A stretch of 64,000 nucleotides of DNA from Hyphomicrobiales bacterium (GTDB taxonomy: Bacteria > Pseudomonadota > Alphaproteobacteria > Rhizobiales > Phreatobacteraceae). The position numbers and the translations under genes were made by a program. The stretch is from assembly GCA_017304475.1 (NCBI GenBank), contig JAFKKV010000021.1:1-64000 (forward strand), written 5' to 3'. Below are positions 1 to 64,000 of the stretch, piece after piece (position 1 is the first letter of the stretch; every line of letters starts with the position of its first letter). The notes beneath the pieces were generated by a model that did not search any database, had not been told where the DNA came from, and saw only the letters and a list, made by a program, of their open reading frames with translations.

Positions 1-477
<477 letters not shown>

Positions 478-607
478 GATGACGCCGCTGCGGCCGGGAT
501 TTGGCCCGTGGTGTGAGGGGTAAAGCGGGGCGTCGGCGTGCGGCAAAAATCCGGTAGCTTTTTCGACATTGCAAATCATGCGATGAATCAAATGCTTATT
601 CGGATGA
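478..607 (+). promoter_or_regulatory. CRISPR leader
   Basis: The 130 bases between cas2 and the first repeat are less GC-rich than the surroundings, especially the last 60 bases (TTTTTCGACATTGCAAATCA and an AATGCTTATT stretch). Position next to the first intact repeat and this AT-richness are the usual signs of the leader, which carries the array promoter and the integration signals. The exact promoter and any IHF site were not determined. Confidence 0.75.
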
Positions 608-2771
608 GGGTGCCCCGCCTGCGCGGGGATGAACCGATCCTGGCATCAGCGATCGCAGCGTCGACACTGGGTGCCCCGCCTGCGCGGGGATGAACCGAAA
701 TCCTTGCTCGAAACTTTGCCTTCGGTGACGGGTGCCCCGCCTGCGCGGGGATGAACCGAAATTAAGGGTGCCCGCGTTGTCCCCCTGAAAGGGTGCCCCG
801 CCTGCGCGGGGATGAACCGCGATTGACCTTGCGCGCCGGCTCGGCATGTCCGGGTGCCCCGCCTGCGCGGGGATGAACCGGTCGCGGAGACGGGGCCGCG
901 CAGGTTGAGCACGGGTGCCCCGCCTGCGCGGGGATGAACCGTTTTTGAGAATGACGGCCCCGCTATAGGTGCCGGGTGCCCCGCCTGCGCGGGGATGAAC
1001 CGGCACGGCACCGGCAACCGCGTTGAGTGGTGGAGGGTGCCCCGCCTGCGCGGGGATGAACCGAAAGCGGGCGCGATCGCCGGCGCCGAACCCGGGGGTG
1101 CCCCGCCTGCGCGGGGATGAACCGCGCAACGCGCGAGCGAGGCGCAGGCGGCGGAGGGGTGCCCCGCCTGCGCGGGGATGAACCGCTCGTCACCGACCCC
1201 AGCAATTGGGAACTGGTGGGTGCCCCGCCTGCGCGGGGATGAACCGGTGGGTCCGGAACTGGCCAGCGATGCGCTGGAGGGTGCCCCGCCTGCGCGGGGA
1301 TGAACCGGAACCCGCCCGAGGCCGTCGCGCTCGCCAGATGGGTGCCCCGCCTGCGCGGGGATGAACCGCCCGCGCCACGCAGGGAGGCGGGAATGGGTGA
1401 GGGTGCCCCGCCTGCGCGGGGATGAACCGTCCATGCCGTCGCTCTACTGGGCCTGGCGTCTGGGTGCCCCGCCTGCGCGGGGATGAACCGGATCTACGTC
1501 GCATCGTCCTGGCGAAACCCCAGGGTGCCCCGCCTGCGCGGGGACGAACCGCCGACGGCCGCCGGCCTCGCGATCGCGGCCGAGGGTGCCCCGCCTGCGC
1601 GGGGATGAACCGACACCGGCTTCGGCACCAAGCGCGAAGCGCTCGGGTGCCCCGCCTGCGCGGGGATGAACCGACACTCGCATCACCGCCGCTTCCGATG
1701 GTCGCGGGTGCCCCGCCTGCGCGGGGATGGACCGGGCGCAGCCGGCGCCGGCATCCGGAATTACCTGGGTGCCCCGCCTGCGCGGGGATGAACCGCTCAA
1801 CCGGGTCGACGACAAGATCCAGCGCGTGGGTGCCCCGCCTGCGCGGGGATGAACCGGCGATCCGCGTGCGGCTCGCCGAGGACATTATGGGTGCCCCGCC
1901 TGCGCGGGGATGAACCGATTCCGGCGACGTCGGCCAGATCGCGCTCGACGGGTGCCCCGCCTGCGCGGGGATGAACCGTCACATTTGATCTGACGACCGT
2001 TCAGACGTTGGGGTGCCCCGCAAGCCCGGGGATGAACCGGGCGTCGGGCACAGACTTTTTTGGGGCATCTTGTGTGCCCCGCCTGCGCGGGGATGAACCG
2101 CTACAGCAGCGCATCGCCGTCATGGGCGAGGCGTGTGCCCCGCCTGCGCGGGGATGAACCGGCCGAGTTCAGGACGCGGAACCCATCCCAGGCGTGTGCC
2201 CCGCCTGCGCGGGGATGAACCGCATTATATGGTGGATATTGAGACGACCGGCACGTGTGCCCCGCCTGCGCGGGGATGAACCGGCCCAACGTCCGAGCAG
2301 GTCAAAGCCGCCGCCGTGTGCCCCGCCTGCGCGGGGATGAACCGGGCTGGGCGGCTCGCGTCAATGGCGTGCGCGCGTGTGCCCCGCCTGCGCGGGGATG
2401 GACCGCTTATCAATCCGTCCTTGCGGCCGGTGACCGAGTGTGCCCCGCCTGCGCGGGGATGGGCCGGATGCGCCGCCCGCCGTGCTGCCGGCGTGGCTGT
2501 GTGCCCCGCCTGCGCGGGGATGGACCGGTGCTGCCGCCGGCCCCCGGCTTCCAGGACATGTGTGCCCCGCCTGCGCGGGCATGAACCGCCGCCAGGAGGC
2601 CGCGCAGTGGCGCGACCGGCGTGTGCCCCGCCTGCGCGGGGATGAACCGAAATCGACGCCGATAGCGTACGAAGCGACGCAGTGTGCCCCGCCTGCGCGG
2701 GGATGAATCGGCCGCGAGCGGCTGGGTAACCCTGAGCGCCGCGTGTACCCCGCCTGCGCGGGGATGAATAC
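608..2771 (+). CRISPR. Type I-E CRISPR array, 36 repeats and 35 spacers, two repeat variants
   Basis: 29-bp repeats recur with an exact 61-bp period from 608 to 2743, so every spacer is 32 bp. The repeat ends GATGAACCG and holds a CCCCGC/GCGGGG stem around a CTGC loop, typical of type I-E, processed by Cas6e. The first 24 repeats (608-2039) begin GGGTGCC; the last 12 (2072-2771) begin GTGTGCC. Repeat 24 at 2011 has a damaged loop/stem (CGCAAGCCCG in place of CGCCTGCGCG). Other variants: 1523 (GACGAACCG), 1706, 2377 and 2499 (GATGGACCG), 2438 (GATGGGCCG), 2560 (GCATGAACCG), 2682 (GATGAATCG). The terminal repeat at 2743 is degenerate (GTGTACC start, ATGAATAC end). Orientation follows from the leader at the left and decay at the right. 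No duplicated spacer was noticed by eye. Confidence 0.98.
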
Positions 2772-3056
2772 GTCCCTCTATCGGTCGCAACTCGCCTGCC
2801 GTATCGTTGATTTCGCGGTGTCGCGGTTCTTGCTCTGCAACTCCTGGATCCCCTTCCCCTCGCTTCGCTCGGCCGGGGATGACGTCGTGGTTCTCGCGCG
2901 CGCCTGGGCCGACGAAGCCTTCCCGCCGGGGCGCCTCGGTCGGCTCGTCCTTTCCCGCGCGCGGCAGGTTTGCGTCAAATTGTGCCGCAAAGAGCTGCAA
3001 ATCGCTTAAAGGATGGGCAGAAGCGGGCGGTGAGCGCCCGTCCCAAGGCCCGCGCG
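2772..3056. other. Gap between array and MFS gene
   Basis: No gene was recognised in these 285 bases. A stretch at about 2847-2884 (CTGGATCCCCTTCCCCTCGC, then a CGGCCGGGGATGAC segment) can pair CCCC with GGGG and looks like a dispersed intergenic repeat, but only one copy is present in the window. The promoter of the following transporter gene should lie here; no convincing -35/-10 pair was picked. Confidence 0.4.
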
Positions 3057-4247
3057 ATGACCGACCAGTCGATTCCCTTGCGCCACGATGCCCAGGTCAT
3101 GAGCCTGATCAGCGCGGCGCATTTCTCCAGCCACTTCTTCCAGCTGGTTCTGCCGCCGCTGTTCCCGGTGCTGAAGGTGGCCTTCGGGGTGAGCTATACC
3201 GAGCTCGGCTTCGTCATGGCGGTGTTCTTCGCCGCGTCGGGCCTCGGCCAGGTGGCGGCCGGCTTCCTGGTCGACCGGTTCGGGCCGCAGCGCATCCTGC
3301 CGATCGGCATCGCGCTTCTGGCCGGCGGCATGCTGGTGGTCGGCCTCGTGCCCCATTACGGCGTGCTGCTGCCGGCGGCGGCCTTGTCGGGGCTCGGCAA
3401 CAGCGTGTTCCACCCGGCTGATTATTCCATCATCACCGCGCGCATCTCGCCGCAGCGGATCGGCCGGGCCTATAGCGCACATACCGTGATGGGCACGCTC
3501 GGCTGGGCGGCAGCTCCGGTCACCACGCTGGCGCTGGCCCAGCAGTTCGGCTGGCAGACCGCGCTCATCCAGCTCGGCCTTGCCGGCCTCGTGCTGGCGG
3601 CGATCGTGGCGCTCGGCCATCGCCAGCTCAAGGTCGCGCCGGCGCCGCGCCCGGCGCATCATGAGGCGGCGCCGGCCTGGCAGATGCTGCTGACGGGGCC
3701 GATCATCGCCTGCCTCGTCTATTTCACCTTGCTGGCCATCGCCCAGGCCGGTTCGCAGAGCTTCCTGCCGAGCCTGTTGCCGCTGACCCAGGGCATTTCG
3801 GCCGCCGCCGCCGTCACCGCGACGACCGTCTATCTGATCGGCAGCGCGCTCGGCTCGTTCTCGGGCGGTTTCCTGGCCGATCTCACCCCCAATCACGAGC
3901 GGGTCGTCGGCTTCGGGCTTGCCGCGGCGGCGCTGCTCAGCCTCGTGCTCGGCTTCGTCCATTTGCCCGGGCCGGCGCTGCTGGCGGTGACCGGGCTCGC
4001 CGGCTTCCTGACCGGCTCGACCATCCCCTCGCGCGACATGCTGGTGCGCGGCGCGGCGCCGGCCGGCGCGGTCGGCACCGTCTTCGGTTTCGTCTATTCC
4101 GGGCTCGATCTCGGCTCGGTGGTCGCCCCGGTCGCGATCGGCGCCTTCATCGACCATGGCGCGGCCGATCTCGCCTTCGTCTTCATCGCCTCGGCCCTGA
4201 TGATCACGGTGATCAGCGCACTGATCGTCAAGCGGATGCAGCGATAG
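3057..4247 (+). CDS. MFS transporter, fosmidomycin-resistance (Fsr)-like
   Basis: This 396-residue hydrophobic protein has about 12 predicted membrane helices and the N-terminal pattern SAAHFSSHFFQLVLPPLFP followed by GFLVDRFGP (motif A region, loop 2-3). It resembles the fosmidomycin resistance branch of the Major Facilitator Superfamily, proton-driven inner-membrane exporters. The ATG at 3057 (MTDQSIPLRHDAQVMSLIS) gives a normal length. An upstream in-frame start at 2970 would add 29 polar residues and is less likely. It is transcribed away from the CRISPR array and converges on the TctC gene, with a stem-loop between them. The substrate cannot be told from sequence. Confidence 0.85.
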   Translation: MTDQSIPLRHDAQVMSLISAAHFSSHFFQLVLPPLFPVLKVAFGVSYTELGFVMAVFFAASGLGQVAAGFLVDRFGPQRILPIGIALLAGGMLVVGLVPHYGVLLPAAALSGLGNSVFHPADYSIITARISPQRIGRAYSAHTVMGTLGWAAAPVTTLALAQQFGWQTALIQLGLAGLVLAAIVALGHRQLKVAPAPRPAHHEAAPAWQMLLTGPIIACLVYFTLLAIAQAGSQSFLPSLLPLTQGISAAAAVTATTVYLIGSALGSFSGGFLADLTPNHERVVGFGLAAAALLSLVLGFVHLPGPALLAVTGLAGFLTGSTIPSRDMLVRGAAPAGAVGTVFGFVYSGLDLGSVVAPVAIGAFIDHGAADLAFVFIASALMITVISALIVKRMQR

Positions 4248-4274
4248 AGCCCGCGCCGGCGGCCGGGGCCTGGC

Positions 4275-4299
4275 GCCGGTGACTTTCGCGGTCACCGGC
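4275..4299. terminator. Stem-loop between convergent genes
   Basis: A perfect 9-bp inverted repeat, GCCGGTGAC and GTCACCGGC, separated by 7 bases, lies between the stops of the MFS gene (4247) and the leftward TctC gene (4342). Its position suggests a bidirectional terminator, although no long T-run follows on either strand. Confidence 0.5.
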
Positions 4300-4341
4300 A
4301 TCCAAGCGACGCCCCGCGTCGCGCGATGAATGGACCCACCC

Positions 4342-5340
4342 TCACTCCGAGCGGATGTTGAGCGAGCGGATCAGCGGGATCCAGGTCTGGTCTTCCTTTT
4401 CCAGATAGGCGCGGAACTCGGCCTGCGTCATCGGCGCCGACTGGGCGCCGAGCGCCAGGTAGCGGCTCTTCACCGAGGGGTCGTTCAGCACCTTGATCAC
4501 CGCCTGGTGCAGAAGAGCAATGACTGCGTCGGGCGTCTTGGCCGGCGCCATCAGGCCGGTGAAGGTCTGGCCGTCGAAGACGGGATAGCCGAGCTCGGTG
4601 AAGGTCGGCACGTCCGGCAGATCGGCGAGCCGGGTCGAGCCGGTCACCGCCAGAGCGCGGGTGCGGTTGTCCTTCAGGAAGGGCAGGGCGACCGAGATCT
4701 GGTCGAGATTGAACTGGACATGGCCGCCGACCAGGTCGTTGGTCGCCGGCGCATTGCCGCGATATTGCACGGTCATCCATTTCGCCCCGAGCTTGGACTG
4801 CATCAGCTCGGACAGGAGGTGATTGGTGGTGCCGGGGCCGGGCGAGGCCATGGTCAGGGGCGGCTGGCGGGTGCGGACGAGGTTCAGGAACTCGGCGAAG
4901 GTCTTGGCCGGCAGATCCGGGTGCACCTGCAGGACCAGCGGCGTCAGCGTCACCGTGCTGACCGGGATGAAGTCGCGCCGCCATTCATAGGCCCGCCTGG
5001 CGCCCATTTCCGGCGCGAACAGGATCGGGCCATTGGCGCCGATCAGAAGCGTGTAGCCATCGGGCTCCGCCTTCGCGACGGTCTCGCTGCCGAGCAGGCC
5101 GCCGGCGCCCGGCTTGTTCTCGATGACGAAGGGCTGGCCGAGTTCCTGCTGCAGCTTTTCCGCCAGGATGCGGGCCGCGACGTCGACATTGCCGCCGGCG
5201 GCATAGGGCACGATCAGCCGCACCGCGCGGGTCGGCCAGGTCTGCGGCGGTGTCGATGTCTGGGACTGGGCCTTGGCGGCGGTCAGTCCGGTGGCGGTCA
5301 GCGCGAGCGCCGATATCACGGCAAGAGCCAGTTTCCGCAT
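4342..5340 (-). CDS. TctC-family periplasmic binding protein (BugT), solitary
   Basis: This 332-residue protein has a classic signal peptide (MRKLALAVISALALTATGLT, cleavage near AKA-QS) and the tripartite tricarboxylate receptor pattern: WPTRAVRLIVPYAAGGNVD near residue 37, then IENKPGAGG. These Bug proteins bind carboxylates in the periplasm. The ATG at 5340 has GGGAGAAAC upstream as ribosome site. It is the last gene of a leftward operon with an amidohydrolase, flavin reductase, RidA, hydratase and FAH-type hydrolase, so its ligand may be the substrate or an intermediate of that pathway. No TctA or TctB gene accompanies it, so it must borrow membrane partners (a complete tctCBA set lies at 22.9-25.8 kb) or act as a sensor-type receptor. 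Confidence 0.9.
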   Translation of the reverse strand: MRKLALAVISALALTATGLTAAKAQSQTSTPPQTWPTRAVRLIVPYAAGGNVDVAARILAEKLQQELGQPFVIENKPGAGGLLGSETVAKAEPDGYTLLIGANGPILFAPEMGARRAYEWRRDFIPVSTVTLTPLVLQVHPDLPAKTFAEFLNLVRTRQPPLTMASPGPGTTNHLLSELMQSKLGAKWMTVQYRGNAPATNDLVGGHVQFNLDQISVALPFLKDNRTRALAVTGSTRLADLPDVPTFTELGYPVFDGQTFTGLMAPAKTPDAVIALLHQAVIKVLNDPSVKSRYLALGAQSAPMTQAEFRAYLEKEDQTWIPLIRSLNIRSE

Positions 5341-5375
5341 GTGTTTCTCCCGATGGTCTGTTGTTGTTGTCGTGA

Positions 5376-6245
5376 TCAGGCAAAACCGAAGAAGCGCGCG
5401 GGATTGTCGACCAGGATGGCCTGGCGCTCCGCGTCGTCGGTGGTGGCCCGGAACAGGAAGTCGAGCAGCGCGCCCTCGTTGGGCGGCTGTTTGGTCGAGA
5501 CCGGATGCGGCCAGTCGCTGCCCCAGACGATGCGGTCGGGGGCGGCCTCGATCAGCGCACGCACGACGGGGATGACATCGTCCCAGGGCGCGCCTGATTT
5601 CGAGACCTTTTCGGTCAGCGACAGCATGACCCAGACATTGCCGCGCTTCAGTAGCTCCAGGACCTTGGCGAGGCTCGGATCGGCCCGCCCCAGCGTCGGA
5701 TCGGGCCGGCCCATATGGTCGATCAGCAAGGGCACGTCGAGCCGCTCGAAATCGGCGATATTGCCGATGACGCCCTCGACCTCCGGCTGCAGCTTCGCAT
5801 ACCAACCGAGCTCGCGGATGCGCGCCAGCGAACGCTCGAACTGGGCTTTGTCGAAGGCGATGCCGAGGCCCTGGCGGGTGAAGCGGGCACCCTTGACGCC
5901 GGCCCGGTCGAGTTCGTCGAGATAGGCGTCGCTCCGGTCGGCGAAGACGGCGGCATTGGCGCAGCCGCGATAATTCGGCCCGGCGATCTTCAATCCGTCG
6001 AGCGTCACGGCGTGGTCGCCGCCATAGGTGGTCGGCTGGACGATGACGCCGCGCGTGATGCCGAGCGTCGCATGCAGCTTCAGGGCGGTGTCGATGGTGG
6101 CGGTCGGCATTTCATAGACCGCGCCCGGCCGGACCGGATAGCGATCGGCCGGCCCCAGCACGTGGAACTGGCTGTCGCAACTGAGCGGCGGCAGCGGCCG
6201 GGCCGGTGCCCGCGGGTTCGGGTCGAAGGGCAGATAGGTCGGCAT
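5376..6245 (-). CDS. COG3618 amidohydrolase (PDC-lactonase/LigI-like)
   Basis: This 289-residue TIM-barrel amidohydrolase matches the 2-pyrone-4,6-dicarboxylate hydrolase-like group: it begins with CDSQFHVLGPADRYP at about residue 23, has a mid-barrel LLIDHMGRPDP segment, and ends with IVWGSDWPHP and DNPARFFGF. The usual N-terminal HxH metal motif reads QFH here; the first His is replaced by Gln. LigI itself is reported to work without a bound divalent metal, so this does not imply inactivity. The ATG at 6245 opens MPTYLPFDPNP. It sits mid-operon between the flavin reductase and the TctC gene, and probably hydrolyses a lactone or cyclic intermediate of the aromatic or heterocyclic pathway encoded here. 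The substrate is inferred only from family. Confidence 0.85.
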   Translation of the reverse strand: MPTYLPFDPNPRAPARPLPPLSCDSQFHVLGPADRYPVRPGAVYEMPTATIDTALKLHATLGITRGVIVQPTTYGGDHAVTLDGLKIAGPNYRGCANAAVFADRSDAYLDELDRAGVKGARFTRQGLGIAFDKAQFERSLARIRELGWYAKLQPEVEGVIGNIADFERLDVPLLIDHMGRPDPTLGRADPSLAKVLELLKRGNVWVMLSLTEKVSKSGAPWDDVIPVVRALIEAAPDRIVWGSDWPHPVSTKQPPNEGALLDFLFRATTDDAERQAILVDNPARFFGFA

Positions 6246-6286
6246 GATCGGCGCGCGCTCCCGGTCGTTCAGGATTTCTTGGTTGT

Positions 6287-6919
6287 TCAGGATTTCGAGG
6301 TCTGGTGGATGGCGGCCATGGTGACGATGTCGCCGAGCGTGGCGTAGTTCGGTCCGGCGAGCCGGCAGATCGGGTCGAGCCGGCGCGTGTCCACCTTGCC
6401 GTCGGCCATCAGGCCGTCGCGCAAGTGGAAGGACAGGACCTCGCCGACCAGCAGGCGGCTGCGCGTCTCGCCGAATTCGATGCAATGGCGCAGCCGGCAT
6501 TCCATCGCGACCGGCGCGATGGTCAACCTGGGCACGCGGACATTGAGGCCGGAGCGCGTCTCCAGGCCGAGCACCTCGACCTCGCTCACCTCGGGCGGGT
6601 GTTCGACGGCGCTGTCATGCACCTGGGCGATCAGCGGCCGGTCGGCGATATGCACGACGAACTCCTCGCTCGCCATGATGTTCTTCGCGGTGTCCTTGTA
6701 GACCCCCGCCTTCTGCCCGACGCTGATCGCCAGCATGGGCGGTTTCGGCGAGACGAAGGTGAAATGGCTGAACGGCGCGAGATTGACCGTGCCGGTGGCC
6801 GAAACCGTGGTCACCCAGGCGATCGGCCGGGGCACGACGAGCCCGGTCAGCAGGCGGTAGCAGGCTTCGGCCGCGAGGTCTTTCGCCTGGATGTCGAGTG
6901 TCGGCGCTGGCGTCGTCAT
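6287..6919 (-). CDS. Flavin reductase-like (DIM6/NTAB) domain protein
   Basis: This 210-residue protein has the flavin-reductase split-barrel pattern: ACYRLLTGLVVPRPIAWVTT near residue 17, NLAPFSHFTFVSPKPPMLAI, and a KDTAKNI segment. This family binds FMN or FAD. Members supply reduced flavin to two-component monooxygenases, and the longer DIM6/NTAB type is often found alone in catabolic operons. The ATG (6917-6919) overlaps the stop of the preceding RidA gene in an ATGA arrangement, indicating translational coupling. No partner monooxygenase lies in this operon, so its electron acceptor is unknown. Confidence 0.85.
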   Translation of the reverse strand: MTTPAPTLDIQAKDLAAEACYRLLTGLVVPRPIAWVTTVSATGTVNLAPFSHFTFVSPKPPMLAISVGQKAGVYKDTAKNIMASEEFVVHIADRPLIAQVHDSAVEHPPEVSEVEVLGLETRSGLNVRVPRLTIAPVAMECRLRHCIEFGETRSRLLVGEVLSFHLRDGLMADGKVDTRRLDPICRLAGPNYATLGDIVTMAAIHQTSKS

Positions 6920-7302
6920 CCGCCGATCACCGCCATGAAATCGCATTGGATCAGCTTGCCGCCGTCGAGATCCGCCTTCATCGCCTGGCGCACCGGTCGC
7001 GTCGCCGGATCCGGGAACATGGCGAGCCATTCTTTGTTGACCGCCTCGCGCTGGCTGCGATCGGTCATCCACACGGTGACCTTGACGATGTCGTCGGTCG
7101 AGCCGCCGCCCGCCGCCATGATCGCGCGGATATGGCTGAACATCAGCGCGCATTGCGCTTCCAGCGTCGGCGCCGGGCTGCCGGTCGCCGGATCGAGGCC
7201 ATAGACGATGCCCGACATCAGGATATTGCCGAGCCGGCAAGCCGCGGGGATCGGGTTCTTGTGGCCGAAACCCTCGACATAGATGCTCTGGCGCTTGGTC
7301 AT
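6916..7302 (-). CDS. RidA/YjgF family protein (putative enamine/imine deaminase)
   Basis: This 128-residue protein has the trimeric RidA-fold pattern: IPAACRLGNILMSGIVYGLDP and, near the middle, MFSHIRAIMAAGGGSTDDIVKVTVW. RidA proteins hydrolyse enamine or imine intermediates to keto acids and ammonia. In meta-cleavage pathways for amino-aromatics a RidA homologue serves as 2-aminomuconate deaminase. It lies between a hydratase and a flavin reductase; the next gene overlaps by 4 bases. Together with the FAH-type and HpaH-like enzymes this suggests breakdown of an aminated ring-cleavage product, but no ring-cleaving dioxygenase is present in the operon. Confidence 0.88.
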   Translation of the reverse strand: MTKRQSIYVEGFGHKNPIPAACRLGNILMSGIVYGLDPATGSPAPTLEAQCALMFSHIRAIMAAGGGSTDDIVKVTVWMTDRSQREAVNKEWLAMFPDPATRPVRQAMKADLDGGKLIQCDFMAVIGG

Positions 7303-7312
7303 CGGGTCGCCT

Positions 7313-8116
7313 TCAGGTGAAGTGGCAGGAAACGGTGCCGAACGGACCGTAATCGGCGTGGATCGTGTCGCCCTTCCGGCAATCGACCGGCCGGATGAAC
7401 GAGCCGGACAGGATGACCTGGCCGGGTTCCAGCGAAACGCCATGGGAGCCGAGCTTGTTGGCGAGCCAGACAATGCCGTTGGCGGGATTGTTGAGCACGC
7501 CGGCGGCAACCCCGGTCTCCTCGATCTGGCCGTTGCGCGAGAAGATCACCGAGAGCCAGCGCAGATCCGCTTCCATCGGCTTGAACGGCCGGCCGCCGAT
7601 GACGATGCCGCAATTGGCGGCATTGTCGGCGATGGTGTCGACCACCTTGCGGGTCGCCTTGGTCTCGCCGTCGACCCGCTCGATGCGCGCATCCAGGATC
7701 TCGATCGCCGGCACGACATAGTCGGTGGCGTTGAGCACGTCGAAGATCGTGCAGTCGGGCCCGCTGATCCGGTCCTTCAGGATAAAGGCGAGCTCGGCCT
7801 CGGCGCGCAATTGCACGAACCGGTCGCTCGCGATCTCGCCGCCGTCGCGGAAGAACATGTCGTCGAGCAGCACGCCATAGTCGGGCTCGTTGATATTGAC
7901 GGCGTTCTGCATGGCCTTGGAGGTCAGGCCGATCTTGTGGCCCTTGATCCGCCGGCCGGCCGCGACCTTCAGGTCGATCCAGGCGCTCTGCACCCGGTAG
8001 GCATCGTCGATGGTCATGCCGGGATGGGCGAGGCTCAATTGCCTGATCTGCCTGCCCGTGCGCTCGGCCTCCTCGAGGCGGCGCGCGGCGTCTTGGATCT
8101 GGTCTTGCGACAGCAT
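7313..8116 (-). CDS. HpaH/MhpD-type 2-oxo-alkenoate hydratase
   Basis: This 267-residue protein has the exact length of 2-oxo-hept-3-ene-1,7-dioate hydratase (HpaH). It shows the family signatures GRRIKGHKIGLTSKAMQ near residue 53, a YGVLLDDMFF segment, ELAFILKD (metal-binding acidic cluster around residue 105) and C-terminal GSFIRPVDCRKGDTIHADYG. The enzyme adds water to a 2-hydroxy-alkadienoate made by ring cleavage. It is 10 bases from the RidA gene and 34 bases downstream of the FAH-family gene, so all are one transcript. HpaH versus the related MhpD/XylJ or 4-oxalocrotonate decarboxylase branch cannot be settled by eye; HpaH is favoured by length and pattern. Confidence 0.87.
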   Translation of the reverse strand: MLSQDQIQDAARRLEEAERTGRQIRQLSLAHPGMTIDDAYRVQSAWIDLKVAAGRRIKGHKIGLTSKAMQNAVNINEPDYGVLLDDMFFRDGGEIASDRFVQLRAEAELAFILKDRISGPDCTIFDVLNATDYVVPAIEILDARIERVDGETKATRKVVDTIADNAANCGIVIGGRPFKPMEADLRWLSVIFSRNGQIEETGVAAGVLNNPANGIVWLANKLGSHGVSLEPGQVILSGSFIRPVDCRKGDTIHADYGPFGTVSCHFT

Positions 8117-8150
8117 GGAGATGGTCCGTTCGCTCGGGAAAAAATCGCGA

Positions 8151-9008
8151 TCAGGCTTCGTCGGCCACGCCGTTGCGGAGCGTGCCGATGCCGGGCACCT
8201 CGACCTCGACGATATCGCCGGGCACCAGCCATTTCGGCGGATCGAAGCGCACGCCGGCACCCGTCGGCGTTCCCGTGACGATCATGTCGCCGGGTTTCAG
8301 GGTGGCGAAGGTCGAGAGATAGGCGATCAGATAGTCGAACGGGAACATCAGGCGACGGGTCGTGTCGTGCTGGCGCACCTCGCCGTTCACCCGCGTCGTC
8401 AGTTCGAGCGGCTGGGCGGGATCGAGCTCGTCCGATGTGACGATCCAGGGCCCGATGGCGCCCGAGCGATCGAAGTTCTTGCCCTGGGTGACGTTGAACT
8501 TGGCATGGTGCAGCCAGTCGCGGACGCTGCCTTCGTTGCAAAGGGTCAGTCCGAAGATATGGTCGAGCGCGCTCTCGCGCGGGATGTGGCGGCCGCCCTT
8601 GCCGATCACCATGACGATCTCGCCCTCGTAATCGAGCTGCGCGGAGACCCTGGGCCGTTCCAGCGCCACACCATGGCCGACAAAGGAGCTGGGGGTACGG
8701 CAGAACAGGCTCGGATAGCTCTGCAGGGCCGAGTTGTCTTTGTATTCGGCATTGCGATCGGCATAGTTGACGCCGATGCACCAGATCTTTTCCGGTGCGA
8801 CGATCGGGATCATCAGCTCGACATCGGCGAGCGCGTGATCGGCTGTGGCGCCCTGGGCGGTCTCGCGCAAGAGGCCGCCGGCGCCGGCGGCGATGGCATC
8901 GCGCAGCGTGGCGAATTGCGGCAGCCGCCGCCCGAGATCGACAAGGCCCGTACCGACAACCGCGCCGAAACGCTCGGCGCCGCCGAGCCGGAAGCTCGCA
9001 AGCTTCAT
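8151..9008 (-). CDS. Fumarylacetoacetate hydrolase (FAH) family protein
   Basis: This 285-residue protein has the FAH fold signatures: WCIGVNYADRNAEY near residue 82, the metal-binding acidic residues in QLDYEGEIVMVIGK, WLHHAKFNVTQGKNFDRSGA and the closing GDMIVTGTPTGAG. FAH members hydrolyse or decarboxylate 2-oxo acids; in homoprotocatechuate pathways HpaG of this family isomerises/decarboxylates before HpaH acts. The start ATG at 9008 has GGGAGGATTGTC upstream. It is the promoter-proximal gene of a six-gene leftward operon, divergent from an IclR regulator. The operator-like palindrome at 9105-9119 lies about 100 bases upstream. Confidence 0.88.
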   Translation of the reverse strand: MKLASFRLGGAERFGAVVGTGLVDLGRRLPQFATLRDAIAAGAGGLLRETAQGATADHALADVELMIPIVAPEKIWCIGVNYADRNAEYKDNSALQSYPSLFCRTPSSFVGHGVALERPRVSAQLDYEGEIVMVIGKGGRHIPRESALDHIFGLTLCNEGSVRDWLHHAKFNVTQGKNFDRSGAIGPWIVTSDELDPAQPLELTTRVNGEVRQHDTTRRLMFPFDYLIAYLSTFATLKPGDMIVTGTPTGAGVRFDPPKWLVPGDIVEVEVPGIGTLRNGVADEA

Positions 9009-9104
9009 GACAATCCTCCCTGGCATGGCGTCATCGCCGCTGCCTCATTGTTCGGAGGATCCTTGCACGGCGCGCCTTGCAGGCAATTGAATTCGGTCGA
9101 TCTT

Positions 9105-9119
9105 GTCCACATAGTGGAC
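9105..9119. promoter_or_regulatory. Perfect palindrome GTCCAC-ATA-GTGGAC, putative IclR operator
   Basis: A perfect 6-bp inverted repeat with a 3-bp centre lies in the 134-bp space between the divergent starts at 9008 and 9143. IclR-family dimers bind short palindromes of this size, and many control a divergently transcribed catabolic operon. It sits 24 bases before the regulator's ATG, where binding could control both promoters. Confidence 0.65.
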
Positions 9120-9142
9120 GTTCATGTTCAGCCGGAGCCCGC

Positions 9143-9961
9143 ATGATCGCCAGCACGCCCGCAACGCCGACAGGTGAGCCCGAGCCCGCCGGCGAGCGAG
9201 CGGGCGAGGGCGGCACCCAGGCCATCCGGCGCGCCATCGGCGTCTTGCGCATCCTGGCCATGGCGCGCGAGGCCGGCTACGGCCTGACCGAGGTCAGCAG
9301 GCTGACCGGCCTGACCCGCCCGACGGCCCATCGCATCCTGCTGGCACTGATCGACGAGGGGCTGGTCGAGCAGAAGCCGGCGACCCGTCGCTACGCCGTG
9401 GGGGAGCAGATCCAGTTGCTCGCCTTGTCGCGGCCGCGGCGCTCGCCGCTTCTGGTCGCCGCCGAGCCGCTTCTGGACAGCCTGACCGGCAGCATCGGCG
9501 ATACCCTGTTCCTGACCCAGCGCACCGGGCTCGACACGGTCTGCGTGGCGCGCCGGCTCGGCGCCTATCCCGTGCAGGTCCTGTCGCTCAGCGTCGGCGA
9601 CCGGCGCCCGCTCGGGGTCAGCAGCTCGGGCCTGGCACTGCTTGCGCGATTGCCGGATGACGAGGTCAATGCGGTGCTCGCGCAGAACGCGCCGCGTCTT
9701 GCAAGCTATGGCGCGACCCTGGCGCAGGCGGTCGCCGGGGTTAAGGCGGCGCGCAAGCTCGGTTATGCCGTGCGCGACCGCGGCCTGGTGCCCGGCACGC
9801 GCGCCTTGTCGGTGATCATCCGTGACCGCGACGACGAGGCCTTCGCGGCGATCACCTGCGCAGGCGTGGTCAGGCGCATGTCGCAGGCGCGCATGGAGGG
9901 GATCGCCGAGGAGTTGCGCGTGGCGGCCTTGGCGATCGAACACGTTTTCGGGCGGGAGTAA
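9143..9961 (+). CDS. IclR-family transcriptional regulator
   Basis: This 272-residue protein carries an N-terminal winged helix-turn-helix (about residues 27-85; IRRAIGVLRILAMAR, then GLTRPTAHRILLALIDEGLV) and the C-terminal IclR effector-binding domain (GDTLFLTQRTGLDTVCVARR, later KLGYAVRDRGLVPGTRALSV). IclR proteins are tetrameric repressors or activators that sense small acids from the pathway they control. ATG 9143 is chosen because the upstream in-frame start at 9077 would overlap the operator-like palindrome and add unrelated sequence. It is divergent from the FAH-led operon, which it most likely regulates together with itself. Confidence 0.9.
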   Translation: MIASTPATPTGEPEPAGERAGEGGTQAIRRAIGVLRILAMAREAGYGLTEVSRLTGLTRPTAHRILLALIDEGLVEQKPATRRYAVGEQIQLLALSRPRRSPLLVAAEPLLDSLTGSIGDTLFLTQRTGLDTVCVARRLGAYPVQVLSLSVGDRRPLGVSSSGLALLARLPDDEVNAVLAQNAPRLASYGATLAQAVAGVKAARKLGYAVRDRGLVPGTRALSVIIRDRDDEAFAAITCAGVVRRMSQARMEGIAEELRVAALAIEHVFGRE

Positions 9962-10278
9962 GCACCGCCGGCGACAAGGTTGATCGCCCGGCATGCCTTG
10001 TCGCGATACGTGTCGAGGCCGGCGAGTTTCGACAATTTTCCCGTTTCACGTTCATTTCACGCCGGCTCATATAGCCATGGCGACGGAATGCTCGTGATAT
10101 GGCCGGGAATTCCTCTGGGGCATGTCCATGTATTCGGCTTTCCTCGCGGCGTCGGCGCGCGCCGGTTTCTGTTCGCGCCATGACGGCGGGCGGCAAGATG
10201 CCCTGTGGGGGCGATCGATCGCAGCGGAAAGAGGGAGGCCGCCGGTCGTTGCATGCGTGAAGGTGTTGGGGGCGTGAC
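9962..10278. other. Intergenic region before the large hydrolase gene
   Basis: These 317 bases carry no supported gene. The first half is less GC-rich than the surroundings (CGACAATTTTCCCGTTTCAC near 10029-10048), which would fit a promoter for the rightward 1269-codon gene. No hairpin, repeat or RNA gene was recognised. Confidence 0.4.
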
Positions 10279-13200
10279 ATGCTCGACGCGGGCGCATCTG
10301 ATCGAACGAAATCGCGCATCATTCTCGTCCACGGCACTTTCGCGGAGCTGCGGCCGGAGAGCCCGTCGCAAAAGCCGAGATGGTCGGCGCCCGATGGCCG
10401 GTTCGCCGGCGAACTCTCCGCCAGGGTCGCGAGCACCACGGGAGTTATCCCCGAGGTCGAGGAGTTTCGCTGGTCCGGGGCCAATTCCGAAGTGCAACGC
10501 CGCCTGGCCGGCAAGCTCCTGCTCAACCGCATCGAGCAATTGGAGGAGGAGGGCGGCAGCTATCATCTGATCGGCCACAGTCATGGCGGCTCGGTGATCT
10601 GGCATGCCCTGACCGCCTCGATGGCCGATGCCGGCCGCCGCAACGGCGCCGCCGCCGAGGCGCTGCCGGGCCTGCGGAGCTGGGCGACGGTCGGAACGCC
10701 CTTCCTCACCTTCGGGCCATCGAAACGCGAATTGTTCAGCGTGGCCCTGCTGCTCGCCGGCTTCCTGCTCTGGCTCGCCACCTGGTCCACCTGGATCCTG
10801 GATGCCGGATCGGTCATCGCTCAGGCGCCGCTGATCCTTCAGAATGCGGTGGACTGGGCGAACGGGACGACGAGCTACGCCTGGTACAAGCCGATCTGGC
10901 GTGAAGGGCCGATCATCATTCTCGGCGCGACGCTCGGCGCGCTGGTCTTCCTGGCGCTGAAGTTCCTGGGCTGGGGGCTCCAGCTACGGTTGCTGGCCGC
11001 GACCGCCACCCCGGCCTTGATCGCTTTCGCGGTCACGCTCGGCGTCGTCCTGGCGTCCTGGCAGGTGCCGTTCGTCGCCGCGTTGCACAAGAGCATAGCG
11101 GGCAAGATCGGCCTGGTCGTCCTGGCGTTGCTGATCGCGACGGTCGTTCTGGTCGTCAGCTTCCTCGTCGCATCGCTGGCGGTCCAGTTGCTGAACTGGT
11201 GGGACCGGCAGCAGCGCCGGCTGCGCGCGCAGGCGGCCTGCGCCGCCTATGGCGCGCGCTGGTATTCGCTGGTCCATCGCCAGGACGAGGCCGCCTCGGC
11301 CCTTGCCGCCTCGCTCTTGCCGGCGCCGGCCATTCGCCCGATCCAGCGCGACACCCATGGCATTCTGAACGACAAGGTTCTGCACGCGATCACGAGTCAG
11401 TTCACCAGGGCTCGTGACGAGGCCATCTGGGAGGGCCTGACCCAGAAGGTCCAGGGCGACGACATGGGCGGCTACGTGATCCGCCGCGTCGGCCTCGCGC
11501 CCATTGCCTTCGGGCAGGTCTGGCCGCCGCTGTCGGGCAGCGCCGACGCCAGCATGATGGCGCTGGCGAACACGGCCGCGGGCGCTTTCGCCGCGCAATT
11601 GCGCGATCGCTTCTCGACCAGCGGCAAGGATGGCGGGCACGATACGATCGACCAGATCGTCAAGGACCTGTCGTTCGGCGGTCTCGTCCACAACAGCTAT
11701 TTCTTCGACGACGAGGCGCGGACTGCCGTGCGCCAGGATGTCGTCGGCTGGCTCGCCGCGCACATTGTCCGATCGATGCCGGCGGCCGGCGACCCTGCGG
11801 CGCCACCTCCGCCATTGCACGGCGAACGGCGTGACGTCTCGGCTGCCTTGTCCGATTTCCGCCTCGCCAGCGAGAGCCGGTTCCGGGCTATCACGATCGC
11901 ACGGGCAACGGCGCTCGCCGTCGCCTTCGGTGCCCTGATGCTGGCGACCACGGCGGCCTTCGAGACCAGCGTGCGACCGCTGACGCGCGAGGCCCAGGTC
12001 GCGGAAACGATCGCGTCCTGGAGGCTGTCAGGGGCTTTCGCCACGGCCGACGCGCCGATGGTCGGGGCCTTTGTCGTCCGCCTGGCTGTGGCCGGGGAAC
12101 TTGGCAGCGCCGAGGCCGTGCGGGCGGTGTTTCGCACCATCCTCGAGCGCAATGCCCGGGCGGTCGCCGGCCAGCGACTGGCCTTCGCCTGGGGCCGCGA
12201 CGGCGATCTGGAGTCGGGACTGCGGGACCGGCTCGTTCGGCAAGTCCGGACCGAAATCCTCGGCCAGGATCCTTCGGATCCCAAGCCGCCGCGGGAGGCG
12301 CACCTTGCCCGCGCCAACCATCTGGTCACGCTGCACCTGCTGGCGGGGATCGTTTCCCGGCAAGGCCGGCTGGATGCCGCGCAGCTGAAGGACGCGAATA
12401 ACGCCTGGATGGCGCTGCACCAGATGTGCCGTGATGTCGATCTCGACGCGGTGGCGCATGTCTATCTGCCCGTGCTGGTGGCGGGGGGCGGCGAGACCGA
12501 GGCGGCCGATGTCCTGAGACGGGTGGCCATCCGGCGCGGCGGCCAGTGCGGGCAGCCGGAGGACACCGCTCCGAGCGAGACCGATCTCGCCTGGCAGCAG
12601 GCATTCCTGCTCGACCGCGCACTGGATGCCGTGTCCTGGAACCAGCCGGACCTCGCCGGCAAGCTTCTGGCGCTGGCGGGCAGCGATCCGTCGGAACCCG
12701 GGGCGTTGCTCGCAGCGCTCGACCGCACACGCGACGGCGCGCGCAGGCTGTGTACCGATCATATGCGGAACATGGCGGAATTGATGGGCTCGGCACCGCT
12801 GCCGCATCGCGCGCCGCATTGCTCGCTGGAACAGGTCCAGGCGGCGCCCGCGAACTGGGTCGAACAGGACGGCTGCGCAGCGCAAAGACAGGTCTCCGCG
12901 AAAAAGCTCTCCGATTACCGGCGCGACGGGAGCCGGCTGCGGTCGCTCCATGCCGACCTGGACGACGCCATGATGAACAGCTACCGGTTCTGCCGCGTCG
13001 AGCCGGCTTTCACGAGCGGCAATCTTCGGGCCTGCGCGGCGCAACTGGCCGCTCGCTGCGAAGAGGCCGGGGATGCCGCGCAGCGGCCGATCGACCTGGC
13101 TCTCATCCTGGTCGGAATGAGCCGTTTCGACGATGCGCTCAAGATCATCCAGCCGATCTTCCAAGGCTCGAGCCTGTGGCTCGACGATGCCGGCGACGTG

Positions 13201-14088
13201 CCGTTGGTCGGCCTGTTCGAGGCGGCCTATCCGGCGCCGCGTGACAAGCCGCCGCTTGGCCGGGAGCGGCAGATGCTGGTTGACGCCATCGTCGCCCAGC
13301 AGATGCGGCTTGCCGAGGGCTGTCGCGCGGCAGCACCCGGGCAACCGCCTGAACGGCCCTGCGCGCGAAACAGGTCGCGACGGGCGGTCCACCTGCGCAG
13401 CGCCGCTTTCATGCGCTGGGAGGTCAAACAGCAAACGGAGGCGCGCCAGATGGTGGCCGATCTGGTCGCCGATATCGACCGGCGGCATGCCGGCGATCAG
13501 GGCGCGCGACCGTCGCGCCGGGAACTGCTGGCGGCCGCCGACGCGGCGCTCATCGTTGGCCTGAGGGATCAGTCGGGGCGGATGATCCGGTTCCTGCGCA
13601 CCGAGATCCGCCGGATGGGACTGGGCGCGATCGAGACCGCGTCGGATCAGACGGCGCCGTTCACCGCGGCCCACATTCGCCTGATGGTCAGCATCATGAC
13701 GGCCTTGCAGGATCCCGACATTGCCGGCGCGACGGCGACCCTCGCCGCCCTGCGGGACCAGGAATATACCCGCGACACGCGCGCGGCGCTCGCCCGACAG
13801 CTGGCCGGCATCCGGGCAGGCCTCGGGGACTTCTTCCTGGCCAACAAGGAGGCGACCGGTGCGGTCGCGGCCAACGAGGTCCTGGCCGGGCGGTGCATGA
13901 TCCTCGACAATCACATCGAGCAGAATGACGCCCTGCGCGCCGTCAAGGAACGCTACGGCCTCGAGGATCACCGTCGCTGGCCGCAGCCCGCGCCCGCCTA
14001 TTTTCACACCCATGCCCGGTTCACTTATGAGGGCGCCGCATCGCGGCCGCTCGCCTGCCGGACCGGGCCTTCCTACGACCTCGACTGA
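10279..14088 (+). CDS. Membrane-embedded alpha/beta-hydrolase with long helical C-terminal region
   Basis: This 1269-residue protein is of no named family known to me. Residues 14-140 look like an alpha/beta-hydrolase N-half: strand plus oxyanion segment RIILVHGTF (16-20), then the nucleophile elbow IGHSHGGS with Ser101, and WATVGTPFL. Four hydrophobic stretches (about 153-174, 211-231, 239-262, 277-305) interrupt the fold. The catalytic acid may be Asp336 in WYSLVHRQDEA and the His may be His471 in GLVHNSYFFDDE, so the hydrolase would be re-completed after the membrane insert. Another hydrophobic helix lies near 545-565. The last 700 residues are Ala/Leu/Arg-rich helical sequence resembling TPR-like repeats. 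No signal peptide is seen. The patatin-like gene follows after 43 bases, so both lipase-type enzymes are likely co-expressed at the inner membrane. Catalytic residues are inferred by pattern only. Confidence 0.75.
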   Translation: MLDAGASDRTKSRIILVHGTFAELRPESPSQKPRWSAPDGRFAGELSARVASTTGVIPEVEEFRWSGANSEVQRRLAGKLLLNRIEQLEEEGGSYHLIGHSHGGSVIWHALTASMADAGRRNGAAAEALPGLRSWATVGTPFLTFGPSKRELFSVALLLAGFLLWLATWSTWILDAGSVIAQAPLILQNAVDWANGTTSYAWYKPIWREGPIIILGATLGALVFLALKFLGWGLQLRLLAATATPALIAFAVTLGVVLASWQVPFVAALHKSIAGKIGLVVLALLIATVVLVVSFLVASLAVQLLNWWDRQQRRLRAQAACAAYGARWYSLVHRQDEAASALAASLLPAPAIRPIQRDTHGILNDKVLHAITSQFTRARDEAIWEGLTQKVQGDDMGGYVIRRVGLAPIAFGQVWPPLSGSADASMMALANTAAGAFAAQLRDRFSTSGKDGGHDTIDQIVKDLSFGGLVHNSYFFDDEARTAVRQDVVGWLAAHIVRSMPAAGDPAAPPPPLHGERRDVSAALSDFRLASESRFRAITIARATALAVAFGALMLATTAAFETSVRPLTREAQVAETIASWRLSGAFATADAPMVGAFVVRLAVAGELGSAEAVRAVFRTILERNARAVAGQRLAFAWGRDGDLESGLRDRLVRQVRTEILGQDPSDPKPPREAHLARANHLVTLHLLAGIVSRQGRLDAAQLKDANNAWMALHQMCRDVDLDAVAHVYLPVLVAGGGETEAADVLRRVAIRRGGQCGQPEDTAPSETDLAWQQAFLLDRALDAVSWNQPDLAGKLLALAGSDPSEPGALLAALDRTRDGARRLCTDHMRNMAELMGSAPLPHRAPHCSLEQVQAAPANWVEQDGCAAQRQVSAKKLSDYRRDGSRLRSLHADLDDAMMNSYRFCRVEPAFTSGNLRACAAQLAARCEEAGDAAQRPIDLALILVGMSRFDDALKIIQPIFQGSSLWLDDAGDVPLVGLFEAAYPAPRDKPPLGRERQMLVDAIVAQQMRLAEGCRAAAPGQPPERPCARNRSRRAVHLRSAAFMRWEVKQQTEARQMVADLVADIDRRHAGDQGARPSRRELLAAADAALIVGLRDQSGRMIRFLRTEIRRMGLGAIETASDQTAPFTAAHIRLMVSIMTALQDPDIAGATATLAALRDQEYTRDTRAALARQLAGIRAGLGDFFLANKEATGAVAANEVLAGRCMILDNHIEQNDALRAVKERYGLEDHRRWPQPAPAYFHTHARFTYEGAASRPLACRTGPSYDLD

Positions 14089-14131
14089 ACCGGATCCGAC
14101 GTGGCGCCGCGACGAGCGGCGAGGGGGCATC

Positions 14132-16753
14132 ATGACCGAAAAGACAGCAGCCGAGGGGGCAAGCGGCGGTACCTGTGGCTTCGACGAGGTCTTCAGGGCC
14201 GAACTCGATGATGTCGGGCTGCGCCGGCGGGAGCTCGGGCGGGCCGACAGCGGTGCGCACAAGGTGGTCGGGGGACCACGCGTCGACAGGCATCTTGCCG
14301 CGCTCGCGCTGTCCGGCGGCGGTATCCGCTCCGCCGCTTTCGCGCTCGGTGTCGTGCAGGGATTGCATGCTGAATCACAGGACGAGCGGATCAGCACGGT
14401 CGAGCGCATGGACTATCTGTCGACGGTGTCCGGCGGCGGCTATCTCGGCACCGCCATGACCATCGGCATGTCGGAGAATGGCGGCCAGTTTCCCTATAGC
14501 CTGACCGGGCAGGATGCCGGCGAGACGCTCGAAACCCGGCATCTCCGCGACAATTCGCGCTATCTGCTGCGCGGCGGCATCGGCGCGCTGCTGGCCGCCT
14601 TCGTCGTCTATATGCGCGGCATCTTCCTGAGCGCCCTGGTGCTGCTGCCGATCCTGCTCTCGGTCGCGGCCGTCTTCCTGTTCATCGCGCCGGATACCGG
14701 CTGGCTCGCTTCGGGCTGGTGGGTGCCGCGCTGGTTCAGGCCGCATCTCGAGGGCTATCCCATGCCCTTGAGCATCCTGGTCTTGCTGGTGCTCGGCATT
14801 CTCTGGGTCGTCTATGTCCTGGCGGTCTCCAATGGCGGTATCATCGATGTGGCGCGGCGCAGACGCACGGCGGCGATCGCGACCTGGATCGTCGTGAGTC
14901 TGCTGGCCTTGATCGTTGTCGAAGCTCATCTCGGGCTCATGCACGCGATCTTCACGAGCGTGCCGCCGGGGGCCAGGGGGCCGGCTCACGCGTCGGCTCC
15001 GGCCGCGCTGCCGACCTGGATCGCGAGCGTGGTGGCCTGGCTCAGCCCGGCCGTCCTGGCGATTCTGCCTTTCGTTCAGAAACTCGGCGAGAAGGCCGCC
15101 TCCGAAGCGACCGGCGGCTACACCGCCATTCTCGCCAAGCTCGGCAGCCGCGCCTTGCTGCTCTTCGCAGCGGCCATCGTGCCCCTGCTGATCTGGTTCG
15201 CCATGATGCTGCTGGTCTATTGGGGCACCGGCGATCTCAACTGCACGCCCAATCGATGGGCCGTCTGCCGTGCCGGCCCGCCATCCTATGCCCATGCCCC
15301 GGATTGGCTGGCATCGCTGTTCGATGCCGATGCGGTCTCGCCCTATCGGGCCGCGGTGCTCTATGCGCTGGCGGCCGGCGCCTTGTTCGCGCTCTGGCAA
15401 TTTCTCAACGTCAACGCCAATTCCCTGCATCAGCTTTATCGGGACCGGCTGGGCTATGCCTTCCTGCAGGCGCGCAAGAAGGAGAAGACCACGTCCGGCA
15501 TGTGGGTTTCGGTCCATCCGCCGGAAATGGCCTCGGCCGATGACGTGCAACTGTCCAAGATCGCCCCGCACCTCACCGCCTATCACCTGATCAACGCCGC
15601 GGTGAATGTCCCCGGTTCGCGCTTCGCCAATCAGCGGGGCCGCAATGCCGACTTCTTCCTGTTCAGTCGCGGTTTCATCGGCTGCGAGCTGACCGGCTAT
15701 GTGCCGACGACAGCGGCCGAAGCGGTGGTCGACGGCCTGAACATCGGCACCGCCATGGCCATTTCCGGCGCCGCCGCGGCGCCCAATATGGGCATGGCTT
15801 CGATTGCGCCGTTGTCGCCGACACTGGCCTTCCTGAATGTCCGGTTGGGTCGCTGGGTGCTCAATCCCCGCGCGATCGTGCAACTGTATCCGGAGCGGGC
15901 GGCGGCCATAGCGGCCGCCGAAGCCGACCGGCCGGTCATCAGTCTGCCGCCGGCCGTTGTCGCCCTGTGTGCCAGGCTGGGGGCCTTGGGGGGCAACCTT
16001 CACAAAGCCGCGGAGTGGACGGCAAAGGGCTGGGCTGCCGTCGACCGCGAGCGGCCCTCGCTCCCCGGCAGTTTCCCCGGCCCGCGCTATCTCCTGCGAG
16101 AGGCCTTCGCCAAGTCCGGCGTCGGCGTCCGCCGGCAGGATGCGACGACCGCGGATAATTCGTACCTGTTTCTCACCGATGGCGGCCATATCGAGAATCT
16201 CGGCGTCTACGGGCTGCTGCGCCGCCGCTGCAAGCTGATCATCGCTGTCGATGGCGAGGCCGATCCCGATTACGAATTCAGCTCATTGGTCAGGCTGGAG
16301 CGCTTTGCCCGCATCGATCTCGGGGTGAGCATCGACCTGGACTGGTCGGCGATCGGCGCCCGCTCGCATCCTGCCCCGGTCGCCGGCAAGAAGGACACGG
16401 CGCGGGGCGATCCGGCCAAAGGTCCGCATGCGGCGCTCGGCTATATCCGCTATCCCGCCGTGCCCGGCGACACGGAACCGGAGGCCGGGCTGCTGCTCTA
16501 TCTCAAGGCCTCGCTGACCGGCGATGAGAACGATTATGTCGCCGCCTACAAGGTGGCGCATCCGGCCTTCCCGCAGGAAAGCACGGCCGACCAGTTCTTC
16601 AGCGAAGAGCAGTTCGAGGTCTACCGGGCGCTCGGCGAACATATCGCCCGTCACGTCGCCCGTGGTTCCTCCCCGGTCTCGGCCAGGCCCGCACAGCGCG
16701 CCGCGCTGGTCGCCGAATGGAACCAGCGGATGCCGACCATGACGTTGAGTTGA
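14132..16753 (+). CDS. Patatin-like lipase with a large transmembrane insert
   Basis: This 873-residue protein has patatin catalytic elements at its two ends. The oxyanion motif is SGGGIRSAAFALGVVQGL (from residue 61), the nucleophile Ser100 is in LSTVSGGGYLG, and the DGG catalytic Asp is near residue 683 in LFLTDGGHIENLGVYGLL. Normal patatins space Ser and Asp by about 140 residues; here it is about 580. The insert carries hydrophobic helices near 148-187, 211-234, 249-268, 296-315, 341-364 and 410-430. The residue two before the serine is Thr rather than the Gly of the usual GxSxG. The start ATG at 14132 follows a GAGGGGG ribosome site. It probably cleaves membrane phospholipids or acyl lipids from within the inner membrane. 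It lies 43 bases after the hydrolase gene and before a strong stem-loop. Confidence 0.85.
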   Translation: MTEKTAAEGASGGTCGFDEVFRAELDDVGLRRRELGRADSGAHKVVGGPRVDRHLAALALSGGGIRSAAFALGVVQGLHAESQDERISTVERMDYLSTVSGGGYLGTAMTIGMSENGGQFPYSLTGQDAGETLETRHLRDNSRYLLRGGIGALLAAFVVYMRGIFLSALVLLPILLSVAAVFLFIAPDTGWLASGWWVPRWFRPHLEGYPMPLSILVLLVLGILWVVYVLAVSNGGIIDVARRRRTAAIATWIVVSLLALIVVEAHLGLMHAIFTSVPPGARGPAHASAPAALPTWIASVVAWLSPAVLAILPFVQKLGEKAASEATGGYTAILAKLGSRALLLFAAAIVPLLIWFAMMLLVYWGTGDLNCTPNRWAVCRAGPPSYAHAPDWLASLFDADAVSPYRAAVLYALAAGALFALWQFLNVNANSLHQLYRDRLGYAFLQARKKEKTTSGMWVSVHPPEMASADDVQLSKIAPHLTAYHLINAAVNVPGSRFANQRGRNADFFLFSRGFIGCELTGYVPTTAAEAVVDGLNIGTAMAISGAAAAPNMGMASIAPLSPTLAFLNVRLGRWVLNPRAIVQLYPERAAAIAAAEADRPVISLPPAVVALCARLGALGGNLHKAAEWTAKGWAAVDRERPSLPGSFPGPRYLLREAFAKSGVGVRRQDATTADNSYLFLTDGGHIENLGVYGLLRRRCKLIIAVDGEADPDYEFSSLVRLERFARIDLGVSIDLDWSAIGARSHPAPVAGKKDTARGDPAKGPHAALGYIRYPAVPGDTEPEAGLLLYLKASLTGDENDYVAAYKVAHPAFPQESTADQFFSEEQFEVYRALGEHIARHVARGSSPVSARPAQRAALVAEWNQRMPTMTLS

Positions 16754-16772
16754 GCCTGCCGAAAGGCCGGCG

Positions 16773-16804
16773 CCGGATGCCGCGGCGCTCCTCGCGGCAT
16801 CCGG
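16773..16804 (+). terminator. Stem-loop after the patatin-like gene
   Basis: A perfect 12-bp stem (CCGGATGCCGCG / CGCGGCATCCGG) with an 8-base loop is followed by TTT. It lies 20 bases after the patatin stop and before the peptidoglycan hydrolase, so it probably ends, or partly attenuates, the two-gene transcript. Confidence 0.6.
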
Positions 16805-16865
16805 TTTCGATCGAGACACAGGGCATTCATGCGCATGCGGACGTAACCCCTCGAAGAGGCATCAG

Positions 16866-18788
16866 ATGCGCTATTCAACGCAAGAGCTACGCGACCTCTG
16901 GGCTCGGTTCTACCGGCGTGAAGACGAGATGCGGCGGCAGGCATTCGGCCCGGCGCTGATCGCGATCGCGCCGCCGACCTCCGATGCCTGGCACGCCCTG
17001 GAGGCGGTGTTCCTCAGGCACGATTATCTCATCCGCAAGGTCGATACCGGTGGCTATGCCGACCGGCCGATCACCGACGGCACCGCGCCGAGCCTTCATG
17101 CCTATGGCATCGCCGTCGACATCGATTGGCAGACCAACCCCTACAAGAAGACACCGAACAACCGGAAGGTCCTGTTCGCCGACAAGCCGACGCAGGAGGA
17201 GCGCGCACGCGAGGTGCGCTTCCTGCGCGCGGATACCGACATGACGCCGGCGCTGATCGCCGATGCCCTGGCGATCAAGACCAAAGCCGGCCTGCCGATC
17301 TTTGCCTGGGGCGGCAATTTCAAGGCGTCAAAGGACGCCATGCATTTCCAGATCGACGTCAGTCCGCAGGAACTGGCCGAAGGCGTCGATGATGGCCCGG
17401 GCGTCGTGACGCCGCCACCGCCCGAGGTCCAGCGACCACCTGACGATGCCGGGGCGAATGGCGGCCTGCCGCGCTTCGGCGTGGTTTCGGCCGGTGGTGC
17501 CGGCATGACGAACAAGACCGAGGGGAGGACGGGCATGAACCGCCAGGTTTTCTACAACGAGATCCGCGACGACCTGTTTTCCGGCAGCCTGAGCAAAGCG
17601 CAGGTCGCCGGCATGGAGGACATTCTCGACGTCTGGCAGGCAACCTACCGGGACAAGGATCCGCGCTGGCTCGCCTATATCCTGGCAACCGTCTATCACG
17701 AGACCGGCCGGCGCATGGTGCCGGTGCGCGAGGGGTTCGCCACGTCGACCGAGGGCGCCATCGCGGCGGTCACGCGGCTCTTCGAACAAGGCCGCATCCG
17801 CGTCAATTATGCATTACCGGTGAACGGCCAGAGCTATTTCGGCCGTGGCCGGGTGCAGAACACCTGGCTCGACAATTACAAGAAGCTCGAGAAGCGCTTC
17901 GGCTATCCCCTGGTGAGCCAGCCGGATCTCCTGATCAGCAATTCTGAGCTCGACGCGACGGTCACCGTGGTCGGTCATGTCGAAGGCCTCTGGACCGGCC
18001 GCAAACTGGCCGATTTCATCGATGCCGGTCGCTGCGACTATCGCGGCGCGCGCGGCATCATCGGCCAGGATCGCGCCGGTGACATCGCCAATTACGCGAT
18101 CAATTTCGAGACGGCCGTCGCCGCTGCCTATGCGGCGCCGGGGCCGGTCTTCGCACCGCCGCGCGAGATCGATCTCTCGATCCGGAGCCCCGTCGGACCG
18201 ATCAGCGATAGCGCCTTTCCGTCAATCGTCTCGACACAAGGATCAACGCCGATGCCTGAAACCCAACAGCCCGATCTGGCCCGCGTCATCTCCATGATCC
18301 TGCAATTGCAGCAGGCACTGGCGACCATCCGGCAGCAACAGTCGGTGCCGGTGGCCGATCCGGCGCCCCAGCTCGCCAGCCAGCAGCAGATGCTGGCGAT
18401 CCTCGCGGCCTTGCTGGGCCAGAACGGCGTGATACCGGTGGTTCCGCCGGTTCCAGCTCCGACGCCGACGCCGGTTCCAGCCCCGGCACCCGTCCCGGCT
18501 CCAACGCCCGCCCCGGAACCGATCGGTCCAGTCAATGGTGCGCTCGGCATCTCGCTCGGCGAGTTGCTGAACGGCAAGAAGACGGCCATCGGCGTGATCG
18601 GCGCGCTGGCCACGAGCATACTGACGAATTCGCAGCCGGGCACGACGCTCGGCAGTATCGCAAGCTCGGTGCCGGCGCTTGCCGGCATGAGCAGCACCTT
18701 CCTGCCGGTCTTCCTCGCGACCGCGGCCTGGGGGATCCTCGGCAAGATGGAGAAATGGACGCAGACCGCACCGGCGCCGGTGAAGTGA
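16866..18788 (+). CDS. Bifunctional peptidoglycan hydrolase: M15 peptidase plus GH19-type lysozyme, C-terminal membrane segment
   Basis: This 640-residue protein has two lytic modules. Residues 1-170 form a VanY/M15 zinc peptidase: the exact SxHxxGxAxD motif reads S76-LHAYGIAV-D85, and the second His is His160 in DAMHFQID. Residues about 215-415 form a GH19-like lysozyme/chitinase fold: TVYHETG with candidate acid Glu279, and the YFGRGRVQNTWLDNYKKL signature. A Pro/Ala-rich linker of PAPTP-type repeats (about 525-550) leads to a hydrophobic C-terminus (about 575-635). There is no signal peptide, as in phage endolysins, but no phage genes surround it. It cleaves both the peptide and glycan parts of peptidoglycan if exported. 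It follows the two lipase-type genes with 112 bases and a stem-loop between, so it may be a separate transcript. Confidence 0.85.
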   Translation: MRYSTQELRDLWARFYRREDEMRRQAFGPALIAIAPPTSDAWHALEAVFLRHDYLIRKVDTGGYADRPITDGTAPSLHAYGIAVDIDWQTNPYKKTPNNRKVLFADKPTQEERAREVRFLRADTDMTPALIADALAIKTKAGLPIFAWGGNFKASKDAMHFQIDVSPQELAEGVDDGPGVVTPPPPEVQRPPDDAGANGGLPRFGVVSAGGAGMTNKTEGRTGMNRQVFYNEIRDDLFSGSLSKAQVAGMEDILDVWQATYRDKDPRWLAYILATVYHETGRRMVPVREGFATSTEGAIAAVTRLFEQGRIRVNYALPVNGQSYFGRGRVQNTWLDNYKKLEKRFGYPLVSQPDLLISNSELDATVTVVGHVEGLWTGRKLADFIDAGRCDYRGARGIIGQDRAGDIANYAINFETAVAAAYAAPGPVFAPPREIDLSIRSPVGPISDSAFPSIVSTQGSTPMPETQQPDLARVISMILQLQQALATIRQQQSVPVADPAPQLASQQQMLAILAALLGQNGVIPVVPPVPAPTPTPVPAPAPVPAPTPAPEPIGPVNGALGISLGELLNGKKTAIGVIGALATSILTNSQPGTTLGSIASSVPALAGMSSTFLPVFLATAAWGILGKMEKWTQTAPAPVK

Positions 18789-18861
18789 GCGGCCGCGTAC
18801 AGGCCCGTCACTGAACGGGTCCGGCGCCGACCGGTCTCGCTCGCCGCCGGCCGGCCCGGCC

Positions 18862-20136
18862 TCAGTGCAGCGCGTCCATGAGGCGGTAATAGGCGCCGAC
18901 GAAGGGCATGAACCAGGGCTGCCCGAAATGACCGGGAATGGCCGGCCAGTCGAGGTCGTGCCAGGGGTTTACCGCGGCGCCGCCGGTCATGATGTCGGCC
19001 ATGGTCCGGCCCATCAGGACCGACATCTGCGTGCCATGGCCGCTATAGCCCATGGCATAGTGAAGGCCGTCGCGAATGCCGGCGCGCGGCAGGCGGTCGG
19101 CGGTCATGTCGACCTCGCCGCCCCAGCAATAGTCGATCTGGGCGGCCCCCAATTGCGGGAAGGTCTCGGCCAGGCCTTGCTCCAGGATGCGGCCGCTCTT
19201 CAGGTCGGACCGTGGATTGGACAAAGCGAAGCGGGCGCGGCCGCCGAAGACTAGGCGATCGTCGGCGGTCAGGCGGAAATAGTGGCCGATGTTCTTGGAT
19301 GTGGTGCAGGTCCGCCGCCCCGGCATGATGCTGTCGACCATGGCGCGGGGCAGAGGCGCGGTGACGATGATGAAACTGCCGACCGGAATGATGCGGCGAC
19401 GAAACCAGCCGAACGGCCCCCGGCGCGAGGTGCCGGTGGCGACCAGCACCTGATCAGCCTCGATCGTGCCGCGGCCGCTGGTGACGCGAAAGCGCTTGCC
19501 GAGCCGTTCGATGGTGGTGACCGGCGCCTGTTCGTGAATGCGCGCGCCGCGCCGTTGCGCGGCCGCGGCGAGGCCTGCCCCGAACCGCCCCATATGCATC
19601 GAGGCGCTGCGCTTTTGCAGCAGGCCTCCGTGGAAGATCGGAGAGCCGACTTCGCCAGCCAGGTCGGCGCGCGACAACAGCGCGGTATCGGCATCGACCT
19701 CTCTGGCGAGAACCTCGAAACTCCGCGCCAGCTTGTCGTAATGCTCGGGTTTCGCCGCAAGCTTGATCTTGCCGGAGCGGACGAAGTCGCAGTCGATGGC
19801 TTCGTCACGGGTCAATTGCTCGACGGCGTCGACGCCGGCGTCGAAGGCCCTGTACATCGCGCGCGCCCGCTCCGGGCCGAAGCGATCGCGGATGCCGGCG
19901 AAATCGAGCGCCAAGCCGTTGTTGCAATGGCCGCCATTGCGGCCCGACGCCTCGCCGATGACGCGGCCGGCCTCCAGGACGACGACGTCAGTGCCCTTGC
20001 GTGCCAGCGCCAGCGCCGCCGAAAGCCCGGTAAATCCGCCGCCGATCACCACGACATCGGCCCGGCCTTCGACCGGAGCGGTTATCCCGCCCCGAAAGGC
20101 GGGAGCGCTGTCGAGCCAGTAGGACTCGGGCTTCAT
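18862..20136 (-). CDS. FAD-dependent amine oxidase, PuuB/DadA-like
   Basis: This 424-residue protein has the Rossmann FAD motif VVIGGGFTGLSAALALARKG at about residues 29-48, then EASGRNGGHCNNGL, and a C-terminal substrate cap with YCWGGEVDMTADRLPRAG and AMGYSGHGTQMS. This is the gamma-glutamylputrescine oxidase/D-amino acid oxidase (DAO) family, which oxidises an amine or amino acid to an imine using FAD. It starts MKPESYWLDSAP, a typical PuuB-type N-terminus. It is 38 bases downstream of a HAD dehalogenase on the same strand, likely a two-gene operon. No other polyamine genes are adjacent, so the substrate is open. Confidence 0.88.
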   Translation of the reverse strand: MKPESYWLDSAPAFRGGITAPVEGRADVVVIGGGFTGLSAALALARKGTDVVVLEAGRVIGEASGRNGGHCNNGLALDFAGIRDRFGPERARAMYRAFDAGVDAVEQLTRDEAIDCDFVRSGKIKLAAKPEHYDKLARSFEVLAREVDADTALLSRADLAGEVGSPIFHGGLLQKRSASMHMGRFGAGLAAAAQRRGARIHEQAPVTTIERLGKRFRVTSGRGTIEADQVLVATGTSRRGPFGWFRRRIIPVGSFIIVTAPLPRAMVDSIMPGRRTCTTSKNIGHYFRLTADDRLVFGGRARFALSNPRSDLKSGRILEQGLAETFPQLGAAQIDYCWGGEVDMTADRLPRAGIRDGLHYAMGYSGHGTQMSVLMGRTMADIMTGGAAVNPWHDLDWPAIPGHFGQPWFMPFVGAYYRLMDALH

Positions 20137-20174
20137 GAAAACGCGCTCCCCGCGCCGGTCGCCGGATGCTGTCT

Positions 20175-20843
20175 TCAGAGGCCGACTATGCCGGCCAGGC
20201 CGCCGATGTCCTTGATCTCATGATAGCCGTAATAGGGCGTCGAGGGCTCGTGGCCGCGCCCGACATAGACCCGGCCGCCAATGCGCAGGTCATGGGCCGT
20301 CATCAGGTCGTAGCGCAGGCTCGACGAGACGTGCAGCACGTCGGCCGGGCTGCAGCCGAGCTGGTCGAACATATATTCGAAGGCCTGCATGCGGGGTTTA
20401 TAGGCCTGGGCCTGTTCCGCTGTGTAGACCGCGTGGAACGGCGCGCCGAGCTTCGCCAGATTGTCGTGGATCTGGTCGTTCGAGGCATTCGACAGGATGA
20501 CCAGCGGGAACTCCTTGGCGACCCGGGCAAGCCCGGCCGGCACGTCGGGATGCGGTCCCCAGCTCGGCACCGCGTCGTAGAATTTCGCGGCCTCGGCCTC
20601 GTCGAACCTGATCGTCCAGAGCTTGCAGGTTCGCTCGACCGCATTGACCAGGACGTCGCGATAAGGTTTCCAGGCGCCCAGCACCTCGTCGAGGCGATAG
20701 CTCGAGAAATCGCGGACGAAGGCATCCATGCGGTCGGTGGGAACGCGGTCGGCGAAGAGCTCGCGTGCGAGCTCGCTCATCCGGAAACGAGTCAGCGTCC
20801 CGTAGCAGTCGAAGGTGATGAACTTCGGGCGAAAGCTGGCCAT
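20175..20843 (-). CDS. Haloacid dehalogenase type II (HAD superfamily)
   Basis: This 222-residue protein has the L-2-haloacid dehalogenase layout: nucleophile Asp12 in ITFDCYGTL, motif II LVILSNASNDQ, motif III Lys in AQAYKPRMQAFEYM, and the VSSSLRYDLMTAHDLR segment. The enzymes displace halide or phosphate through an aspartyl ester intermediate. Annotation as a dehalogenase is by family resemblance; many such proteins act on other substrates. It is the first gene of a leftward pair with the PuuB-like oxidase, suggesting a shared catabolic role. Confidence 0.85.
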   Translation of the reverse strand: MASFRPKFITFDCYGTLTRFRMSELARELFADRVPTDRMDAFVRDFSSYRLDEVLGAWKPYRDVLVNAVERTCKLWTIRFDEAEAAKFYDAVPSWGPHPDVPAGLARVAKEFPLVILSNASNDQIHDNLAKLGAPFHAVYTAEQAQAYKPRMQAFEYMFDQLGCSPADVLHVSSSLRYDLMTAHDLRIGGRVYVGRGHEPSTPYYGYHEIKDIGGLAGIVGL

Positions 20844-21130
20844 GGATCGTCCTTCCGATGGTTCGAGAACGGGCGCGCGGGCCGCGGGGGCAGTTCGCTC
20901 CGCGGACCCATCTCGGCTGCAATCCGGCGATTAGGGCATGGACCACGAAGTCGGTGATCGCGGGCAGTGGCATTCGCAAAGCATTTTCCACTGAATGGCC
21001 AGGCCGCAACGGCAGAGTTTGCCGTGGCGATACTGATAAGCTCGGCGCCGCGCCGGCATCGAGGATCATCCCGACGATAACGCGGTGCGGCACGATCCGG
21101 AAGATATCGCCCCGCGGCGAGGAGACAGCA

Positions 21131-21991
21131 GTGGTCGAGACAGCGCCTCCGATCGACGTTCTCTTACGCGAGATGACGCCTGACGATCTTGTCGCCGCGC
21201 ATGGCCTGTCGCGCGAGGTGTCATGGCCGCATCGCCTGGAGGATTGGCAATTCGTCCATCGCCTGGGCCATGGCATGGTGGCCGAGATCGGTGGAACGGT
21301 CGCCGGCACGGCCATGTGGTGGCCGTTCGGCGAACGTGCCGCGACGCTCGGCATGGTGGTGGTGGCGGCAGAACGGCAGGGGCTCGGCATCGGACGCAAG
21401 CTGATGGAAGCCGTGCTGGGCGCGACCGGCGATCGCGCCGTGACATTGAACGCCACCGAGGCCGGCCGGCCGCTCTACGAGCGCCTCGGCTTCCGGGAGA
21501 TCGGCACGGTCCGCCAGCATCAGGGGACCGCCTTCAGCGTGCCGCTCGCGCCGCTCGAGTCTGGCGAAAGGATCCGTCCGATCGGGCGCGCCGACGAAAC
21601 GGCGCTGGCCGCCCTCGACCTGGAGGCCACGGGCCGTCCGCGCACCGCGCTGCTGTCCGCGCTGCTCGGCGTCGCCGACGGCATCGCGCTCGACCGGAAT
21701 GGCGAGACCGTCGGTTTCGCCTTGTTCCGCCGGTTCGGCCGCGGCTATGTCATCGGCCCGGTGGTGGCCGAAAATGCCGAAGGCGCCAAGGCGCTGATCA
21801 GCCACTGGGTCGGGGCGCATGCGGGCATGTTCCTGCGCATCGATGTGCCCGGCGACAGCGGGCTGTCCGGCTGGCTGAATGATCTGGGCCTGACCGGTGT
21901 CGATCCCGTGGCGACCATGGCGCGCGGGACGCCGCCGCTGCGGGGCACGACCGTCGGGACCTTTGCCGCAGTCAATCAGGCGCTCGGCTGA
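21131..21991 (+). CDS. GNAT acetyltransferase with two GNAT-like halves
   Basis: This 286-residue protein has an N-terminal GNAT domain with the acetyl-CoA pyrophosphate loop in VVAAERQGLGIGRKLMEAVL (about residues 76-95) and a C-terminal half (from about 150) with GFALFRRFGRGYVIGPVVAE, typical of tandem GNAT proteins. GTG at 21131 is taken as the start because a GAGGAG ribosome site lies 8 bases upstream; upstream in-frame ATG choices from 20858 would add unrelated sequence. It transfers acetyl from CoA to an amine, with unknown substrate. It is monocistronic, divergent from the HAD/PuuB pair across a 287-base gap. Confidence 0.82.
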   Translation: MVETAPPIDVLLREMTPDDLVAAHGLSREVSWPHRLEDWQFVHRLGHGMVAEIGGTVAGTAMWWPFGERAATLGMVVVAAERQGLGIGRKLMEAVLGATGDRAVTLNATEAGRPLYERLGFREIGTVRQHQGTAFSVPLAPLESGERIRPIGRADETALAALDLEATGRPRTALLSALLGVADGIALDRNGETVGFALFRRFGRGYVIGPVVAENAEGAKALISHWVGAHAGMFLRIDVPGDSGLSGWLNDLGLTGVDPVATMARGTPPLRGTTVGTFAAVNQALG

Positions 21992-22175
21992 ACCGACCCG
22001 CGCGGGGCGAGTGCGGAAGAGGCCGGGCCGACCGGCGGAACAGGCTTTCGGAGGTCGCGCCCGGAGCGGCGGCGGCCATTGTCAAGGTTCATGGTGGCCG
22101 GCACTATCGCTGGATGGTCGTGACGTTTCCCAAGCTGGTGAGCCGGCCGAAAACCGCAGTCGCCGCGAGGAGACG

Positions 22176-22670
22176 ATGAGCATCACGCCCAAGCTCGACC
22201 GTATCGACCTCAGGATCCTCGCCGAACTGCAGCGCAACGGCCGGGCCACCAATGTCGATCTGGCCGAGGTCGTCGGCCTTTCGCCCAGCCCCTGCCTCAC
22301 GCGCGTCAAACGGCTGGAGAAGGCGGGCTACATCACCGGTTATGGCGCGCAGATCCAGCTTCAAAAGCTCGGCGACGTCCTGATGGTTTTCACGGAAGTG
22401 ACGCTCTCGGACCATCGACGAGATGATTTTTCCCGCTTCGAGGCCAGCATTCGCGGGGTCGACGAGATCATCGAATGTCATCTCGTCAGCGGCGGCTACG
22501 ACTACATGCTGAAATTCGTGACGCGCGGCGTCGGGCATTATCAGGAGATCATCGAAAATTTGCTGGCGAAGAATATCGGGATCGAGAAATATTTCAGCTA
22601 CATCGTGATCAAATCGCCTTTCATCAAGACATATTATCCGATCGAAGGCCTGTTCGGCCGCGGCGATTGA
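22176..22670 (+). CDS. Lrp/AsnC-family transcriptional regulator
   Basis: This 164-residue protein has the Lrp plan: N-terminal helix-turn-helix (KLDRIDLRILAELQRNGRAT, then LSPSPCLTRVKRLEKAGYI) and a C-terminal RAM effector domain (VTLSDHRRDDFSRFE, ECHLVSGGYDYMLKFVTR). These octameric regulators respond to amino acids or related ligands. The ATG at 22176 follows GCGAGGAGACG. It is 199 bases upstream of the co-directional tctCBA operon, with a small stem-loop in between, and may control that transporter or the neighbouring amine oxidase genes. Confidence 0.92.
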   Translation: MSITPKLDRIDLRILAELQRNGRATNVDLAEVVGLSPSPCLTRVKRLEKAGYITGYGAQIQLQKLGDVLMVFTEVTLSDHRRDDFSRFEASIRGVDEIIECHLVSGGYDYMLKFVTRGVGHYQEIIENLLAKNIGIEKYFSYIVIKSPFIKTYYPIEGLFGRGD

Positions 22671-22673
22671 CCG

Positions 22674-22693
22674 CGCAGGGCTCAGCCCCTGCG
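22674..22693 (+). terminator. Short stem-loop after the Lrp gene
   Basis: A 7-bp inverted repeat (CGCAGGG / CCCTGCG) with a 6-base loop starts 4 bases after the Lrp stop. There is no T-run, so this is a weak terminator call. Confidence 0.35.
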
Positions 22694-22869
22694 GCGCGCT
22701 CCGGCACGGGATCGCGCCGTTCCCCTGCCGGTGGATCGGGCGGCCCGGCCCTGGCGCGGGAGACCGAACGCGCCCCGCGCAAGGTCGAACTTCACTCCGG
22801 CCGCTTCCCTCCGCGCGAAACCGCCCTACACTTCTCCTCAACAACAAGACGATCGGGGAGGAGACCATC

Positions 22870-23844
22870 ATGCTGAGCAGGCGTAGTGCAATAACCGCGC
22901 TGTCGATTGGATCGATCCAAGCGATGAGCGCCAAGGCCTCCGCGCAGGGCTTCACCAAACAGGTGACACTCATCGTGCCCTTCGCGCCGGGCGGGACATC
23001 GGACATTCTCGCCCGTTTCATCGGGCCGAAGCTGTCGCAGGCCATCGGCCAGCCGGTCATCGTCGACAACAGGCCGAGTTCATCGGGCAATGTCGGCGCC
23101 GACTATGTCGCGCGCGCACCGGGCGACGGCCATACCTTGCTGATCTCGGACGCCGGCACGCTGGCGAGCGTCCCCGCCTTGTTCAAGAAGCTGTCCTTCG
23201 ATGTGGCCAAGGACCTGGTGCCGGTCGGCATGGTCTCCTTCTCGCCTTATCTTTTCGCCGTTCACCCCTCGATTCCCACCAATACGATCGAGGAGCTCGC
23301 CGCCTTCGACAAGGCCAATCCGGGCAAGCTGAATGTCGCGACCAGCGGCGTCGGCGCCGTCAACCACCTGACCGCGCTGGTGATCGGCAAGCGTTTCGGC
23401 ATCACCTGGGGCACGGTGCCCTATCGCGGCGGGGCCGCCGCCATCCGGGGCGTGGTGGCGAACGAATCCAACGTCATCTTCAACGGCGCCATCGCCACCT
23501 TGCCCTTCGTCACCCAGGGCCAGCTCAAGGGCATTGCCGTATCCGGCGACAAGCGCCTCGCCGCCTTGCCCAACCTGCCGAGCTTCAAGGAGCTCAACAC
23601 GCCGATTCACGATACCGGCTCCTGGCAAGGTCTCTATGCCAGCAAGGGGACGCCGCCGGCCATGGTGGAACGGCTCAATACCGAGCTCGGCAAGATCCTC
23701 GCCATGCCCGACGTCACCGCCAAGATCGTCGAGCTCGGCAGCGAGGTGAGGGCGGGAACGGCGGCGGAGTTTTCAGGCTGGATGACCAAGGCCATGGCCG
23801 AATGGGGCGCCATCGTCAAAGCCGAGAACATCTCGCTCGACTGA
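22870..23844 (+). CDS. tctC: TctC, tripartite tricarboxylate transporter substrate-binding protein
   Basis: This 324-residue periplasmic receptor has a signal peptide (MLSRRSAITALSIGS, cleavage near ASA-QG) and the family pattern VTLIVPFAPGGTSDILARFI, VDNRPSSSGN and later WGTVPYRGGAAAIRGV. It binds a carboxylate ligand by enclosing it between two lobes. The ribosome site GGGGAGGAGA precedes ATG 22870. TctB and TctA genes follow directly, making a full transporter operon. Confidence 0.93.
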   Translation: MLSRRSAITALSIGSIQAMSAKASAQGFTKQVTLIVPFAPGGTSDILARFIGPKLSQAIGQPVIVDNRPSSSGNVGADYVARAPGDGHTLLISDAGTLASVPALFKKLSFDVAKDLVPVGMVSFSPYLFAVHPSIPTNTIEELAAFDKANPGKLNVATSGVGAVNHLTALVIGKRFGITWGTVPYRGGAAAIRGVVANESNVIFNGAIATLPFVTQGQLKGIAVSGDKRLAALPNLPSFKELNTPIHDTGSWQGLYASKGTPPAMVERLNTELGKILAMPDVTAKIVELGSEVRAGTAAEFSGWMTKAMAEWGAIVKAENISLD

Positions 23845-23874
23845 GATGCCGGCGGCGACGAAGCGGAGGGGGCC

Positions 23875-24321
23875 ATGGGCCGCATCAATGTTCCCGATCT
23901 CGCCTTCGGCCTGTTCCTGGTCGCGGTCGGCGCGCTGGCGCTGGTCCTGATCAGCGACCTGCCCATGGGCTCGGCGGCCCGCATGGGCGCGGGCTATGTG
24001 CCGCGCGCGCTCGCCGTCATCATCATCCTGTTCGGCCTGGGCCTCGGCGGCCGCGCCCTGGTCGCGGCCCATCTGGCCTTTCCCAGGATTGCCTGGCGAC
24101 CGCTTCTGCTGATCGCCGGCGCGGTCGGGCTCTTCGCCCTGCTCTTGCCACGCCTCGGCCTGGCCCTGACCAGCGTCGCCGTGGTGATCACGGCGGGCTT
24201 CGCCTCCCACGACGTCCGCCTCAGGGAGAATATCGTGGTGGCCCTGGCGCTCGCGGCCTTCGCGGTCGTGCTGTTCGTCAGCGCGCTCGGCCTGCCGCTC
24301 GCGATCTGGCCGGCGTTCTGA
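23875..24321 (+). CDS. tctB: TctB, small membrane subunit
   Basis: This 148-residue protein has four hydrophobic helices (about 9-28, 43-62, 76-97 and 119-145), matching the poorly conserved four-helix TctB subunit. It pairs with the 12-helix TctA to form the sodium- or proton-coupled carboxylate importer. It lies 30 bases after tctC and 17 before tctA. Its identity rests mainly on size, hydrophobicity and position. Confidence 0.88.
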   Translation: MGRINVPDLAFGLFLVAVGALALVLISDLPMGSAARMGAGYVPRALAVIIILFGLGLGGRALVAAHLAFPRIAWRPLLLIAGAVGLFALLLPRLGLALTSVAVVITAGFASHDVRLRENIVVALALAAFAVVLFVSALGLPLAIWPAF

Positions 24322-24338
24322 GATGGGCCAGGATTGAC

Positions 24339-25838
24339 ATGGACCTGATCAGCAATCTCGCCACCGGTTTCGCCGTCGCGCTGACGCCGCTCAACCTCGC
24401 CTTCTGCCTGATGGGGGTGATCATCGGCACGCTGGTTGGCGTGCTGCCGGGCATCGCCCCGATCACCACCATCGCCATCCTGCTGCCGTTCACCTTCACG
24501 CTGCCGCCGGCCTCGGCCCTGATCATGCTGTCGGGCATTTTCTACGGCGCGCAATATGGCGGCTCCACCACCGCCATCCTGGTCAATCTGCCCGGTGAAT
24601 CCTCGTCCATCGTCACTTGTCTCGACGGCCACCAGATGGCGCGTCAGGGCAGGGCGGGGCCGGCCTTGGCGATCGCGGCCATCGCGTCGTTCCTGGCCGG
24701 CACCGTCGCCACAGTCATCATCGCGACGGCGAGCGTGCCGCTGGCTGCGCTGGCGCTGCAGTTCACGGCGGCCGAATATTTCAGCCTGATGGTGCTCGGC
24801 CTGACCGGCTCGGTGGCCCTGGCCAACGGCTCGCCGGCCAAGGCCATCGCCATGGTGCTGCTCGGCCTGCTGTTCGGCCTCGTCGGCATCGACGTCAATA
24901 CCGGCCTGCCGCGCATGACGCTCGATATCGGCGAGCTCGGCGACGGCATCGGCTTCGTGCCGATCGCCATCGGCATGTTCGGCATCGCGGAACTCGCAGT
25001 GGCGCTCGGCCGGCCGCAGGATCGCAGCTTGCTGAGCGTGGCGGTGAAGAACCTCTGGCCGAACTGGCACGAGATCCGTGCCTGCCTGCCGGCCATGCTG
25101 CGCGGCACCGCCATCGGCTCGATCCTTGGCGTGCTGCCCGGCGGAGGCGCCGCGCTCTCGTCCTTTGCGGCCTATGCGGTGGAGAAGAAGGTTTCGGCTA
25201 CGCCCGAACGCTTCGGCAAGGGCGCCATCGAAGGTGTTGCCGCCCCGGAGGCCGCCAACAATGCCGGCGCGCAGACCTCGTTCATCCCGCTCCTGACGCT
25301 CGGCATTCCCGGCAATGCCATCATGGCGCTGATGGTCGGCGCCATGATGATCCACGGCATTCAGCCGGGCCCGCAGGTGATGACCGCCCAGCCCCAGCTG
25401 TTCTGGGGCGTCATCGCCTCCATGTGGCTCGGCAATCTCATGCTGATCGTGCTGAACCTGCCGCTGATCGGGCTCTGGGTCTCGCTCCTGCGCGTGCCCT
25501 ACCGCATCCTGTTCCCGGCCATCGTTCTGTTTTGCTGCATCGGCACATTTTCGGTCAGCAATTCGATCTTCGACATCGCGCTGATGCTCCTGTTCGCGGT
25601 CGCCGGCGTGTTCTTCATCAAGGTCGGCGCCGAGCCAGCGCCATTCATCCTCGGCTTCATCCTGGGGCCGCTGATGGAGGAGAATTTCCGCCGCGCGATG
25701 AACCTGTCGCGCGGCAATGTCATGGTGTTCGTCGAACGGCCGATCAGCGCCGTGCTGCTGGCGGCAACCCTCGTCCTGCTGGTCGTGCTGGTCCTGCCGG
25801 CGGTGAGGGCGAAGCGTGAAGAGGTGTTCCAGGAATAG
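24339..25838 (+). CDS. tctA: TctA, large membrane subunit
   Basis: This 499-residue multi-spanning protein has the TctA signatures [21 protein letters not shown] (listed here as [15 protein letters not shown]), [19 protein letters not shown], and the second-half repeat [16 protein letters not shown] followed by [19 protein letters not shown]. It is the permease of the tripartite tricarboxylate transporter. The length is typical (about 500). The ATG at 24339 overlaps no upstream gene. It is the last gene of the operon and converges on the HExxH protein gene 26 bases away. Confidence 0.95.
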
Positions 25839-25864
25839 GGTGGGACCGGGCCTCGCCGCGCCGT

Positions 25865-26482
25865 TCAGCCGTCATGGGTGTAGCTGCCGAGCGTCGTCGC
25901 CAGGCCGAGCGTGAAGTCGCCGGTATCGCTGCCGGGAAACATGTAGACGGGATCGGTCATGACCAGCAGCCGGAGTATCGCGAAGGCGTGGCCGTCGACG
26001 GCCGGAATGCCCGCGGTTCCTCGCGCATATTGGCGCAGCAAGCTGTTGGCGGCCTCGCCGGCATTGGCATGCAAGGTCGCGTTCCAGCGTCCGGGCCGCA
26101 CCCCGGTCATGCGGAAATACAGCGAGGAGACGACATAGGCCGAGGCCTCCTCGTCGGCCGCGTTGATGTTGGTGTGGAGCAGGTCGTAGGCGGCATGCAG
26201 GGCCTCGTGCAGCACAAGGCCCTCCTCGATGCGTCCCAGCATCGGATTGACCTGCAGGGCATTGCGGCTGGCGCTGTCATATTGAGCGGCGACGCCGGAA
26301 CGAAGATTGGCGCTGCGCTCGACCCGCGCATTGCCGGCTTCGATGGCTCGCGCGACGCGATGAAAGGTCTGCGGAGCGATCGTGATGGTTCTGCCGTCGG
26401 TCGTTGAAAAACGGAAGCGGATCCTCGCCGTCACGGGGCCGCGAAGCAATTTGATGACTTGCGCGTTCAGCGAGATCGTCAT
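25865..26482 (-). CDS. Unrecognised protein with an HExxH metallopeptidase-like motif
   Basis: This 205-residue protein is of no family known to me. It contains VLHEALHAAYDLLH near residues 93-106, a fitting HExxH zinc-binding motif, followed about 14 residues later by NAADEEASAYVVS, whose Glu could be the third ligand of a gluzincin-type site. It has no signal peptide or membrane helix. It starts MTISLNAQVIKLLRG at 26482. It lies between the convergent tctA and a divergent PHB-depolymerase-like gene. A DUF-type putative peptidase is the best guess; catalytic activity is untested. Confidence 0.65.
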   Translation of the reverse strand: MTISLNAQVIKLLRGPVTARIRFRFSTTDGRTITIAPQTFHRVARAIEAGNARVERSANLRSGVAAQYDSASRNALQVNPMLGRIEEGLVLHEALHAAYDLLHTNINAADEEASAYVVSSLYFRMTGVRPGRWNATLHANAGEAANSLLRQYARGTAGIPAVDGHAFAILRLLVMTDPVYMFPGSDTGDFTLGLATTLGSYTHDG

Positions 26483-26922
26483 GCCTCTCTCTCCCGGTCG
26501 GAAGCCGCGATGGGCCGGCGGTTGCGCAGGAGGGTGGCCGTGAACGCTCGTCCTGGCCGTGCTTTGCCGCACAGTCCGGATCGCCATGCGCCGGCCGGAT
26601 CGGCTGCCATCAGGCCATCCTCGTGCCCGGGCAGTCGATCAGGATGCGGGGCGTCGCGAGCCTGTCGCGATTGTCGCCGCGGCCAGGGGCGCGCTTCGGC
26701 GGATTGCTTGCGCCGGCATCGGCGAGGCACTTTTTTTTGACGTCGGCGGGAACTCGGCACCTTGCTGAAGATGCGGGACAATTGCCGCGGCGGACCCTTG
26801 CCCGCCATGGCGGACGGGGGCGTCAGGGTTGCCAAAGCCGTCCTCAGATCCGATATGTTGCATCGCAGCAAATTTGCTGCATTGCAGCGTCTTCGGGCGC
26901 ACTCGATCAAAAGGGTGCCACC
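26483..26922. other. 440-bp divergent intergenic region
   Basis: The region separates the HExxH gene (leftward) from the esterase gene (rightward). Open frames here are short, Arg/Pro-rich and overlap each other on both strands, so none is called. A TTTTTTT run lies near 26729-26735. The last 65 bases hold TGC-rich PhaR-type sites (separate entry). Confidence 0.5.
26858..26887. promoter_or_regulatory. TGC-rich dyads matching the PhaR consensus CTGC-N3-GCAG
   Basis: A perfect 16-bp palindrome GCAGCAAATTTGCTGC (26865-26880) is flanked by TTGC-ATC-GCAG (26858-26868) and an exact CTGC-ATT-GCAG (26877-26887). The polyhydroxyalkanoate regulator PhaR of Paracoccus binds CTGC-N3/4-GCAG. These sites lie 36-65 bases before the ATG of a PHB-depolymerase-like esterase, a logical PhaR target. 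PhaR itself is not in the window. Confidence 0.6.
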
Positions 26923-28074
26923 ATGTCGGGTCTTTCAGCTTCGCTCGCGAGCCTCATGCGCCAACGGCGCAAATGGTACGCTTCGCTGCCGGTGGCGGCG
27001 AATGCGGCGGTTCCGGGTGAGCGCGAAGCCTCCACCGCCGAGCTGACCGAGGTGACCGATTTCGGGTCCAATCCCGGCCATCTCAGGATGTTCTCCTATC
27101 TGCCGGACGGTTTGGCCAAGGGGGCGGCGCTGGTCGTGGTCCTGCATGGCTGTACCCAGGACGCGGCCGGCTACAACCAAGGCTCCGGCTGGTCGAAGCT
27201 CGCCGACGAAGCTGGTTTCGCCCTGGTCTTCGCCGAGCAGCAACGCGCCAACAACCCCAATACCTGCTTCAATTGGTTCCTGCGCGGCGATACCGAGCGC
27301 GGCCAGGGCGAGCCGATGTCGATCCATCAGATGGTCAGGCACATGCTGCGCGATCGCCGGCTCGACCCCGCGCAGGTCTTCATCACCGGCCTGTCGGCGG
27401 GCGGCGGCATGACCTCGGTCATGCTGGCGACCTATCCCGAACTGTTCGCGGCCGGCGCCATTATCGGCGGGCTGCCTTATGGCGCGGCCGGCAATGTCCA
27501 GGAGGCCTTTGCCAGCATGAACGGCGTGAGCCGCGAGGCGGAGCTCTGGGGCGATCGCGTGCGGGCTGCCGCCGGGCATCAGGGGCCCTGGCCCAGGGTC
27601 TCCATCTGGCATGGCACCGACGACCCGACAGTGCGCCTCGTCAACGCCCATGAACTGGTCAAGCAATGGACCAATGTCCATGGCATCGTCTCGCTCGAAC
27701 CGGCGCGCGCGCTCGGTGACGGCCATGAGCGGCTGACCTGGGCCGGACCGAAGGGGGGCCTCGTCGAGCTCGTCACCATTGCGGGCATGGGCCACGGCGT
27801 GCCGGTCGATCCCTCGCAGGAGAGCGGTGGCGAGACCGGTGCCTATTTCCTCGATGCCGGCATCGCCTCGACCCGCCATATCGCGGCCTTCTGGGGGCTG
27901 ATCCCGGAAAAGGCTGTCGACAGGCCCCGTCCGGCTGCTCCGACCTGGCCGGAGAAGCGCATGACCATGCCGCGCGAGCCCGGCCTGCCGGCCGCCGAGG
28001 CGCCGGCTCTCGGGGCGAGCGACATCAATGGTGTCATCACCAAGGCGCTGAAGGCAGCCGGCCTGATGCGGTAG
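26923..28074 (+). CDS. PHB depolymerase family esterase (LpqC-type)
   Basis: This 383-residue protein belongs to the PHB depolymerase/esterase family: oxyanion segment LVVVLHGCTQDAAGYNQGSG (about residues 70-88), the lipase box GLSAGGGMTSVMLATYPELF with Ser in G-L-S-A-G, the catalytic Asp region SIWHGTDDPTV, and the His region IAGMGHGVPVD. Intracellular members hydrolyse poly-3-hydroxybutyrate or related esters. ATG 26923 starts MSGLSASLASLMRQRRKWY, a common N-terminus of phasin-like proximal esterases in Alphaproteobacteria; there is no signal peptide. The upstream PhaR-type sites support a link with polyhydroxyalkanoate metabolism. Confidence 0.85.
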   Translation: MSGLSASLASLMRQRRKWYASLPVAANAAVPGEREASTAELTEVTDFGSNPGHLRMFSYLPDGLAKGAALVVVLHGCTQDAAGYNQGSGWSKLADEAGFALVFAEQQRANNPNTCFNWFLRGDTERGQGEPMSIHQMVRHMLRDRRLDPAQVFITGLSAGGGMTSVMLATYPELFAAGAIIGGLPYGAAGNVQEAFASMNGVSREAELWGDRVRAAAGHQGPWPRVSIWHGTDDPTVRLVNAHELVKQWTNVHGIVSLEPARALGDGHERLTWAGPKGGLVELVTIAGMGHGVPVDPSQESGGETGAYFLDAGIASTRHIAAFWGLIPEKAVDRPRPAAPTWPEKRMTMPREPGLPAAEAPALGASDINGVITKALKAAGLMR

Positions 28075-28155
28075 GGCTCGGCGAGGCTCTGGATGCCGCG
28101 CCAACCCTCGGCGCGGGCGGTTTCGCCGGCACGGCGGGTGCCGGCCGCAGCCCGC

Positions 28156-28518
28156 TCACTGCAACAGGGCCGGAGCGCCGGGCAGGGGCCTGAGGAACAG
28201 GTAATGCGCCATCAGCCGCTGGCCGATCGAGGTCGAGACCAGTACCTGGTCCTCGTCCTTCAGCGGATCGAGGGCCGCTTCGCAATCGACCGACCATTCG
28301 AACGGATATTCGAGGCCGAACACGGTCATGACGTCAGGGGGGAAAGTCACCTTCAGGCGCAATTGCACCCGCTTCGTCGCGGCGTCGATCTCGTAGCTGC
28401 CATCATAACGCGCGGTGCCACGATCGGCGCCGAACACCCGGCCGCCTTCAAAAATGAACATGCCCATGCCGGCATCCGCGCCGGTGGTGAAATCGATGCC
28501 GTACATGCCTTCGCGCAT
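28156..28518 (-). CDS. GrlR-like small protein
   Basis: This 120-residue protein starts MREGMYGIDFTTGADAGMG and continues MFIFEGGRVFGADRGTARYDGSY, the pattern of the GrlR-like beta-barrel domain first described as a type III secretion negative regulator but widespread in rhizobia as a stand-alone small protein. There is no secretion system nearby, so a T3SS role is not implied. It lies between the esterase and the aromatic lyase genes, on the opposite strand to the esterase. The function is unknown. Confidence 0.6.
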   Translation of the reverse strand: MREGMYGIDFTTGADAGMGMFIFEGGRVFGADRGTARYDGSYEIDAATKRVQLRLKVTFPPDVMTVFGLEYPFEWSVDCEAALDPLKDEDQVLVSTSIGQRLMAHYLFLRPLPGAPALLQ

Positions 28519-28686
28519 GGAGGTCCCGTTCTGTCGTCCGGGCCGCCCCCGGATCGACCGGCACGGCCCGGCCGACGAGCTAGGCAGTGATTCAGACGGT
28601 TTCGTGGACGAGATGCGGGCACATTAAGGTGACGCCGGCGGGCAAGCCGCCGGCCAGGCGCCGAAGACCCCTCGGCAGGAGGGCGC

Positions 28687-30225
28687 TCACCGCAGGGAGA
28701 AGGCGTCCTCGCGCTGCCCGCCCAGGGCATTGCGCAGGGCTTCTGCAAGGGCAGGCCTGGCCATGGCGGCGATGACCTTGTCGATGTCGGGGCCGGTTTC
28801 GCGATCCTCGGCCAAAGCCGGTACCTCGGCCCGGACCGCGTCATAGAGCAGCCGCGTCACCGGCGCGAGACGGCCGGCCTTGCGCAGGTCGACGGCTTGA
28901 GCTGCGACCAGCGCCTCGATGGCGACGAGCATGCCGAGCGGCAGCAACTGTTCCTCGAGCTTGCGAATGGTCAGGGGCGTTTGCGGTGCGTGGTCTTCCA
29001 CGCTTTCCGAGACCGGCAGCGCGTCGAGGCTCGCCGGCGTCGCCTTGAGGCGGATTTCACCATGCAGGTAGGAAACCGTCTTTTGCAGCGAATTGAAACC
29101 GGTGGAGGCGCCGCCGACGGGTGAGAGGTATTTCGGCAGGCCCGAGAGCTGCGCGTTCATCATCTTGATGATGCGATAGGCGGAGGCTGTGGCGAGATGG
29201 GTGTTGACGATGGCCAATGTGTCGAAGGCCAAGGCGATCGCCGGCGTGTGGAAATTCGCCGTCGACAGGATTGCCCCGTCATCGGTCAGCACGAGCGGAT
29301 TGTCGGCGGCCCCATTGATCTCGGTCTCGACGCTGTCCCGGGCCGTCTCGAAGCTGGTCAAAGCCGGCCCGTAGATCTGCGCCAGCACCCGGAAGCTGAG
29401 GGCATCCTGGATCGAGCGTGCGGCGCCCGCCTCATGAAGCGAACTGTCCTTCAGGACGGTGCGGAACAGGGCGGCCGCGCGCTCCTGGCCGCCGGCCGGG
29501 CGGGCCCTGGCCAGACGCGCATCGAAAATCAGAGGGTTCGCCGCATAGCCCTCGTCGGTCAGCCCGGCGGCGGCCACCGACAAGGTCAGGATGTCGGCCA
29601 GCCCGGCCAGGACGCTCGCGGCGTGGCCGCAGGTCACCGCGCTCGCATTGAGAATGCCGAGACCGTCTTTCGGTCCGAGCACGGCAGGCTTCAGGCCGGC
29701 CTCGGCCAGCGCCTCCGCGGAAGGCCGAGACACGCCGTCGACGAAGATCGCGCCGCGCCCGATCACGGCGGCACCGATATGCGCGCAGAGGCCGAGATCG
29801 CCGGCTCCGATCGAGCCGCGGCCAGGGATGACCGGGGTCAGGCCCGCATTGAACATGGCGATCATCAGGTCGAGCACATGGGGCGAGATCCCGGCGCCGC
29901 CCTGGGCAAGGCCGATCAGCCGGCAGAGCAGCATGCGGCGGGCCACCGGCTCGGTGAAGGGCTCGCCGATGCCGATGCAGCGGCCGCGTATCATCTGCAC
30001 CTGAAAGGCATCGATCTCGGCACGGGACAGCCGGAAGCCCAGATTGCCGCCGAGCCCGGTATTCAGCCCATAGACCGGTTCCGCGCCCTCGGCATGGCGA
30101 TCGACGACGGCGCGCGCGGCGGCGACCCGCGCACGGCCGAGCGGGGAGAGGCCGAGCTGCGTGCCCGGCCGGCTCGTGCGCTCGATGAAACCCAGCGTCA
30201 CCGGCTTGTCGCCCAGTTCGAACAT
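28687..30225 (-). CDS. Histidine/aromatic amino acid ammonia-lyase homologue lacking the MIO serine
   Basis: This 512-residue protein is of the HAL/PAL/TAL family length and shares EPVYGLNTGLGGNLGF (active-site Tyr region), LLCRLIGLAQGGAGISP, ADNPLVL, SVEDHAPQ and the Ile-Arg-Lys-Leu-Glu C-terminal region. The cofactor triad Ala-Ser-Gly that cyclises to MIO should read GASGDL; here codons give GSIGAGDLG with Ala141-Gly142 adjacent, so the serine is absent. The DNA was read codon by codon (29797-29817, minus strand) and is in frame. MIO cannot form by the usual route. ATG 30225 (MFELGDKPVTLGF) is preferred over 30318, with AAGAGGCGG upstream. It is divergent from a dipeptide-type ABC operon. 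Confidence 0.85.
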   Translation of the reverse strand: MFELGDKPVTLGFIERTSRPGTQLGLSPLGRARVAAARAVVDRHAEGAEPVYGLNTGLGGNLGFRLSRAEIDAFQVQMIRGRCIGIGEPFTEPVARRMLLCRLIGLAQGGAGISPHVLDLMIAMFNAGLTPVIPGRGSIGAGDLGLCAHIGAAVIGRGAIFVDGVSRPSAEALAEAGLKPAVLGPKDGLGILNASAVTCGHAASVLAGLADILTLSVAAAGLTDEGYAANPLIFDARLARARPAGGQERAAALFRTVLKDSSLHEAGAARSIQDALSFRVLAQIYGPALTSFETARDSVETEINGAADNPLVLTDDGAILSTANFHTPAIALAFDTLAIVNTHLATASAYRIIKMMNAQLSGLPKYLSPVGGASTGFNSLQKTVSYLHGEIRLKATPASLDALPVSESVEDHAPQTPLTIRKLEEQLLPLGMLVAIEALVAAQAVDLRKAGRLAPVTRLLYDAVRAEVPALAEDRETGPDIDKVIAAMARPALAEALRNALGGQREDAFSLR

Positions 30226-30470
30226 GGCAGCCGCCTCTTGGCACGAAATGAACATTGGGACGCGTGATGCGTTGGGGTTCAATCCGGCGAGGCTAGCAGC
30301 GCTGTCGCCATTCGTCATGGCGGAGGTGAATTCGCCACATATTCGGGCAATTCGAGATGCGCGATCTCCACCTTACCTCTTTACCTGACCCGGCAAGTTG
30401 GACGACCATCCGGGCGACGCTTGGCAATCGCCGTCATGGGCGATGTCCGATGACCCAGTGAGGACCGCCG

Positions 30471-32018
30471 ATGACCCACGCGATTTCCCGCCGCAGCTTC
30501 ACCACGGTCACCTCGGCAGCTGCCCTTGGCGCATTGCTCGATCTTCGATCCGAGGCGGGGGCTCAGGCCCGGTCGAGCATCGCCGTGCGCATCGAGCGGG
30601 ACCTGACCGTGCTCGATCCGGCGTTTCGCCAGGGGCCTCATGACGGCAACGTCATTCGCGTCGTCTATCAGCGCCTGATCGCCCAGAAGCCCAATTCCGC
30701 CGAGGTCGAGTTCGATGCCGCCGCCGAGCTGAAGCAGGTGAGCCCGACTCTGATCGAATTCACCCTGAAGCCCGGCCAGATGTTCACCGACGGTTTCGGT
30801 GAGATGACCGCCGAGGATGTGAAGTTCTCGTTCGAGCGCTTCGCGGTCGCTCCCGTCGACGGCAAGGAATCGCCCTACAAGGGCGACTGGACCGGGCTGA
30901 CCGGTGTCGAGGTGACCGGCCGGCTGACCGGCAAGATCGTCCTGTCCAAGCCCAATGCCGGCCTGTTCGCCATCGCGCTGGCCGACGTCTCCGGCTGCAT
31001 CATGTCGAAAAAGGCGGTGACCGAGCGCGGTGTCGAGCACAATACCCGCCCGGTCGGCTCCGGCCCCTATCAGGTCGCGTCCGTCGAACGTCAGCGCGGC
31101 GCCGTGCTGAAGCGCAATCCGGCCTATGCCGGAACCAAGCCCTTCTACGAGGAGATCCGGGTCAATTTCATCCAGGATCCCAAGACCACCGAACTCGCCT
31201 TGCGTTCGGGCGAGCTGGATTTCGCCGTGCTGCCGCCGGCGGTCGCCGAGCCCTTGCGCAACGCCCAGGGACTGTCGGTCGACCAGAGCCCCGGGCTCGC
31301 CTATATCTGGCTCGGCATCAACATGCAGAAGCCGCCCTTCGACGATGTCAGGGTGCGCCAGGCGATCCGGCTGGCGCTGGATGTCGACCAGATGCTGCTC
31401 GCCGGGTTCAACGGCAAGGCGCCGCGGCTGAACGCGCTCATCATGCAGCCGATCCTCGGTTATTGGGCCGAGGCCCCGGTCTATCGGCGCAATGTCGCCG
31501 AGGCCAGGCGGCTGTTGGCCGAGGCCGGCAAGACGGCGATCAGGGCGCGCATCACGGTGCTCAACCAGCCGACTTTCCAGACCATGGCGCTCGTCGCCCG
31601 CGCTCTGCTCGCCGAGGTCGGGATATCAGTCGATGTCGATGTCCAGGAGGGCGCGACCTATTGGGATGCCGGCAAGGGTGACGCCGGCAAGAATCTCGAC
31701 CTGTTCATGATGCGCTTCAACGGCAAGCTCGACCCGAGCTTCCTGATGCAATGGTTCGTTTCGAGCCAGATCGGCACCTGGAACTGGCAGCGCTTTTCGA
31801 GCCCCGAATTCGACAGGCTGGCGGCGGAGGCGATCGTCGAGACCGACCCGCAGAAGCGCGCCGCGCTCGTCATCAAGGCGCAGCAGGAAATGGACAAGTC
31901 GGCGGCCTTCGTCTGGCTCACCAATGACGTCGCCTTCGCGGTGCGCCGCGCAACCCTCAAGACGGCCTATCTTCCCGGCGCCATCGACTGGCAGCTCGAC
32001 CATTTCGCCGGCGCATGA
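30471..32018 (+). CDS. ABC transporter substrate-binding protein, family 5 (peptide/opine/nickel type)
   Basis: This 515-residue periplasmic protein has a twin-arginine-type signal (AISRRSFTTVTSAAALGALL, cleavage near AGA-QA) and the SBP_bac_5 pattern: IERDLTVLDPAFRQGP, LKPGQMFTDGFGEMTAEDVK, RPVGSGPYQVAS and VRQAIRLALDVDQML. It delivers oligopeptides or other amino compounds to the DppBCDF-like complex encoded downstream. The ATG follows AGTGAGGACC. A 281-base gap containing a structured repeat separates it from the permease genes. Confidence 0.92.
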   Translation: MTHAISRRSFTTVTSAAALGALLDLRSEAGAQARSSIAVRIERDLTVLDPAFRQGPHDGNVIRVVYQRLIAQKPNSAEVEFDAAAELKQVSPTLIEFTLKPGQMFTDGFGEMTAEDVKFSFERFAVAPVDGKESPYKGDWTGLTGVEVTGRLTGKIVLSKPNAGLFAIALADVSGCIMSKKAVTERGVEHNTRPVGSGPYQVASVERQRGAVLKRNPAYAGTKPFYEEIRVNFIQDPKTTELALRSGELDFAVLPPAVAEPLRNAQGLSVDQSPGLAYIWLGINMQKPPFDDVRVRQAIRLALDVDQMLLAGFNGKAPRLNALIMQPILGYWAEAPVYRRNVAEARRLLAEAGKTAIRARITVLNQPTFQTMALVARALLAEVGISVDVDVQEGATYWDAGKGDAGKNLDLFMMRFNGKLDPSFLMQWFVSSQIGTWNWQRFSSPEFDRLAAEAIVETDPQKRAALVIKAQQEMDKSAAFVWLTNDVAFAVRRATLKTAYLPGAIDWQLDHFAGA

Positions 32019-32032
32019 CGCGCTGCGAGGAA

Positions 32033-32212
32033 CCCTCTCCCAAAGGGAGAGGGTGGCGCCGTCAGGCGCCGGGTGAGGGGCGTGACGATTGAAGTCGCGC
32101 GGTATGGTTGACTAGCGTAACGGGTTAAGAGGTGGCGAATGTTGGTATTTCCGGAGATGGACGACCCCTCACCCGGCAGCTGACGCTGCCACCCTCTCCC
32201 TCTGGGAGAGGG
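32033..32212. repeat. Pair of inverted, hairpin-rich repeat elements between SBP and permease genes
   Basis: Two roughly 48-bp copies lie in opposite orientation (32033-32080 and 32167-32212). Each has CCCTCTCCC/GGGAGAGGG arms around 3 bases, then a second stem around GTCA, then GGGTGAGGGG. The second stem differs between copies (GGCGCC/GGCGCC versus GGCAGC/GCTGCC) but remains a perfect palindrome in both, a compensatory change. It resembles a REP/BIME-type element. Within an operon such structures can stabilise the upstream mRNA or lower downstream expression. Confidence 0.8.
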
Positions 32213-32299
32213 TCATTCGCCCTCGATCCAGGACGGCCAACCGACGTGCAAGGCACGGAGCAAATCCAACCCATGCGATCACGTTCATGACGGCGCCCC

Positions 32300-33274
32300 A
32301 TGTCTGAAACCTGGCGCTATCTGGCGAGCCGGCTGATTACCGCCGTGCTCATTGCGCTCGGCGCGATGCTGCTCCTGTTCACGCTGTCGGCGATCGTGCC
32401 GGGCGATCCGGCGACCGCGCTGCTCGGACCGCAGGCAACCCCCGAATATGTCCGGCGCTTCATTATCGAGATGGGGCTCGACCAGCCGCTCTACCGGCGT
32501 CTGCTGGCCTTTCTCGGCAATGTGCTGACCGGCAATCTCGGCACCGACGTGCTGACCGGCAAGCCGGTCGCGAGCATCGTCTGGGCGGTGGTGCCCTATA
32601 CCTTCATCCTGACTTTCCTGGCCATCGGGCTCGCGGTCGTCATCGGCGTGCCGCTCGGCTGTTTTGCCGCGACCCATCGCGGCTCGGTCTTCGATCATGT
32701 GCTGGCTTTGGTCAGCGTCGCCTTCATCGCCATCCCGTCCTTCGTCATCGCCATTTTCCTGCTCCTGATCTTCTCGATCTGGCTCGATTGGCTGCCCGTG
32801 CTGGGGGCTGGCCGCAGCGGCGATCTGGCCGACCAGGCCAAGCGCCTGATCCTGCCGACGGTGGCGCTGAGCGTCGGCTGGATCGGCTTCATCGCGCGCC
32901 TGGTGCGCACCTCCATGCTGGAGGTCATGGGCGAGAACTATATTCGGACCATCCGGGCCTATGGCCTGTCCGAGCGGCTGGTGACCTACAAATACGCGCT
33001 GAAGAATGCCTGCATCCCGACCATCGCCGTGCTCGGCATGGGGATCGGCCGGCTGCTCGGCGGCGCCGTGCTGGTCGAGATCGTATTTTCCCGCCCCGGC
33101 CTCGGCCGGCTGATCTTCGACGCCATAGCGGCGCGCAATTTCCCCGTGCTGCAGGGCGCCGTGCTGGTGGTGGTCGTGGTCTTCGTGATCACCAATCTGA
33201 TCGTCGATCTCAGCTATTCCGCGATCGATCCGCGCATCCGCCGGGATGCCGGCGCGACGGCCTTGCCACGATGA
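32300..33274 (+). CDS. ABC permease, DppB type
   Basis: This 324-residue inner-membrane protein has about six helices and the N-terminal pattern of peptide permeases (WRYLASRLITAVLIALGAML, then SAIVPGDPATALLGPQATP). The EAA loop is present in IRTIRAYGLSERLVTYKYAL. It forms a heterodimeric channel with the next gene product. It starts 281 bases after the binding-protein gene; the stop overlaps the next start by 4 bases (ATGA). Confidence 0.93.
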   Translation: MSETWRYLASRLITAVLIALGAMLLLFTLSAIVPGDPATALLGPQATPEYVRRFIIEMGLDQPLYRRLLAFLGNVLTGNLGTDVLTGKPVASIVWAVVPYTFILTFLAIGLAVVIGVPLGCFAATHRGSVFDHVLALVSVAFIAIPSFVIAIFLLLIFSIWLDWLPVLGAGRSGDLADQAKRLILPTVALSVGWIGFIARLVRTSMLEVMGENYIRTIRAYGLSERLVTYKYALKNACIPTIAVLGMGIGRLLGGAVLVEIVFSRPGLGRLIFDAIAARNFPVLQGAVLVVVVVFVITNLIVDLSYSAIDPRIRRDAGATALPR

Positions 33275-34124
33275 GCGCCGCTGCCGCATCCATCGGCGTG
33301 CTGAAGCGCATGGGCGGCCATTTGGGCGGCCTGGTCGGGCTTGTCATCGTCACGGTGGTCGTCGCCGCGGCCCTGTTCGCGCCATGGCTCGCGACCCATG
33401 ATCCCGACGCCCTCGACGTGATGAACCGCTTTGCCGGTCCATCCTGGCAGCACTGGCTCGGCACCGATCATCTCGGCCGCGATCTCTACAGCCGTCTCAT
33501 CCACGGCGCGCGTGTCGCCATGGCGGTCGCGGTGACCGCGATCGCGCTGGCGCTCACGGTGGGCACCTTGCTCGGCATCCTCGCCGCCTCCCTGCCGGCG
33601 CGCTCCGAACGCTTCATCCTGATCCTGTTCGATATCATCTCGTCTTTTCCGAGCCTGGTGCTGGCGCTCGCCGTCGTCGCGGTCTTCGGCCCCTCGACGC
33701 TTCTGGTGGTGATCATCGTGGCGGTCACCCTGATCCCCCATTTCGGCCGCGTCGCGCGGGCGCAGGTGCTCACCGTCGCGACCGCGCCCTTCATCGAGGC
33801 CGAGCGCATTCTCGGCGCCTCCTTTCCACGGATCGTGCTCAGCCATCTCCTGACCAACATTGCCGGCCCGCTGGTGGTGCTCGCCAGCATGGACGTGCCC
33901 GTGGTGATCACCATTGAGGCGGGGCTGTCCTTCATCGGGCTCGGAGTCAGGCCGCCGCTCGCGAGCTGGGGCACCCTGATCTATGACGGCTACGCCTATC
34001 TCTCGGACTCGACCCTGCCGGTGCTCATTTCGAGCGCGGCGCTAGGCATCGCCACGCTCGGTTTCACCTTGTTCGGCGAGGCGCTGCGCGATGCCGTCGA
34101 TCCGCGCCTCAACCGGGATCACGG

Positions 34125-34128
<4 letters not shown>
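33271..34128 (+). CDS. ABC permease, DppC type
   Basis: This 285-residue protein has the DppC/OppC layout: short cytoplasmic N-terminus, TM1, the periplasmic HWLGTDHLGRDLYSRLIHGA signature, and the EAA loop near FIEAERILGASFPRIVL. It pairs with the DppB-type subunit. Its ATG overlaps the previous stop, and its stop overlaps the ATPase start, so the operon is tightly coupled. Confidence 0.93.
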
Positions 34129-35110
<982 letters not shown>

Positions 35111-35114
<4 letters not shown>

Positions 35115-36055
35115 GCGCCGCGGCGCCGCTGATCTCGGTTAAGGATGTGGCCGTGACCTTCGGCGGCACGCTGAAGGCATTGGATGGCGTGTCGCTCGAC
35201 ATCCGTGCCGGCGAGATCGTCGGACTGGTCGGCGAATCCGGTTCCGGCAAGACGACGCTCTGCCGCGCGCTGACGGGGCTCGCGAGCCCGAGCTCCGGCA
35301 CGATCACGGTCGGCGGCGAACCGCTCGACCGGCTGCTGGCGCGCGATGCGCTGGCCTTCCGCCGGCGCACCCAGATGCTGTTGCAGGATGCGGTGGCCTC
35401 GCTGTCGCCGCGCATGCGCATCCGTGCGCTCGCCGAGGAGCCACTGAAGATCCACGGGCTTCCCCTGGCCGAGGGCCGGGCCAGGCTCATGACGCTGCTC
35501 AAGCGGCTCGGGCTGACCGAGGACACGCTCGACAAGTTTCCCCATGAGATCTCGGGTGGCCAGGCGCGTCGGGTCGCGATCCTCCGGGCGCTCATGCTCG
35601 GGCCCGAGATCGTCATCGCCGACGAGCCGACGGCCGGCCTCGACGTGTCCGTGCAGGGCGATCTCCTCAACCTGCTGATCGAGCTGCAGGGCGAATTCGG
35701 CCTGACCTATCTGATCGTCAGCCACAACCTCAATGTCGTGCGCCGGGTGACCGGCCGCACCGTCGTCATGTATCTCGGCCAGATCGTCGAGGAGGCCGCG
35801 ACCAGGGCGCTGTTTGACGCGCCTGCCCATCCCTACGGCGCGGCGCTGCTCTCAACCAATCCGTCCGTCGATCCGGCCCGCCGGCGCCAGCGCATCGTCT
35901 TGAAGGGCGAGATCCCGAGCCCGGTCAATCCGCCCTCCGGCTGCCGTTTCCACACCCGCTGCCCCCATGCGCAGGAGCGCTGCCGGGTCGAGATGCCGGA
36001 GCTCCGCCCTTGGGGCGAGGACCGCCGGGTTCGCTGCCACTTTCCCCTGGTTTGA
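35111..36055 (+). CDS. ABC ATPase, DppF type
   Basis: This 314-residue ATPase has Walker A LVGESGSGKTT, Q-loop LLQDAVASLSPRM, signature ISGGQARRVAIL, Walker B IVIADEPTAGLD and switch SHNLN. The C-terminus carries the oligopeptide domain with CRFHTRCPHAQERC. The Q-loop lacks the common 'Q-N/D-P' form (QDA instead of QDP). It forms the second half of the ATPase pair. The ornithine cyclodeaminase gene starts 10 bases later. Confidence 0.93.
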
Positions 36056-36065
36056 GGAGACGAGC

Positions 36066-37085
36066 ATGTCCGCCAATCCGACCATGCCGCCGATCTATAT
36101 CGACTATCTCAACCGGCTGGACATCGAGGCGCTGGCCATCACCAATGACGAAATCCTCGCGGCGATCGAAGGCTCGCTCGCGACGCAAGGCCGGGGCGAA
36201 GCGGTGATCGAGCCGCGCATGCATCTCGAACCGAAAGTCGCCGACGGCCATTTCAACGTGCTGCGCGGCGCGCTCGGCGGCGACATCGACGCGGCAGGCG
36301 TCAAGGTGGTCGGCGATTTCGTCGACAACTACAAGAAGGGCCTGCCCTCCGAACTTGCCGTTCTCACCCTGTTCGACCGCTTCAACGGCAGTCCCAAAGC
36401 GATCCTCGATGCCTCCGGCATTACCGACATGCGCACCGGCGCGGTCACCGCCATCGGCGCGAAATATCTCGCGCGCAAAGGCTCCAAGGTGCTCGGCCAT
36501 ATCGGCGCCCGCGGCACGGCCTATTGGAACGTCCGGCTGCTCGACCATCTCTTTGATTTCGACGAGATCCGGGTGCATTCGCGCCGTCCGGAAAGCCGCG
36601 ACGGCTTCGCTCGGCGCTTGCAGGAGGATCTCGGCAAACGGGTGATCGCCACCGAGGACTGGCGGACTTGCGTCGAGGGCGCCGACATCGTGGTCGAGGC
36701 CTCCAGGCTGTCGGAGCCGCAGCCCATGCTGAAGACCGCCTGGATCAAGCCCGGCGCCTTCGTCGTGCCCTATGGCACGATGAGCGCGGTGGAACTGTCG
36801 CTCACCGACATCATGGCGAAGCTGGTGGTCGACGACTGGGGCCAGTGCAAGACCGGCAAGTTCGGCTCGCTGCGCGCCCATGTCGAGGCCGGCAAGCTCT
36901 CGGAGGCGACGCTTCACGCCGAGATGGGCCAGATCGTCGCCGGCCTGAAGCCGGGCCGCGAAAGCGAGACCGAGACGATCCTGTTCTGGCATCGCGGCCT
37001 GTCACTGTCGGATATCGCGCTCGGCCATGCCATGCTGGACAAGGGCAGGCGGCTCGGCATCGGCCAGCGGCTGCGTTTCGCATGA
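36066..37085 (+). CDS. Ornithine cyclodeaminase / mu-crystallin family protein
   Basis: This 339-residue protein has the OCD/mu-crystallin fold pattern: IEPRMHLEP (substrate-binding Arg region), GVKVVGDFVDNYKKGLPSE, LDASGITDMRTGAVTAIGAKYLA (conserved TxxRTGA) and the NAD-binding loop VLGHIGARGTAYWNVRLL. The usual GxGxQA appears as GHIGARGTA. Members convert ornithine to proline or reduce cyclic imines or ketoacids. It is co-transcribed with the transporter, so it probably acts on the imported amino compound. Real ornithine activity is not assured. Confidence 0.85.
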   Translation: MSANPTMPPIYIDYLNRLDIEALAITNDEILAAIEGSLATQGRGEAVIEPRMHLEPKVADGHFNVLRGALGGDIDAAGVKVVGDFVDNYKKGLPSELAVLTLFDRFNGSPKAILDASGITDMRTGAVTAIGAKYLARKGSKVLGHIGARGTAYWNVRLLDHLFDFDEIRVHSRRPESRDGFARRLQEDLGKRVIATEDWRTCVEGADIVVEASRLSEPQPMLKTAWIKPGAFVVPYGTMSAVELSLTDIMAKLVVDDWGQCKTGKFGSLRAHVEAGKLSEATLHAEMGQIVAGLKPGRESETETILFWHRGLSLSDIALGHAMLDKGRRLGIGQRLRFA

Positions 37086-37897
37086 GCGGCCCCATCGCCA
37101 ATGCCCGCATGTATGCGGTGACGCCCGAGGCCGAGGCACGCTGGCAGGCGCTGCTCGGCCATGTCGCCGAGGATGCCGGCGTCACGTTCACCTATGAGGC
37201 CTATCCCGCGCCGCGGCCGCTCGAAAAGCTCTGGTCGCGCTCCGACCTCGGCGCCGTCTTCATGTGCGGCTACCCGATCGCGTTGAAACTGGCCGATGTG
37301 ACGCCCATCGCCGCGCCGATACCCGACGCGTCCTGGGCCGAGGGCCGGGCGGTCTATCGCTCCGACCTGATCGTCAGGGCGGGTTCGCCGTTCCAGACAT
37401 TGGCGGATACGTTCGGCGGAAGACTTGGCTGGACGGTCGAGCACTCCCATTCCGGCTTCAATGCGCTGCGCCACCACCTCCTGAAGTTCAGGACGCCCGA
37501 GCGGCCCAAGCTTTACGGTGCGGTGATCGGCAATCTCGTCACCGCGCGACGCGTGCTCGACGAGGTTTTGGCCGGCACCATCGATGTCGGTCCGCTCGAC
37601 GCCTATTGGCATCGTCTGATCGCCCGCGAACGGCCCGAACTCGTCGCCGGCATCCGCGTCATCGATGCCACCGCGCTTGCGCCGGTCCCGGCCTTCGTCG
37701 CCTCCGGTGCCGCTCCGATCGAGCATGTCGAGGCGCTGCGCGAGGCCTTCGCGCAGGCCCATGCACGGTCATGGTTTGCCGAACTGGCCGAGGGCTTGTG
37801 CATCACGGGCTTCAAGCCGGTCGATCATCAGGATTTCGCCACCACCTTGGCCTGGGACAGGGAGGCCAAGGCCGCGGGATATCCGATACCGGCCTGA
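37082..37897 (+). CDS. PhnD-like phosphate/phosphonate-type binding protein, cytoplasmic-looking
   Basis: This 271-residue protein resembles PhnD/TauA-like periplasmic binding domains (ALGAVFMCGYPIALKL-type segment near residue 55; GRLGWTVEHSHSGFNALRHHL; VLDEVLAGTIDVGPLDAYWHRL). It lacks a signal peptide at the ATG 37082, which overlaps the cyclodeaminase stop. Stand-alone PhnD-like proteins of this type accompany catabolic operons and may be enzymes or ligand sensors rather than transport receptors. No PhnC/PhnE partner is nearby. Confidence 0.75.
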   Translation: MSGPIANARMYAVTPEAEARWQALLGHVAEDAGVTFTYEAYPAPRPLEKLWSRSDLGAVFMCGYPIALKLADVTPIAAPIPDASWAEGRAVYRSDLIVRAGSPFQTLADTFGGRLGWTVEHSHSGFNALRHHLLKFRTPERPKLYGAVIGNLVTARRVLDEVLAGTIDVGPLDAYWHRLIARERPELVAGIRVIDATALAPVPAFVASGAAPIEHVEALREAFAQAHARSWFAELAEGLCITGFKPVDHQDFATTLAWDREAKAAGYPIPA

Positions 37898-37918
37898 TCG
37901 TCCGCTTTCGCGGAACGG

Positions 37919-38566
37919 TCAGGCCAGCACGTTGCCGCGCTCGCGCGGTACACGCCAAAGGTACCAGGAGGCGACGGTGCGATGGGGCGCCCAAGCCTTG
38001 CCGATCTCGCGCAACACCCTAGGCTTCGGGGCTTCGCCGAGCGACTTCAGCGCGCGATAACCTTCCCGGACGCCGAAATCGTCGACCGGCAGGACATCGG
38101 GACGTTCGAGCGAATACATCAGCAGCATTTCGACGGTCCAGCGGCCGATGCCCTTCAACGTGACGAGCCGCGCGATCAGGTCCTCGTCGTCCATCGCGGC
38201 TGCTGCCACGCGCGTCGGCACCAGGCCGGTCAACGTTCCCTCCGCGATCGCCTTGATGGTGGCGATCTTCGAGGCCGAGAAGCCGCAGGCGCGCAGGGCA
38301 TCGAAATCGTCGGCCAGGATCTCGCCCGGCGCCGGAAACGGCGAAGCCGGGTGCAGTGCCTTCAGGCGTGCAAGGATGGCGTCGCCGGCCTTGGCGGTGA
38401 GCTGCTGATAGGCGATGGCGCGGACCAGCGCCTCATAAGGCTCGCGGGCGGCCTTCGGATCATGCGTGCAGGGGCCGATCAGGTCGATGACCCCGGCCCA
38501 ATCGGCATCGAGGCCTCGGAGAAACGCGGTCGCCATGCGATAATCATTCGGCTGTGGCATTGTCAT
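37919..38566 (-). CDS. DNA-3-methyladenine glycosylase, AlkA-like (HhH-GPD)
   Basis: This 215-residue protein has the HhH-GPD core: YEALVRAIAYQQLTAKAGDAI, then LVTLKGIGRWTVEMLLMY (helix-hairpin-helix) and the catalytic Asp region VLPVDDFGVREGY. It removes alkylated purines (3-methyladenine, 7-methylguanine) from DNA. It is shorter than E. coli AlkA (282) because it lacks the N-terminal domain, as is common in alphaproteobacteria. It is divergent from alkB and part of an alkylation-repair group. It converges on the PhnD-like gene. Confidence 0.9.
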   Translation of the reverse strand: MTMPQPNDYRMATAFLRGLDADWAGVIDLIGPCTHDPKAAREPYEALVRAIAYQQLTAKAGDAILARLKALHPASPFPAPGEILADDFDALRACGFSASKIATIKAIAEGTLTGLVPTRVAAAAMDDEDLIARLVTLKGIGRWTVEMLLMYSLERPDVLPVDDFGVREGYRALKSLGEAPKPRVLREIGKAWAPHRTVASWYLWRVPRERGNVLA

Positions 38567-38703
38567 TGGAAGATGATCCCGATCCGGGCCCGTGCGTTCT
38601 CTTCGTTTCGAACGGGCGAATGCTGTTTTCGCGTGCCGAAGCGATGTCGCTTCGTCATGTTCCGGGCCTGTAGAGCGGAATGGCGCGAGAATCCAGCCGT
38701 TGA

Positions 38704-38716
38704 ATTTGAAAGCAAG
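38704..38716 (+). promoter_or_regulatory. Ada box AAT-TTGAAA-GCAA upstream of alkB
   Basis: The sequence matches the methyl-Ada recognition element AAT-N6-GCAA exactly and lies 110 bases before the alkB ATG. A near-identical 16-base context (GAATTTGAAAGCAAGG) recurs at 39507 before ogt. The space between it and alkB includes the shared alkA/alkB promoter region. Confidence 0.75.
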
Positions 38717-38825
38717 GGACGGAATGTCCTGGGCGCTTGCATTGATTACTTCGCGTCGGCAAAACCGGCGCGCCGCCGGCGAAGGTCCGCCTCGGCGCGC
38801 CGTGGCAATGGCAGGAGCGACTGAG

Positions 38826-39476
38826 ATGGACGATCTGTTCGGCGACATGGCCGCCGGCATGCCGGAGCGCGAGCAACTGGCTGAGGGCGCGCTGATCCTG
38901 CGCGGCCGGGCGCTTCCGCTCGAAATGGCGCTGCTGGCGGCGATCGAGGGCATCGTCGCCGTGGCGCCGTTCCGCCGCATGGTGACACCCGGCGGCTTCG
39001 AAATGTCCGTCGCCATGACCAATTGCGGCGCGGCCGGCTGGGTCACCGATCGCCGGGGCTATCGCTACGATGCGATGGATCCGGACAGCGGCAAGCCTTG
39101 GCCGCCGATGCCGGAGGCGTTCCTCGCGCTGGCGACGGAAGCGGCGGCAGCGGCCGGCTATGCCGGCTTCGTGCCCGATGCCTGCCTGATCAACCGCTAC
39201 GAGCCGGGCGCCCGGCTGTCGCTGCACCAGGACCGGAACGAGCGCGACTTCGACAATCCGATCGTTTCCGTCTCGCTGGGCCTGCCGGCGACCTTCCAGT
39301 TCGGGGGCCTCAGCCGGACCGACCCGGTGCGCAAGATCCCGCTCCGGCACGGCGATGTGGTGGTCTGGGGCGGGCCGTCGCGCCTGTTCTTTCACGGCGT
39401 GCCGGCCCTGAAGGATGGCGATCATCCAAGGCTCGGCCGGGTCAGGCTCAACCTGACTTTCCGCAAGGCGCTTTGA
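38826..39476 (+). CDS. alkB: AlkB, alpha-ketoglutarate-dependent DNA dealkylase
   Basis: This 216-residue protein matches E. coli AlkB from the N-terminus (MDDLFGDMAAGMPEREQLAE) through FRRMVTPGGFEMSVAMTNCG. The Fe(II) site is HQD in RLSLHQDRNE with the distal His in LFFHGVP; the 2-oxoglutarate arginines are in GRVRLNLTFR. It oxidatively removes methyl groups from 1-methyladenine and 3-methylcytosine. ATG 38826 is chosen on this match; the longer frame from 38592 includes promoter sequence. An Ada box lies upstream. Confidence 0.96.
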   Translation: MDDLFGDMAAGMPEREQLAEGALILRGRALPLEMALLAAIEGIVAVAPFRRMVTPGGFEMSVAMTNCGAAGWVTDRRGYRYDAMDPDSGKPWPPMPEAFLALATEAAAAAGYAGFVPDACLINRYEPGARLSLHQDRNERDFDNPIVSVSLGLPATFQFGGLSRTDPVRKIPLRHGDVVVWGGPSRLFFHGVPALKDGDHPRLGRVRLNLTFRKAL

Positions 39477-39507
39477 CGCCGCCAGCGGCCCTGTTCACCG
39501 GCTTTCG

Positions 39508-39520
39508 AATTTGAAAGCAA
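39508..39520 (+). promoter_or_regulatory. Ada box AAT-TTGAAA-GCAA upstream of ogt
   Basis: This second exact AAT-N6-GCAA element is identical in its spacer to the copy before alkB and lies 76 bases before the ogt ATG, in the 120-base alkB-ogt gap. The distance suits an activator site just upstream of a -35 region. Confidence 0.75.
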
Positions 39521-39596
39521 GGACCGGAGCGTAGCGGCAATCACGACAGCCTATGGTCACTCCAGCTTCGAAGGAACCGAAGACGAGGAGATCAAG

Positions 39597-40118
39597 ATGT
39601 CCAGCACCATCCGTTATGCTTTCGGCGAGAGCTCGCTCGGCGCCTTCATCGCTGCCACATCGGACCGTGGTCTTGTCGCCTTCGAATTCGCCGAGCCAGG
39701 ACCGTCGCCCGTTCGCGCCCTGCAGGATCGTTTCGCGGACAGCCAGGTCGTCGAAGATATGGCGGGGCTCGCCGCAACGATCGGCAAACTCGCCGAAGTC
39801 ATCGCTCATCCCGACCGGGACCCTGGTCTCGCGATCGACCCACGCGGGACCGATCATGAGCTGCGTGTCTGGGAGGCCCTCCGCCGGATCCCAGCTGGCC
39901 GGACGGTGAGCTATGGCGCGATCGCGGCCGGGCTCGGGGCCCCGCGCGAGGCGCGTGAAGTGGCCGAGGCCTGCGCGGCCAACAGCATTGCGATCCTGAT
40001 TCCTTGCCACCGTGTGGTGAAGAAGGACGGCTCGCTCTCCGGCTATCGCTGGGGCTTCAAGCGCAAGCGCGAGCTGATCGCGCGCGAGCAGACGGTCCAG
40101 GCATTCCAGCTTGCCTGA
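39597..40118 (+). CDS. ogt: Methylated-DNA-protein cysteine methyltransferase (Ogt / Ada C-terminal domain)
   Basis: This 173-residue protein has the methyltransferase active site IPCHRVVKKDGSLSGYRWG and the preceding HTH segment RIPAGRTVSYGAIAAGLGAP. The acceptor Cys in PCHRV takes the methyl group from O6-methylguanine in a suicide reaction. It is of the size of Ogt, without the Ada N-terminal Cys cluster that would sense methylphosphotriesters. With alkA and alkB it forms a DNA alkylation repair cluster; an Ada-regulator gene is not in the window. Confidence 0.93.
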   Translation: MSSTIRYAFGESSLGAFIAATSDRGLVAFEFAEPGPSPVRALQDRFADSQVVEDMAGLAATIGKLAEVIAHPDRDPGLAIDPRGTDHELRVWEALRRIPAGRTVSYGAIAAGLGAPREAREVAEACAANSIAILIPCHRVVKKDGSLSGYRWGFKRKRELIAREQTVQAFQLA

Positions 40119-40203
40119 TCAGGCAAGCCGGGGCGGCATGGACAAAGCGGCCTGCTCCTGCTCATGGTGAACCATCCGGCGAGCAGGAGCGGGGCGGCGA
40201 TCC

Positions 40204-40827
40204 ATGGAGCATATCGGCACATTGGCGGCCATTGGCGGCGTGTTTCTCATGGCCTGCCTCAGCCCGGGACCCGTCTTCGTCGTCATCACCTCGACCGCGA
40301 TCGCGGTGTCGCGCAAGGCCGGCGTCCTGGTCGGCCTGGGCGTTGCCGGCGCGACCTTCACCTGGGCTTCGCTCACCATGCTCGGCCTCGGCGTGATCAT
40401 GACACAGGTCGCCTGGCTCCATACCGGCATCCGGCTCGTCGGCGCGGCCTATCTCATCTGGATCGGGCTTTCGATGATCCTCGGCGCCGGCAAGCCGGGC
40501 CAGGCCATCGTCGCACCATCGGTCGATGCGGGGGGGGCCTGGGCCTCGTTCCGGCGCGGCTATCTCACCAGCATCACCAATCCGAAGGCCGCGGCCTTTT
40601 TCGGCAGCATTTTCGCGGTGATGCTGCCGGCCCATGCGCCGTCCTGGGTCTATGCCGCCACGGCCGTCGTGGTCGCGACGCTGTCGGCCTTCTGGCATTG
40701 CGGCCTGGCCTTGGTCTTTTCGGTCGGTGCCGTGCAGGCCGGCTACCGCAAGGCCAAGTCGAGGATCGACCGCGTCGTTGGCGCGGTGCTGATCCTGCTC
40801 GGGTTGAGGCTGGCGATCGCCCGGTGA
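40204..40827 (+). CDS. LysE/RhtB-family amino acid exporter
   Basis: This 207-residue inner-membrane protein has five to six helices and the RhtB/LysE signature near the N-terminus: MACLSPGPVFVVITSTAIAVSRKAG, with later RRGYLTSITNPKAAAFFGSIF. It exports amino acids or related compounds. It follows ogt by 85 bases on the same strand; a functional link is not evident. Its 3' 254 bases are overlapped on the opposite strand by the extended reading frame of the GST gene. Confidence 0.92.
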   Translation: MEHIGTLAAIGGVFLMACLSPGPVFVVITSTAIAVSRKAGVLVGLGVAGATFTWASLTMLGLGVIMTQVAWLHTGIRLVGAAYLIWIGLSMILGAGKPGQAIVAPSVDAGGAWASFRRGYLTSITNPKAAAFFGSIFAVMLPAHAPSWVYAATAVVVATLSAFWHCGLALVFSVGAVQAGYRKAKSRIDRVVGAVLILLGLRLAIAR

Positions 40828-41488
40828 CGCGGACCCGGCTTCTATAGTCCAGGCGACCGTAGAGGTCGCCGAACGGGATCATGACGTGCTCGCGATAGGC
40901 CAGCCGCTGCTGCAGGCGGCGATACCAGGCCTCGACACGCGGTACGGCGGGCCGCTCGATATCGAGCTCGAAATAGCGATAGAGCGTCGTGCCGGTGGGA
41001 ATGTCGGCCAGGCCCAGGCGATGGCCGGAGAGGAATTCCCGGTCTTCGAGAACGCGATCCAGCAGCCGGACATGGGCGGCGCAGCGGGCAATGCTGTCTT
41101 GGATCGCCGGCCAGTTCCGCTGATGCTCCGGCGTTCGATAGAAGCCCCAGAACACCCCTGTGAGGAAAGCCGGCTGCAGCGTCGTCTGCGACCAGTCCAT
41201 CCATCGGTCGGCCTCGGACCGCTCCGCCGCATCCGCCGGCCAGAGCTGTGGACCGCCGTGGCGCGCTGCCAGGTAGCGCAGGATGGCATGGGATTCCCAC
41301 ACGATCGTTCCGCCGTCGTCGATGACCGGCACGCGACCATGCGGGTTCATCGCCAGGAAATCGGGGGCATCCAGGCCGCCGAAGCTCCCGCCGGCTGGAA
41401 TATGCGCGTGCTCCAGCCCCAATTCGCCGATCAGCCACATCACCTTCTGCACGTTGAAGGAATTGCGCCGGCCCCAGATCTTCAACAT
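40574..41488 (-). CDS. Glutathione S-transferase with a read-through antisense tail
   Basis: The first about 215 residues are a normal GST: thioredoxin-like N-domain (MLKIWGRRNSFNVQKVMWLI, with NPHGRVPVIDDGG and the glutathione-contacting WESHAILRYLA), and a helical C-domain with LADIPTGTTLYRYFEL. A usual GST ends near REHVMIPFGDLYGRLDY. Here the frame continues for about 85 Arg/Pro-rich residues that are simply the complement of lysE. In a neighbouring frame a TAG occurs right at that point (40845-40850 region), so a frameshift or loss of the native stop is likely. The enzyme core should be intact. It converges with lysE. Confidence 0.85.
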   Translation of the reverse strand: MLKIWGRRNSFNVQKVMWLIGELGLEHAHIPAGGSFGGLDAPDFLAMNPHGRVPVIDDGGTIVWESHAILRYLAARHGGPQLWPADAAERSEADRWMDWSQTTLQPAFLTGVFWGFYRTPEHQRNWPAIQDSIARCAAHVRLLDRVLEDREFLSGHRLGLADIPTGTTLYRYFELDIERPAVPRVEAWYRRLQQRLAYREHVMIPFGDLYGRLDYRSRVRVTGRSPASTRAGSAPRQRRGRSSTWPCGSRPARHRPKRPRPGRNARRPTASRPRRPWRHRPRTAHGPAASPRKCCRKRPRPSDW

Positions 41489-41520
41489 CGATTGTCCCTG
41501 TCGAACCCATCTGCTGGTGG

Positions 41521-43248
41521 TCAGCCGGGCGATAGCGCGGCCGGCGTGGTTTTGGCCAGCACAGTGACGGCTTCCTGCACGCTGTGGAACAGCCTGTTCT
41601 CGCCAAGGTCGGCAAGAATGCCGAACCGGTCGAGCGCCTCCCGGGCGCGCACCGATTCCAGCCGAGCAATGGCGAAATCAATGCCGCCGGCCCTGCAGCT
41701 CGCGATCACCGCCCGCAAGGCGGCCGCGGCGGTATAGTCGACATTGGCGATGCCGCTGGCCTCGAGAACGACAAGCGATATGGGGCGCTTGCAGGTCGAG
41801 ATGAGGTTCGTCACGCCGCGTTGGAAGATCTGCGCATTGGCGAACAGCAAGGGCGCGGGGAAGCCGACGACGAGCACGCCGGGCTGGAGCTCACCGGAGG
41901 CATGCGCGCCGGGCGGCCACCAGACCGTCGTACCGGGAATGCGCTGAAATTCGATGGGCCGGGTCTGGATGGTCATCCAGACGCCGTGCAGCAGCGACAG
42001 GCCGACGCCGATCGCGACCCCGGTCTGGATCGGCAGCACGATGATCGCGGCCGCGGTCAGCAGGATCAGCGCGAATTCGGCCGGCGCCTGCCGGGCGATC
42101 GTGGCCATGGTCGTGAAGCGAAAGATGCGCTGGGCGACGAACAGCAGCACGCCGGCAAGGGCTGCTTCGGGCACATGGGCCAGCAGGGCTCCGCCGAACA
42201 GCACGAGCAGGAGCACGATGGCCGCCGCGACCAGCGGGCCCGCCTGCGACACGCCGCCGGTCTCGGCGACGACGGCGGTGCGCGGCGGACTGGCATTGAC
42301 CGGCATGGTTCCGAGCAGGCCGGCCAGGAGGTTCGCCGTGCCGGCACCGATAAAGTCGCGGTTGATGTCGGGCGCGCGGCCTCCCGGGTCAGGGAAGGAA
42401 TGGCTGACGGCAGCCGTCTGCATCATGATGACGAGCGCGATCATCAGCGCCAGCGGCACGAGCTGGCGCAGGTCCTCGAAATCGAAATCCGGCATGACGG
42501 GGTGGGGCAGGCCGCCGGGCAACGTGCCGATGACCGCGACACCGTGGCGCTCCAGCTGGAAGGCGACGACGGCCGATGTCGCGAGCGCGACCGCGATGAG
42601 CGCGCCGGGAATGCGGCCGCTGATCCGCTCGGAGACGAGCATGATCGCCAGCACGCCGAGCCCGAGGCCGGCCGAGACGGGATTGATCGCGGCGATCTGG
42701 CTGATGATCGCGGCGAGTTTGCTGAACATGTCGCCGGGGCCGACCGTCAGCCCGAACAGGCTCGGCAATTGCGACACGACGATATGCACGGATATGCCGG
42801 CGAGAAAGCCGGTCACCACCGGCTCGGACAGGAGATCCGCGACCCAGCCGAGCTTGAGGGTGCCACCCAGCAGAAGCAGGACCCCGACGATGAGGGCGAG
42901 TGTGACGGCAGCCGCGCCGAGCGTCGGCGAGCCGGAGGCGGCCAATGCCGCGAGCGCTCCGGCGAAGATCGGGGTGATGGTGGAATCGACACCCACGGTC
43001 AGGATGCGGTTGGCACCGGCGACGGCGAACCCTATCGTCGCGCCGATGAAGGCGTAGAAGCCGATCTGGGGGTCGAAACCGCCGAGCTTGGCGGTCGCCA
43101 TCTGCTCGGGGATGGTGATGGCGGCGAGCGTCAGTCCGGTCAGGATATCACGCCCGAATGCCGCGTAGCCAGGGGCGGCCGGAACGCCGGCCGGCCTGGA
43201 GCCGGCGGCGGGTCGAGGGTGTGAAGAGCCGGGCGCTTCGTCGTTCAT
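41521..43248 (-). CDS. SulP-family anion transporter with C-terminal STAS domain
   Basis: This 575-residue protein has the SulP core (AFGRDILTGLTLAAITIPEQM, GVDSTITPIFAGALAA, and the NASPPRTAVVAETGGVSQ region) with some 10-14 helices, and a STAS domain at the C-terminus (ISLVVLEASGIANVDYTAAAAL). It transports sulfate, bicarbonate or other anions. The start ATG at 43248 (MNDEAPGSSHPRP) gives a Pro-rich cytoplasmic leader. It lies 32 bases downstream of the GST start region on the same strand, so they may share a transcript. The substrate is unknown. Confidence 0.92.
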   Translation of the reverse strand: MNDEAPGSSHPRPAAGSRPAGVPAAPGYAAFGRDILTGLTLAAITIPEQMATAKLGGFDPQIGFYAFIGATIGFAVAGANRILTVGVDSTITPIFAGALAALAASGSPTLGAAAVTLALIVGVLLLLGGTLKLGWVADLLSEPVVTGFLAGISVHIVVSQLPSLFGLTVGPGDMFSKLAAIISQIAAINPVSAGLGLGVLAIMLVSERISGRIPGALIAVALATSAVVAFQLERHGVAVIGTLPGGLPHPVMPDFDFEDLRQLVPLALMIALVIMMQTAAVSHSFPDPGGRAPDINRDFIGAGTANLLAGLLGTMPVNASPPRTAVVAETGGVSQAGPLVAAAIVLLLVLFGGALLAHVPEAALAGVLLFVAQRIFRFTTMATIARQAPAEFALILLTAAAIIVLPIQTGVAIGVGLSLLHGVWMTIQTRPIEFQRIPGTTVWWPPGAHASGELQPGVLVVGFPAPLLFANAQIFQRGVTNLISTCKRPISLVVLEASGIANVDYTAAAALRAVIASCRAGGIDFAIARLESVRAREALDRFGILADLGENRLFHSVQEAVTVLAKTTPAALSPG

Positions 43249-43318
43249 CGCACGAGCATAGGCCGATTGCCGGCCGGCGACATTGGGAGAGCCACGAAGG
43301 GGCCGCCGGTGGGCATTC

Positions 43319-44239
43319 TCAGCCGAGCCCGATCGAACGTTCCAGTTCGGTGAGGCCAAGGAACAGCCGCCGCATCTCGGTCAATCCGAATTCGGTCGGC
43401 GCTTGCGCCGGCTGGCGTTCGAACACTTCGCCGGCGCCGATCCGCTGCGCCATGAAGCGCTTGCCGTAGCAGAGGAGGGCCGGGATCGACCGGATCATGA
43501 AGACGATCAGCGGCAGCAGCTCCTTGTGCAGGCGTTCGGCTTCCGCCAGTGCCTCGGGCGTACCTTTACGGAACAGCTCGTAGATCCTGACCTGCACGGG
43601 CAGGCAGTCCGGCGCCGGAATGAGCCCGGCGGCGCCGGCGCGCAGCACCGAGAGATATTCGATGCCGCCATGGCCGCCGAATACGGCAAGCTTGCCTTCG
43701 GTCGCCGCCACCAGCGTTTCGGTATCGACCGCCGTGCCTTCGCCTTTCAGCACGGTGATGTTGCCGTGATTGCGGTTCAGCGCCGCCATGGCCGGGATCG
43801 ACAGCCAGACGTCGAGATTGAACGGATTGTGCTGGATCGCCACCGGGCAATCGAGCGCATCGGCGACGCTGCCGAAGAAGCGGACGAGGCCGGCCTCGCC
43901 ATCGTCGGGCCGTGGCGGCGGCTGCAGGATCACCCAGTCGGCACCGCGCGCCCTGGCCTCCCGGGCAAAGTCGGTCTGGGCCGCGACCGTCGTGCCGGCG
44001 ACCGTCACGGCATAGGGCAGGCGGCCGCCATTGACCTCGGCCACCAGCGCCGTGAGCTCCAGCCTCTCCTCGACCGAGAGCTTGTTCGCCTCGGTGACGA
44101 GGCCGAGCAGCATCAGGCCATGGGCGCCGGCGGCGATGCAATGCTCCACCTGGGCGCGCATGGCTTGCCGGTCGAACCGGCCGTCGGGGCCGAAAAATGC
44201 GTAGAGCACGGGATAGACGCCGGCAAAATGGGAGATCAA
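43319..44239 (-). CDS. DapA-family (N-acetylneuraminate lyase superfamily) aldolase, variant active site
   Basis: This 306-residue TIM-barrel protein has the Schiff-base lysine in NITVLKGEGTAVD. Two usual DapA features differ: the tyrosine of the YNxP motif is His (AIQHNPFN), and the GTTGE loop reads GLVTEANKLSVEER. It is therefore probably an aldolase or hydratase for another 2-oxo acid rather than a lysine-pathway enzyme. TTG at 44239 is taken as start since GGAGG lies 5 bases upstream; the ORF can be read 5 codons further up. It is divergent from the luciferase-like monooxygenase, with a LysR-type dyad between. Confidence 0.85.
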   Translation of the reverse strand: MISHFAGVYPVLYAFFGPDGRFDRQAMRAQVEHCIAAGAHGLMLLGLVTEANKLSVEERLELTALVAEVNGGRLPYAVTVAGTTVAAQTDFAREARARGADWVILQPPPRPDDGEAGLVRFFGSVADALDCPVAIQHNPFNLDVWLSIPAMAALNRNHGNITVLKGEGTAVDTETLVAATEGKLAVFGGHGGIEYLSVLRAGAAGLIPAPDCLPVQVRIYELFRKGTPEALAEAERLHKELLPLIVFMIRSIPALLCYGKRFMAQRIGAGEVFERQPAQAPTEFGLTEMRRLFLGLTELERSIGLG

Positions 44240-44311
44240 GCAGGCCTCCTTCAAATGTGCAGCCTCGCGCCGGCCGGTCCGGCCCTGCCTGATGCCGACT
44301 GAACGATCCGG

Positions 44312-44327
44312 TTATAGCACCTATAGG
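44312..44327. promoter_or_regulatory. LysR-type dyad, site A (TTATAGCACCTATAGG)
   Basis: A perfect T-N11-A dyad (TATAG-CAC-CTATA) lies between the divergent DapA-like and LLM monooxygenase genes, 72 bases before the monooxygenase ATG. The same 16-bp motif occurs at 50021-50036 (opposite strand) and 51952-51967, each before another operon of the cluster. Confidence 0.75.
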
Positions 44328-44398
44328 ATCTCTCTCTTAGACCTGGGTGCCGCCGCATCGTAGCAATCATCGCACGGCCACCGTTTGAGGAAAGCGCG

Positions 44399-45484
44399 AT
44401 GAAATTCGGTCTGATGACGCAGATCCAGATGCCTCGCCCCTGGACCGAGACGACCGAGCGCAACGCCTATTGGGATGGTCTTGCCCAGGGCGTCGCCGCC
44501 GAGGCCGCCGGCTTCGAATATTTCTGGATCACTGAGCAGCACTTCCTGATCGAGATCGGTCACGCGCCGGCCTCCGACATGTTTCTGGCGGCGCTGAGCC
44601 AGCGCACCAAGACCCTGCGCATGGGCCTCGGCGTCGTGCTCCTGCCGCTGCACAATCCCTTCAGTGTCGCCGAGCGGGTCGCCACCCTCGACATCCTCAG
44701 CAATGGCCGGGTCGAGTTCGGCACCGGCCGCGGCACGACCTCCTATATCCTCGAGGGCATGGGGGTGGACCCGGCCAAGGGGCGCGAACTCGGCAAGGAA
44801 TCGCTCGAGGCGATCCTGAAAATGTATGAGGGCGAGTTCTTCACCGGCTATAAGGGCCAGCATTTCGACCTGCCGGCCCGCCACGTCACGCCGCGCCCGA
44901 TCCAGCGTCCGCATCCGCCGCTGTGGATCGCCGCCACCAATCTGGAGACCTACGAGTTCGCCGGCCGCCAGGGCTTCGGCGTCATCGGCGTGACCCGCAA
45001 CAGCAAGGAAGACACCAAGGCGGCGGTGCAGCGCTATCGTGCGGCGGCGACCGGCAGCGACCGGTCGAGCCAGATCGGCAAGGTGGTCAACAACCAGGTC
45101 GCCGTGTTCGGCATTGCCTGCTGTCACGAAAATGATCGGGTCGGCCGCGAACTCGCCTGCTCGGCGGCACGCTGGTACTACGGCGACAACGACGCCGAAC
45201 TGAACCATATGCGCTTCACCACGGCCGGTGGCGTCGCCAAGGTGCGCGAGCGCATCTCGGGTTTCAGCAATGACGACCTGATCGAAAACGGCATGGCACT
45301 CGGCGGTGACGCGGACACCTTGTCCCGCCAGGTCGAGAAATGGGCCAATTGCGGGCTCGACCAGATGATCTTCATGATCCAGGCCGGCAACACCAATCAT
45401 GACCAGGTAATGCGCTCGATCGAGCTGATCGGCGAGAAGGTGATCCCGCGCTTCGCCGACAAGGATTATGCCATCGCGGTCTGA
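44399..45484 (+). CDS. Luciferase-like (LLM) flavin-dependent monooxygenase
   Basis: This 361-residue protein has the bacterial-luciferase TIM-barrel pattern: MKFGLMTQIQMPRPW, AGFEYFWITEQHF, LRMGLGVVLLPLHNPFSVAE and the FMN-phosphate region VEFGTGRGT. These enzymes use reduced flavin from a separate reductase; an NADPH-dependent FMN reductase gene lies in the same cluster at 49266-49919 behind the same regulatory dyad. It likely opens or hydroxylates a heterocycle, or cleaves a C-N or C-S bond. The M24 gene follows after 35 bases. Confidence 0.9.
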   Translation: MKFGLMTQIQMPRPWTETTERNAYWDGLAQGVAAEAAGFEYFWITEQHFLIEIGHAPASDMFLAALSQRTKTLRMGLGVVLLPLHNPFSVAERVATLDILSNGRVEFGTGRGTTSYILEGMGVDPAKGRELGKESLEAILKMYEGEFFTGYKGQHFDLPARHVTPRPIQRPHPPLWIAATNLETYEFAGRQGFGVIGVTRNSKEDTKAAVQRYRAAATGSDRSSQIGKVVNNQVAVFGIACCHENDRVGRELACSAARWYYGDNDAELNHMRFTTAGGVAKVRERISGFSNDDLIENGMALGGDADTLSRQVEKWANCGLDQMIFMIQAGNTNHDQVMRSIELIGEKVIPRFADKDYAIAV

Positions 45485-45519
45485 GCCCGCTTGTTCGCGA
45501 CACGAGAGCCCGGCCGCCC

Positions 45520-46674
45520 ATGTCGAAATCCGACTTTCCGCCCGAGGAGTTCGACGATCGGCTGGCGCGCGTGCGTCAGGCGATGGAGAAGGCCGAACTT
45601 GACTGGCTCCTGGTCTTCCATCCCGTGTCGATCCATTGGCTGACCGGCTCGGACGCCAAGGGTTACCAGGCTTTCCAGTGCCTGCTGGTGCCGGTCTCGG
45701 GACCGAGCCCGGTGATGTTCACCCGGCTGTCCGAGCAGGCCGAGTTTCTCGACGACGCGCTGACTGGAGAATTGGTCTGCTGGGGCGGCCCGGAGCCGGA
45801 GGATCCGCTCGCGGCCTTCGCATCCCTGGTCACCCGGCTCGGCCTCTCAGGCACCCGCGTCGGCATGGAAGTGCCTGCCTTCTATCTGCATCCGCACCAC
45901 TACCTCGCGGTCAAGGCGATGCTCGGCGAGGCGCTGGTCGCCGAGCCGAGCAATCTCGTTCACGACCTGAAGCTCAGGAAGTCGGCGCGCGAGCTCGTTC
46001 TGATCCGCAAGGCCGCGGCCATCGCAGACCTGACGGTCGACGCCTTGGCCGCCGCGCTGCGTCCGGGCCGGAGCGAGCTGGAGGTCGCCGCGGCGATCTA
46101 TCAGACCTTGCTCGCCGCCGGCGGCGGGCAACCGGTGACGCCGGTCAATCTGGTATCGGGTCCGCGAGCCGGTTTCAGCCACGGCGCTCCGACCGAAAGG
46201 CTGCTGGAGCCCGGCGATTTCGGCAATGCCGAATATTGCGTGCCCTATCGGCGCTATTCGGTGTCGATAGGGCGCCAGTTCGCGATCGGCCGGCCTTCGG
46301 CGCGCATGCAGGAGCTCCATGACGTCGTGCGCCGGGCAAGCGACGCGGCGATCGCCGAAATCCGGGCTGGCGTGCCAGCCACCGTTCCGCACGAGGCGGC
46401 CAAGCGCGTCATCGCGCAAGCAGGCCTCGACCACGCACGCGTGCACACCTCGGGTTATGGTGTCGCGCCGGGTTTTGCCCCGGCGACGGGCGAACCGATC
46501 CATCTCTTCGGCGGCAGTTCCTATCGCCTCGAAGCCGGCATGGTGCTGTCCGTCTGCCCGCCGGTCTTCCTGGCCGAGGAACGTCTCGGCGCGCGCCTGG
46601 TCGACAATGTCCTGGTCACCGAGACAGGAGCCGAGCGGCTGTGCCGCGCGCCGCGCGACCTCATCGTCGTCTGA
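45520..46674 (+). CDS. M24-family hydrolase (creatinase / ectoine hydrolase-like), paralogue 1
   Basis: This 384-residue pita-bread protein has a creatinase N-domain (LLVFHPVSIHWLTGSDAKGYQ) and M24 C-domain. The metal ligands of classical aminopeptidases appear lost: the two Asp positions read Glu and Ser (FGNAEYC; RYSVSIGRQ), the GHG histidine is Tyr (TSGYGVAPG), the EPG glutamate is Cys (LSVCPPVF), and the final Glu is Asp/Val-type (ARLVDNVLVTE). The substrate-side His in FSHGAPTER remains, as in creatinase, which is metal-free. It is therefore probably an amidohydrolase for a small imported compound. It is 35 bases after the monooxygenase gene. Confidence 0.85.
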   Translation: MSKSDFPPEEFDDRLARVRQAMEKAELDWLLVFHPVSIHWLTGSDAKGYQAFQCLLVPVSGPSPVMFTRLSEQAEFLDDALTGELVCWGGPEPEDPLAAFASLVTRLGLSGTRVGMEVPAFYLHPHHYLAVKAMLGEALVAEPSNLVHDLKLRKSARELVLIRKAAAIADLTVDALAAALRPGRSELEVAAAIYQTLLAAGGGQPVTPVNLVSGPRAGFSHGAPTERLLEPGDFGNAEYCVPYRRYSVSIGRQFAIGRPSARMQELHDVVRRASDAAIAEIRAGVPATVPHEAAKRVIAQAGLDHARVHTSGYGVAPGFAPATGEPIHLFGGSSYRLEAGMVLSVCPPVFLAEERLGARLVDNVLVTETGAERLCRAPRDLIVV

Positions 46675-46680
46675 GCGTCT

Positions 46681-47619
46681 TCACTCCGCCGGCAGCTCGC
46701 CCGACCAGACGCCGGACTCCACGAGATCGCGCACCACCTCCTTGACCGTCTCGGCCAGCTTGCCGATCAGCGTGTGCTGAATGTCGGTGCGCGGCACGTT
46801 CTGGCAGGTGAGCATGGCGAAAGGCCAATAGGCCGGCGGGTCGAAGGAGTGGATCTCCAGCTCGCCACGGCTCAATTCGTCTTCGATGGCGCCACGGGTG
46901 AGCAGGCTGAAGCCGACGCCCTGGCGCAGCATGGCGCGGGTGATGGTGGTGTCGTCCACCTCCACCTTGGCGGAGAGCGAAATGCCGCGGGCTGCGGTCC
47001 ATTTGTCGAGCAGCCGGCGCGAGGCATTGGGTCGGCTCGGCAGGACCAGCGGCAATTTGGCCAGATCCTCGGTGCGGATGCGCCCGGCCGAGGGGCCGAG
47101 GCTGCCGGCACGGCCGACCAGATAGACCTCTTCATTGAGCAGCGGGGTCACCTCGAAACCGCGCTGCGGCACCGGATCGTGCAGGCAGGCGAGATCGACC
47201 TGACCGCGCACCAGCCATTCGTGGATATAGCCGCTGAAGCCGCCGACGATCTTCAGGAAGACATGCGGATAGGCCTCGCCGAAGCGCTCGACCAGCGGCG
47301 GCGCGATGAAATGGCCGGCGGCCGGCGGCACGGCGAAGGAAATCACGCCGGACAGGCCGGCATGGCCGCTGCGGATATCGGCCTTGGTCTGTTCCAGCTG
47401 GCGCAGCAGCAGCTGGCTGCGTTCGAGCAGCAGCTTGCCGGCCTCCGTGAGCGTCACGCCATGACCGTGACGCTTGAATACGGGGCGGCCGAGTTCATCC
47501 TCGAGATTGCGGATGGTCCGGCTGACCGCCGGCTGCGAAATGCGCAGCAGCTCCGAGCCACGGCTGTAGCTGCCGCTTTCGGCGACCGTCTGGAAATAGC
47601 GGAGCGCTCTGATGTCCAA
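46681..47619 (-). CDS. LysR-family transcriptional regulator
   Basis: This 312-residue protein has the LysR winged HTH (DIRALRYFQTVAESGSYSRG, then ISQPAVSRTIRNLEDELG) and the periplasmic-binding-like effector domain (GVISFAVPPAAGHFIAPPLV onward). TTG at 47619 is the start. It is convergent with the M24-1 gene 7 bases away and on the same strand as the M20 gene behind it. It is the only LysR gene in the window, and three T-N11-A dyads mark the promoters of the surrounding catabolic operons, so it is the likely pathway regulator. Confidence 0.92.
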   Translation of the reverse strand: MDIRALRYFQTVAESGSYSRGSELLRISQPAVSRTIRNLEDELGRPVFKRHGHGVTLTEAGKLLLERSQLLLRQLEQTKADIRSGHAGLSGVISFAVPPAAGHFIAPPLVERFGEAYPHVFLKIVGGFSGYIHEWLVRGQVDLACLHDPVPQRGFEVTPLLNEEVYLVGRAGSLGPSAGRIRTEDLAKLPLVLPSRPNASRRLLDKWTAARGISLSAKVEVDDTTITRAMLRQGVGFSLLTRGAIEDELSRGELEIHSFDPPAYWPFAMLTCQNVPRTDIQHTLIGKLAETVKEVVRDLVESGVWSGELPAE

Positions 47620-47695
47620 GTCCTGCGTCCCCTCAGGTCATTTCAGGCATAGCACGACGGATGGCCATGCCGGAATGTGAGGAGCGGGCCGGGCT

Positions 47696-48892
47696 TCATG
47701 CCGTGCAGTCCTCGATCAGGCGCGCCATGAAGCGTTCGCCGGCTTCGAATTCCGAGATCTCGATGAATTCGTCGGCCTGATGGGCCTGGGCGATGTCGCC
47801 GGGGCCGCAGACCACCGTCGACCAGCCGGGTTCCTGGAACTGGCCGGCCTCGGTGCCGTAGGACACGACATGCACGCCGTTGTCGCCGGTCAGCCGCCGG
47901 GCGAGCCGCTCGGCCGCGCCCTCGGTTTCCGGCTTCAGGCCGGGCACGAAGGCGCGCGGCACCACGGCGACGCCGGAATGCGGGGCGATGCGCTTCATCT
48001 CGGGCTCGATGACATCGCGGATATAGGCGAGATAGCGGTCGCGGAAATCGACCGGGTCCTCGCTCGGAATGGCACGGATATCGGTGACGAAGACGCAGTC
48101 CGATGCCACGACATTGCCGGCCGTGCCGCCGTGGATCGTGCCGCAGTGAAGCGTCGTATAGGGCGGCTCGAACGGGTTGGCGGGGTCAGCCTTGCGGGCA
48201 TTCTCGGCCATGGTGTCGGCGAGCCAGGTGATCAGGCGGGCCGCGACCATGACGGCGCTGACGCCCTGGTCGATGCGGCTGGAATGCACGGTGTGGCCGG
48301 TCACTTCCGTGCGGAACGACAGCGAACCCTTGTGGCCGGTCACCACCTGCATCCGCGTCGGTTCGCCGACGATGATGGCGGCCGGTGTCGGCACGGTCTT
48401 GACCATCTCGGCCACCATCAGGGGCGCGCCGAGGCAGCCGACCTCCTCGTCATAGGACAGGGCGATATGGATCGGCCGGGTCAGCTTCGCCCGCACCATG
48501 GCCGGCACCGCCGCCAGCACCAATGCGTCGAAGCCCTTCATGTCGCAGGTGCCGCGGCCATAGAGCCGGCCGTTGCGCTCGGTCAGCGTCCAGGGACTGC
48601 TGGTCCAGGCCTGGCCTTCTACCGGCACCACGTCGGTATGGCCCGACAGCACCACGCCGCCGGCCACCTCCGGCCCGATGGTTGCGTAGAGATTGGCCTT
48701 CGTGCCGTCCGGGCTCGGCACCAGCCGGCTCGCGACGCCGTGGCTTGCCAGATAGTCCTTGATGAAGCCGATGCAGTCGAGATTGGAGACGCTCGACACC
48801 GTGGGGAAACCGACCAGCCGGTCGAGCATGGCGCGCGCGGTCAGCGTAACGGGGGCAGGGGACATCAGGGCATCCGCAGGGGTCAAGGGCAT
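47696..48892 (-). CDS. M20-family deacylase (ArgE / acetylornithine deacetylase-like)
   Basis: This 398-residue protein has the M20 two-zinc site: VVLSGHTDVVPVEG (His, Asp), GRGTCDMKGFDA (bridging Asp), SYDEEVGCLGAP (general base Glu and ligand Glu) and the C-terminal His in QAHQADEFI. The dimerisation domain has TGHTVHSSRIDQGVSA. It hydrolyses an N-acyl amide; ArgE-type enzymes act on N-acetylornithine. It is third of a leftward operon behind the FMN reductase and ABM genes. In this context it probably removes an acyl group from an intermediate. ATG 48892 is chosen; ATG 48865 is also possible. Confidence 0.9.
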   Translation of the reverse strand: MPLTPADALMSPAPVTLTARAMLDRLVGFPTVSSVSNLDCIGFIKDYLASHGVASRLVPSPDGTKANLYATIGPEVAGGVVLSGHTDVVPVEGQAWTSSPWTLTERNGRLYGRGTCDMKGFDALVLAAVPAMVRAKLTRPIHIALSYDEEVGCLGAPLMVAEMVKTVPTPAAIIVGEPTRMQVVTGHKGSLSFRTEVTGHTVHSSRIDQGVSAVMVAARLITWLADTMAENARKADPANPFEPPYTTLHCGTIHGGTAGNVVASDCVFVTDIRAIPSEDPVDFRDRYLAYIRDVIEPEMKRIAPHSGVAVVPRAFVPGLKPETEGAAERLARRLTGDNGVHVVSYGTEAGQFQEPGWSTVVCGPGDIAQAHQADEFIEISEFEAGERFMARLIEDCTA

Positions 48893-48933
48893 GGTCGGGA
48901 CGCATCCCGAGCCAGGGCTCCGGCGATGCAGGC

Positions 48934-49260
48934 TCATGTCGCCGGGCGGAACGATTCCAGCAGGCCCTCGATATTCGCCACTTTGACCTCGCAAAGCGAG
49001 ACCGTTTGCGAGCCGACGATGAATGGCTTCAATGCAGCGGAGAAGGTCTCGGCATAGGCCGGCGACGCCTCCCAGGCCTGCACGCTCTCCATGTCGCGCC
49101 ACAGCGTGATGGTGAACATGCTTTCGGCGTCGTTGACGTCCCGGCTCACCAGGCGGCCGAGCAATCCCGGCGTCTCGACCGCCATCAGCTCGCGGTATTT
49201 CTGCTCGATCGAGCCCCAGGCACCGGGATAGATCTTGCCCCAATAGATGCGAACGAACAT
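48934..49260 (-). CDS. Antibiotic biosynthesis monooxygenase (ABM)-like domain protein
   Basis: This 108-residue protein has the ferredoxin-like ABM pattern (MFVRIYWGKIYPGAWGSIEQ, NDAESMFTITLWRDMESVQA). Small ABM proteins act as cofactorless monooxygenases, heme-degrading proteins or stress proteins. It lies 5 bases after the FMN reductase and 41 before the M20 gene, all one operon. The role in the pathway is unknown. Confidence 0.8.
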   Translation of the reverse strand: MFVRIYWGKIYPGAWGSIEQKYRELMAVETPGLLGRLVSRDVNDAESMFTITLWRDMESVQAWEASPAYAETFSAALKPFIVGSQTVSLCEVKVANIEGLLESFRPAT

Positions 49261-49265
49261 GGGCG

Positions 49266-49919
49266 TCATCCTCTCGACAGCGACAGGCGGGTCGGTTCGT
49301 CCGGGCCGGCCATCGGCGCATGCGGCGGCGCGGTGACCGCGACGCGGGAACCGATTTTCATGCGTGCGAACTCGACGACCTGCTGGCCGACCGCCTGCAG
49401 CTGGAACTTCGACGACAGGTCCAGGCACTCGCCGGCATCGTCGAACAGGCGGGTCGAGGTGTTGAGCATGGCGGCCAGCGGCGTCGGCCAGCCGCGCAGC
49501 GCATGGGCGATGCCGCGCAGCGTCGCAAGCGTCTGGCCGCCCGCCTGCCAGCCGCCGGCGCAGACGATCAAGCCGACCGCCAGTCCGTCGAAATAGACCC
49601 GTTCGTCGGTGCGCAGGTCCTCGGTATAGTCGAGGGCGTTCTTGACCAGGCCCGACAAGGTGCCGTGATAGGCGGGCGATGCGACGATCACGCCATGGCA
49701 GCGGCGGAAGGCTTCGACCAGGCGGGCGGCCTCGGCGGAACGCTCGGTTTCGCCCGGATTGTACATGGGCAGCATCAGCTCGGGACCGCTGATCAGCAGC
49801 GTGTCGGCGCCGGCCTCGGCTGCCGCCCTGAGGCTCAAGGCCAGGGCGCGCTCGGTCGACGAGCCGGCGCGCGGCGTGCCGCCGATGCCGAGAATGAGGG
49901 GGCGTGGGGCCTGGTGCAT
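49266..49919 (-). CDS. NADPH-dependent FMN reductase (flavodoxin-like)
   Basis: This 217-residue protein has the flavodoxin-fold FMN-reductase pattern: LILGIGGTPRAGSSTERALA (phosphate-binding loop), LPMYNPGETERSAEAARLVE and VIVASPAYHGTLSGLVKNALDY. It reduces FMN with NADPH, plausibly to feed the luciferase-like monooxygenase encoded 4 kb away behind the same type of dyad. It is the first gene of a leftward operon (reductase, ABM, M20), and site B lies about 100 bases upstream of its ATG. Confidence 0.9.
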   Translation of the reverse strand: MHQAPRPLILGIGGTPRAGSSTERALALSLRAAAEAGADTLLISGPELMLPMYNPGETERSAEAARLVEAFRRCHGVIVASPAYHGTLSGLVKNALDYTEDLRTDERVYFDGLAVGLIVCAGGWQAGGQTLATLRGIAHALRGWPTPLAAMLNTSTRLFDDAGECLDLSSKFQLQAVGQQVVEFARMKIGSRVAVTAPPHAPMAGPDEPTRLSLSRG

Positions 49920-50020
49920 GGACGTCCTCGCACGGGCTTCGATCGTGCCGCCCGGGTGCCCCAGGGCAGCTGCATCGCTATACTGTGCTGACGGCCGGCC
50001 TATACGTCCAAGGCAAAGCA

Positions 50021-50036
50021 CCTATAGCTGTTATAA
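50021..50036. promoter_or_regulatory. LysR-type dyad, site B (TTATAACAGCTATAGG on minus strand)
   Basis: On the minus strand this reads TTATAACAGCTATAGG, aligning with sites A and C at 13 or more of 16 positions and keeping T-N11-A. It lies 102 bases upstream of the leftward FMN-reductase operon. Confidence 0.7.
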
Positions 50037-50181
50037 TTGAAATGGCGGAAGCTGAATGCCGTGCGGGCGTCAACCATTGCCCCCGCCAGCGACGGCCCAG
50101 GCGGGCCCGCAGGCGTCCTGCCGCCACGGCGGCGGCGCTGCGTCTGCCCATTTCGTCCGCCATTGCCGGTCGGCGTCTTCC

Positions 50182-50582
50182 TCAATCGGAAGAGGCAGGA
50201 ATGTCGTAGCAAATGAAGGCGAGCTTGTTGCCGTCGAGATCACGCACATAGGCGCCGTAGAACGAGCCGCCATAACGTGGCCTTCGGCCGGGGGCACCGT
50301 CGTCGCTGCCGCCATGGCTCAGGGCCAGTCCGTGGAGACGGTCGATCGTCGCGGGCGTGTCGACCAGGAAGGCCGTCATCGCGCCGTTGCCGGCGCTTGC
50401 GGGCCGGCCGTCGAACGGATAGCCGACGGAAAAGCGCGTGACGGATGCGTCACCCGTCTTGCCCCACGAGGCCGATGTCTGATCGAGGAAACACTGGTCG
50501 AGGCCCATTGCGGCAAAGAGCGGCCGTAAAAGGCGACGGCGCGTGGGAGATCGTCGACGCCGACGGTGGTGTAGCTGATCAT
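50182..50582 (-). pseudogene. Frameshifted VOC (glyoxalase/bleomycin resistance)-family gene
   Basis: The N-terminus (MISYTTVGVDDLPRAVAFYG) is in one frame from 50582, and the remainder (LFAAMGLDQCFLDQTSASWG through YGAYVRDLDGNKLAFICYD) is in the other, joining near 50519-50525. Adding one base there restores a single 134-residue VOC protein. VOC proteins are small metal-dependent lyases or dioxygenases. Either the gene is broken or the read has a one-base error. Confidence 0.75.
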
Positions 50583-50690
50583 GTGTCCTGCTCGCGCCCG
50601 CAAACCTCGGCCGCAGACGATGGTAGCGCGGAGACAAGGATCGGTGAACCACCGATGAGGCCGCCCGAGCGATTGGCGGGCCGCCGGTGA

Positions 50691-51848
50691 TCAGCCGGCC
50701 ATGATCAGTCCGCGCGGCTGGCGCGACAGCAGTTCGGCGCCGGTTTCCGTCACCAGCACATTGTCGATCAGCCGGACACCGAGGCCCTCTTCGCCGATGA
50801 AGATCGGCGGCTCGACCGAGACCACCATGCCGGCGCGCAGCGTATAGGTGGCGCCGCCGAACATGTTGACCGGCTCGCCCCAGGACGGCGGGAAACCGGG
50901 CGCCAGGCCGTATCCCGACGTGTGGATCCGGTAGCGGTCCAGGCCCTCCCGGCCGATCACGCGCTTGGCGGCCTCGTGCGGCACGAGCGCCGGCACGCCG
51001 TCGCGAATCTCGGCGATCAAGGCATCGGCCGCCTCCAGCGCGATGGCGTGCAATTCGTTCATGCGCGGTGTCGGCGTGCCCATGCAGAACTGCCGTCCGA
51101 GCGTCGCCGTGTAACGCTTGAAGGCGGCGCCATATTCGACATTGCCGAAATCGCCCTGCCGCAGCCGCCGCTCGGTCGGCGCACCATGGCTGAAGCAGGA
51201 GCGCTCGCCGGAAACCAGGTTCAAGGTGCTCGCCGGCAAGCCGCTGCCGCGCTTCAGCAATGCGGCATAAACCTCGCCGGCAATGGCGAGCTCGGTCGTT
51301 CCCTCGTTCAGATGGGCGACGAAGACGTCGAGCGTCTCGTCGGCGATCCGCGCCGACTGCCTGACATAAGCGAGTTCAGCCGGCGACTTCACCATTTTGA
51401 GGTCGTGGACCAGGTTGCTCGGCTCCGCCTTCAAGGCCGCGCCGAGGAAAGCCTTCACGCACAGATAGTGATGGGGATGCAGATAATAGGCCGGCACCTC
51501 CATGCCGACGCGCGCGCGTTTCAGCCCGAGCCGGCCGGCGATCCGCTCGAACACCGCGATCGGGTCCTCGGGTTCCGCGCCGCCCCAGGTTTCGAGCTGG
51601 TCGACCAGCGCGTCCTGCTCGAATTCATGGCGCTCCGATTCGCGGGTCAGCATCACGACCGGCCGGTCTTCGGCAGCAACGACCAGACATTGGAAAGCCT
51701 GATAGCTCTTGGCGTCCGAGCCGGTGAGCCAGTGGATCGAGACCGGATGAAACAATATCATCCAGTCGAGTTCGGCTGCGGCGATGGCCTGGCGTACCCG
51801 CTGCAGGCGCACGGCGAATTCGGCGCTGGAGAAATCGCTTTTCGACAT
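50691..51848 (-). CDS. M24-family hydrolase (creatinase / ectoine hydrolase-like), paralogue 2
   Basis: This 385-residue paralogue of the gene at 45520 shares MSKSDF start, FHPVSIHWLTGSDAKSYQAF, GMEVPAYYLHPHHYL, NLVHDLK and FSHGAPTER. As in the paralogue the metal-ligand positions are altered (FGNVEYGAAF; KRYTATLGRQ; TSGYGLAPG; VRLIDNVLVTE), but the EPG-like Glu is kept here (SVEPPIF). The pair may act on successive or related substrates. It is divergent from the ABC transporter operon with site C in between. Confidence 0.85.
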   Translation of the reverse strand: MSKSDFSSAEFAVRLQRVRQAIAAAELDWMILFHPVSIHWLTGSDAKSYQAFQCLVVAAEDRPVVMLTRESERHEFEQDALVDQLETWGGAEPEDPIAVFERIAGRLGLKRARVGMEVPAYYLHPHHYLCVKAFLGAALKAEPSNLVHDLKMVKSPAELAYVRQSARIADETLDVFVAHLNEGTTELAIAGEVYAALLKRGSGLPASTLNLVSGERSCFSHGAPTERRLRQGDFGNVEYGAAFKRYTATLGRQFCMGTPTPRMNELHAIALEAADALIAEIRDGVPALVPHEAAKRVIGREGLDRYRIHTSGYGLAPGFPPSWGEPVNMFGGATYTLRAGMVVSVEPPIFIGEEGLGVRLIDNVLVTETGAELLSRQPRGLIMAG

Positions 51849-51951
51849 GGTGGCGCGGTCCTCGGGGTCAGGCGCGCATCCAGCGCCGCGGGCATCTCAG
51901 GATGGCGCTGACCCTAGCGACCGGCCGGGCGGCCCGTCTAAAGCCTTTAGA

Positions 51952-51967
51952 TTATAGCAGTTATAGC
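51952..51967. promoter_or_regulatory. LysR-type dyad, site C (TTATAGCAGTTATAGC)
   Basis: The dyad lies between M24 paralogue 2 (ATG 51848, leftward) and the ABC binding protein (ATG 52121, rightward). Directly to its left is a second perfect palindrome, CTAAAG-C-CTTTAG (51938-51950). The pair could be recognition and activation half-sites of a LysR regulator. Confidence 0.75.
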
Positions 51968-52120
51968 CCCTTGGCATTATGCGGAGGCCGTCTGTTGATC
52001 CAATCTCGCGGTCGCGCTTCACGAGCTCGTCTCGGCGGTGAGGCGCACCGTCGACCGGCCCAAGCCGGCCGGCTCGCGACAGGCCAAAGGCCGCTCGGGG
52101 AATACGATAGGGGAAGTTCG

Positions 52121-53251
52121 ATGTCGGGAAAAATTGGCTCCAGCAACGGCCTCGCTGCCGGTCATCCTGCCGACCTGACGGGGGCCGAGGCTGGTCTGAC
52201 CCGGCGCAGCCTGGCGCTCGGCGCGGCTTCGCTCACCATGATGTTGACGGCACCGGCCGTGCACGCCCAGGCGCGGCCCAAGGTCCGGCTATGGGGCGCC
52301 TCGGCAACGGTCGAGGCCTATCATGGCTTCCTGTTCCTCGGAAATCCGCTCGGCTTCTTCAAGGACGACGGTGTCGACGTCGAATTCGGCACCGCCGCCG
52401 GGTCGGCCGCGACGCTGCAGCTGATCGCCGCCGGCCAGGTGCAGATGGGCTATATCGGCATGGACGTGCTGATCCTGGCCAAGGCGCGCAATCCGCAACT
52501 GCCGGTCACGGCGGTCTATCTGCAGGATCGCGGCAATATCTACGAGATCGTCGTTCCCGAGGACAGCGGGATCAAGACCGTGGCCGATCTCAAGGACAAG
52601 ACCATCGGCGTCGCCAATCTCGCTTCCGGCGCCATTCCTTCGCTGCGGGCGACGCTGACCGATGCCGGGCTCGACCCCAATTCGTCGGTCGGGCTGATCC
52701 CGGTCGGCAATGGCGCGCAGGCAGCCGCCGCGCTGAGAGCCGGACGCATCCAGGCGCTCTCCCTGTTTCGCGCCCAGCACGCCTTGATCGAGACGCTCGG
52801 CTTCAAGTTCCGCCGTTTCACCCGTGACGCGCCGAGCGCGGTGATCGCGGTCAACACTGCCTTCCTGAAGGATAACCGCGAGGCCGTCATCAAGACCCTG
52901 CGCGGCGTCGCCAAATCCTCGATTTTCGCCCAGGTCAATCCGGCGGCGACCGTGCGCCAGTTCTGGGGCCTGTTCGGCAAGCCGCAGGGCCTGAGCGAGG
53001 ACGAGGCGATGAAGCGGTCCGAATATATTCTGAGTTCCACCGCCGAGCTGTGGAAGGACTACAAGGACAAGTCCGTGCCCTGGGGCGACATGACCGCGCG
53101 CCAATGGGAGGACATGCAGAAGTTCCTGATCGAGCAGAAGCTGCAGGACAAGCCGGTGGCGATCGAGGCGCTGTTCACCAACGAACTCACCGCCGAGGTC
53201 AACAAGTTCGACCAGGATGCGGTGGTGGCCGTGGCGAGAGCCGCCCGCTGA
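52121..53251 (+). CDS. ABC substrate-binding protein, NitT/TauT (SsuA/NMT1-like) family
   Basis: This 376-residue protein has a twin-arginine-like signal (GLTRRSLALGAASLTMML, cleavage near VHA-QA) and the NMT1/SsuA pattern: YHGFLFLGNPLGFFKDDGVD, AAGSAATLQLIAAGQVQMGY, and KTVADLKDKTIGVANLASGA. It binds small organosulfonates, nitrate, pyrimidine precursors or related compounds. The ATG follows GATAGGGGAAG. It is the first gene of a three-gene ABC operon; the LysR-type site C lies 154 bases upstream. Confidence 0.9.
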   Translation: MSGKIGSSNGLAAGHPADLTGAEAGLTRRSLALGAASLTMMLTAPAVHAQARPKVRLWGASATVEAYHGFLFLGNPLGFFKDDGVDVEFGTAAGSAATLQLIAAGQVQMGYIGMDVLILAKARNPQLPVTAVYLQDRGNIYEIVVPEDSGIKTVADLKDKTIGVANLASGAIPSLRATLTDAGLDPNSSVGLIPVGNGAQAAAALRAGRIQALSLFRAQHALIETLGFKFRRFTRDAPSAVIAVNTAFLKDNREAVIKTLRGVAKSSIFAQVNPAATVRQFWGLFGKPQGLSEDEAMKRSEYILSSTAELWKDYKDKSVPWGDMTARQWEDMQKFLIEQKLQDKPVAIEALFTNELTAEVNKFDQDAVVAVARAAR

Positions 53252-53317
53252 GCCCAAGGGGCACGGGCGGAAATGGCACGGAACTGGCCTCGGCCAGACA
53301 GGTGGGAGAAAGCGTGA

Positions 53318-54172
53318 ATGGCAAGCGCGATCGCAAGTGAGCCGGTGACGCGGGCGACGGCAGTTCAGACGCCCGGCCCGGTCAGCGCGCTTTCAGTGCA
53401 GAATGTCAGCATGGTGTTCAACCGCGGCGCCGCGGCGGTCCATGCCCTCGATCAGGTGTCGATGGAGGTGCGCGACGGCGAGTTCGTCGCCATTGTCGGT
53501 CCTTCCGGCTGCGGCAAGTCGACCCTGATCAAGCTCGTCTCGGGCCTGCGCCCGCCGAGTGCCGGGCGGCTCGCGGTCCATGGCCGGCAGGTGATGAAGC
53601 CACGCGGCGACGTCGGCATCGTGTTTCAGAGCCCGGTCCTGCTGCCGTGGCGAAGCATTCTCGACAATGTCATGCTGCCGATCGACGTGTTGAAGCAGGA
53701 TCAGGCCGCCGGCCGCGAGCGAGCCCACGAACTGCTCAAGCTGGTCGGCCTCGGTGGTTTCGAGAAGGCCTATCCCAACGAATTGTCGGGCGGCATGCAG
53801 CAGCGAGCCGCGATCGCGCGGGCGCTCGTCTACGACGCGCCGCTGCTTCTGATGGACGAGCCTTTCGGCGCGCTCGATGCGCTGACCCGTGAGCAGATGA
53901 ATTCCGAGCTGCAGCGGATCTGGAGCGCCAGCGGCAAGACGGTGATCTTCATCACCCATTCGATCCCGGAGGCGGTTTTCCTGGCCGACCGGATCGTCGT
54001 CATGTCGCCGCGACCGGGCCGGGTCCTGAAGATCATCGACAATCCCATCCCGCGCATGCGCACGCTGGACGACATGCTGCGTCCCGAATTCGGTGCGCTG
54101 GTGCGAGAAATTCGCGGGCTGTTGGGAAGCTATGTTGCCGGGGAAAGCAATGGATCAAGTTCTGACTGGTGA
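53318..54172 (+). CDS. ABC ATPase, SsuB/TauB type
   Basis: This 284-residue ATPase has Walker A IVGPSGCGKST, Q-loop VFQSPVLLPWRSILDN, signature ELSGGMQQRAAIARAL, Walker B LLLMDEPFGALD and switch ITHSIPEA, the pattern of nitrate/sulfonate/taurine importers. It starts 66 bases after the binding protein gene; its stop overlaps the permease start by 23 bases. Confidence 0.94.
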   Translation: MASAIASEPVTRATAVQTPGPVSALSVQNVSMVFNRGAAAVHALDQVSMEVRDGEFVAIVGPSGCGKSTLIKLVSGLRPPSAGRLAVHGRQVMKPRGDVGIVFQSPVLLPWRSILDNVMLPIDVLKQDQAAGRERAHELLKLVGLGGFEKAYPNELSGGMQQRAAIARALVYDAPLLLMDEPFGALDALTREQMNSELQRIWSASGKTVIFITHSIPEAVFLADRIVVMSPRPGRVLKIIDNPIPRMRTLDDMLRPEFGALVREIRGLLGSYVAGESNGSSSDW

Positions 54173-54992
54173 CAAAGCCGCCGAGGCCGGCGTCGCGATG
54201 GCCGATGGCCAGCCCAATCGGCGTCTGTGGGCCCGTTTCGGCATGCCGCTCACGGTGTTCGTCGTGCTGATGGGCACCTGGGAGGCGCTGATCCGCCTGC
54301 TCGACGTGCCCGGCTTCCTGGTTCCGGCGCCCTCGGCCATCGTCCAGGCGCTCTGGTCCGGGCTTGCCACGGGCCTCTATTTCTCCCATGCCGCCGTCAC
54401 CATGTTCGAGGCCGTCGTCGGCTTCGGCATAGGCAGCCTGCTCGGCCTTGCGCTTGGCACCGTGATCGTCGTGTTCCCCACCATGGAACGCATCGTCTAC
54501 CCTTATGTGGTCGCCCTGCAGACCGTACCGAAGGTCGCTATCGCGCCGCTCATGGTGGTCTGGTTCGGCTTCGGCATCACCTCCAAGATCCTGGTGGTCG
54601 CGCTCGTGTCGCTGTTCCCGGTGCTGGTCAATGTCATGGCCGGCCTCAGGTCGATCGACCAGGACCGCCTCGATCTGCTCGGCGCGCTCGCCGCGTCGCG
54701 CTGGCAGGTGTTCCGCTATGTCCGCTTTCCGAATGCCCTGCCGTTCATTTTCGCCGGCCTCAACACGGCCATCGTGCTGGCGGTGATCGGCGCCATCGTC
54801 GCCGAATTCGTCGGCTCGAATTACGGCCTCGGCTTCCTCATCCTCCAGGCCAATTATCAGCTCGACATCGCGGGTGCCTTCTCGCTTTTCGTCGTGCTCT
54901 CGGTCATGGGCGTGGCACTGCACGGCTCGCTGAAATGGCTCGAGCGGCGCTGCGTATTCTGGATCAACATCGAGGCACGCAACGGCATCTGA
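54150..54992 (+). CDS. ABC permease, SsuC/TauC type
   Basis: This 280-residue protein has about six helices and the family pattern WEALIRLLDVPGFLVPAPSA, YPYVVALQTVPKVAIAPLMV and the EAA loop DLLGALAASRWQVFRYVRFP. It forms the homodimeric channel of the importer. ATG 54150 with GGGGAAAGC is used; the frame extends upstream to 54093. It completes the cluster's dedicated uptake system. Confidence 0.93.
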   Translation: MDQVLTGDKAAEAGVAMADGQPNRRLWARFGMPLTVFVVLMGTWEALIRLLDVPGFLVPAPSAIVQALWSGLATGLYFSHAAVTMFEAVVGFGIGSLLGLALGTVIVVFPTMERIVYPYVVALQTVPKVAIAPLMVVWFGFGITSKILVVALVSLFPVLVNVMAGLRSIDQDRLDLLGALAASRWQVFRYVRFPNALPFIFAGLNTAIVLAVIGAIVAEFVGSNYGLGFLILQANYQLDIAGAFSLFVVLSVMGVALHGSLKWLERRCVFWINIEARNGI

Positions 54993-55207
54993 CGGTATCC
55001 GGAACAGTCGGACCGCGCGGTTGCGGAGGCTCCGCCAGGCGATTGATTTTCAAGACGTTTTCGGGTCTGGCGGAATCGCACTCGAAAGGTGAGGGGCGTT
55101 GGCGGGCGCGCCCTGAGCCTGAGGTTGAACATCAAGCGCCGGACGGCCGCCGACCGGCCGGGCGCCTCGAGTGGTTCTGTGCATGGTCGCCGACGGGCTC
55201 TTGCAGA

Positions 55208-55252
55208 CGCCCCGCAATGAGAACATAAAGGGAACATTCTCATTGCGGGGCG
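55208..55252. promoter_or_regulatory. SOS (LexA-type) box inside a 16-bp-arm palindrome
   Basis: Perfect 16-bp inverted arms (55208-55223 and 55237-55252) surround a 13-base centre. Across the left arm and centre runs GAACATAAAGGGAAC (55221-55235), that is GTTC-N7-GTTC on the minus strand, the alphaproteobacterial LexA box. It ends 26 bases before the ATG of the next small gene, a suitable place for repression. Confidence 0.7.
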
Positions 55253-55261
55253 CGGAAATCC

Positions 55262-55531
55262 ATGGCGAAGCTGTGCGGGCAAGACGTTTCCACGGATGAG
55301 GACAAGCGGATCGAGGCGGAGGTCGATGCCGTGCTCGCGCAATTCGGCGGCGACGTGCATGCAGCGATCATGGCGCTCCTGCAGGAATTCGCCGTGCTCG
55401 TTCACGCGGCAAGCGCTCTCGAGGTTGGCATCTTCGACGGCGCCGCAGCCGCCGACGCTGATTCCGGCGAGCCGGAGGATCCGGACCCCCATAACGAGCC
55501 GCGCGGCGTTGCCCGGCGGCGCCTGCAGTAG
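55262..55531 (+). CDS. Small conserved protein of unknown function, likely SOS-controlled
   Basis: This 89-residue soluble protein starts MAKLCGQDVSTDEDKRIEAE and contains AVLAQFGGDVHAAIMALLQE, a pattern I associate with short uncharacterised proteins of rhizobia (motif DEDxRIEAEV...AxIxALL). It has no membrane segment. The acidic Asp/Glu/Ala tail ends in an Arg-rich stretch. The SOS box and large palindrome lie directly upstream, so it is probably damage-induced. No function is claimed. Confidence 0.7.
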   Translation: MAKLCGQDVSTDEDKRIEAEVDAVLAQFGGDVHAAIMALLQEFAVLVHAASALEVGIFDGAAAADADSGEPEDPDPHNEPRGVARRRLQ

Positions 55532-55755
55532 ATGTGCTGGCCGATGTCGTTCGATGGCGTATCGTTTCGCGCAAGACGGCGGTTCGCAGCGACCAGCCGT
55601 ACGGCGGGCGACCTGTCGGCGCCGCGACCGACATGGCCCCATAGGATGACCGCGGGCGGTTGCCGAACGCACGCGGCTCGCCCGATGGCCGTCCTCCACG
55701 CTGAGCTGCCGGCACAGGCTTGACCTCCGGGGCCGAATGCCGGTGACTGTCGTCG

Positions 55756-56550
55756 ATGGACCTGCATCTGAAACGAGGAGGCGGCCGGCCCCATACCGGC
55801 TATGTCGACGTCCTGCGCCATGTGATCGGCGCGGAGCGTGACCGTCGCGCCGACCTGCAGCTCGGCATGGCCTTGTGTTGTGTCGCAGGCGCGGTGAATG
55901 CCGGCGGCTTTCTGGCTGTCGCCCAATATACCTCGCACATGTCCGGCATCATTTCGGCGATGGCCGACAATCTGGCGCTCGGCGGGGTTGCCCTGGTGCT
56001 TGCCGGCCTGGGCTCGGTCCTGGCTTTCGTTGCGGGGGCAGCGACCTCGGCCATTCTGATCAATTGGGGCCGCCGCCATCACGGCCGCAGCCAATATGCG
56101 CTTCCGCTCCTGCTCGAAGCGCTGCTGCTGCTCTGCTTCGGCCTCGCCGGCGGGTTTCGCCAGAACCTGCCGGCCTTTGTCGTGGTCGCGGTGCCGCTGC
56201 TGTGCTTCATCATGGGGCTGCAGAACGCGATCATCACCAAGGTCTCGCAGGCCCGCATCCGCACCACCCACGTGACCGGCATCGTCACCGATATCGGCAT
56301 AGAACTCGGCAAGCTCATCTATTGGAACCGCAGCCGCGGCGAGGGGCTCGACATGGTGCGGGCGGATCGCGACAAGCTGCGCCTGCTGAGCGCGCTGCTT
56401 GCAGCGTTCTTCGCCGGCGGCGTGCTCGGCGCGCTCGGCTTCAAGCAGATCGGCTTCTTCGCGACAGTGCCGCTGGCGGCCCTGCTCCTGCTGCTCGCCG
56501 GCGTGCCGCTGGTCGACGATCTCGTGACGGCCTGGCGCCGGCGCGGCTGA
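55756..56550 (+). CDS. YoaK family (DUF1275) membrane protein
   Basis: This 264-residue protein has about seven hydrophobic helices and the DUF1275 pattern: AGAVNAGGFLAVAQYTSHMSGI near residue 44, and LQNAIITKVSQARIRTTHVTGIVTDI, with TTHVTG in the second half. The family is widespread, with an inner membrane location and unknown function. It begins MDLHLKRGGGRP. It stands alone between the SOS-linked small gene and dmeR. Confidence 0.88.
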   Translation: MDLHLKRGGGRPHTGYVDVLRHVIGAERDRRADLQLGMALCCVAGAVNAGGFLAVAQYTSHMSGIISAMADNLALGGVALVLAGLGSVLAFVAGAATSAILINWGRRHHGRSQYALPLLLEALLLLCFGLAGGFRQNLPAFVVVAVPLLCFIMGLQNAIITKVSQARIRTTHVTGIVTDIGIELGKLIYWNRSRGEGLDMVRADRDKLRLLSALLAAFFAGGVLGALGFKQIGFFATVPLAALLLLLAGVPLVDDLVTAWRRRG

Positions 56551-56635
56551 GCCCGCGGACGGCCGGATCAGCCACGAACCGTCCTGCTGAAACCGGTGCG
56601 CGGATGCCGCCTGGACAAGCAGGGAGCAATTGGTC

Positions 56636-56658
56636 AATATAGGGTACCCCACTATATT
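56636..56658. promoter_or_regulatory. Putative DmeR operator (AATATAG-N9-CTATATT)
   Basis: A perfect 7-bp inverted repeat surrounds GGTACCCCA, i.e. AT-rich arms around a C-tract, the style of RcnR/DmeR operators. It ends 17 bases before the dmeR ATG and would control the dmeRF operon. Confidence 0.7.
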
Positions 56659-56675
56659 ATAGACGAGCGCGACCG

Positions 56676-56957
56676 ATGGGCCATACGACCAAGGACAAGG
56701 ACAAGCTGCTCGCCCGTGTCAGGCGGATCCGCGGCCAGGTCGAAGCCGTGGAACGGGCGCTCGAGGCGGAAAGCGGCTGCGCCGAGGTGCTGCAACTGGT
56801 CGCTTCCATCCGTGGCGCGGTGAACGGCCTGACCGCCGAGCTGATCGAGGATCACATCCGTTTTCATGTGGTCGATCCGGCACGCGAGCCGGACGCTGAA
56901 AAGGCCCAGGGCGCCGAGGAGCTGATCGGCGTGGTGCGCACCTATTTCCGCCAGTGA
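56676..56957 (+). CDS. dmeR: DmeR-type Ni/Co-sensing repressor (RcnR/CsoR family)
   Basis: This 93-residue all-helical CsoR-fold protein keeps the four RcnR metal ligands at the same numbers: His3, Cys35, His60 and His64 (MGHTT; SGCAEV; EDHIRFH). This indicates nickel/cobalt sensing rather than copper (CsoR) or formaldehyde (FrmR). Metal binding releases the protein from its operator. The AT/C-tract palindrome lies just upstream and the DmeF efflux gene 29 bases downstream. Confidence 0.92.
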   Translation: MGHTTKDKDKLLARVRRIRGQVEAVERALEAESGCAEVLQLVASIRGAVNGLTAELIEDHIRFHVVDPAREPDAEKAQGAEELIGVVRTYFRQ

Positions 56958-56986
56958 CGGATCCGGACGATTGAAGGACCAGAACC

Positions 56987-57925
56987 ATGAACGACACGCC
57001 AATCCTGTCCGCCGGCCACGACCATGTCTTTCTCGGCCGGGACCATGACCGCAACGAGCGGCGCACCTGGGCGGTCATCATCCTCACCGCCGTCATGATG
57101 GTGGCGGAGATCGTCGCCGGCACGGTCTATGGCTCGATGGCCTTGGTCGCCGACGGCTGGCACATGTCGACCCACGCCGCCGCCATGCTGATCAGCGTGT
57201 CGGCCTATGTCTATGCCCGCCGGCACGCGCGCAATCCGCGCTTCACTTTCGGCACCGGCAAGCTCGGCGATCTCGCAGCCTTTGCCAGCGCCATCGTTCT
57301 GGCCCTGATCGCCCTGCTGATCGGCTGGGAAAGCCTCGTCCGTCTCGCCAATCCCGTGCCGATCAGCTTCGGCCAGGCGATCGGCGTGGCGGTCATCGGA
57401 CTGGTCGTGAACCTGGTCAGCGCCTGGTTGCTGCAGGGCGATCACCATCACGGCCACCCTCACGACGAGGGCCACGCCCATCACCATGATCACCATCACG
57501 GCGGCCAGGACAACAATCTGCGGGCCGCCTATCTGCACGTGCTCGCCGATGCCATGACCTCGGTGCTGGCCATCGCGGCGCTGGTGGCCGGCAGCATCTA
57601 TGGCTGGCTCTGGCTCGACCCGCTGACCGGCCTGGTCGGGGCTTTGGTCATCGCGCGCTGGTCTCTCGGCCTGATCCGTGATTCAGGCGGCGTGCTGGTC
57701 GATCTCATCCCGGCGGGCGAAGATCTGCCCGACGAAATCCGCCGGGCGATCGGACGCGACGGCGAGCGGATTTCGGACCTGCATGTCTGGCAGGTCGGGC
57801 CGGGGCATCATGCCGCGATCGTCTCTCTGGTGGCGGCCAGGCCCGAAGCGCCTTCGGCCTATCGGGCGAGGCTCGCGCATCTGACCGAACTCTCCCATGT
57901 CACCATCGAGGTCGAGCCGGCCTGA
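56987..57925 (+). CDS. dmeF: DmeF cobalt/nickel efflux transporter (CDF family)
   Basis: This 312-residue protein has six helices and the DmeF N-terminal pattern HDHVFLGRDHDRNERRTW. The TM2 site is ADGWHMSTHAAAM and TM5 is HVLADAMTSV (His/Asp metal site), and a His-rich loop (about 146-167, more than ten His) lies between TM4 and TM5. The C-terminal cytoplasmic domain is ISDLHVWQVGPGHHAAIVSL. It exports Co2+/Ni2+ by proton antiport. It is co-transcribed with dmeR. Confidence 0.94.
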   Translation: MNDTPILSAGHDHVFLGRDHDRNERRTWAVIILTAVMMVAEIVAGTVYGSMALVADGWHMSTHAAAMLISVSAYVYARRHARNPRFTFGTGKLGDLAAFASAIVLALIALLIGWESLVRLANPVPISFGQAIGVAVIGLVVNLVSAWLLQGDHHHGHPHDEGHAHHHDHHHGGQDNNLRAAYLHVLADAMTSVLAIAALVAGSIYGWLWLDPLTGLVGALVIARWSLGLIRDSGGVLVDLIPAGEDLPDEIRRAIGRDGERISDLHVWQVGPGHHAAIVSLVAARPEAPSAYRARLAHLTELSHVTIEVEPA

Positions 57926-57941
57926 CTTCGGCCGGCGCGCG

Positions 57942-58682
57942 TCAGAACGGCTCCTTGAACGGCCGGAGGTCGATCTCCTGGCTCCAGGCCGAACGGTGTT
58001 GCCGGTGGATCTGCCAATAAGCCTCGGCGATCGGCTCGACCCCGAGCAGGCCATCCTCGCCGCGGGCGCTGACCGCTTCCGGCGCCGCCTTGCGCAGCCT
58101 GTCGCCATCGATGCCGCCGTCGATGATGACATGCGCGACATGGATGCCGAGCGGGCCATATTCGCGCGCCATGCTCTGCGCCACCATGCGCAGGCCGGCT
58201 TTGGCGGCGGCGAACTGGGCATAGCCGGGCTTGCCGCGCAGGCTGGCGGAGGCACCTGTGAACAGCACGGTGCCCCGGCCGAGCGGCACCAGCCGACGGG
58301 CCGCCTCGCGGCCGGCCAGGAAGCCGGCGAAACAGGCGACACGCCAGAAATCCTCGAACTGCTGGGCCTCGACCTCGCGGAAATCGATCCGCCTGTTATT
58401 GGCGGCATTGAAGACCACGACATCGGCCGGCGCGCGGCCGGGGCCAGGCGCCATGGCACGGTCGAACAGGCGGATGACCTGACCCTCCTGCGTGGCGTCC
58501 GCGACGATGGCCTCGGCACTGCCGCCCGCTTGCGTGATGCTCTGTGCGACCTGGTCGATTTTCGCCTGCGTCCGGCCGGCGATGACAATGTGGTAACCTT
58601 CGCGGGCAAAGCGCCGGCAGACCGCCGCTCCCACGCCCCGTTCGGCGCCGACGCCGATCACGACTGCTGTTGGCTTATCCAA
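57942..58682 (-). CDS. Short-chain dehydrogenase/reductase with Tyr-to-Phe change
   Basis: This 246-residue protein has the nucleotide loop GVGAERGVGAAVCRRFA and the VVFNAANN motif. The YxxxK active site reads FAAAK (QFAAAKAGLRMVAQ), so the catalytic Tyr is replaced by Phe. Some SDR branches have this form. TTG at 58682 is used as start, with GGGAGGACA directly upstream. It overlaps the HxlR gene by 8 bases and is co-directional with it, so it belongs to the same operon. Confidence 0.85.
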   Translation of the reverse strand: MDKPTAVVIGVGAERGVGAAVCRRFAREGYHIVIAGRTQAKIDQVAQSITQAGGSAEAIVADATQEGQVIRLFDRAMAPGPGRAPADVVVFNAANNRRIDFREVEAQQFEDFWRVACFAGFLAGREAARRLVPLGRGTVLFTGASASLRGKPGYAQFAAAKAGLRMVAQSMAREYGPLGIHVAHVIIDGGIDGDRLRKAAPEAVSARGEDGLLGVEPIAEAYWQIHRQHRSAWSQEIDLRPFKEPF

Positions 58683-59196
58683 GGCTGTCCTCCCGTTGCA
58701 ATGGTCCGCGCTGGCGTCTGGCGAAAGCCATGCGTCTGCGCACGGCATCGTCGGCCGCCGGACCGGCGGCGAAAACATAACCGGTTTCGTCGAGCCGGCG
58801 GCCGGTCGTGGCGTCGACCATGACCGGCTCCGCCACCGCGCCGGTGACCGCATCCACCACCTGGCTCGCAATGCCCTCATGGGCGAGGTGCCGGTTGCCC
58901 CAGCTCGCCATGGCGACCATCACCGGCCAGAAATCGCGGCCACGCGCGGTCAGGACATAATCGTCGCGTGGTGGGCGCGCGCTATAGCGCCGCCGCTCCA
59001 GAAGCCCGGCCTCGACCAGGCCGTTCAGCCGGCGGGTCAGCATGTTCGGCGCGATTTCCAGGCTACGCTGGAACTGGTCGAAGCGGGTCAGGCCATGAAA
59101 GGCATCGCGCAGGATCATCATGCTCCACCACTCGCCGACCCGTTCCAGGCTGCGGGCGATCGGGCAGAGCGATCCTTCGAGCGACCTTCGTTGCAT
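58675..59196 (-). CDS. HxlR-family transcriptional regulator
   Basis: This 173-residue protein has the HxlR winged helix: CPIARSLERVGEWWSMMILR, FDQFQRSLEIAPNMLTRRLN and GLLERRRYSARPPRDDYVLT. The C-terminal extension (about 100-173) is longer than in minimal HxlR proteins. It is divergent from a MaoC-type dehydratase; a tandem repeat in the 67-base gap is a likely binding site. Confidence 0.9.
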   Translation of the reverse strand: MQRRSLEGSLCPIARSLERVGEWWSMMILRDAFHGLTRFDQFQRSLEIAPNMLTRRLNGLVEAGLLERRRYSARPPRDDYVLTARGRDFWPVMVAMASWGNRHLAHEGIASQVVDAVTGAVAEPVMVDATTGRRLDETGYVFAAGPAADDAVRRRMAFARRQRGPLQREDSLG

Positions 59197-59210
59197 GGCC
59201 GGAGCCTAGA

Positions 59211-59239
59211 CAAGTGACTATCATCATGCAAGTAACTAT
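59211..59239. promoter_or_regulatory. Tandem repeat CAAGTGACTAT / CAAGTAACTAT, putative HxlR site
   Basis: Two 11-bp direct repeats differing at one base (59211-59221, 59229-59239) are spaced 18 bp start to start, in the gap between the divergent HxlR and MaoC genes. AGTnACT-type elements are common at HxlR-controlled promoters. Confidence 0.65.
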
Positions 59240-59263
59240 TGGATTCAGGCGCGGAGGTGGTCC

Positions 59264-59707
59264 ATGACGGCGCTCTATCTCGAAGACCTTCAGGTCGGCC
59301 AGACCTTCACCAGCGGCTCACTGACGGTCGACGAGGCGGCCATCAAGGCCTTTGCCGGTCAGTTCGATCCGCAGCCGTTCCATCTCGACGACGAGGCGGC
59401 CAAGGCCACCTTCTTCGGCGGGCTCGCGGCCAGCGGCTGGCACACGGCGGCGCTCACCATGCGCTTGCTCGTCGACGGCGGCGCGCCGATCGCCGGCGGC
59501 ATTATCGGCGGCGGCGGCGAGATCATCTGGCCCCGGCCGACAAGGCCCGGCGACGTCCTGACCGTGGTCAGCGAGGTGCTCGAGGTCTCGCCGTCGAGGT
59601 CGAAGCCGGATCGCGGTATGGTGACGATGCGCAACGAGACGCGCAATCAGCGCGGCGAGCCGGTACAGATCTTTACGGTGAAGATGGTGGTGCCGAAACG
59701 TCCGTGA
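59264..59707 (+). CDS. MaoC-like (R)-specific enoyl-CoA hydratase
   Basis: This 147-residue hot-dog protein has the hydratase motif with catalytic Asp and His in AGQFDPQPFHLDDEAAKATF, followed by GLAASGWHTAALTMRL. It hydrates enoyl-CoA thioesters or acts on related acyl groups. It is divergent from HxlR and may be its target along with the SDR gene. The SDR plus MaoC pair suggests fatty-acyl or polyketide-like chemistry. Confidence 0.88.
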   Translation: MTALYLEDLQVGQTFTSGSLTVDEAAIKAFAGQFDPQPFHLDDEAAKATFFGGLAASGWHTAALTMRLLVDGGAPIAGGIIGGGGEIIWPRPTRPGDVLTVVSEVLEVSPSRSKPDRGMVTMRNETRNQRGEPVQIFTVKMVVPKRP

Positions 59708-59809
59708 CGCCGGGCTGTCGTCCGGCGCCGGGACTGAAGCGGGCCGCCCGAACGGTGGTGGTGCGCGGGCGGGTGTCTTGCGGGACATGTGGCACCGCAT
59801 GCGGCGGGA

Positions 59810-61231
59810 TCAGTTGCGGGCCACGACCCGAGACGGCCCCGTGTTGAACAGGTAGTTCACGCCCAGTGTGACCGTGTGGACGTTCCGATTGGATTGAAAT
59901 CCGCCGGTATGTGGTTGGGCCGGGTCGGAGACGGTGAAAAAGCCGGTTCCCATGGCGATGTAATTGTACTCGACCTTTGCGCTCCAGTTCGGCGCGAAGG
60001 CATATTCCGCGCCGCCGCCGACAAACCAGCCGAGGCTTTTTGCCGACGACGCACGGGAGAGACCGGCGACCTCGTAGCGGTTGTCGAAGGACCCGGCGGC
60101 AAACCCGCCTTTGCCATAGAGGAGCGCGCGGTCGATGGCGAAGCCGAGCCTTGGACCCATGGTCGCGATCCTGGCCGCCTTGCTGCCGAAGACCCCCATC
60201 ACGGGATCCGTGGCCGAGCCGGCGAGATTGGCGAAGGCGAGGGAGCCTTCGATCCCGACGACGACTTGATCGAACTGCTGGTTCCAGCCGAACTGAGCGC
60301 CGATCAACCCACCTTGGGAGCGATGCGGGGACACCACCACACCGAATGAGGGGGAGAAGGTGGTGTCGCCGGTTCCATAACCGGCGTGCAGGCCGGCATA
60401 GAAGCCGGTCCAGAGGCCGGCCGGCGAGGTCGGCTGGCGCTCGGCGGATACGCGCGTGGCCGTTGGAAACAGGTAGTTGAGGCCGAAGGTGACAGTCTGG
60501 ATGTCCTGCCGGGAGCGATAGCCCGTGAGGCCGGGGCCAGCGGCGACGAGCCAGGCCCCGGTGCCGGTATTGACATAATTGTACTCGATCCGGGCAGTCC
60601 AGTTGGGTGTCAGGGCATATTCGAGGCCGGCACCGAGAAACCATCCGGCTCGCGCGCCGGACGCCGGCGCCACCGGATCGGGCAGGCCCGAGATCAGCGA
60701 GCGATAACCGACAAATGCGAGACCACCCTTGCCGTAGATCAACGCGCGGTCGATGGCGAAACCGAGTCGCGGCCCCATCGTTGCTATCGAGGTCACGCGT
60801 GTTCCAAGCCTGGCCGCGCCATCTTGATAGGGCGACGAGCCGGCGAGATCGGCCCAGGCCAGGGTGCCCTCGAGACCCAGGACGAACCGGTTGATCTGAT
60901 AGTTCCAGCCGAACTGGCCGCCGAAGAGGGCGCCCCGATAGCGGTGGCTCGCAAGCGCGACGTCGAGCGAGCGGTCAAATCTGTGGTCGCCCGAACCAAA
61001 CCCGGCATGGGCCCCCAGGTAGAAACCGGTCCAGTCGAAGGCCGGCAGGAGGGTCTCAGTGGGGACCGCGACCCGGCGCCCGCCAAGGTCCGCGGCCCGG
61101 GTGCCGGTGGCAAGCACCGCCAAGGCCACGCTCGCGAGGAGCGGTGCCCAGCATGCCCGCCGTTTCGATGCTGTCCATCCTCTGTGTGGAGCGGTCGGCC
61201 TGTCGTCGTTGCTGGATCGACCCACATGCAT
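59810..61231 (-). CDS. Outer membrane protein with two tandem Omp25/31-type beta-barrels
   Basis: This 473-residue protein has a signal peptide (WAPLLASVALAVLATGTRAA) and two homologous halves. Each begins with WTGFY-G-HAG (DWTGFYLGAHAGFGSGDHRF; LWTGFYAGLHAGYGTGDTTF) and has GPRLGFAIDRALIYGKGG-like (second: ALLYGKGGFAAG), AGLEYALTPNWTARIEYNY versus GGAEYAFAPNWSAKVEYNY, and ends VTFGLNYLF / VTLGVNYLF. Omp25 family members normally carry one 8-strand barrel of about 200 residues. Start ATG 61231 has GGAG upstream; 61258 is an alternative. Confidence 0.9.
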   Translation of the reverse strand: MHVGRSSNDDRPTAPHRGWTASKRRACWAPLLASVALAVLATGTRAADLGGRRVAVPTETLLPAFDWTGFYLGAHAGFGSGDHRFDRSLDVALASHRYRGALFGGQFGWNYQINRFVLGLEGTLAWADLAGSSPYQDGAARLGTRVTSIATMGPRLGFAIDRALIYGKGGLAFVGYRSLISGLPDPVAPASGARAGWFLGAGLEYALTPNWTARIEYNYVNTGTGAWLVAAGPGLTGYRSRQDIQTVTFGLNYLFPTATRVSAERQPTSPAGLWTGFYAGLHAGYGTGDTTFSPSFGVVVSPHRSQGGLIGAQFGWNQQFDQVVVGIEGSLAFANLAGSATDPVMGVFGSKAARIATMGPRLGFAIDRALLYGKGGFAAGSFDNRYEVAGLSRASSAKSLGWFVGGGAEYAFAPNWSAKVEYNYIAMGTGFFTVSDPAQPHTGGFQSNRNVHTVTLGVNYLFNTGPSRVVARN

Positions 61232-61498
61232 TTCACATATCTCCGATATGGCCATCATCTGGCTTTGCGCCGATCAAGTCGTCGCATCGGGCCATCGGAT
61301 CGTCTTGGGCGGGACCGCCGGAAATTTTATGTGGAGCGCATAAGCCTGCATTTCGGCGATGCGTTGCCCAACCGCCACGGTGGTCGCGAGGTCGCCGTTT
61401 TTCGCGCCGCAGATCCCGTTCACCGAGTTCAGGCGTCGAACGGCCGGCGCCGGTTCCGACGCGCCGTCTCCGATCGGCTTCAGTGCCGCGGCCGCAGA

Positions 61499-62839
61499 TC
61501 AGGCGGAGCTGCGTGTCGATGACGGCAGCGCGCGTCCGGCGGTGAGCGTGACCGCCACTTCCAGGCCGCCAAGCGCGGCTCGGCCGAAGGCCAGGGTTCC
61601 GCCGAGATCGGCGACGATGTCGCCGACGATGGCAAGGCCCAGGCCGGCGCCCGGTACGGTCTCGTCCAGCCGCCTGCCGCGTTCGCCGGCCGCGACCATC
61701 GCGGTCTCGGCGATGCCGGGGCCGTCGTCGGAGACCGTCACGGTGACCTGGCCATGGCCGTGGCTCGCCGTGATGAGCACTTCGCTCCTGGCCCATTTGA
61801 AGGCGTTGTCGACGAGGTTGCCGATGATTTCCTCGAGGTCTTCCCGCGTGGCCTGAACGGTGATGGCCGGATCGATATCGGCTTCCGTCTTGATGCCGCG
61901 CGCGCCGTGGACACGGCCTGCGGCAAAGGCCGCGTCATCGGCGACGGCCGCGACGGATGCGCTTGGATGTCCCAGGCCGACCGGCTGGCTGCGCGCACGC
62001 TTCAGGCGGCGATCGATCTGCCGCTGGATCTGTTCGGCGCTGGCCAGGATGATCGGGTCGGCTGCAGTCCCGTCCTGCGCGGCACGCAGAATGACGACGC
62101 TGAGCGGCGTCTTGATGGCATGGGCGAGATTGGCGGCATCCTGGCGTGACCGCTCGGCGGCCGTCGCCAGTTGCGCGATCAACCGGTTCACGGCGTCGGC
62201 CACGCCTTCCAGATTGGCGATACCGGGGCGCGCCACGGTTTCGGCGTCGCCGGCACGAACCTGTTCGATGTCGTGGGCAAGCTGGCGCACGGGCCGCAGG
62301 CCCCAGCTGATCTGGGCGGTCAGGCCGGCGATCAGCGCGCATGCGAGGCCGAGCATGGTCCACAGAATGGTGACCTGGATGCCGGTGACTTCGGCCTCGA
62401 TTTCGGCGAGCGGTGCGGTCACCAGGAGCTGCGCGGGCGTCGTTTCGTCGGGGATCGGTCGCCTCATGAATGTCACGCGCTCGCCGAGCGTGCCGGCGCC
62501 GGTCTCCCCCCTGGCGCTGGCCAGGAAATGCGCGGGGTCTCGGCCGGCGAAGGAGCGTGACTGTGCGATGGCCTTCCCACCGGTTTCCACCAGCCAGTAC
62601 CAGCCGGAGCGGGCCCGTCCGAAACCGGCCTCGTCCGGCTGCCGCCCGACCGACACGGTGCCGTCGCTGCCGATATCCATATTGGTCGCCAGTTGATCGG
62701 CGGCGGCGGCCAGCCTGAGGTCGAGGGAGCGCCGGGCGGAGCGTTCGGCGAAGCCGCCGAGCAGCGCGGTGACGAGGGCGATCGCCGCGATCGTCCAGAT
62801 CGCGGTGATCAGCATCAGCCGGCCTTCAAGCGAGCGCAT
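61499..62839 (-). CDS. Sensor histidine kinase (PhoQ/EnvZ-like)
   Basis: This 446-residue protein has TM1 near residues 7-28, a periplasmic domain of about 130 residues, TM2 near 155-178, a HAMP region, the H-box NLAHAIKTPLSVVILRA with phospho-acceptor His, and HATPase motifs (N-box EEIIGNLVDNAFKWA, G1 VSDDGPGIAE, G2 GAGLGLAIVGDIV). It phosphorylates the response regulator encoded just upstream in the transcript, overlapping by 14 bases. The stimulus is unknown. Confidence 0.93.
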   Translation of the reverse strand: MRSLEGRLMLITAIWTIAAIALVTALLGGFAERSARRSLDLRLAAAADQLATNMDIGSDGTVSVGRQPDEAGFGRARSGWYWLVETGGKAIAQSRSFAGRDPAHFLASARGETGAGTLGERVTFMRRPIPDETTPAQLLVTAPLAEIEAEVTGIQVTILWTMLGLACALIAGLTAQISWGLRPVRQLAHDIEQVRAGDAETVARPGIANLEGVADAVNRLIAQLATAAERSRQDAANLAHAIKTPLSVVILRAAQDGTAADPIILASAEQIQRQIDRRLKRARSQPVGLGHPSASVAAVADDAAFAAGRVHGARGIKTEADIDPAITVQATREDLEEIIGNLVDNAFKWARSEVLITASHGHGQVTVTVSDDGPGIAETAMVAAGERGRRLDETVPGAGLGLAIVGDIVADLGGTLAFGRAALGGLEVAVTLTAGRALPSSTRSSA

Positions 62840-63506
62840 CCCCGGCCCCTCCGCGCCGCAACCGGTAGCCTGCGCCCCGCACCGTCTCGATCAGGTCGGC
62901 ACCGAGCTTGCGGCGCAGGCGGCTGACGATGACCTCGAGCGAATTGAAATCGCGATCGCTGTCGTGGTCATAGACATGGTCGGTCAGCTCCGATCGCGAC
63001 ACGACCTGTTCAGGGCGATGGACCAGGTAGTTCAGGACGCGCGTCTCGAGGGCCGTCAGGCGAACCGGCACGCCCTCCAGCTCCGCCGTGCCGGTCACCG
63101 TGTCGACGGTGACGGCGCCGATCTGGATGCGCGGCGAGGCGTGTCCGGCAGTGCGCCGGATCAGGGCATCGAGCCTCAGGAGCAGTTCCTCGATGCGGAA
63201 GGGCTTGGTGACATAGTCGTCGGCTCCGGCGCGGAAGGCAGCGGCCTTGTCGGCCAGTCGGTCGCGCGCGGTCAGCACCAGAACGGGCGTGGCGACGCCA
63301 TCGGCGCGAATACGCGAGAGCACGCTGACGCCGTCGATTTTCGGCAGCCCGAGATCGAGGATGATGGCGCCGTAGGAACCGGTTGTCGCCTGATGCGCGG
63401 CGTCCTCGCCGTCGCGGCTGAGGTCGATGACATAGCGCTCGGCCGATAGCCGCGAGACGATCTCGGCCGCCAGAGGCGCATCGTCTTCGACCAGGAGCAG
63501 ACGCAT
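62826..63506 (-). CDS. OmpR/PhoP-family response regulator
   Basis: This 226-residue protein has a receiver domain (MRLLLVEDDAPLAAEI with acidic pocket Asp; phosphorylation Asp in GAIILDLGLPKIDG; Lys in DDYVTKPF) and an OmpR winged helix (VRLTALETRVLNYLVHRPEQ, then VYDHDSDRDFNSLEVIVSRL). It regulates promoters after phosphorylation by the downstream kinase. ATG 63506 matches the family; ATG 63518 would add MAPP. It is divergent from a secreted protein gene that may be a target. Confidence 0.93.
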   Translation of the reverse strand: MRLLLVEDDAPLAAEIVSRLSAERYVIDLSRDGEDAAHQATTGSYGAIILDLGLPKIDGVSVLSRIRADGVATPVLVLTARDRLADKAAAFRAGADDYVTKPFRIEELLLRLDALIRRTAGHASPRIQIGAVTVDTVTGTAELEGVPVRLTALETRVLNYLVHRPEQVVSRSELTDHVYDHDSDRDFNSLEVIVSRLRRKLGADLIETVRGAGYRLRRGGAGDALA

Positions 63507-63663
63507 CGGCGGGGCCATCCGGATGGGGCGAGAGGATCGGCGGAGAAAGGCAGGCTCGGGATAGGGCGACCCACCTTAACCCTGGTTGAACCGCGAGCGA
63601 CAGGCAGGGTTGGGGGGCAGGGGGCCAGAAGGGACCTCGTCAAGCCATGAAGAGGAGGCCCTC

Positions 63664-64000
63664 ATGATCACGCCCCTGATCCCCGATATCCGTCGCAGCA
63701 TGCTTCGGTCGGCGTCATTCGCCGCCATTCTGACCGCGGCCGTCGCCGGCGGCGGCCTGATCACTGCCGCACCGGTCTCAGCGCAGACCGCTCCGGCCGG
63801 AACGGCTGTCGCCGACAGCGTTGTCCAGGGCCGTATTCTCGATCGTTTCGGCGACCGTCTCGTGATCGAGGGCTCTGCTGGCCGGATCCTCGTCGATGTG
63901 CAGGCGGTCGCAAGACAGGCCGCTGATCTCGCACCAGGCCAGGCGGTTGTCGCCGAGGGGCTCCTGAACGCCAGGGTCCTGCAGGCGCGCCGCATCTCTG
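63664..64000 (+). CDS. Secreted protein with OB-fold-like domain, truncated by window edge
   Basis: The 112 codons read from ATG 63664 (ribosome site GAGGAGGCCC) give a long signal region (SFAAILTAAVAGGGLITAAP, cleavage near VSA-QT) followed by a small beta-rich domain: SVVQGRILDRFGDRLVIEG, AGRILVDVQA, LAPGQAVVAEGLLN. This resembles short periplasmic OB-fold (BOF/YgiW-like) modules. The gene continues beyond the window. It lies divergent from the response regulator with 145 bases between, a common place for a two-component target. Confidence 0.75.
   Translation, partial: MITPLIPDIRRSMLRSASFAAILTAAVAGGGLITAAPVSAQTAPAGTAVADSVVQGRILDRFGDRLVIEGSAGRILVDVQAVARQAADLAPGQAVVAEGLLNARVLQARRIS

Follow-up and report, generated by a model that had tools for sequence, protein, structure and literature searches.

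LysR-type regulators use a regulatory site near -65 and an activation site near -35, and local LysR regulons are common; the control logic of the locus described here is ordinary. PnpR and PnpM of p-nitrophenol catabolism are LysR-type activators with regulatory and activation sites, according to the part of the published account drawn on here (PMC5603801). In the ectoine clusters, whose enzymes provide a second point of comparison, the regulator DoeX is AsnC/Lrp-like, again on part of the source (PMC3187862). We analysed a stretch of 64,000 nt (the window, meaning the whole of this DNA) that probably carries a local LysR-type regulon for the import and breakdown of a nitrogen compound, with a 32-bp element before each operon. 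The genes considered were:

43319-44254, minus strand: DapA-like aldolase (Pfam PF00701), a neighbour not kept in congener G207
44399-45484, plus strand: LLM, a luciferase-like flavin monooxygenase (Pfam PF00296; luciferase fold)
45520-46674, plus strand: M24a, an M24-fold hydrolase without most metal ligands (Pfam PF00557, PF01321), with Cys where M24b has Glu
46681-47619, minus strand: LysR-type regulator (Pfam PF00126, HTH_1; PF03466, LysR_substrate), proposed from co-occurrence as reader of the element
47696-48865, minus strand: M20 deacylase, acetylornithine deacetylase subfamily (TIGR01892, NF005710); start chosen within a longer ORF
48934-49302, minus strand: ABM-domain small protein (Pfam PF03992); start approximate
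49266-49919, minus strand: NADPH-dependent FMN reductase (Pfam PF03358); start chosen within the ORF
50691-51848, minus strand: M24b, a hydrolase of the M24 fold that lacks most metal ligands and is closest in predicted fold to ectoine hydrolase DoeA
52121-53251, plus strand: NMT1/THI5-type substrate-binding protein (Pfam PF09084); start chosen within the ORF
53318-54172, plus strand: ABC transporter ATPase, taurine/sulfonate-like, below all cut-offs shown
54093-54992, plus strand: ABC transporter permease, SsuC-like, below cut-off; start approximate

Pfam and NCBIfam profiles bore out the gene families named in a first-pass annotation of this DNA. The single LysR gene that it had placed between its three proposed sites is there, with N-terminal PF00126 (E 7.6e-22) and C-terminal PF03466 (E 2.9e-35) domains. 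The M20 protein scored above the NCBIfam cut-offs for TIGR01892 (425 bits, cut-off 297.7) and NF005710 (509.8 bits, cut-off 412) and is thus ArgE-like by this test. In a PDB comparison the FMN reductase was azoreductase/YhdA-like, and the substrate-binding protein gave a weak match to the formyl-aminopyrimidine-binding protein 3ix1 (E 1.3e-7).

The annotation had also claimed that a 16-bp motif occurs at three places only. An IUPAC pattern built from these same three sites matched the window exactly at 44312-44327 (plus strand), 50021-50036 (minus strand) and 51952-51967 (plus strand) and nowhere else. Since the pattern was derived from the sites, the exact matches arise by construction, but their clustering within 7.7 kb and the missing near copies do not. 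When up to 3 mismatches were allowed, the window held 5 matches (one overlapping site 2) against 0.33 expected, a number reached in 0 of 100 dinucleotide shuffles of the window. The claim held across the organism's own genome (8.38 Mb; 8,382,456 bases in 79 contigs), where the three window sites were the only exact matches, none had 1 mismatch and 5 had 2; at up to 3 mismatches there were 74 matches in total, compared with 962 for a reversed-pattern control.

The 16-mer is half of a larger conserved element. Relatives share an ungapped 32-bp unit, NYAT-N7-AT-N7-ATGCC-TTDGAC, that ends in a -35-like hexamer and faces the LLM monooxygenase, FMN reductase and M24b genes in both the window and the relatives. 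Its copies in the window are:

44312-44343, plus strand: predicted regulatory element 1, facing the LLM monooxygenase gene and ending in TTAGAC (-35-like); ATGCC block degenerate
50005-50036, minus strand: predicted regulatory element 2, facing FMN reductase-ABM-M20 and perhaps LysR too, ending in TTGGAC
51935-51966, minus strand: predicted regulatory element 3, facing M24b and ending in TTAGAC; ATGCC block degenerate

A matrix was built from the LLM promoters of 11 relatives only, with the window excluded. Applied to the window, it placed the three sites as the top three: element 2 ranked first (41.9 bits) and element 1 second of about 128,000 windows scored (19.3 bits), while element 3 scored 16.7 bits on the minus strand versus 6.0 bits on the plus strand, toward the importer. 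Elements 2 and 3 are identical in congener G207, and element 1 is kept there with one change. In a leave-one-out test within each relative's own locus, the site ranked first in 9 of 11 cases and second in the other two, which were beaten only by sites of the same cluster, before the M24b operon (L031) and before the FMN reductase operon (L047). A search of the own genome for further regulon members with a 31-mer pattern gave 7 matches: the 3 known sites, matched exactly, plus 4 others at 3 mismatches, among them the plus reading of site 3; the reversed-pattern control gave 20. The proposal that one specific element unites the three promoters is supported.

Two details of that proposal required revision. 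The M24b and importer genes diverge from either side of element 3, and the annotation had read its third copy as standing before both an M24 gene and the ABC transporter. The same dyad is present there, but the stronger reading faces M24b, because the conserved unit is 32 bp running into a -35-like hexamer on the minus strand, and the importer-side reading is weaker. The annotation had further taken T-N11-A as the unifying LysR frame. This pattern (columns 2 and 14) is found in 3 of 3 window sites, but no single register holds more than 8 of 23 sites, and it was rejected as the common feature. The shortfall lowers the motif claim, not the family membership of the LysR protein.

With respect to the -35-like hexamer, the layout of the element fits the regulatory-site and activation-site arrangement of LysR regulators; the -10 matches downstream were poor (2 to 4 of 6), and the ATGCC block is missing from sites 1 and 3. 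It is quite unlikely that the repeats are a mere shared promoter type, a -35 box with upstream AT-rich blocks and no specific regulator. The hexamer is among the most conserved columns, as such a promoter type would have it, and relatives lacking LysR keep one before LLM when inspected by eye (TTGGAC in L041 and L042, ATGGAC in L040, CTAGAC in L045). When the -35 columns were removed from the matrix, site 3 dropped out of the top three and an unrelated place at 61228 edged past site 1. However, these four relatives are without the AT-N7-AT and ATGCC parts as well as without a LysR ortholog, and a matrix cut to its first 18 columns, and so lacking the hexamer, again put the three window sites first (site 3 in the plus register). 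Moreover, of 14 matches in 12 genomes searched with the pattern, 13 were at the cluster and the single off-cluster match had 3 mismatches.

A specific regulator is therefore preferred, and the distribution of the LysR gene was compared with that of the element. The element was scored as present or absent in the fetched loci of each genome, and a LysR ortholog was defined by 53% identity or more, a cut-off chosen after the hits had been seen (G528 has LysR proteins at 36-38%). Element and ortholog were both found in 14 of 24 genomes and both not found in the other 10, an agreement of 24/24 in which L049, with a 10.6-bit match inside an ORF, is counted as element-less. The held-out genome G536 has an element, at 39.5 bits, together with the ortholog. 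The genome search took in 19 of the 21 LLM loci, leaving out L048 (an LLM fragment without a start) and L050 (partial, from the isolate that also gave L042), and no element was seen in the available locus DNA of either. Of the held-out loci, L138 is the same sequence as part of L051, L139 as part of L038 and L141 as part of L041, and L144 adds no genome, since it is a second LLM, without element, of the L141 genome. The LLM tree shows 4 supported independent changes in the element; a sign test on these 4 independent pairs gave p 0.125, significance being unreachable at that number, and its rows had the LysR label set equal to the element label since the two had been found identical beforehand.

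Because element and ortholog are together or absent in 24/24 genomes, the nearby LysR, put forward in the first-pass annotation as the regulator of the three promoters, very probably reads the element. In the relatives examined the control sequence occurs only alongside the nearby LysR gene, so that the genes very probably switch on together. It is very improbable that another regulator, for example an AsnC/Lrp protein as in the ectoine clusters, reads the element and that LysR merely travels with the cluster. The L047 cluster does contain an AsnC/Lrp gene, and L046 has a related ORF at the matching place, but the family recurs in these two loci only and no such regulator besides LysR was found among ten window proteins scanned with Pfam. 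LysR, by comparison, is present in 14/14 element-bearing genomes; in 7 of 11 relatives it and LLM diverge from either side of the element, and in the genomes of L038, L046 and L047 an M24 gene adjoins it.

Relatives of LLM (19 full-length and 2 partial, at 58-76%) place the pathway in the alphaproteobacterial families Methylobacteriaceae, Salinarimonadaceae, Roseobacteraceae, Roseomonadaceae and Acetobacteraceae. The putative core is LysR, LLM, M24b and the NMT1-type importer, with M24a, M20, ABM and FMN reductase as an extended set. Only 3 of 21 LLM loci (L031, L046, L047) keep all of the extended genes, so the make-up of the pathway varies. L031 has an NMT1-class importer next to LLM, yet one not orthologous to that of the window. 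An order-wide search matched 19 of 397 genomes, all at 33-36% except the own genome and G207, and a search for an annotated plasmid copy found 5 records, with LLM relatives at 33-36% only.

The DapA-like aldolase, which the annotation had counted in the pathway, is probably not a core regulon member. The G207 cluster, whose proteins are 90-98% identical to those here, lacks it at the corresponding position, and on this locus-level comparison it was rejected as a core member. In a draw of 385 genomes from the class, a DapA relative (E up to 1e-50) occurred in 27 and a close LLM (E up to 1e-110) in 7. Three genomes (the own genome, G536 and G630) had both. The own genome alone had the two on a single contig; in G536 and G630, assembled into 350 and 180 contigs, they lie on different ones. 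The pathway may still include an aldolase step, since the L047 cluster has an HpcH/HpaI aldolase, along with an aminotransferase, and L049 has related ORFs.

M24 metallopeptidases have five metal ligands, Asp, Asp, His, Glu and Glu. The positions that we take to be those of the ligands were placed on a prolidase alignment, and neither M24a nor M24b retains the full set. The first Asp is changed to Glu and the second Asp is replaced in 24 of 24 aligned M24a and M24b rows, the last Glu is replaced in all 23 rows covering that position, and the other Glu is Cys in 6/6 M24a rows. Both proteins fall below the DoeA models TIGR02993 (115.5 bits for M24a and 128.7 for M24b vs 613) and NF038259 (149.8 and 132.3 bits vs 575). 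For a structure model of M24b (mean pLDDT 91.5), the first Foldseek match was DoeA (6twk_A, E 2.2e-33, TM 0.88), with the dipeptidase PepE (4ege, E 3.3e-33, TM 0.88) practically tied. The predicted fold of M24b is therefore most like ectoine hydrolase, narrowly ahead of dipeptidase.

The regulon could be real and yet serve sulfonate-sulfur scavenging, with an SsuABC-like importer, an LLM oxygenase and an FMN reductase, although we regard this as unlikely. The importer proteins score best or near best on Ssu/Tau models, below cut-offs, and LLM sits with an FMN reductase. Against alkanesulfonate monooxygenase models, however, LLM gave 45 bits vs 510 (NF001939) and 41.9 vs 518.2 (TIGR03565), well below both cut-offs, and the FMN reductase gave 24.5 bits on SsuE (cut-off 164.05). 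To our knowledge, the sulfonate pathways described so far do not involve M24 or M20 hydrolases.

On the sequences, the most likely function is that LysR activates the uptake of a nitrogen heterocycle and its opening by hydrolysis. LysR would bind the 32-bp element before each operon, where two AT-centred half-sites 9 bp apart would serve as the regulatory site; the activation site would be a third block, in its best form ATGCC, that abuts the -35-like hexamer. The inducer would probably be the imported compound or an early product, and induced LysR would help RNA polymerase at weak promoters. It would switch on the NMT1-type ABC importer, putatively from site 3, the two-component flavin monooxygenase (LLM with FMN reductase), the two metal-free creatinase/ectoine-hydrolase-type M24-fold hydrolases and the ArgE-like M20 deacylase. 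A small nitrogen heterocycle or cyclic amidine or amide would most likely be imported, oxygenated and ring-opened hydrolytically, and the product deacylated. The earlier suggestion of an N-acylated or cyclic-amide substrate is a reasonable guess, given the loss of most metal ligands from the M24 proteins and the similarity of M24b to ectoine hydrolase.

We suggest, tentatively, that this may be an undescribed inducible alphaproteobacterial heterocycle-opening pathway, combining an LLM two-component oxygenase, a pair of diverged metal-free enzymes akin to ectoine hydrolase, of which one carries Glu and the other Cys where a ligand used to be, a pyrimidine-type importer and a LysR that reads AT-N7-AT-N7-ATGCC-TTDGAC fused to the -35 box. 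A search of the open-licence literature returned no paper, which is weak evidence of novelty. Element and regulator together mark the members of an orphan catabolic pathway and set aside the doubtful DapA, and they could serve directly as a reporter in a search for the inducer, which would in turn point to the substrate of M24-fold proteins without most metal ligands.

Compared with PnpR and PnpM, as presented in the part of the account used here, the LysR gene likewise adjoins a catabolic cluster, and in 7 of 11 relatives it and the first enzyme gene point away from each other; the predicted layout, an upstream site followed by a second part at -35, would also agree, but the conserved core is AT-N7-AT plus ATGCC-TTDGAC rather than T-N11-A. 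The Halomonas elongata doe/eut ectoine cluster, in the portion of its description considered (PMC3187862), shares a creatinase-like M24-family hydrolase and a deacylase, and L047 adds the AsnC-type regulator and aminotransferase, with related ORFs in L046. Unlike doe/eut, the present locus adds an oxygenase and FMN reductase, has an M20 deacylase instead of the M14-type DoeB and M24 proteins far below the DoeA models, and has LysR as its probable regulator. SsuABCDE-type two-component sulfonate systems resemble it in having an SsuABC-like importer, an LLM oxygenase and an FMN reductase, whereas here the LLM and the reductase lie far under the alkanesulfonate monooxygenase and SsuE cut-offs and hydrolases are present.

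The three copies of a 16-bp dyad that the first-pass annotation had placed before three operon heads are present at exactly the positions it gave. Using a search pattern derived from these three window sites themselves, the only exact matches in the whole 8.38 Mb genome were the three known sites, with no place at one mismatch and five at two. Within the window, five places had three or fewer mismatches, against 0.33 expected from shuffles, and 0 of 100 shuffles gave that many. The 16-mer is part of a 32-bp element, NYAT-N7-AT-N7-ATGCC-TTDGAC, ending in a −35-like hexamer. The relevant features are:

43319–44254, minus strand: DapA-like aldolase gene
44312–44343, plus strand: site 1, facing the luciferase-like flavin monooxygenase (LLM) gene
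46681–47619, minus strand: LysR gene
50005–50036, minus strand: site 2, facing genes for an FMN reductase, a small ABM-domain protein (ABM) and an ArgE-like M20 deacylase
50182–50652, minus strand: short ORF
51935–51966, minus strand: site 3, facing M24b, an M24-fold hydrolase gene

Searching with the LLM protein yielded 21 related loci from other genomes (L-numbers; 58–76% identity), and the LLM upstream regions were compared across them (L048 has none). In 11 of these loci LLM is preceded by an ungapped block that ends in TTGGAC or a close variant, and it starts 25 bases 5′ of the hexamer in all 11 relatives and all three window sites (site 3 on the minus strand). Among 23 aligned sites (three from the window, three from the congener G207 and 17 from the relatives), AT (columns 3–4), AT (12–13), TT (26–27) and GAC (29–31) are invariant, and ATGCC (21–25), which window sites 1 and 3 lack, is kept in 17 to 20 sites per column; this conservation is somewhat inflated by selection, because the first sites were chosen by eye at LLM promoters and later ones by matrix.

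A matrix made from the 11 relatives only scored window sites 2, 1 and 3 at 41.9, 19.3 and 16.7 bits, respectively; the plus-strand reading of site 3 reached 6.0 bits and the best other place 0.2. With the matrix cut to its first 18 columns the three sites remained the top three, site 3 now in the plus register, and with columns 1–25 site 2 led, followed by a place at 61228 and then site 1, while site 3 ranked seventh. In leave-one-out tests on the relatives' loci, the held-out site ranked first in 9 of 11 and second in two, both times behind another site in the same cluster. Further sites, taken from the six best places per locus, exceeded 8 bits upstream of M24b in L031, L043 and L044, upstream of a DUF2390 ORF and M24b in L034, and upstream of the FMN reductase gene in L046 and L047; the LLM site of L031 was also read on the reverse strand. 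L047 carries an extra element-like site (3581, minus strand; 17.3 bits) ∼6 kb left of LLM. A 31-mer pattern had no match with fewer than three mismatches in the window's own genome beyond the known sites. Another pattern, applied to 12 genomes (the 11 relatives and G207), gave 14 matches spread over 10 genomes. Of these, 13 fell at the cluster (one L031 site being counted on both strands) and one elsewhere, in G207 with three mismatches; the reversed-pattern control gave one. Genomes G403 and G404 had no match to this pattern, yet the matrix does find their sites.

The element is very probably read by the LysR protein of the window, as judged from co-occurrence across genomes, divergent placement across the element and adjacency to M24 genes. 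A search of 21 genomes (G000, G207 and the genomes behind 19 of the 21 loci) gave LysR matches at 1e-40 in 13, the same 13 that bear the element (best matches 53–100% identical), and the eight without the element had none at this threshold. Three new genomes were held out: G536 has the element (39.5 bits) and a LysR ortholog (59%), G630 has neither, and G528 is without the element and has LysR proteins of 36–38% at best, counted as paralogs because LysR paralogs in the window's own genome reach 41%. Element and ortholog are together present in 14 of 14 genomes and together absent in 10 of 10, the lack of an element being judged within loci of ∼4 to 21 kb, where the best score was 10.6 bits, within an ORF of L049. 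The probability of this agreement by chance is 5.1e-7 if kinship is ignored. The LLM tree implies five gains or losses of the element, four of them forced by supported branches, and all four independent pairs agree (p = 0.125). LysR and LLM point away from each other on either side of the element in 7 of 11 relatives (L034, L035, L036, L037, L039, L043, L044); LysR adjoins an M24 gene in the genomes of L038, L046 and L047, and in L031 lies between M20 and a second M24-fold hydrolase gene, M24a, as in the window. G404 (L085, L093) carries a pair of LysR orthologs, at 62% and 56% identity, on separate contigs, one adjoining an M24 gene.

Cluster membership varies. M24b occurs in 14 of the 21 loci and the binding protein of the NMT1-type ABC importer in 11, several loci being truncated by contig ends; where clusters are compact (L034, L036, L037, L039, L043 and L044), the importer comes right after LLM and downstream of the element. 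The core set comprises LLM, M24b, importer and LysR. The window, G207, L031, L046 and L047 have all of an extended set (M24a, M20, ABM and FMN reductase), and L049 has M24a only. In L031 a different NMT1-type importer adjoins LLM. Downstream of the importer genes in the L047 operon come genes for an aminotransferase, an HpcH/HpaI aldolase and a second M24 protein, followed by LysR; L046 has LysR, an M24 gene and an ORF related to the aminotransferase. The DapA-like aldolase, earlier proposed as a pathway member, was left out of the core because it is missing at the corresponding place in G207, where about 140 bases replace window 43267–44293, either by gain in this strain or by loss in G207. 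Window 50053–50690 is also missing from G207. The short ORF here has a C-terminal half that is glyoxalase/VOC-like by eye, with no Pfam match at 0.001, and looks like a gene remnant.

The structure predicted for LLM (mean pLDDT 81.2) shows a luciferase fold. It best matches an Agrobacterium monooxygenase and RslO1 (23% identity), and the PDB contains no sequence close to LLM. M24a and M24b lack the metal-site Asp-Asp pair and last Glu in the alignment rows, with ligand positions placed on a prolidase alignment. Cys stands in 6 of 6 M24a rows where 16 of 18 M24b rows have Glu (of the others, L121 has Val and L034 is cut). M20 scores above the thresholds of acetylornithine deacetylase models. 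The importer's binding protein belongs to the NMT1/THI5-like type and matches pyrimidine-binding proteins weakly. In L041, a relative without the LysR ortholog, an arginase-family gene (2079–3215, minus strand; related ORF in L042) is divergent from LLM, which might point to a guanidino or amidine substrate.

Comparison with relatives gives good support to the earlier claim that the three promoters form a local LysR regulon. This regulon is of a known kind and probably controls an orphan catabolic cluster; no description turned up in the open-licence literature searched. LysR proteins typically occupy two sites, a regulatory one around −65 and one for activation around −35 (PMC5603801), and the AT-N7-AT block with the sequence adjoining TTDGAC would fit this layout, provided that TTDGAC is the −35 box. 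Matches to a −10 box are poor, as expected for activator-dependent promoters but also for a wrong −35 guess. M24b shares KRYxA and PPxWGE stretches with the ectoine hydrolase DoeA, which ranked first in its fold search, practically tied with the dipeptidase PepE, and M24b falls below DoeA model thresholds. DoeA is described in PMC3187862 as an M24-family protein resembling creatinase. From the gene families and the analogy with DoeA, we infer a pathway that would run from uptake through oxygenation and hydrolytic ring opening to deacylation. Between M24a and M20, L047 has an AsnC/Lrp-type regulator (12188–12742, plus strand), and L046 has a related ORF in the corresponding position (8252–8767), an arrangement recalling doeX of ectoine clusters (PMC3187862).
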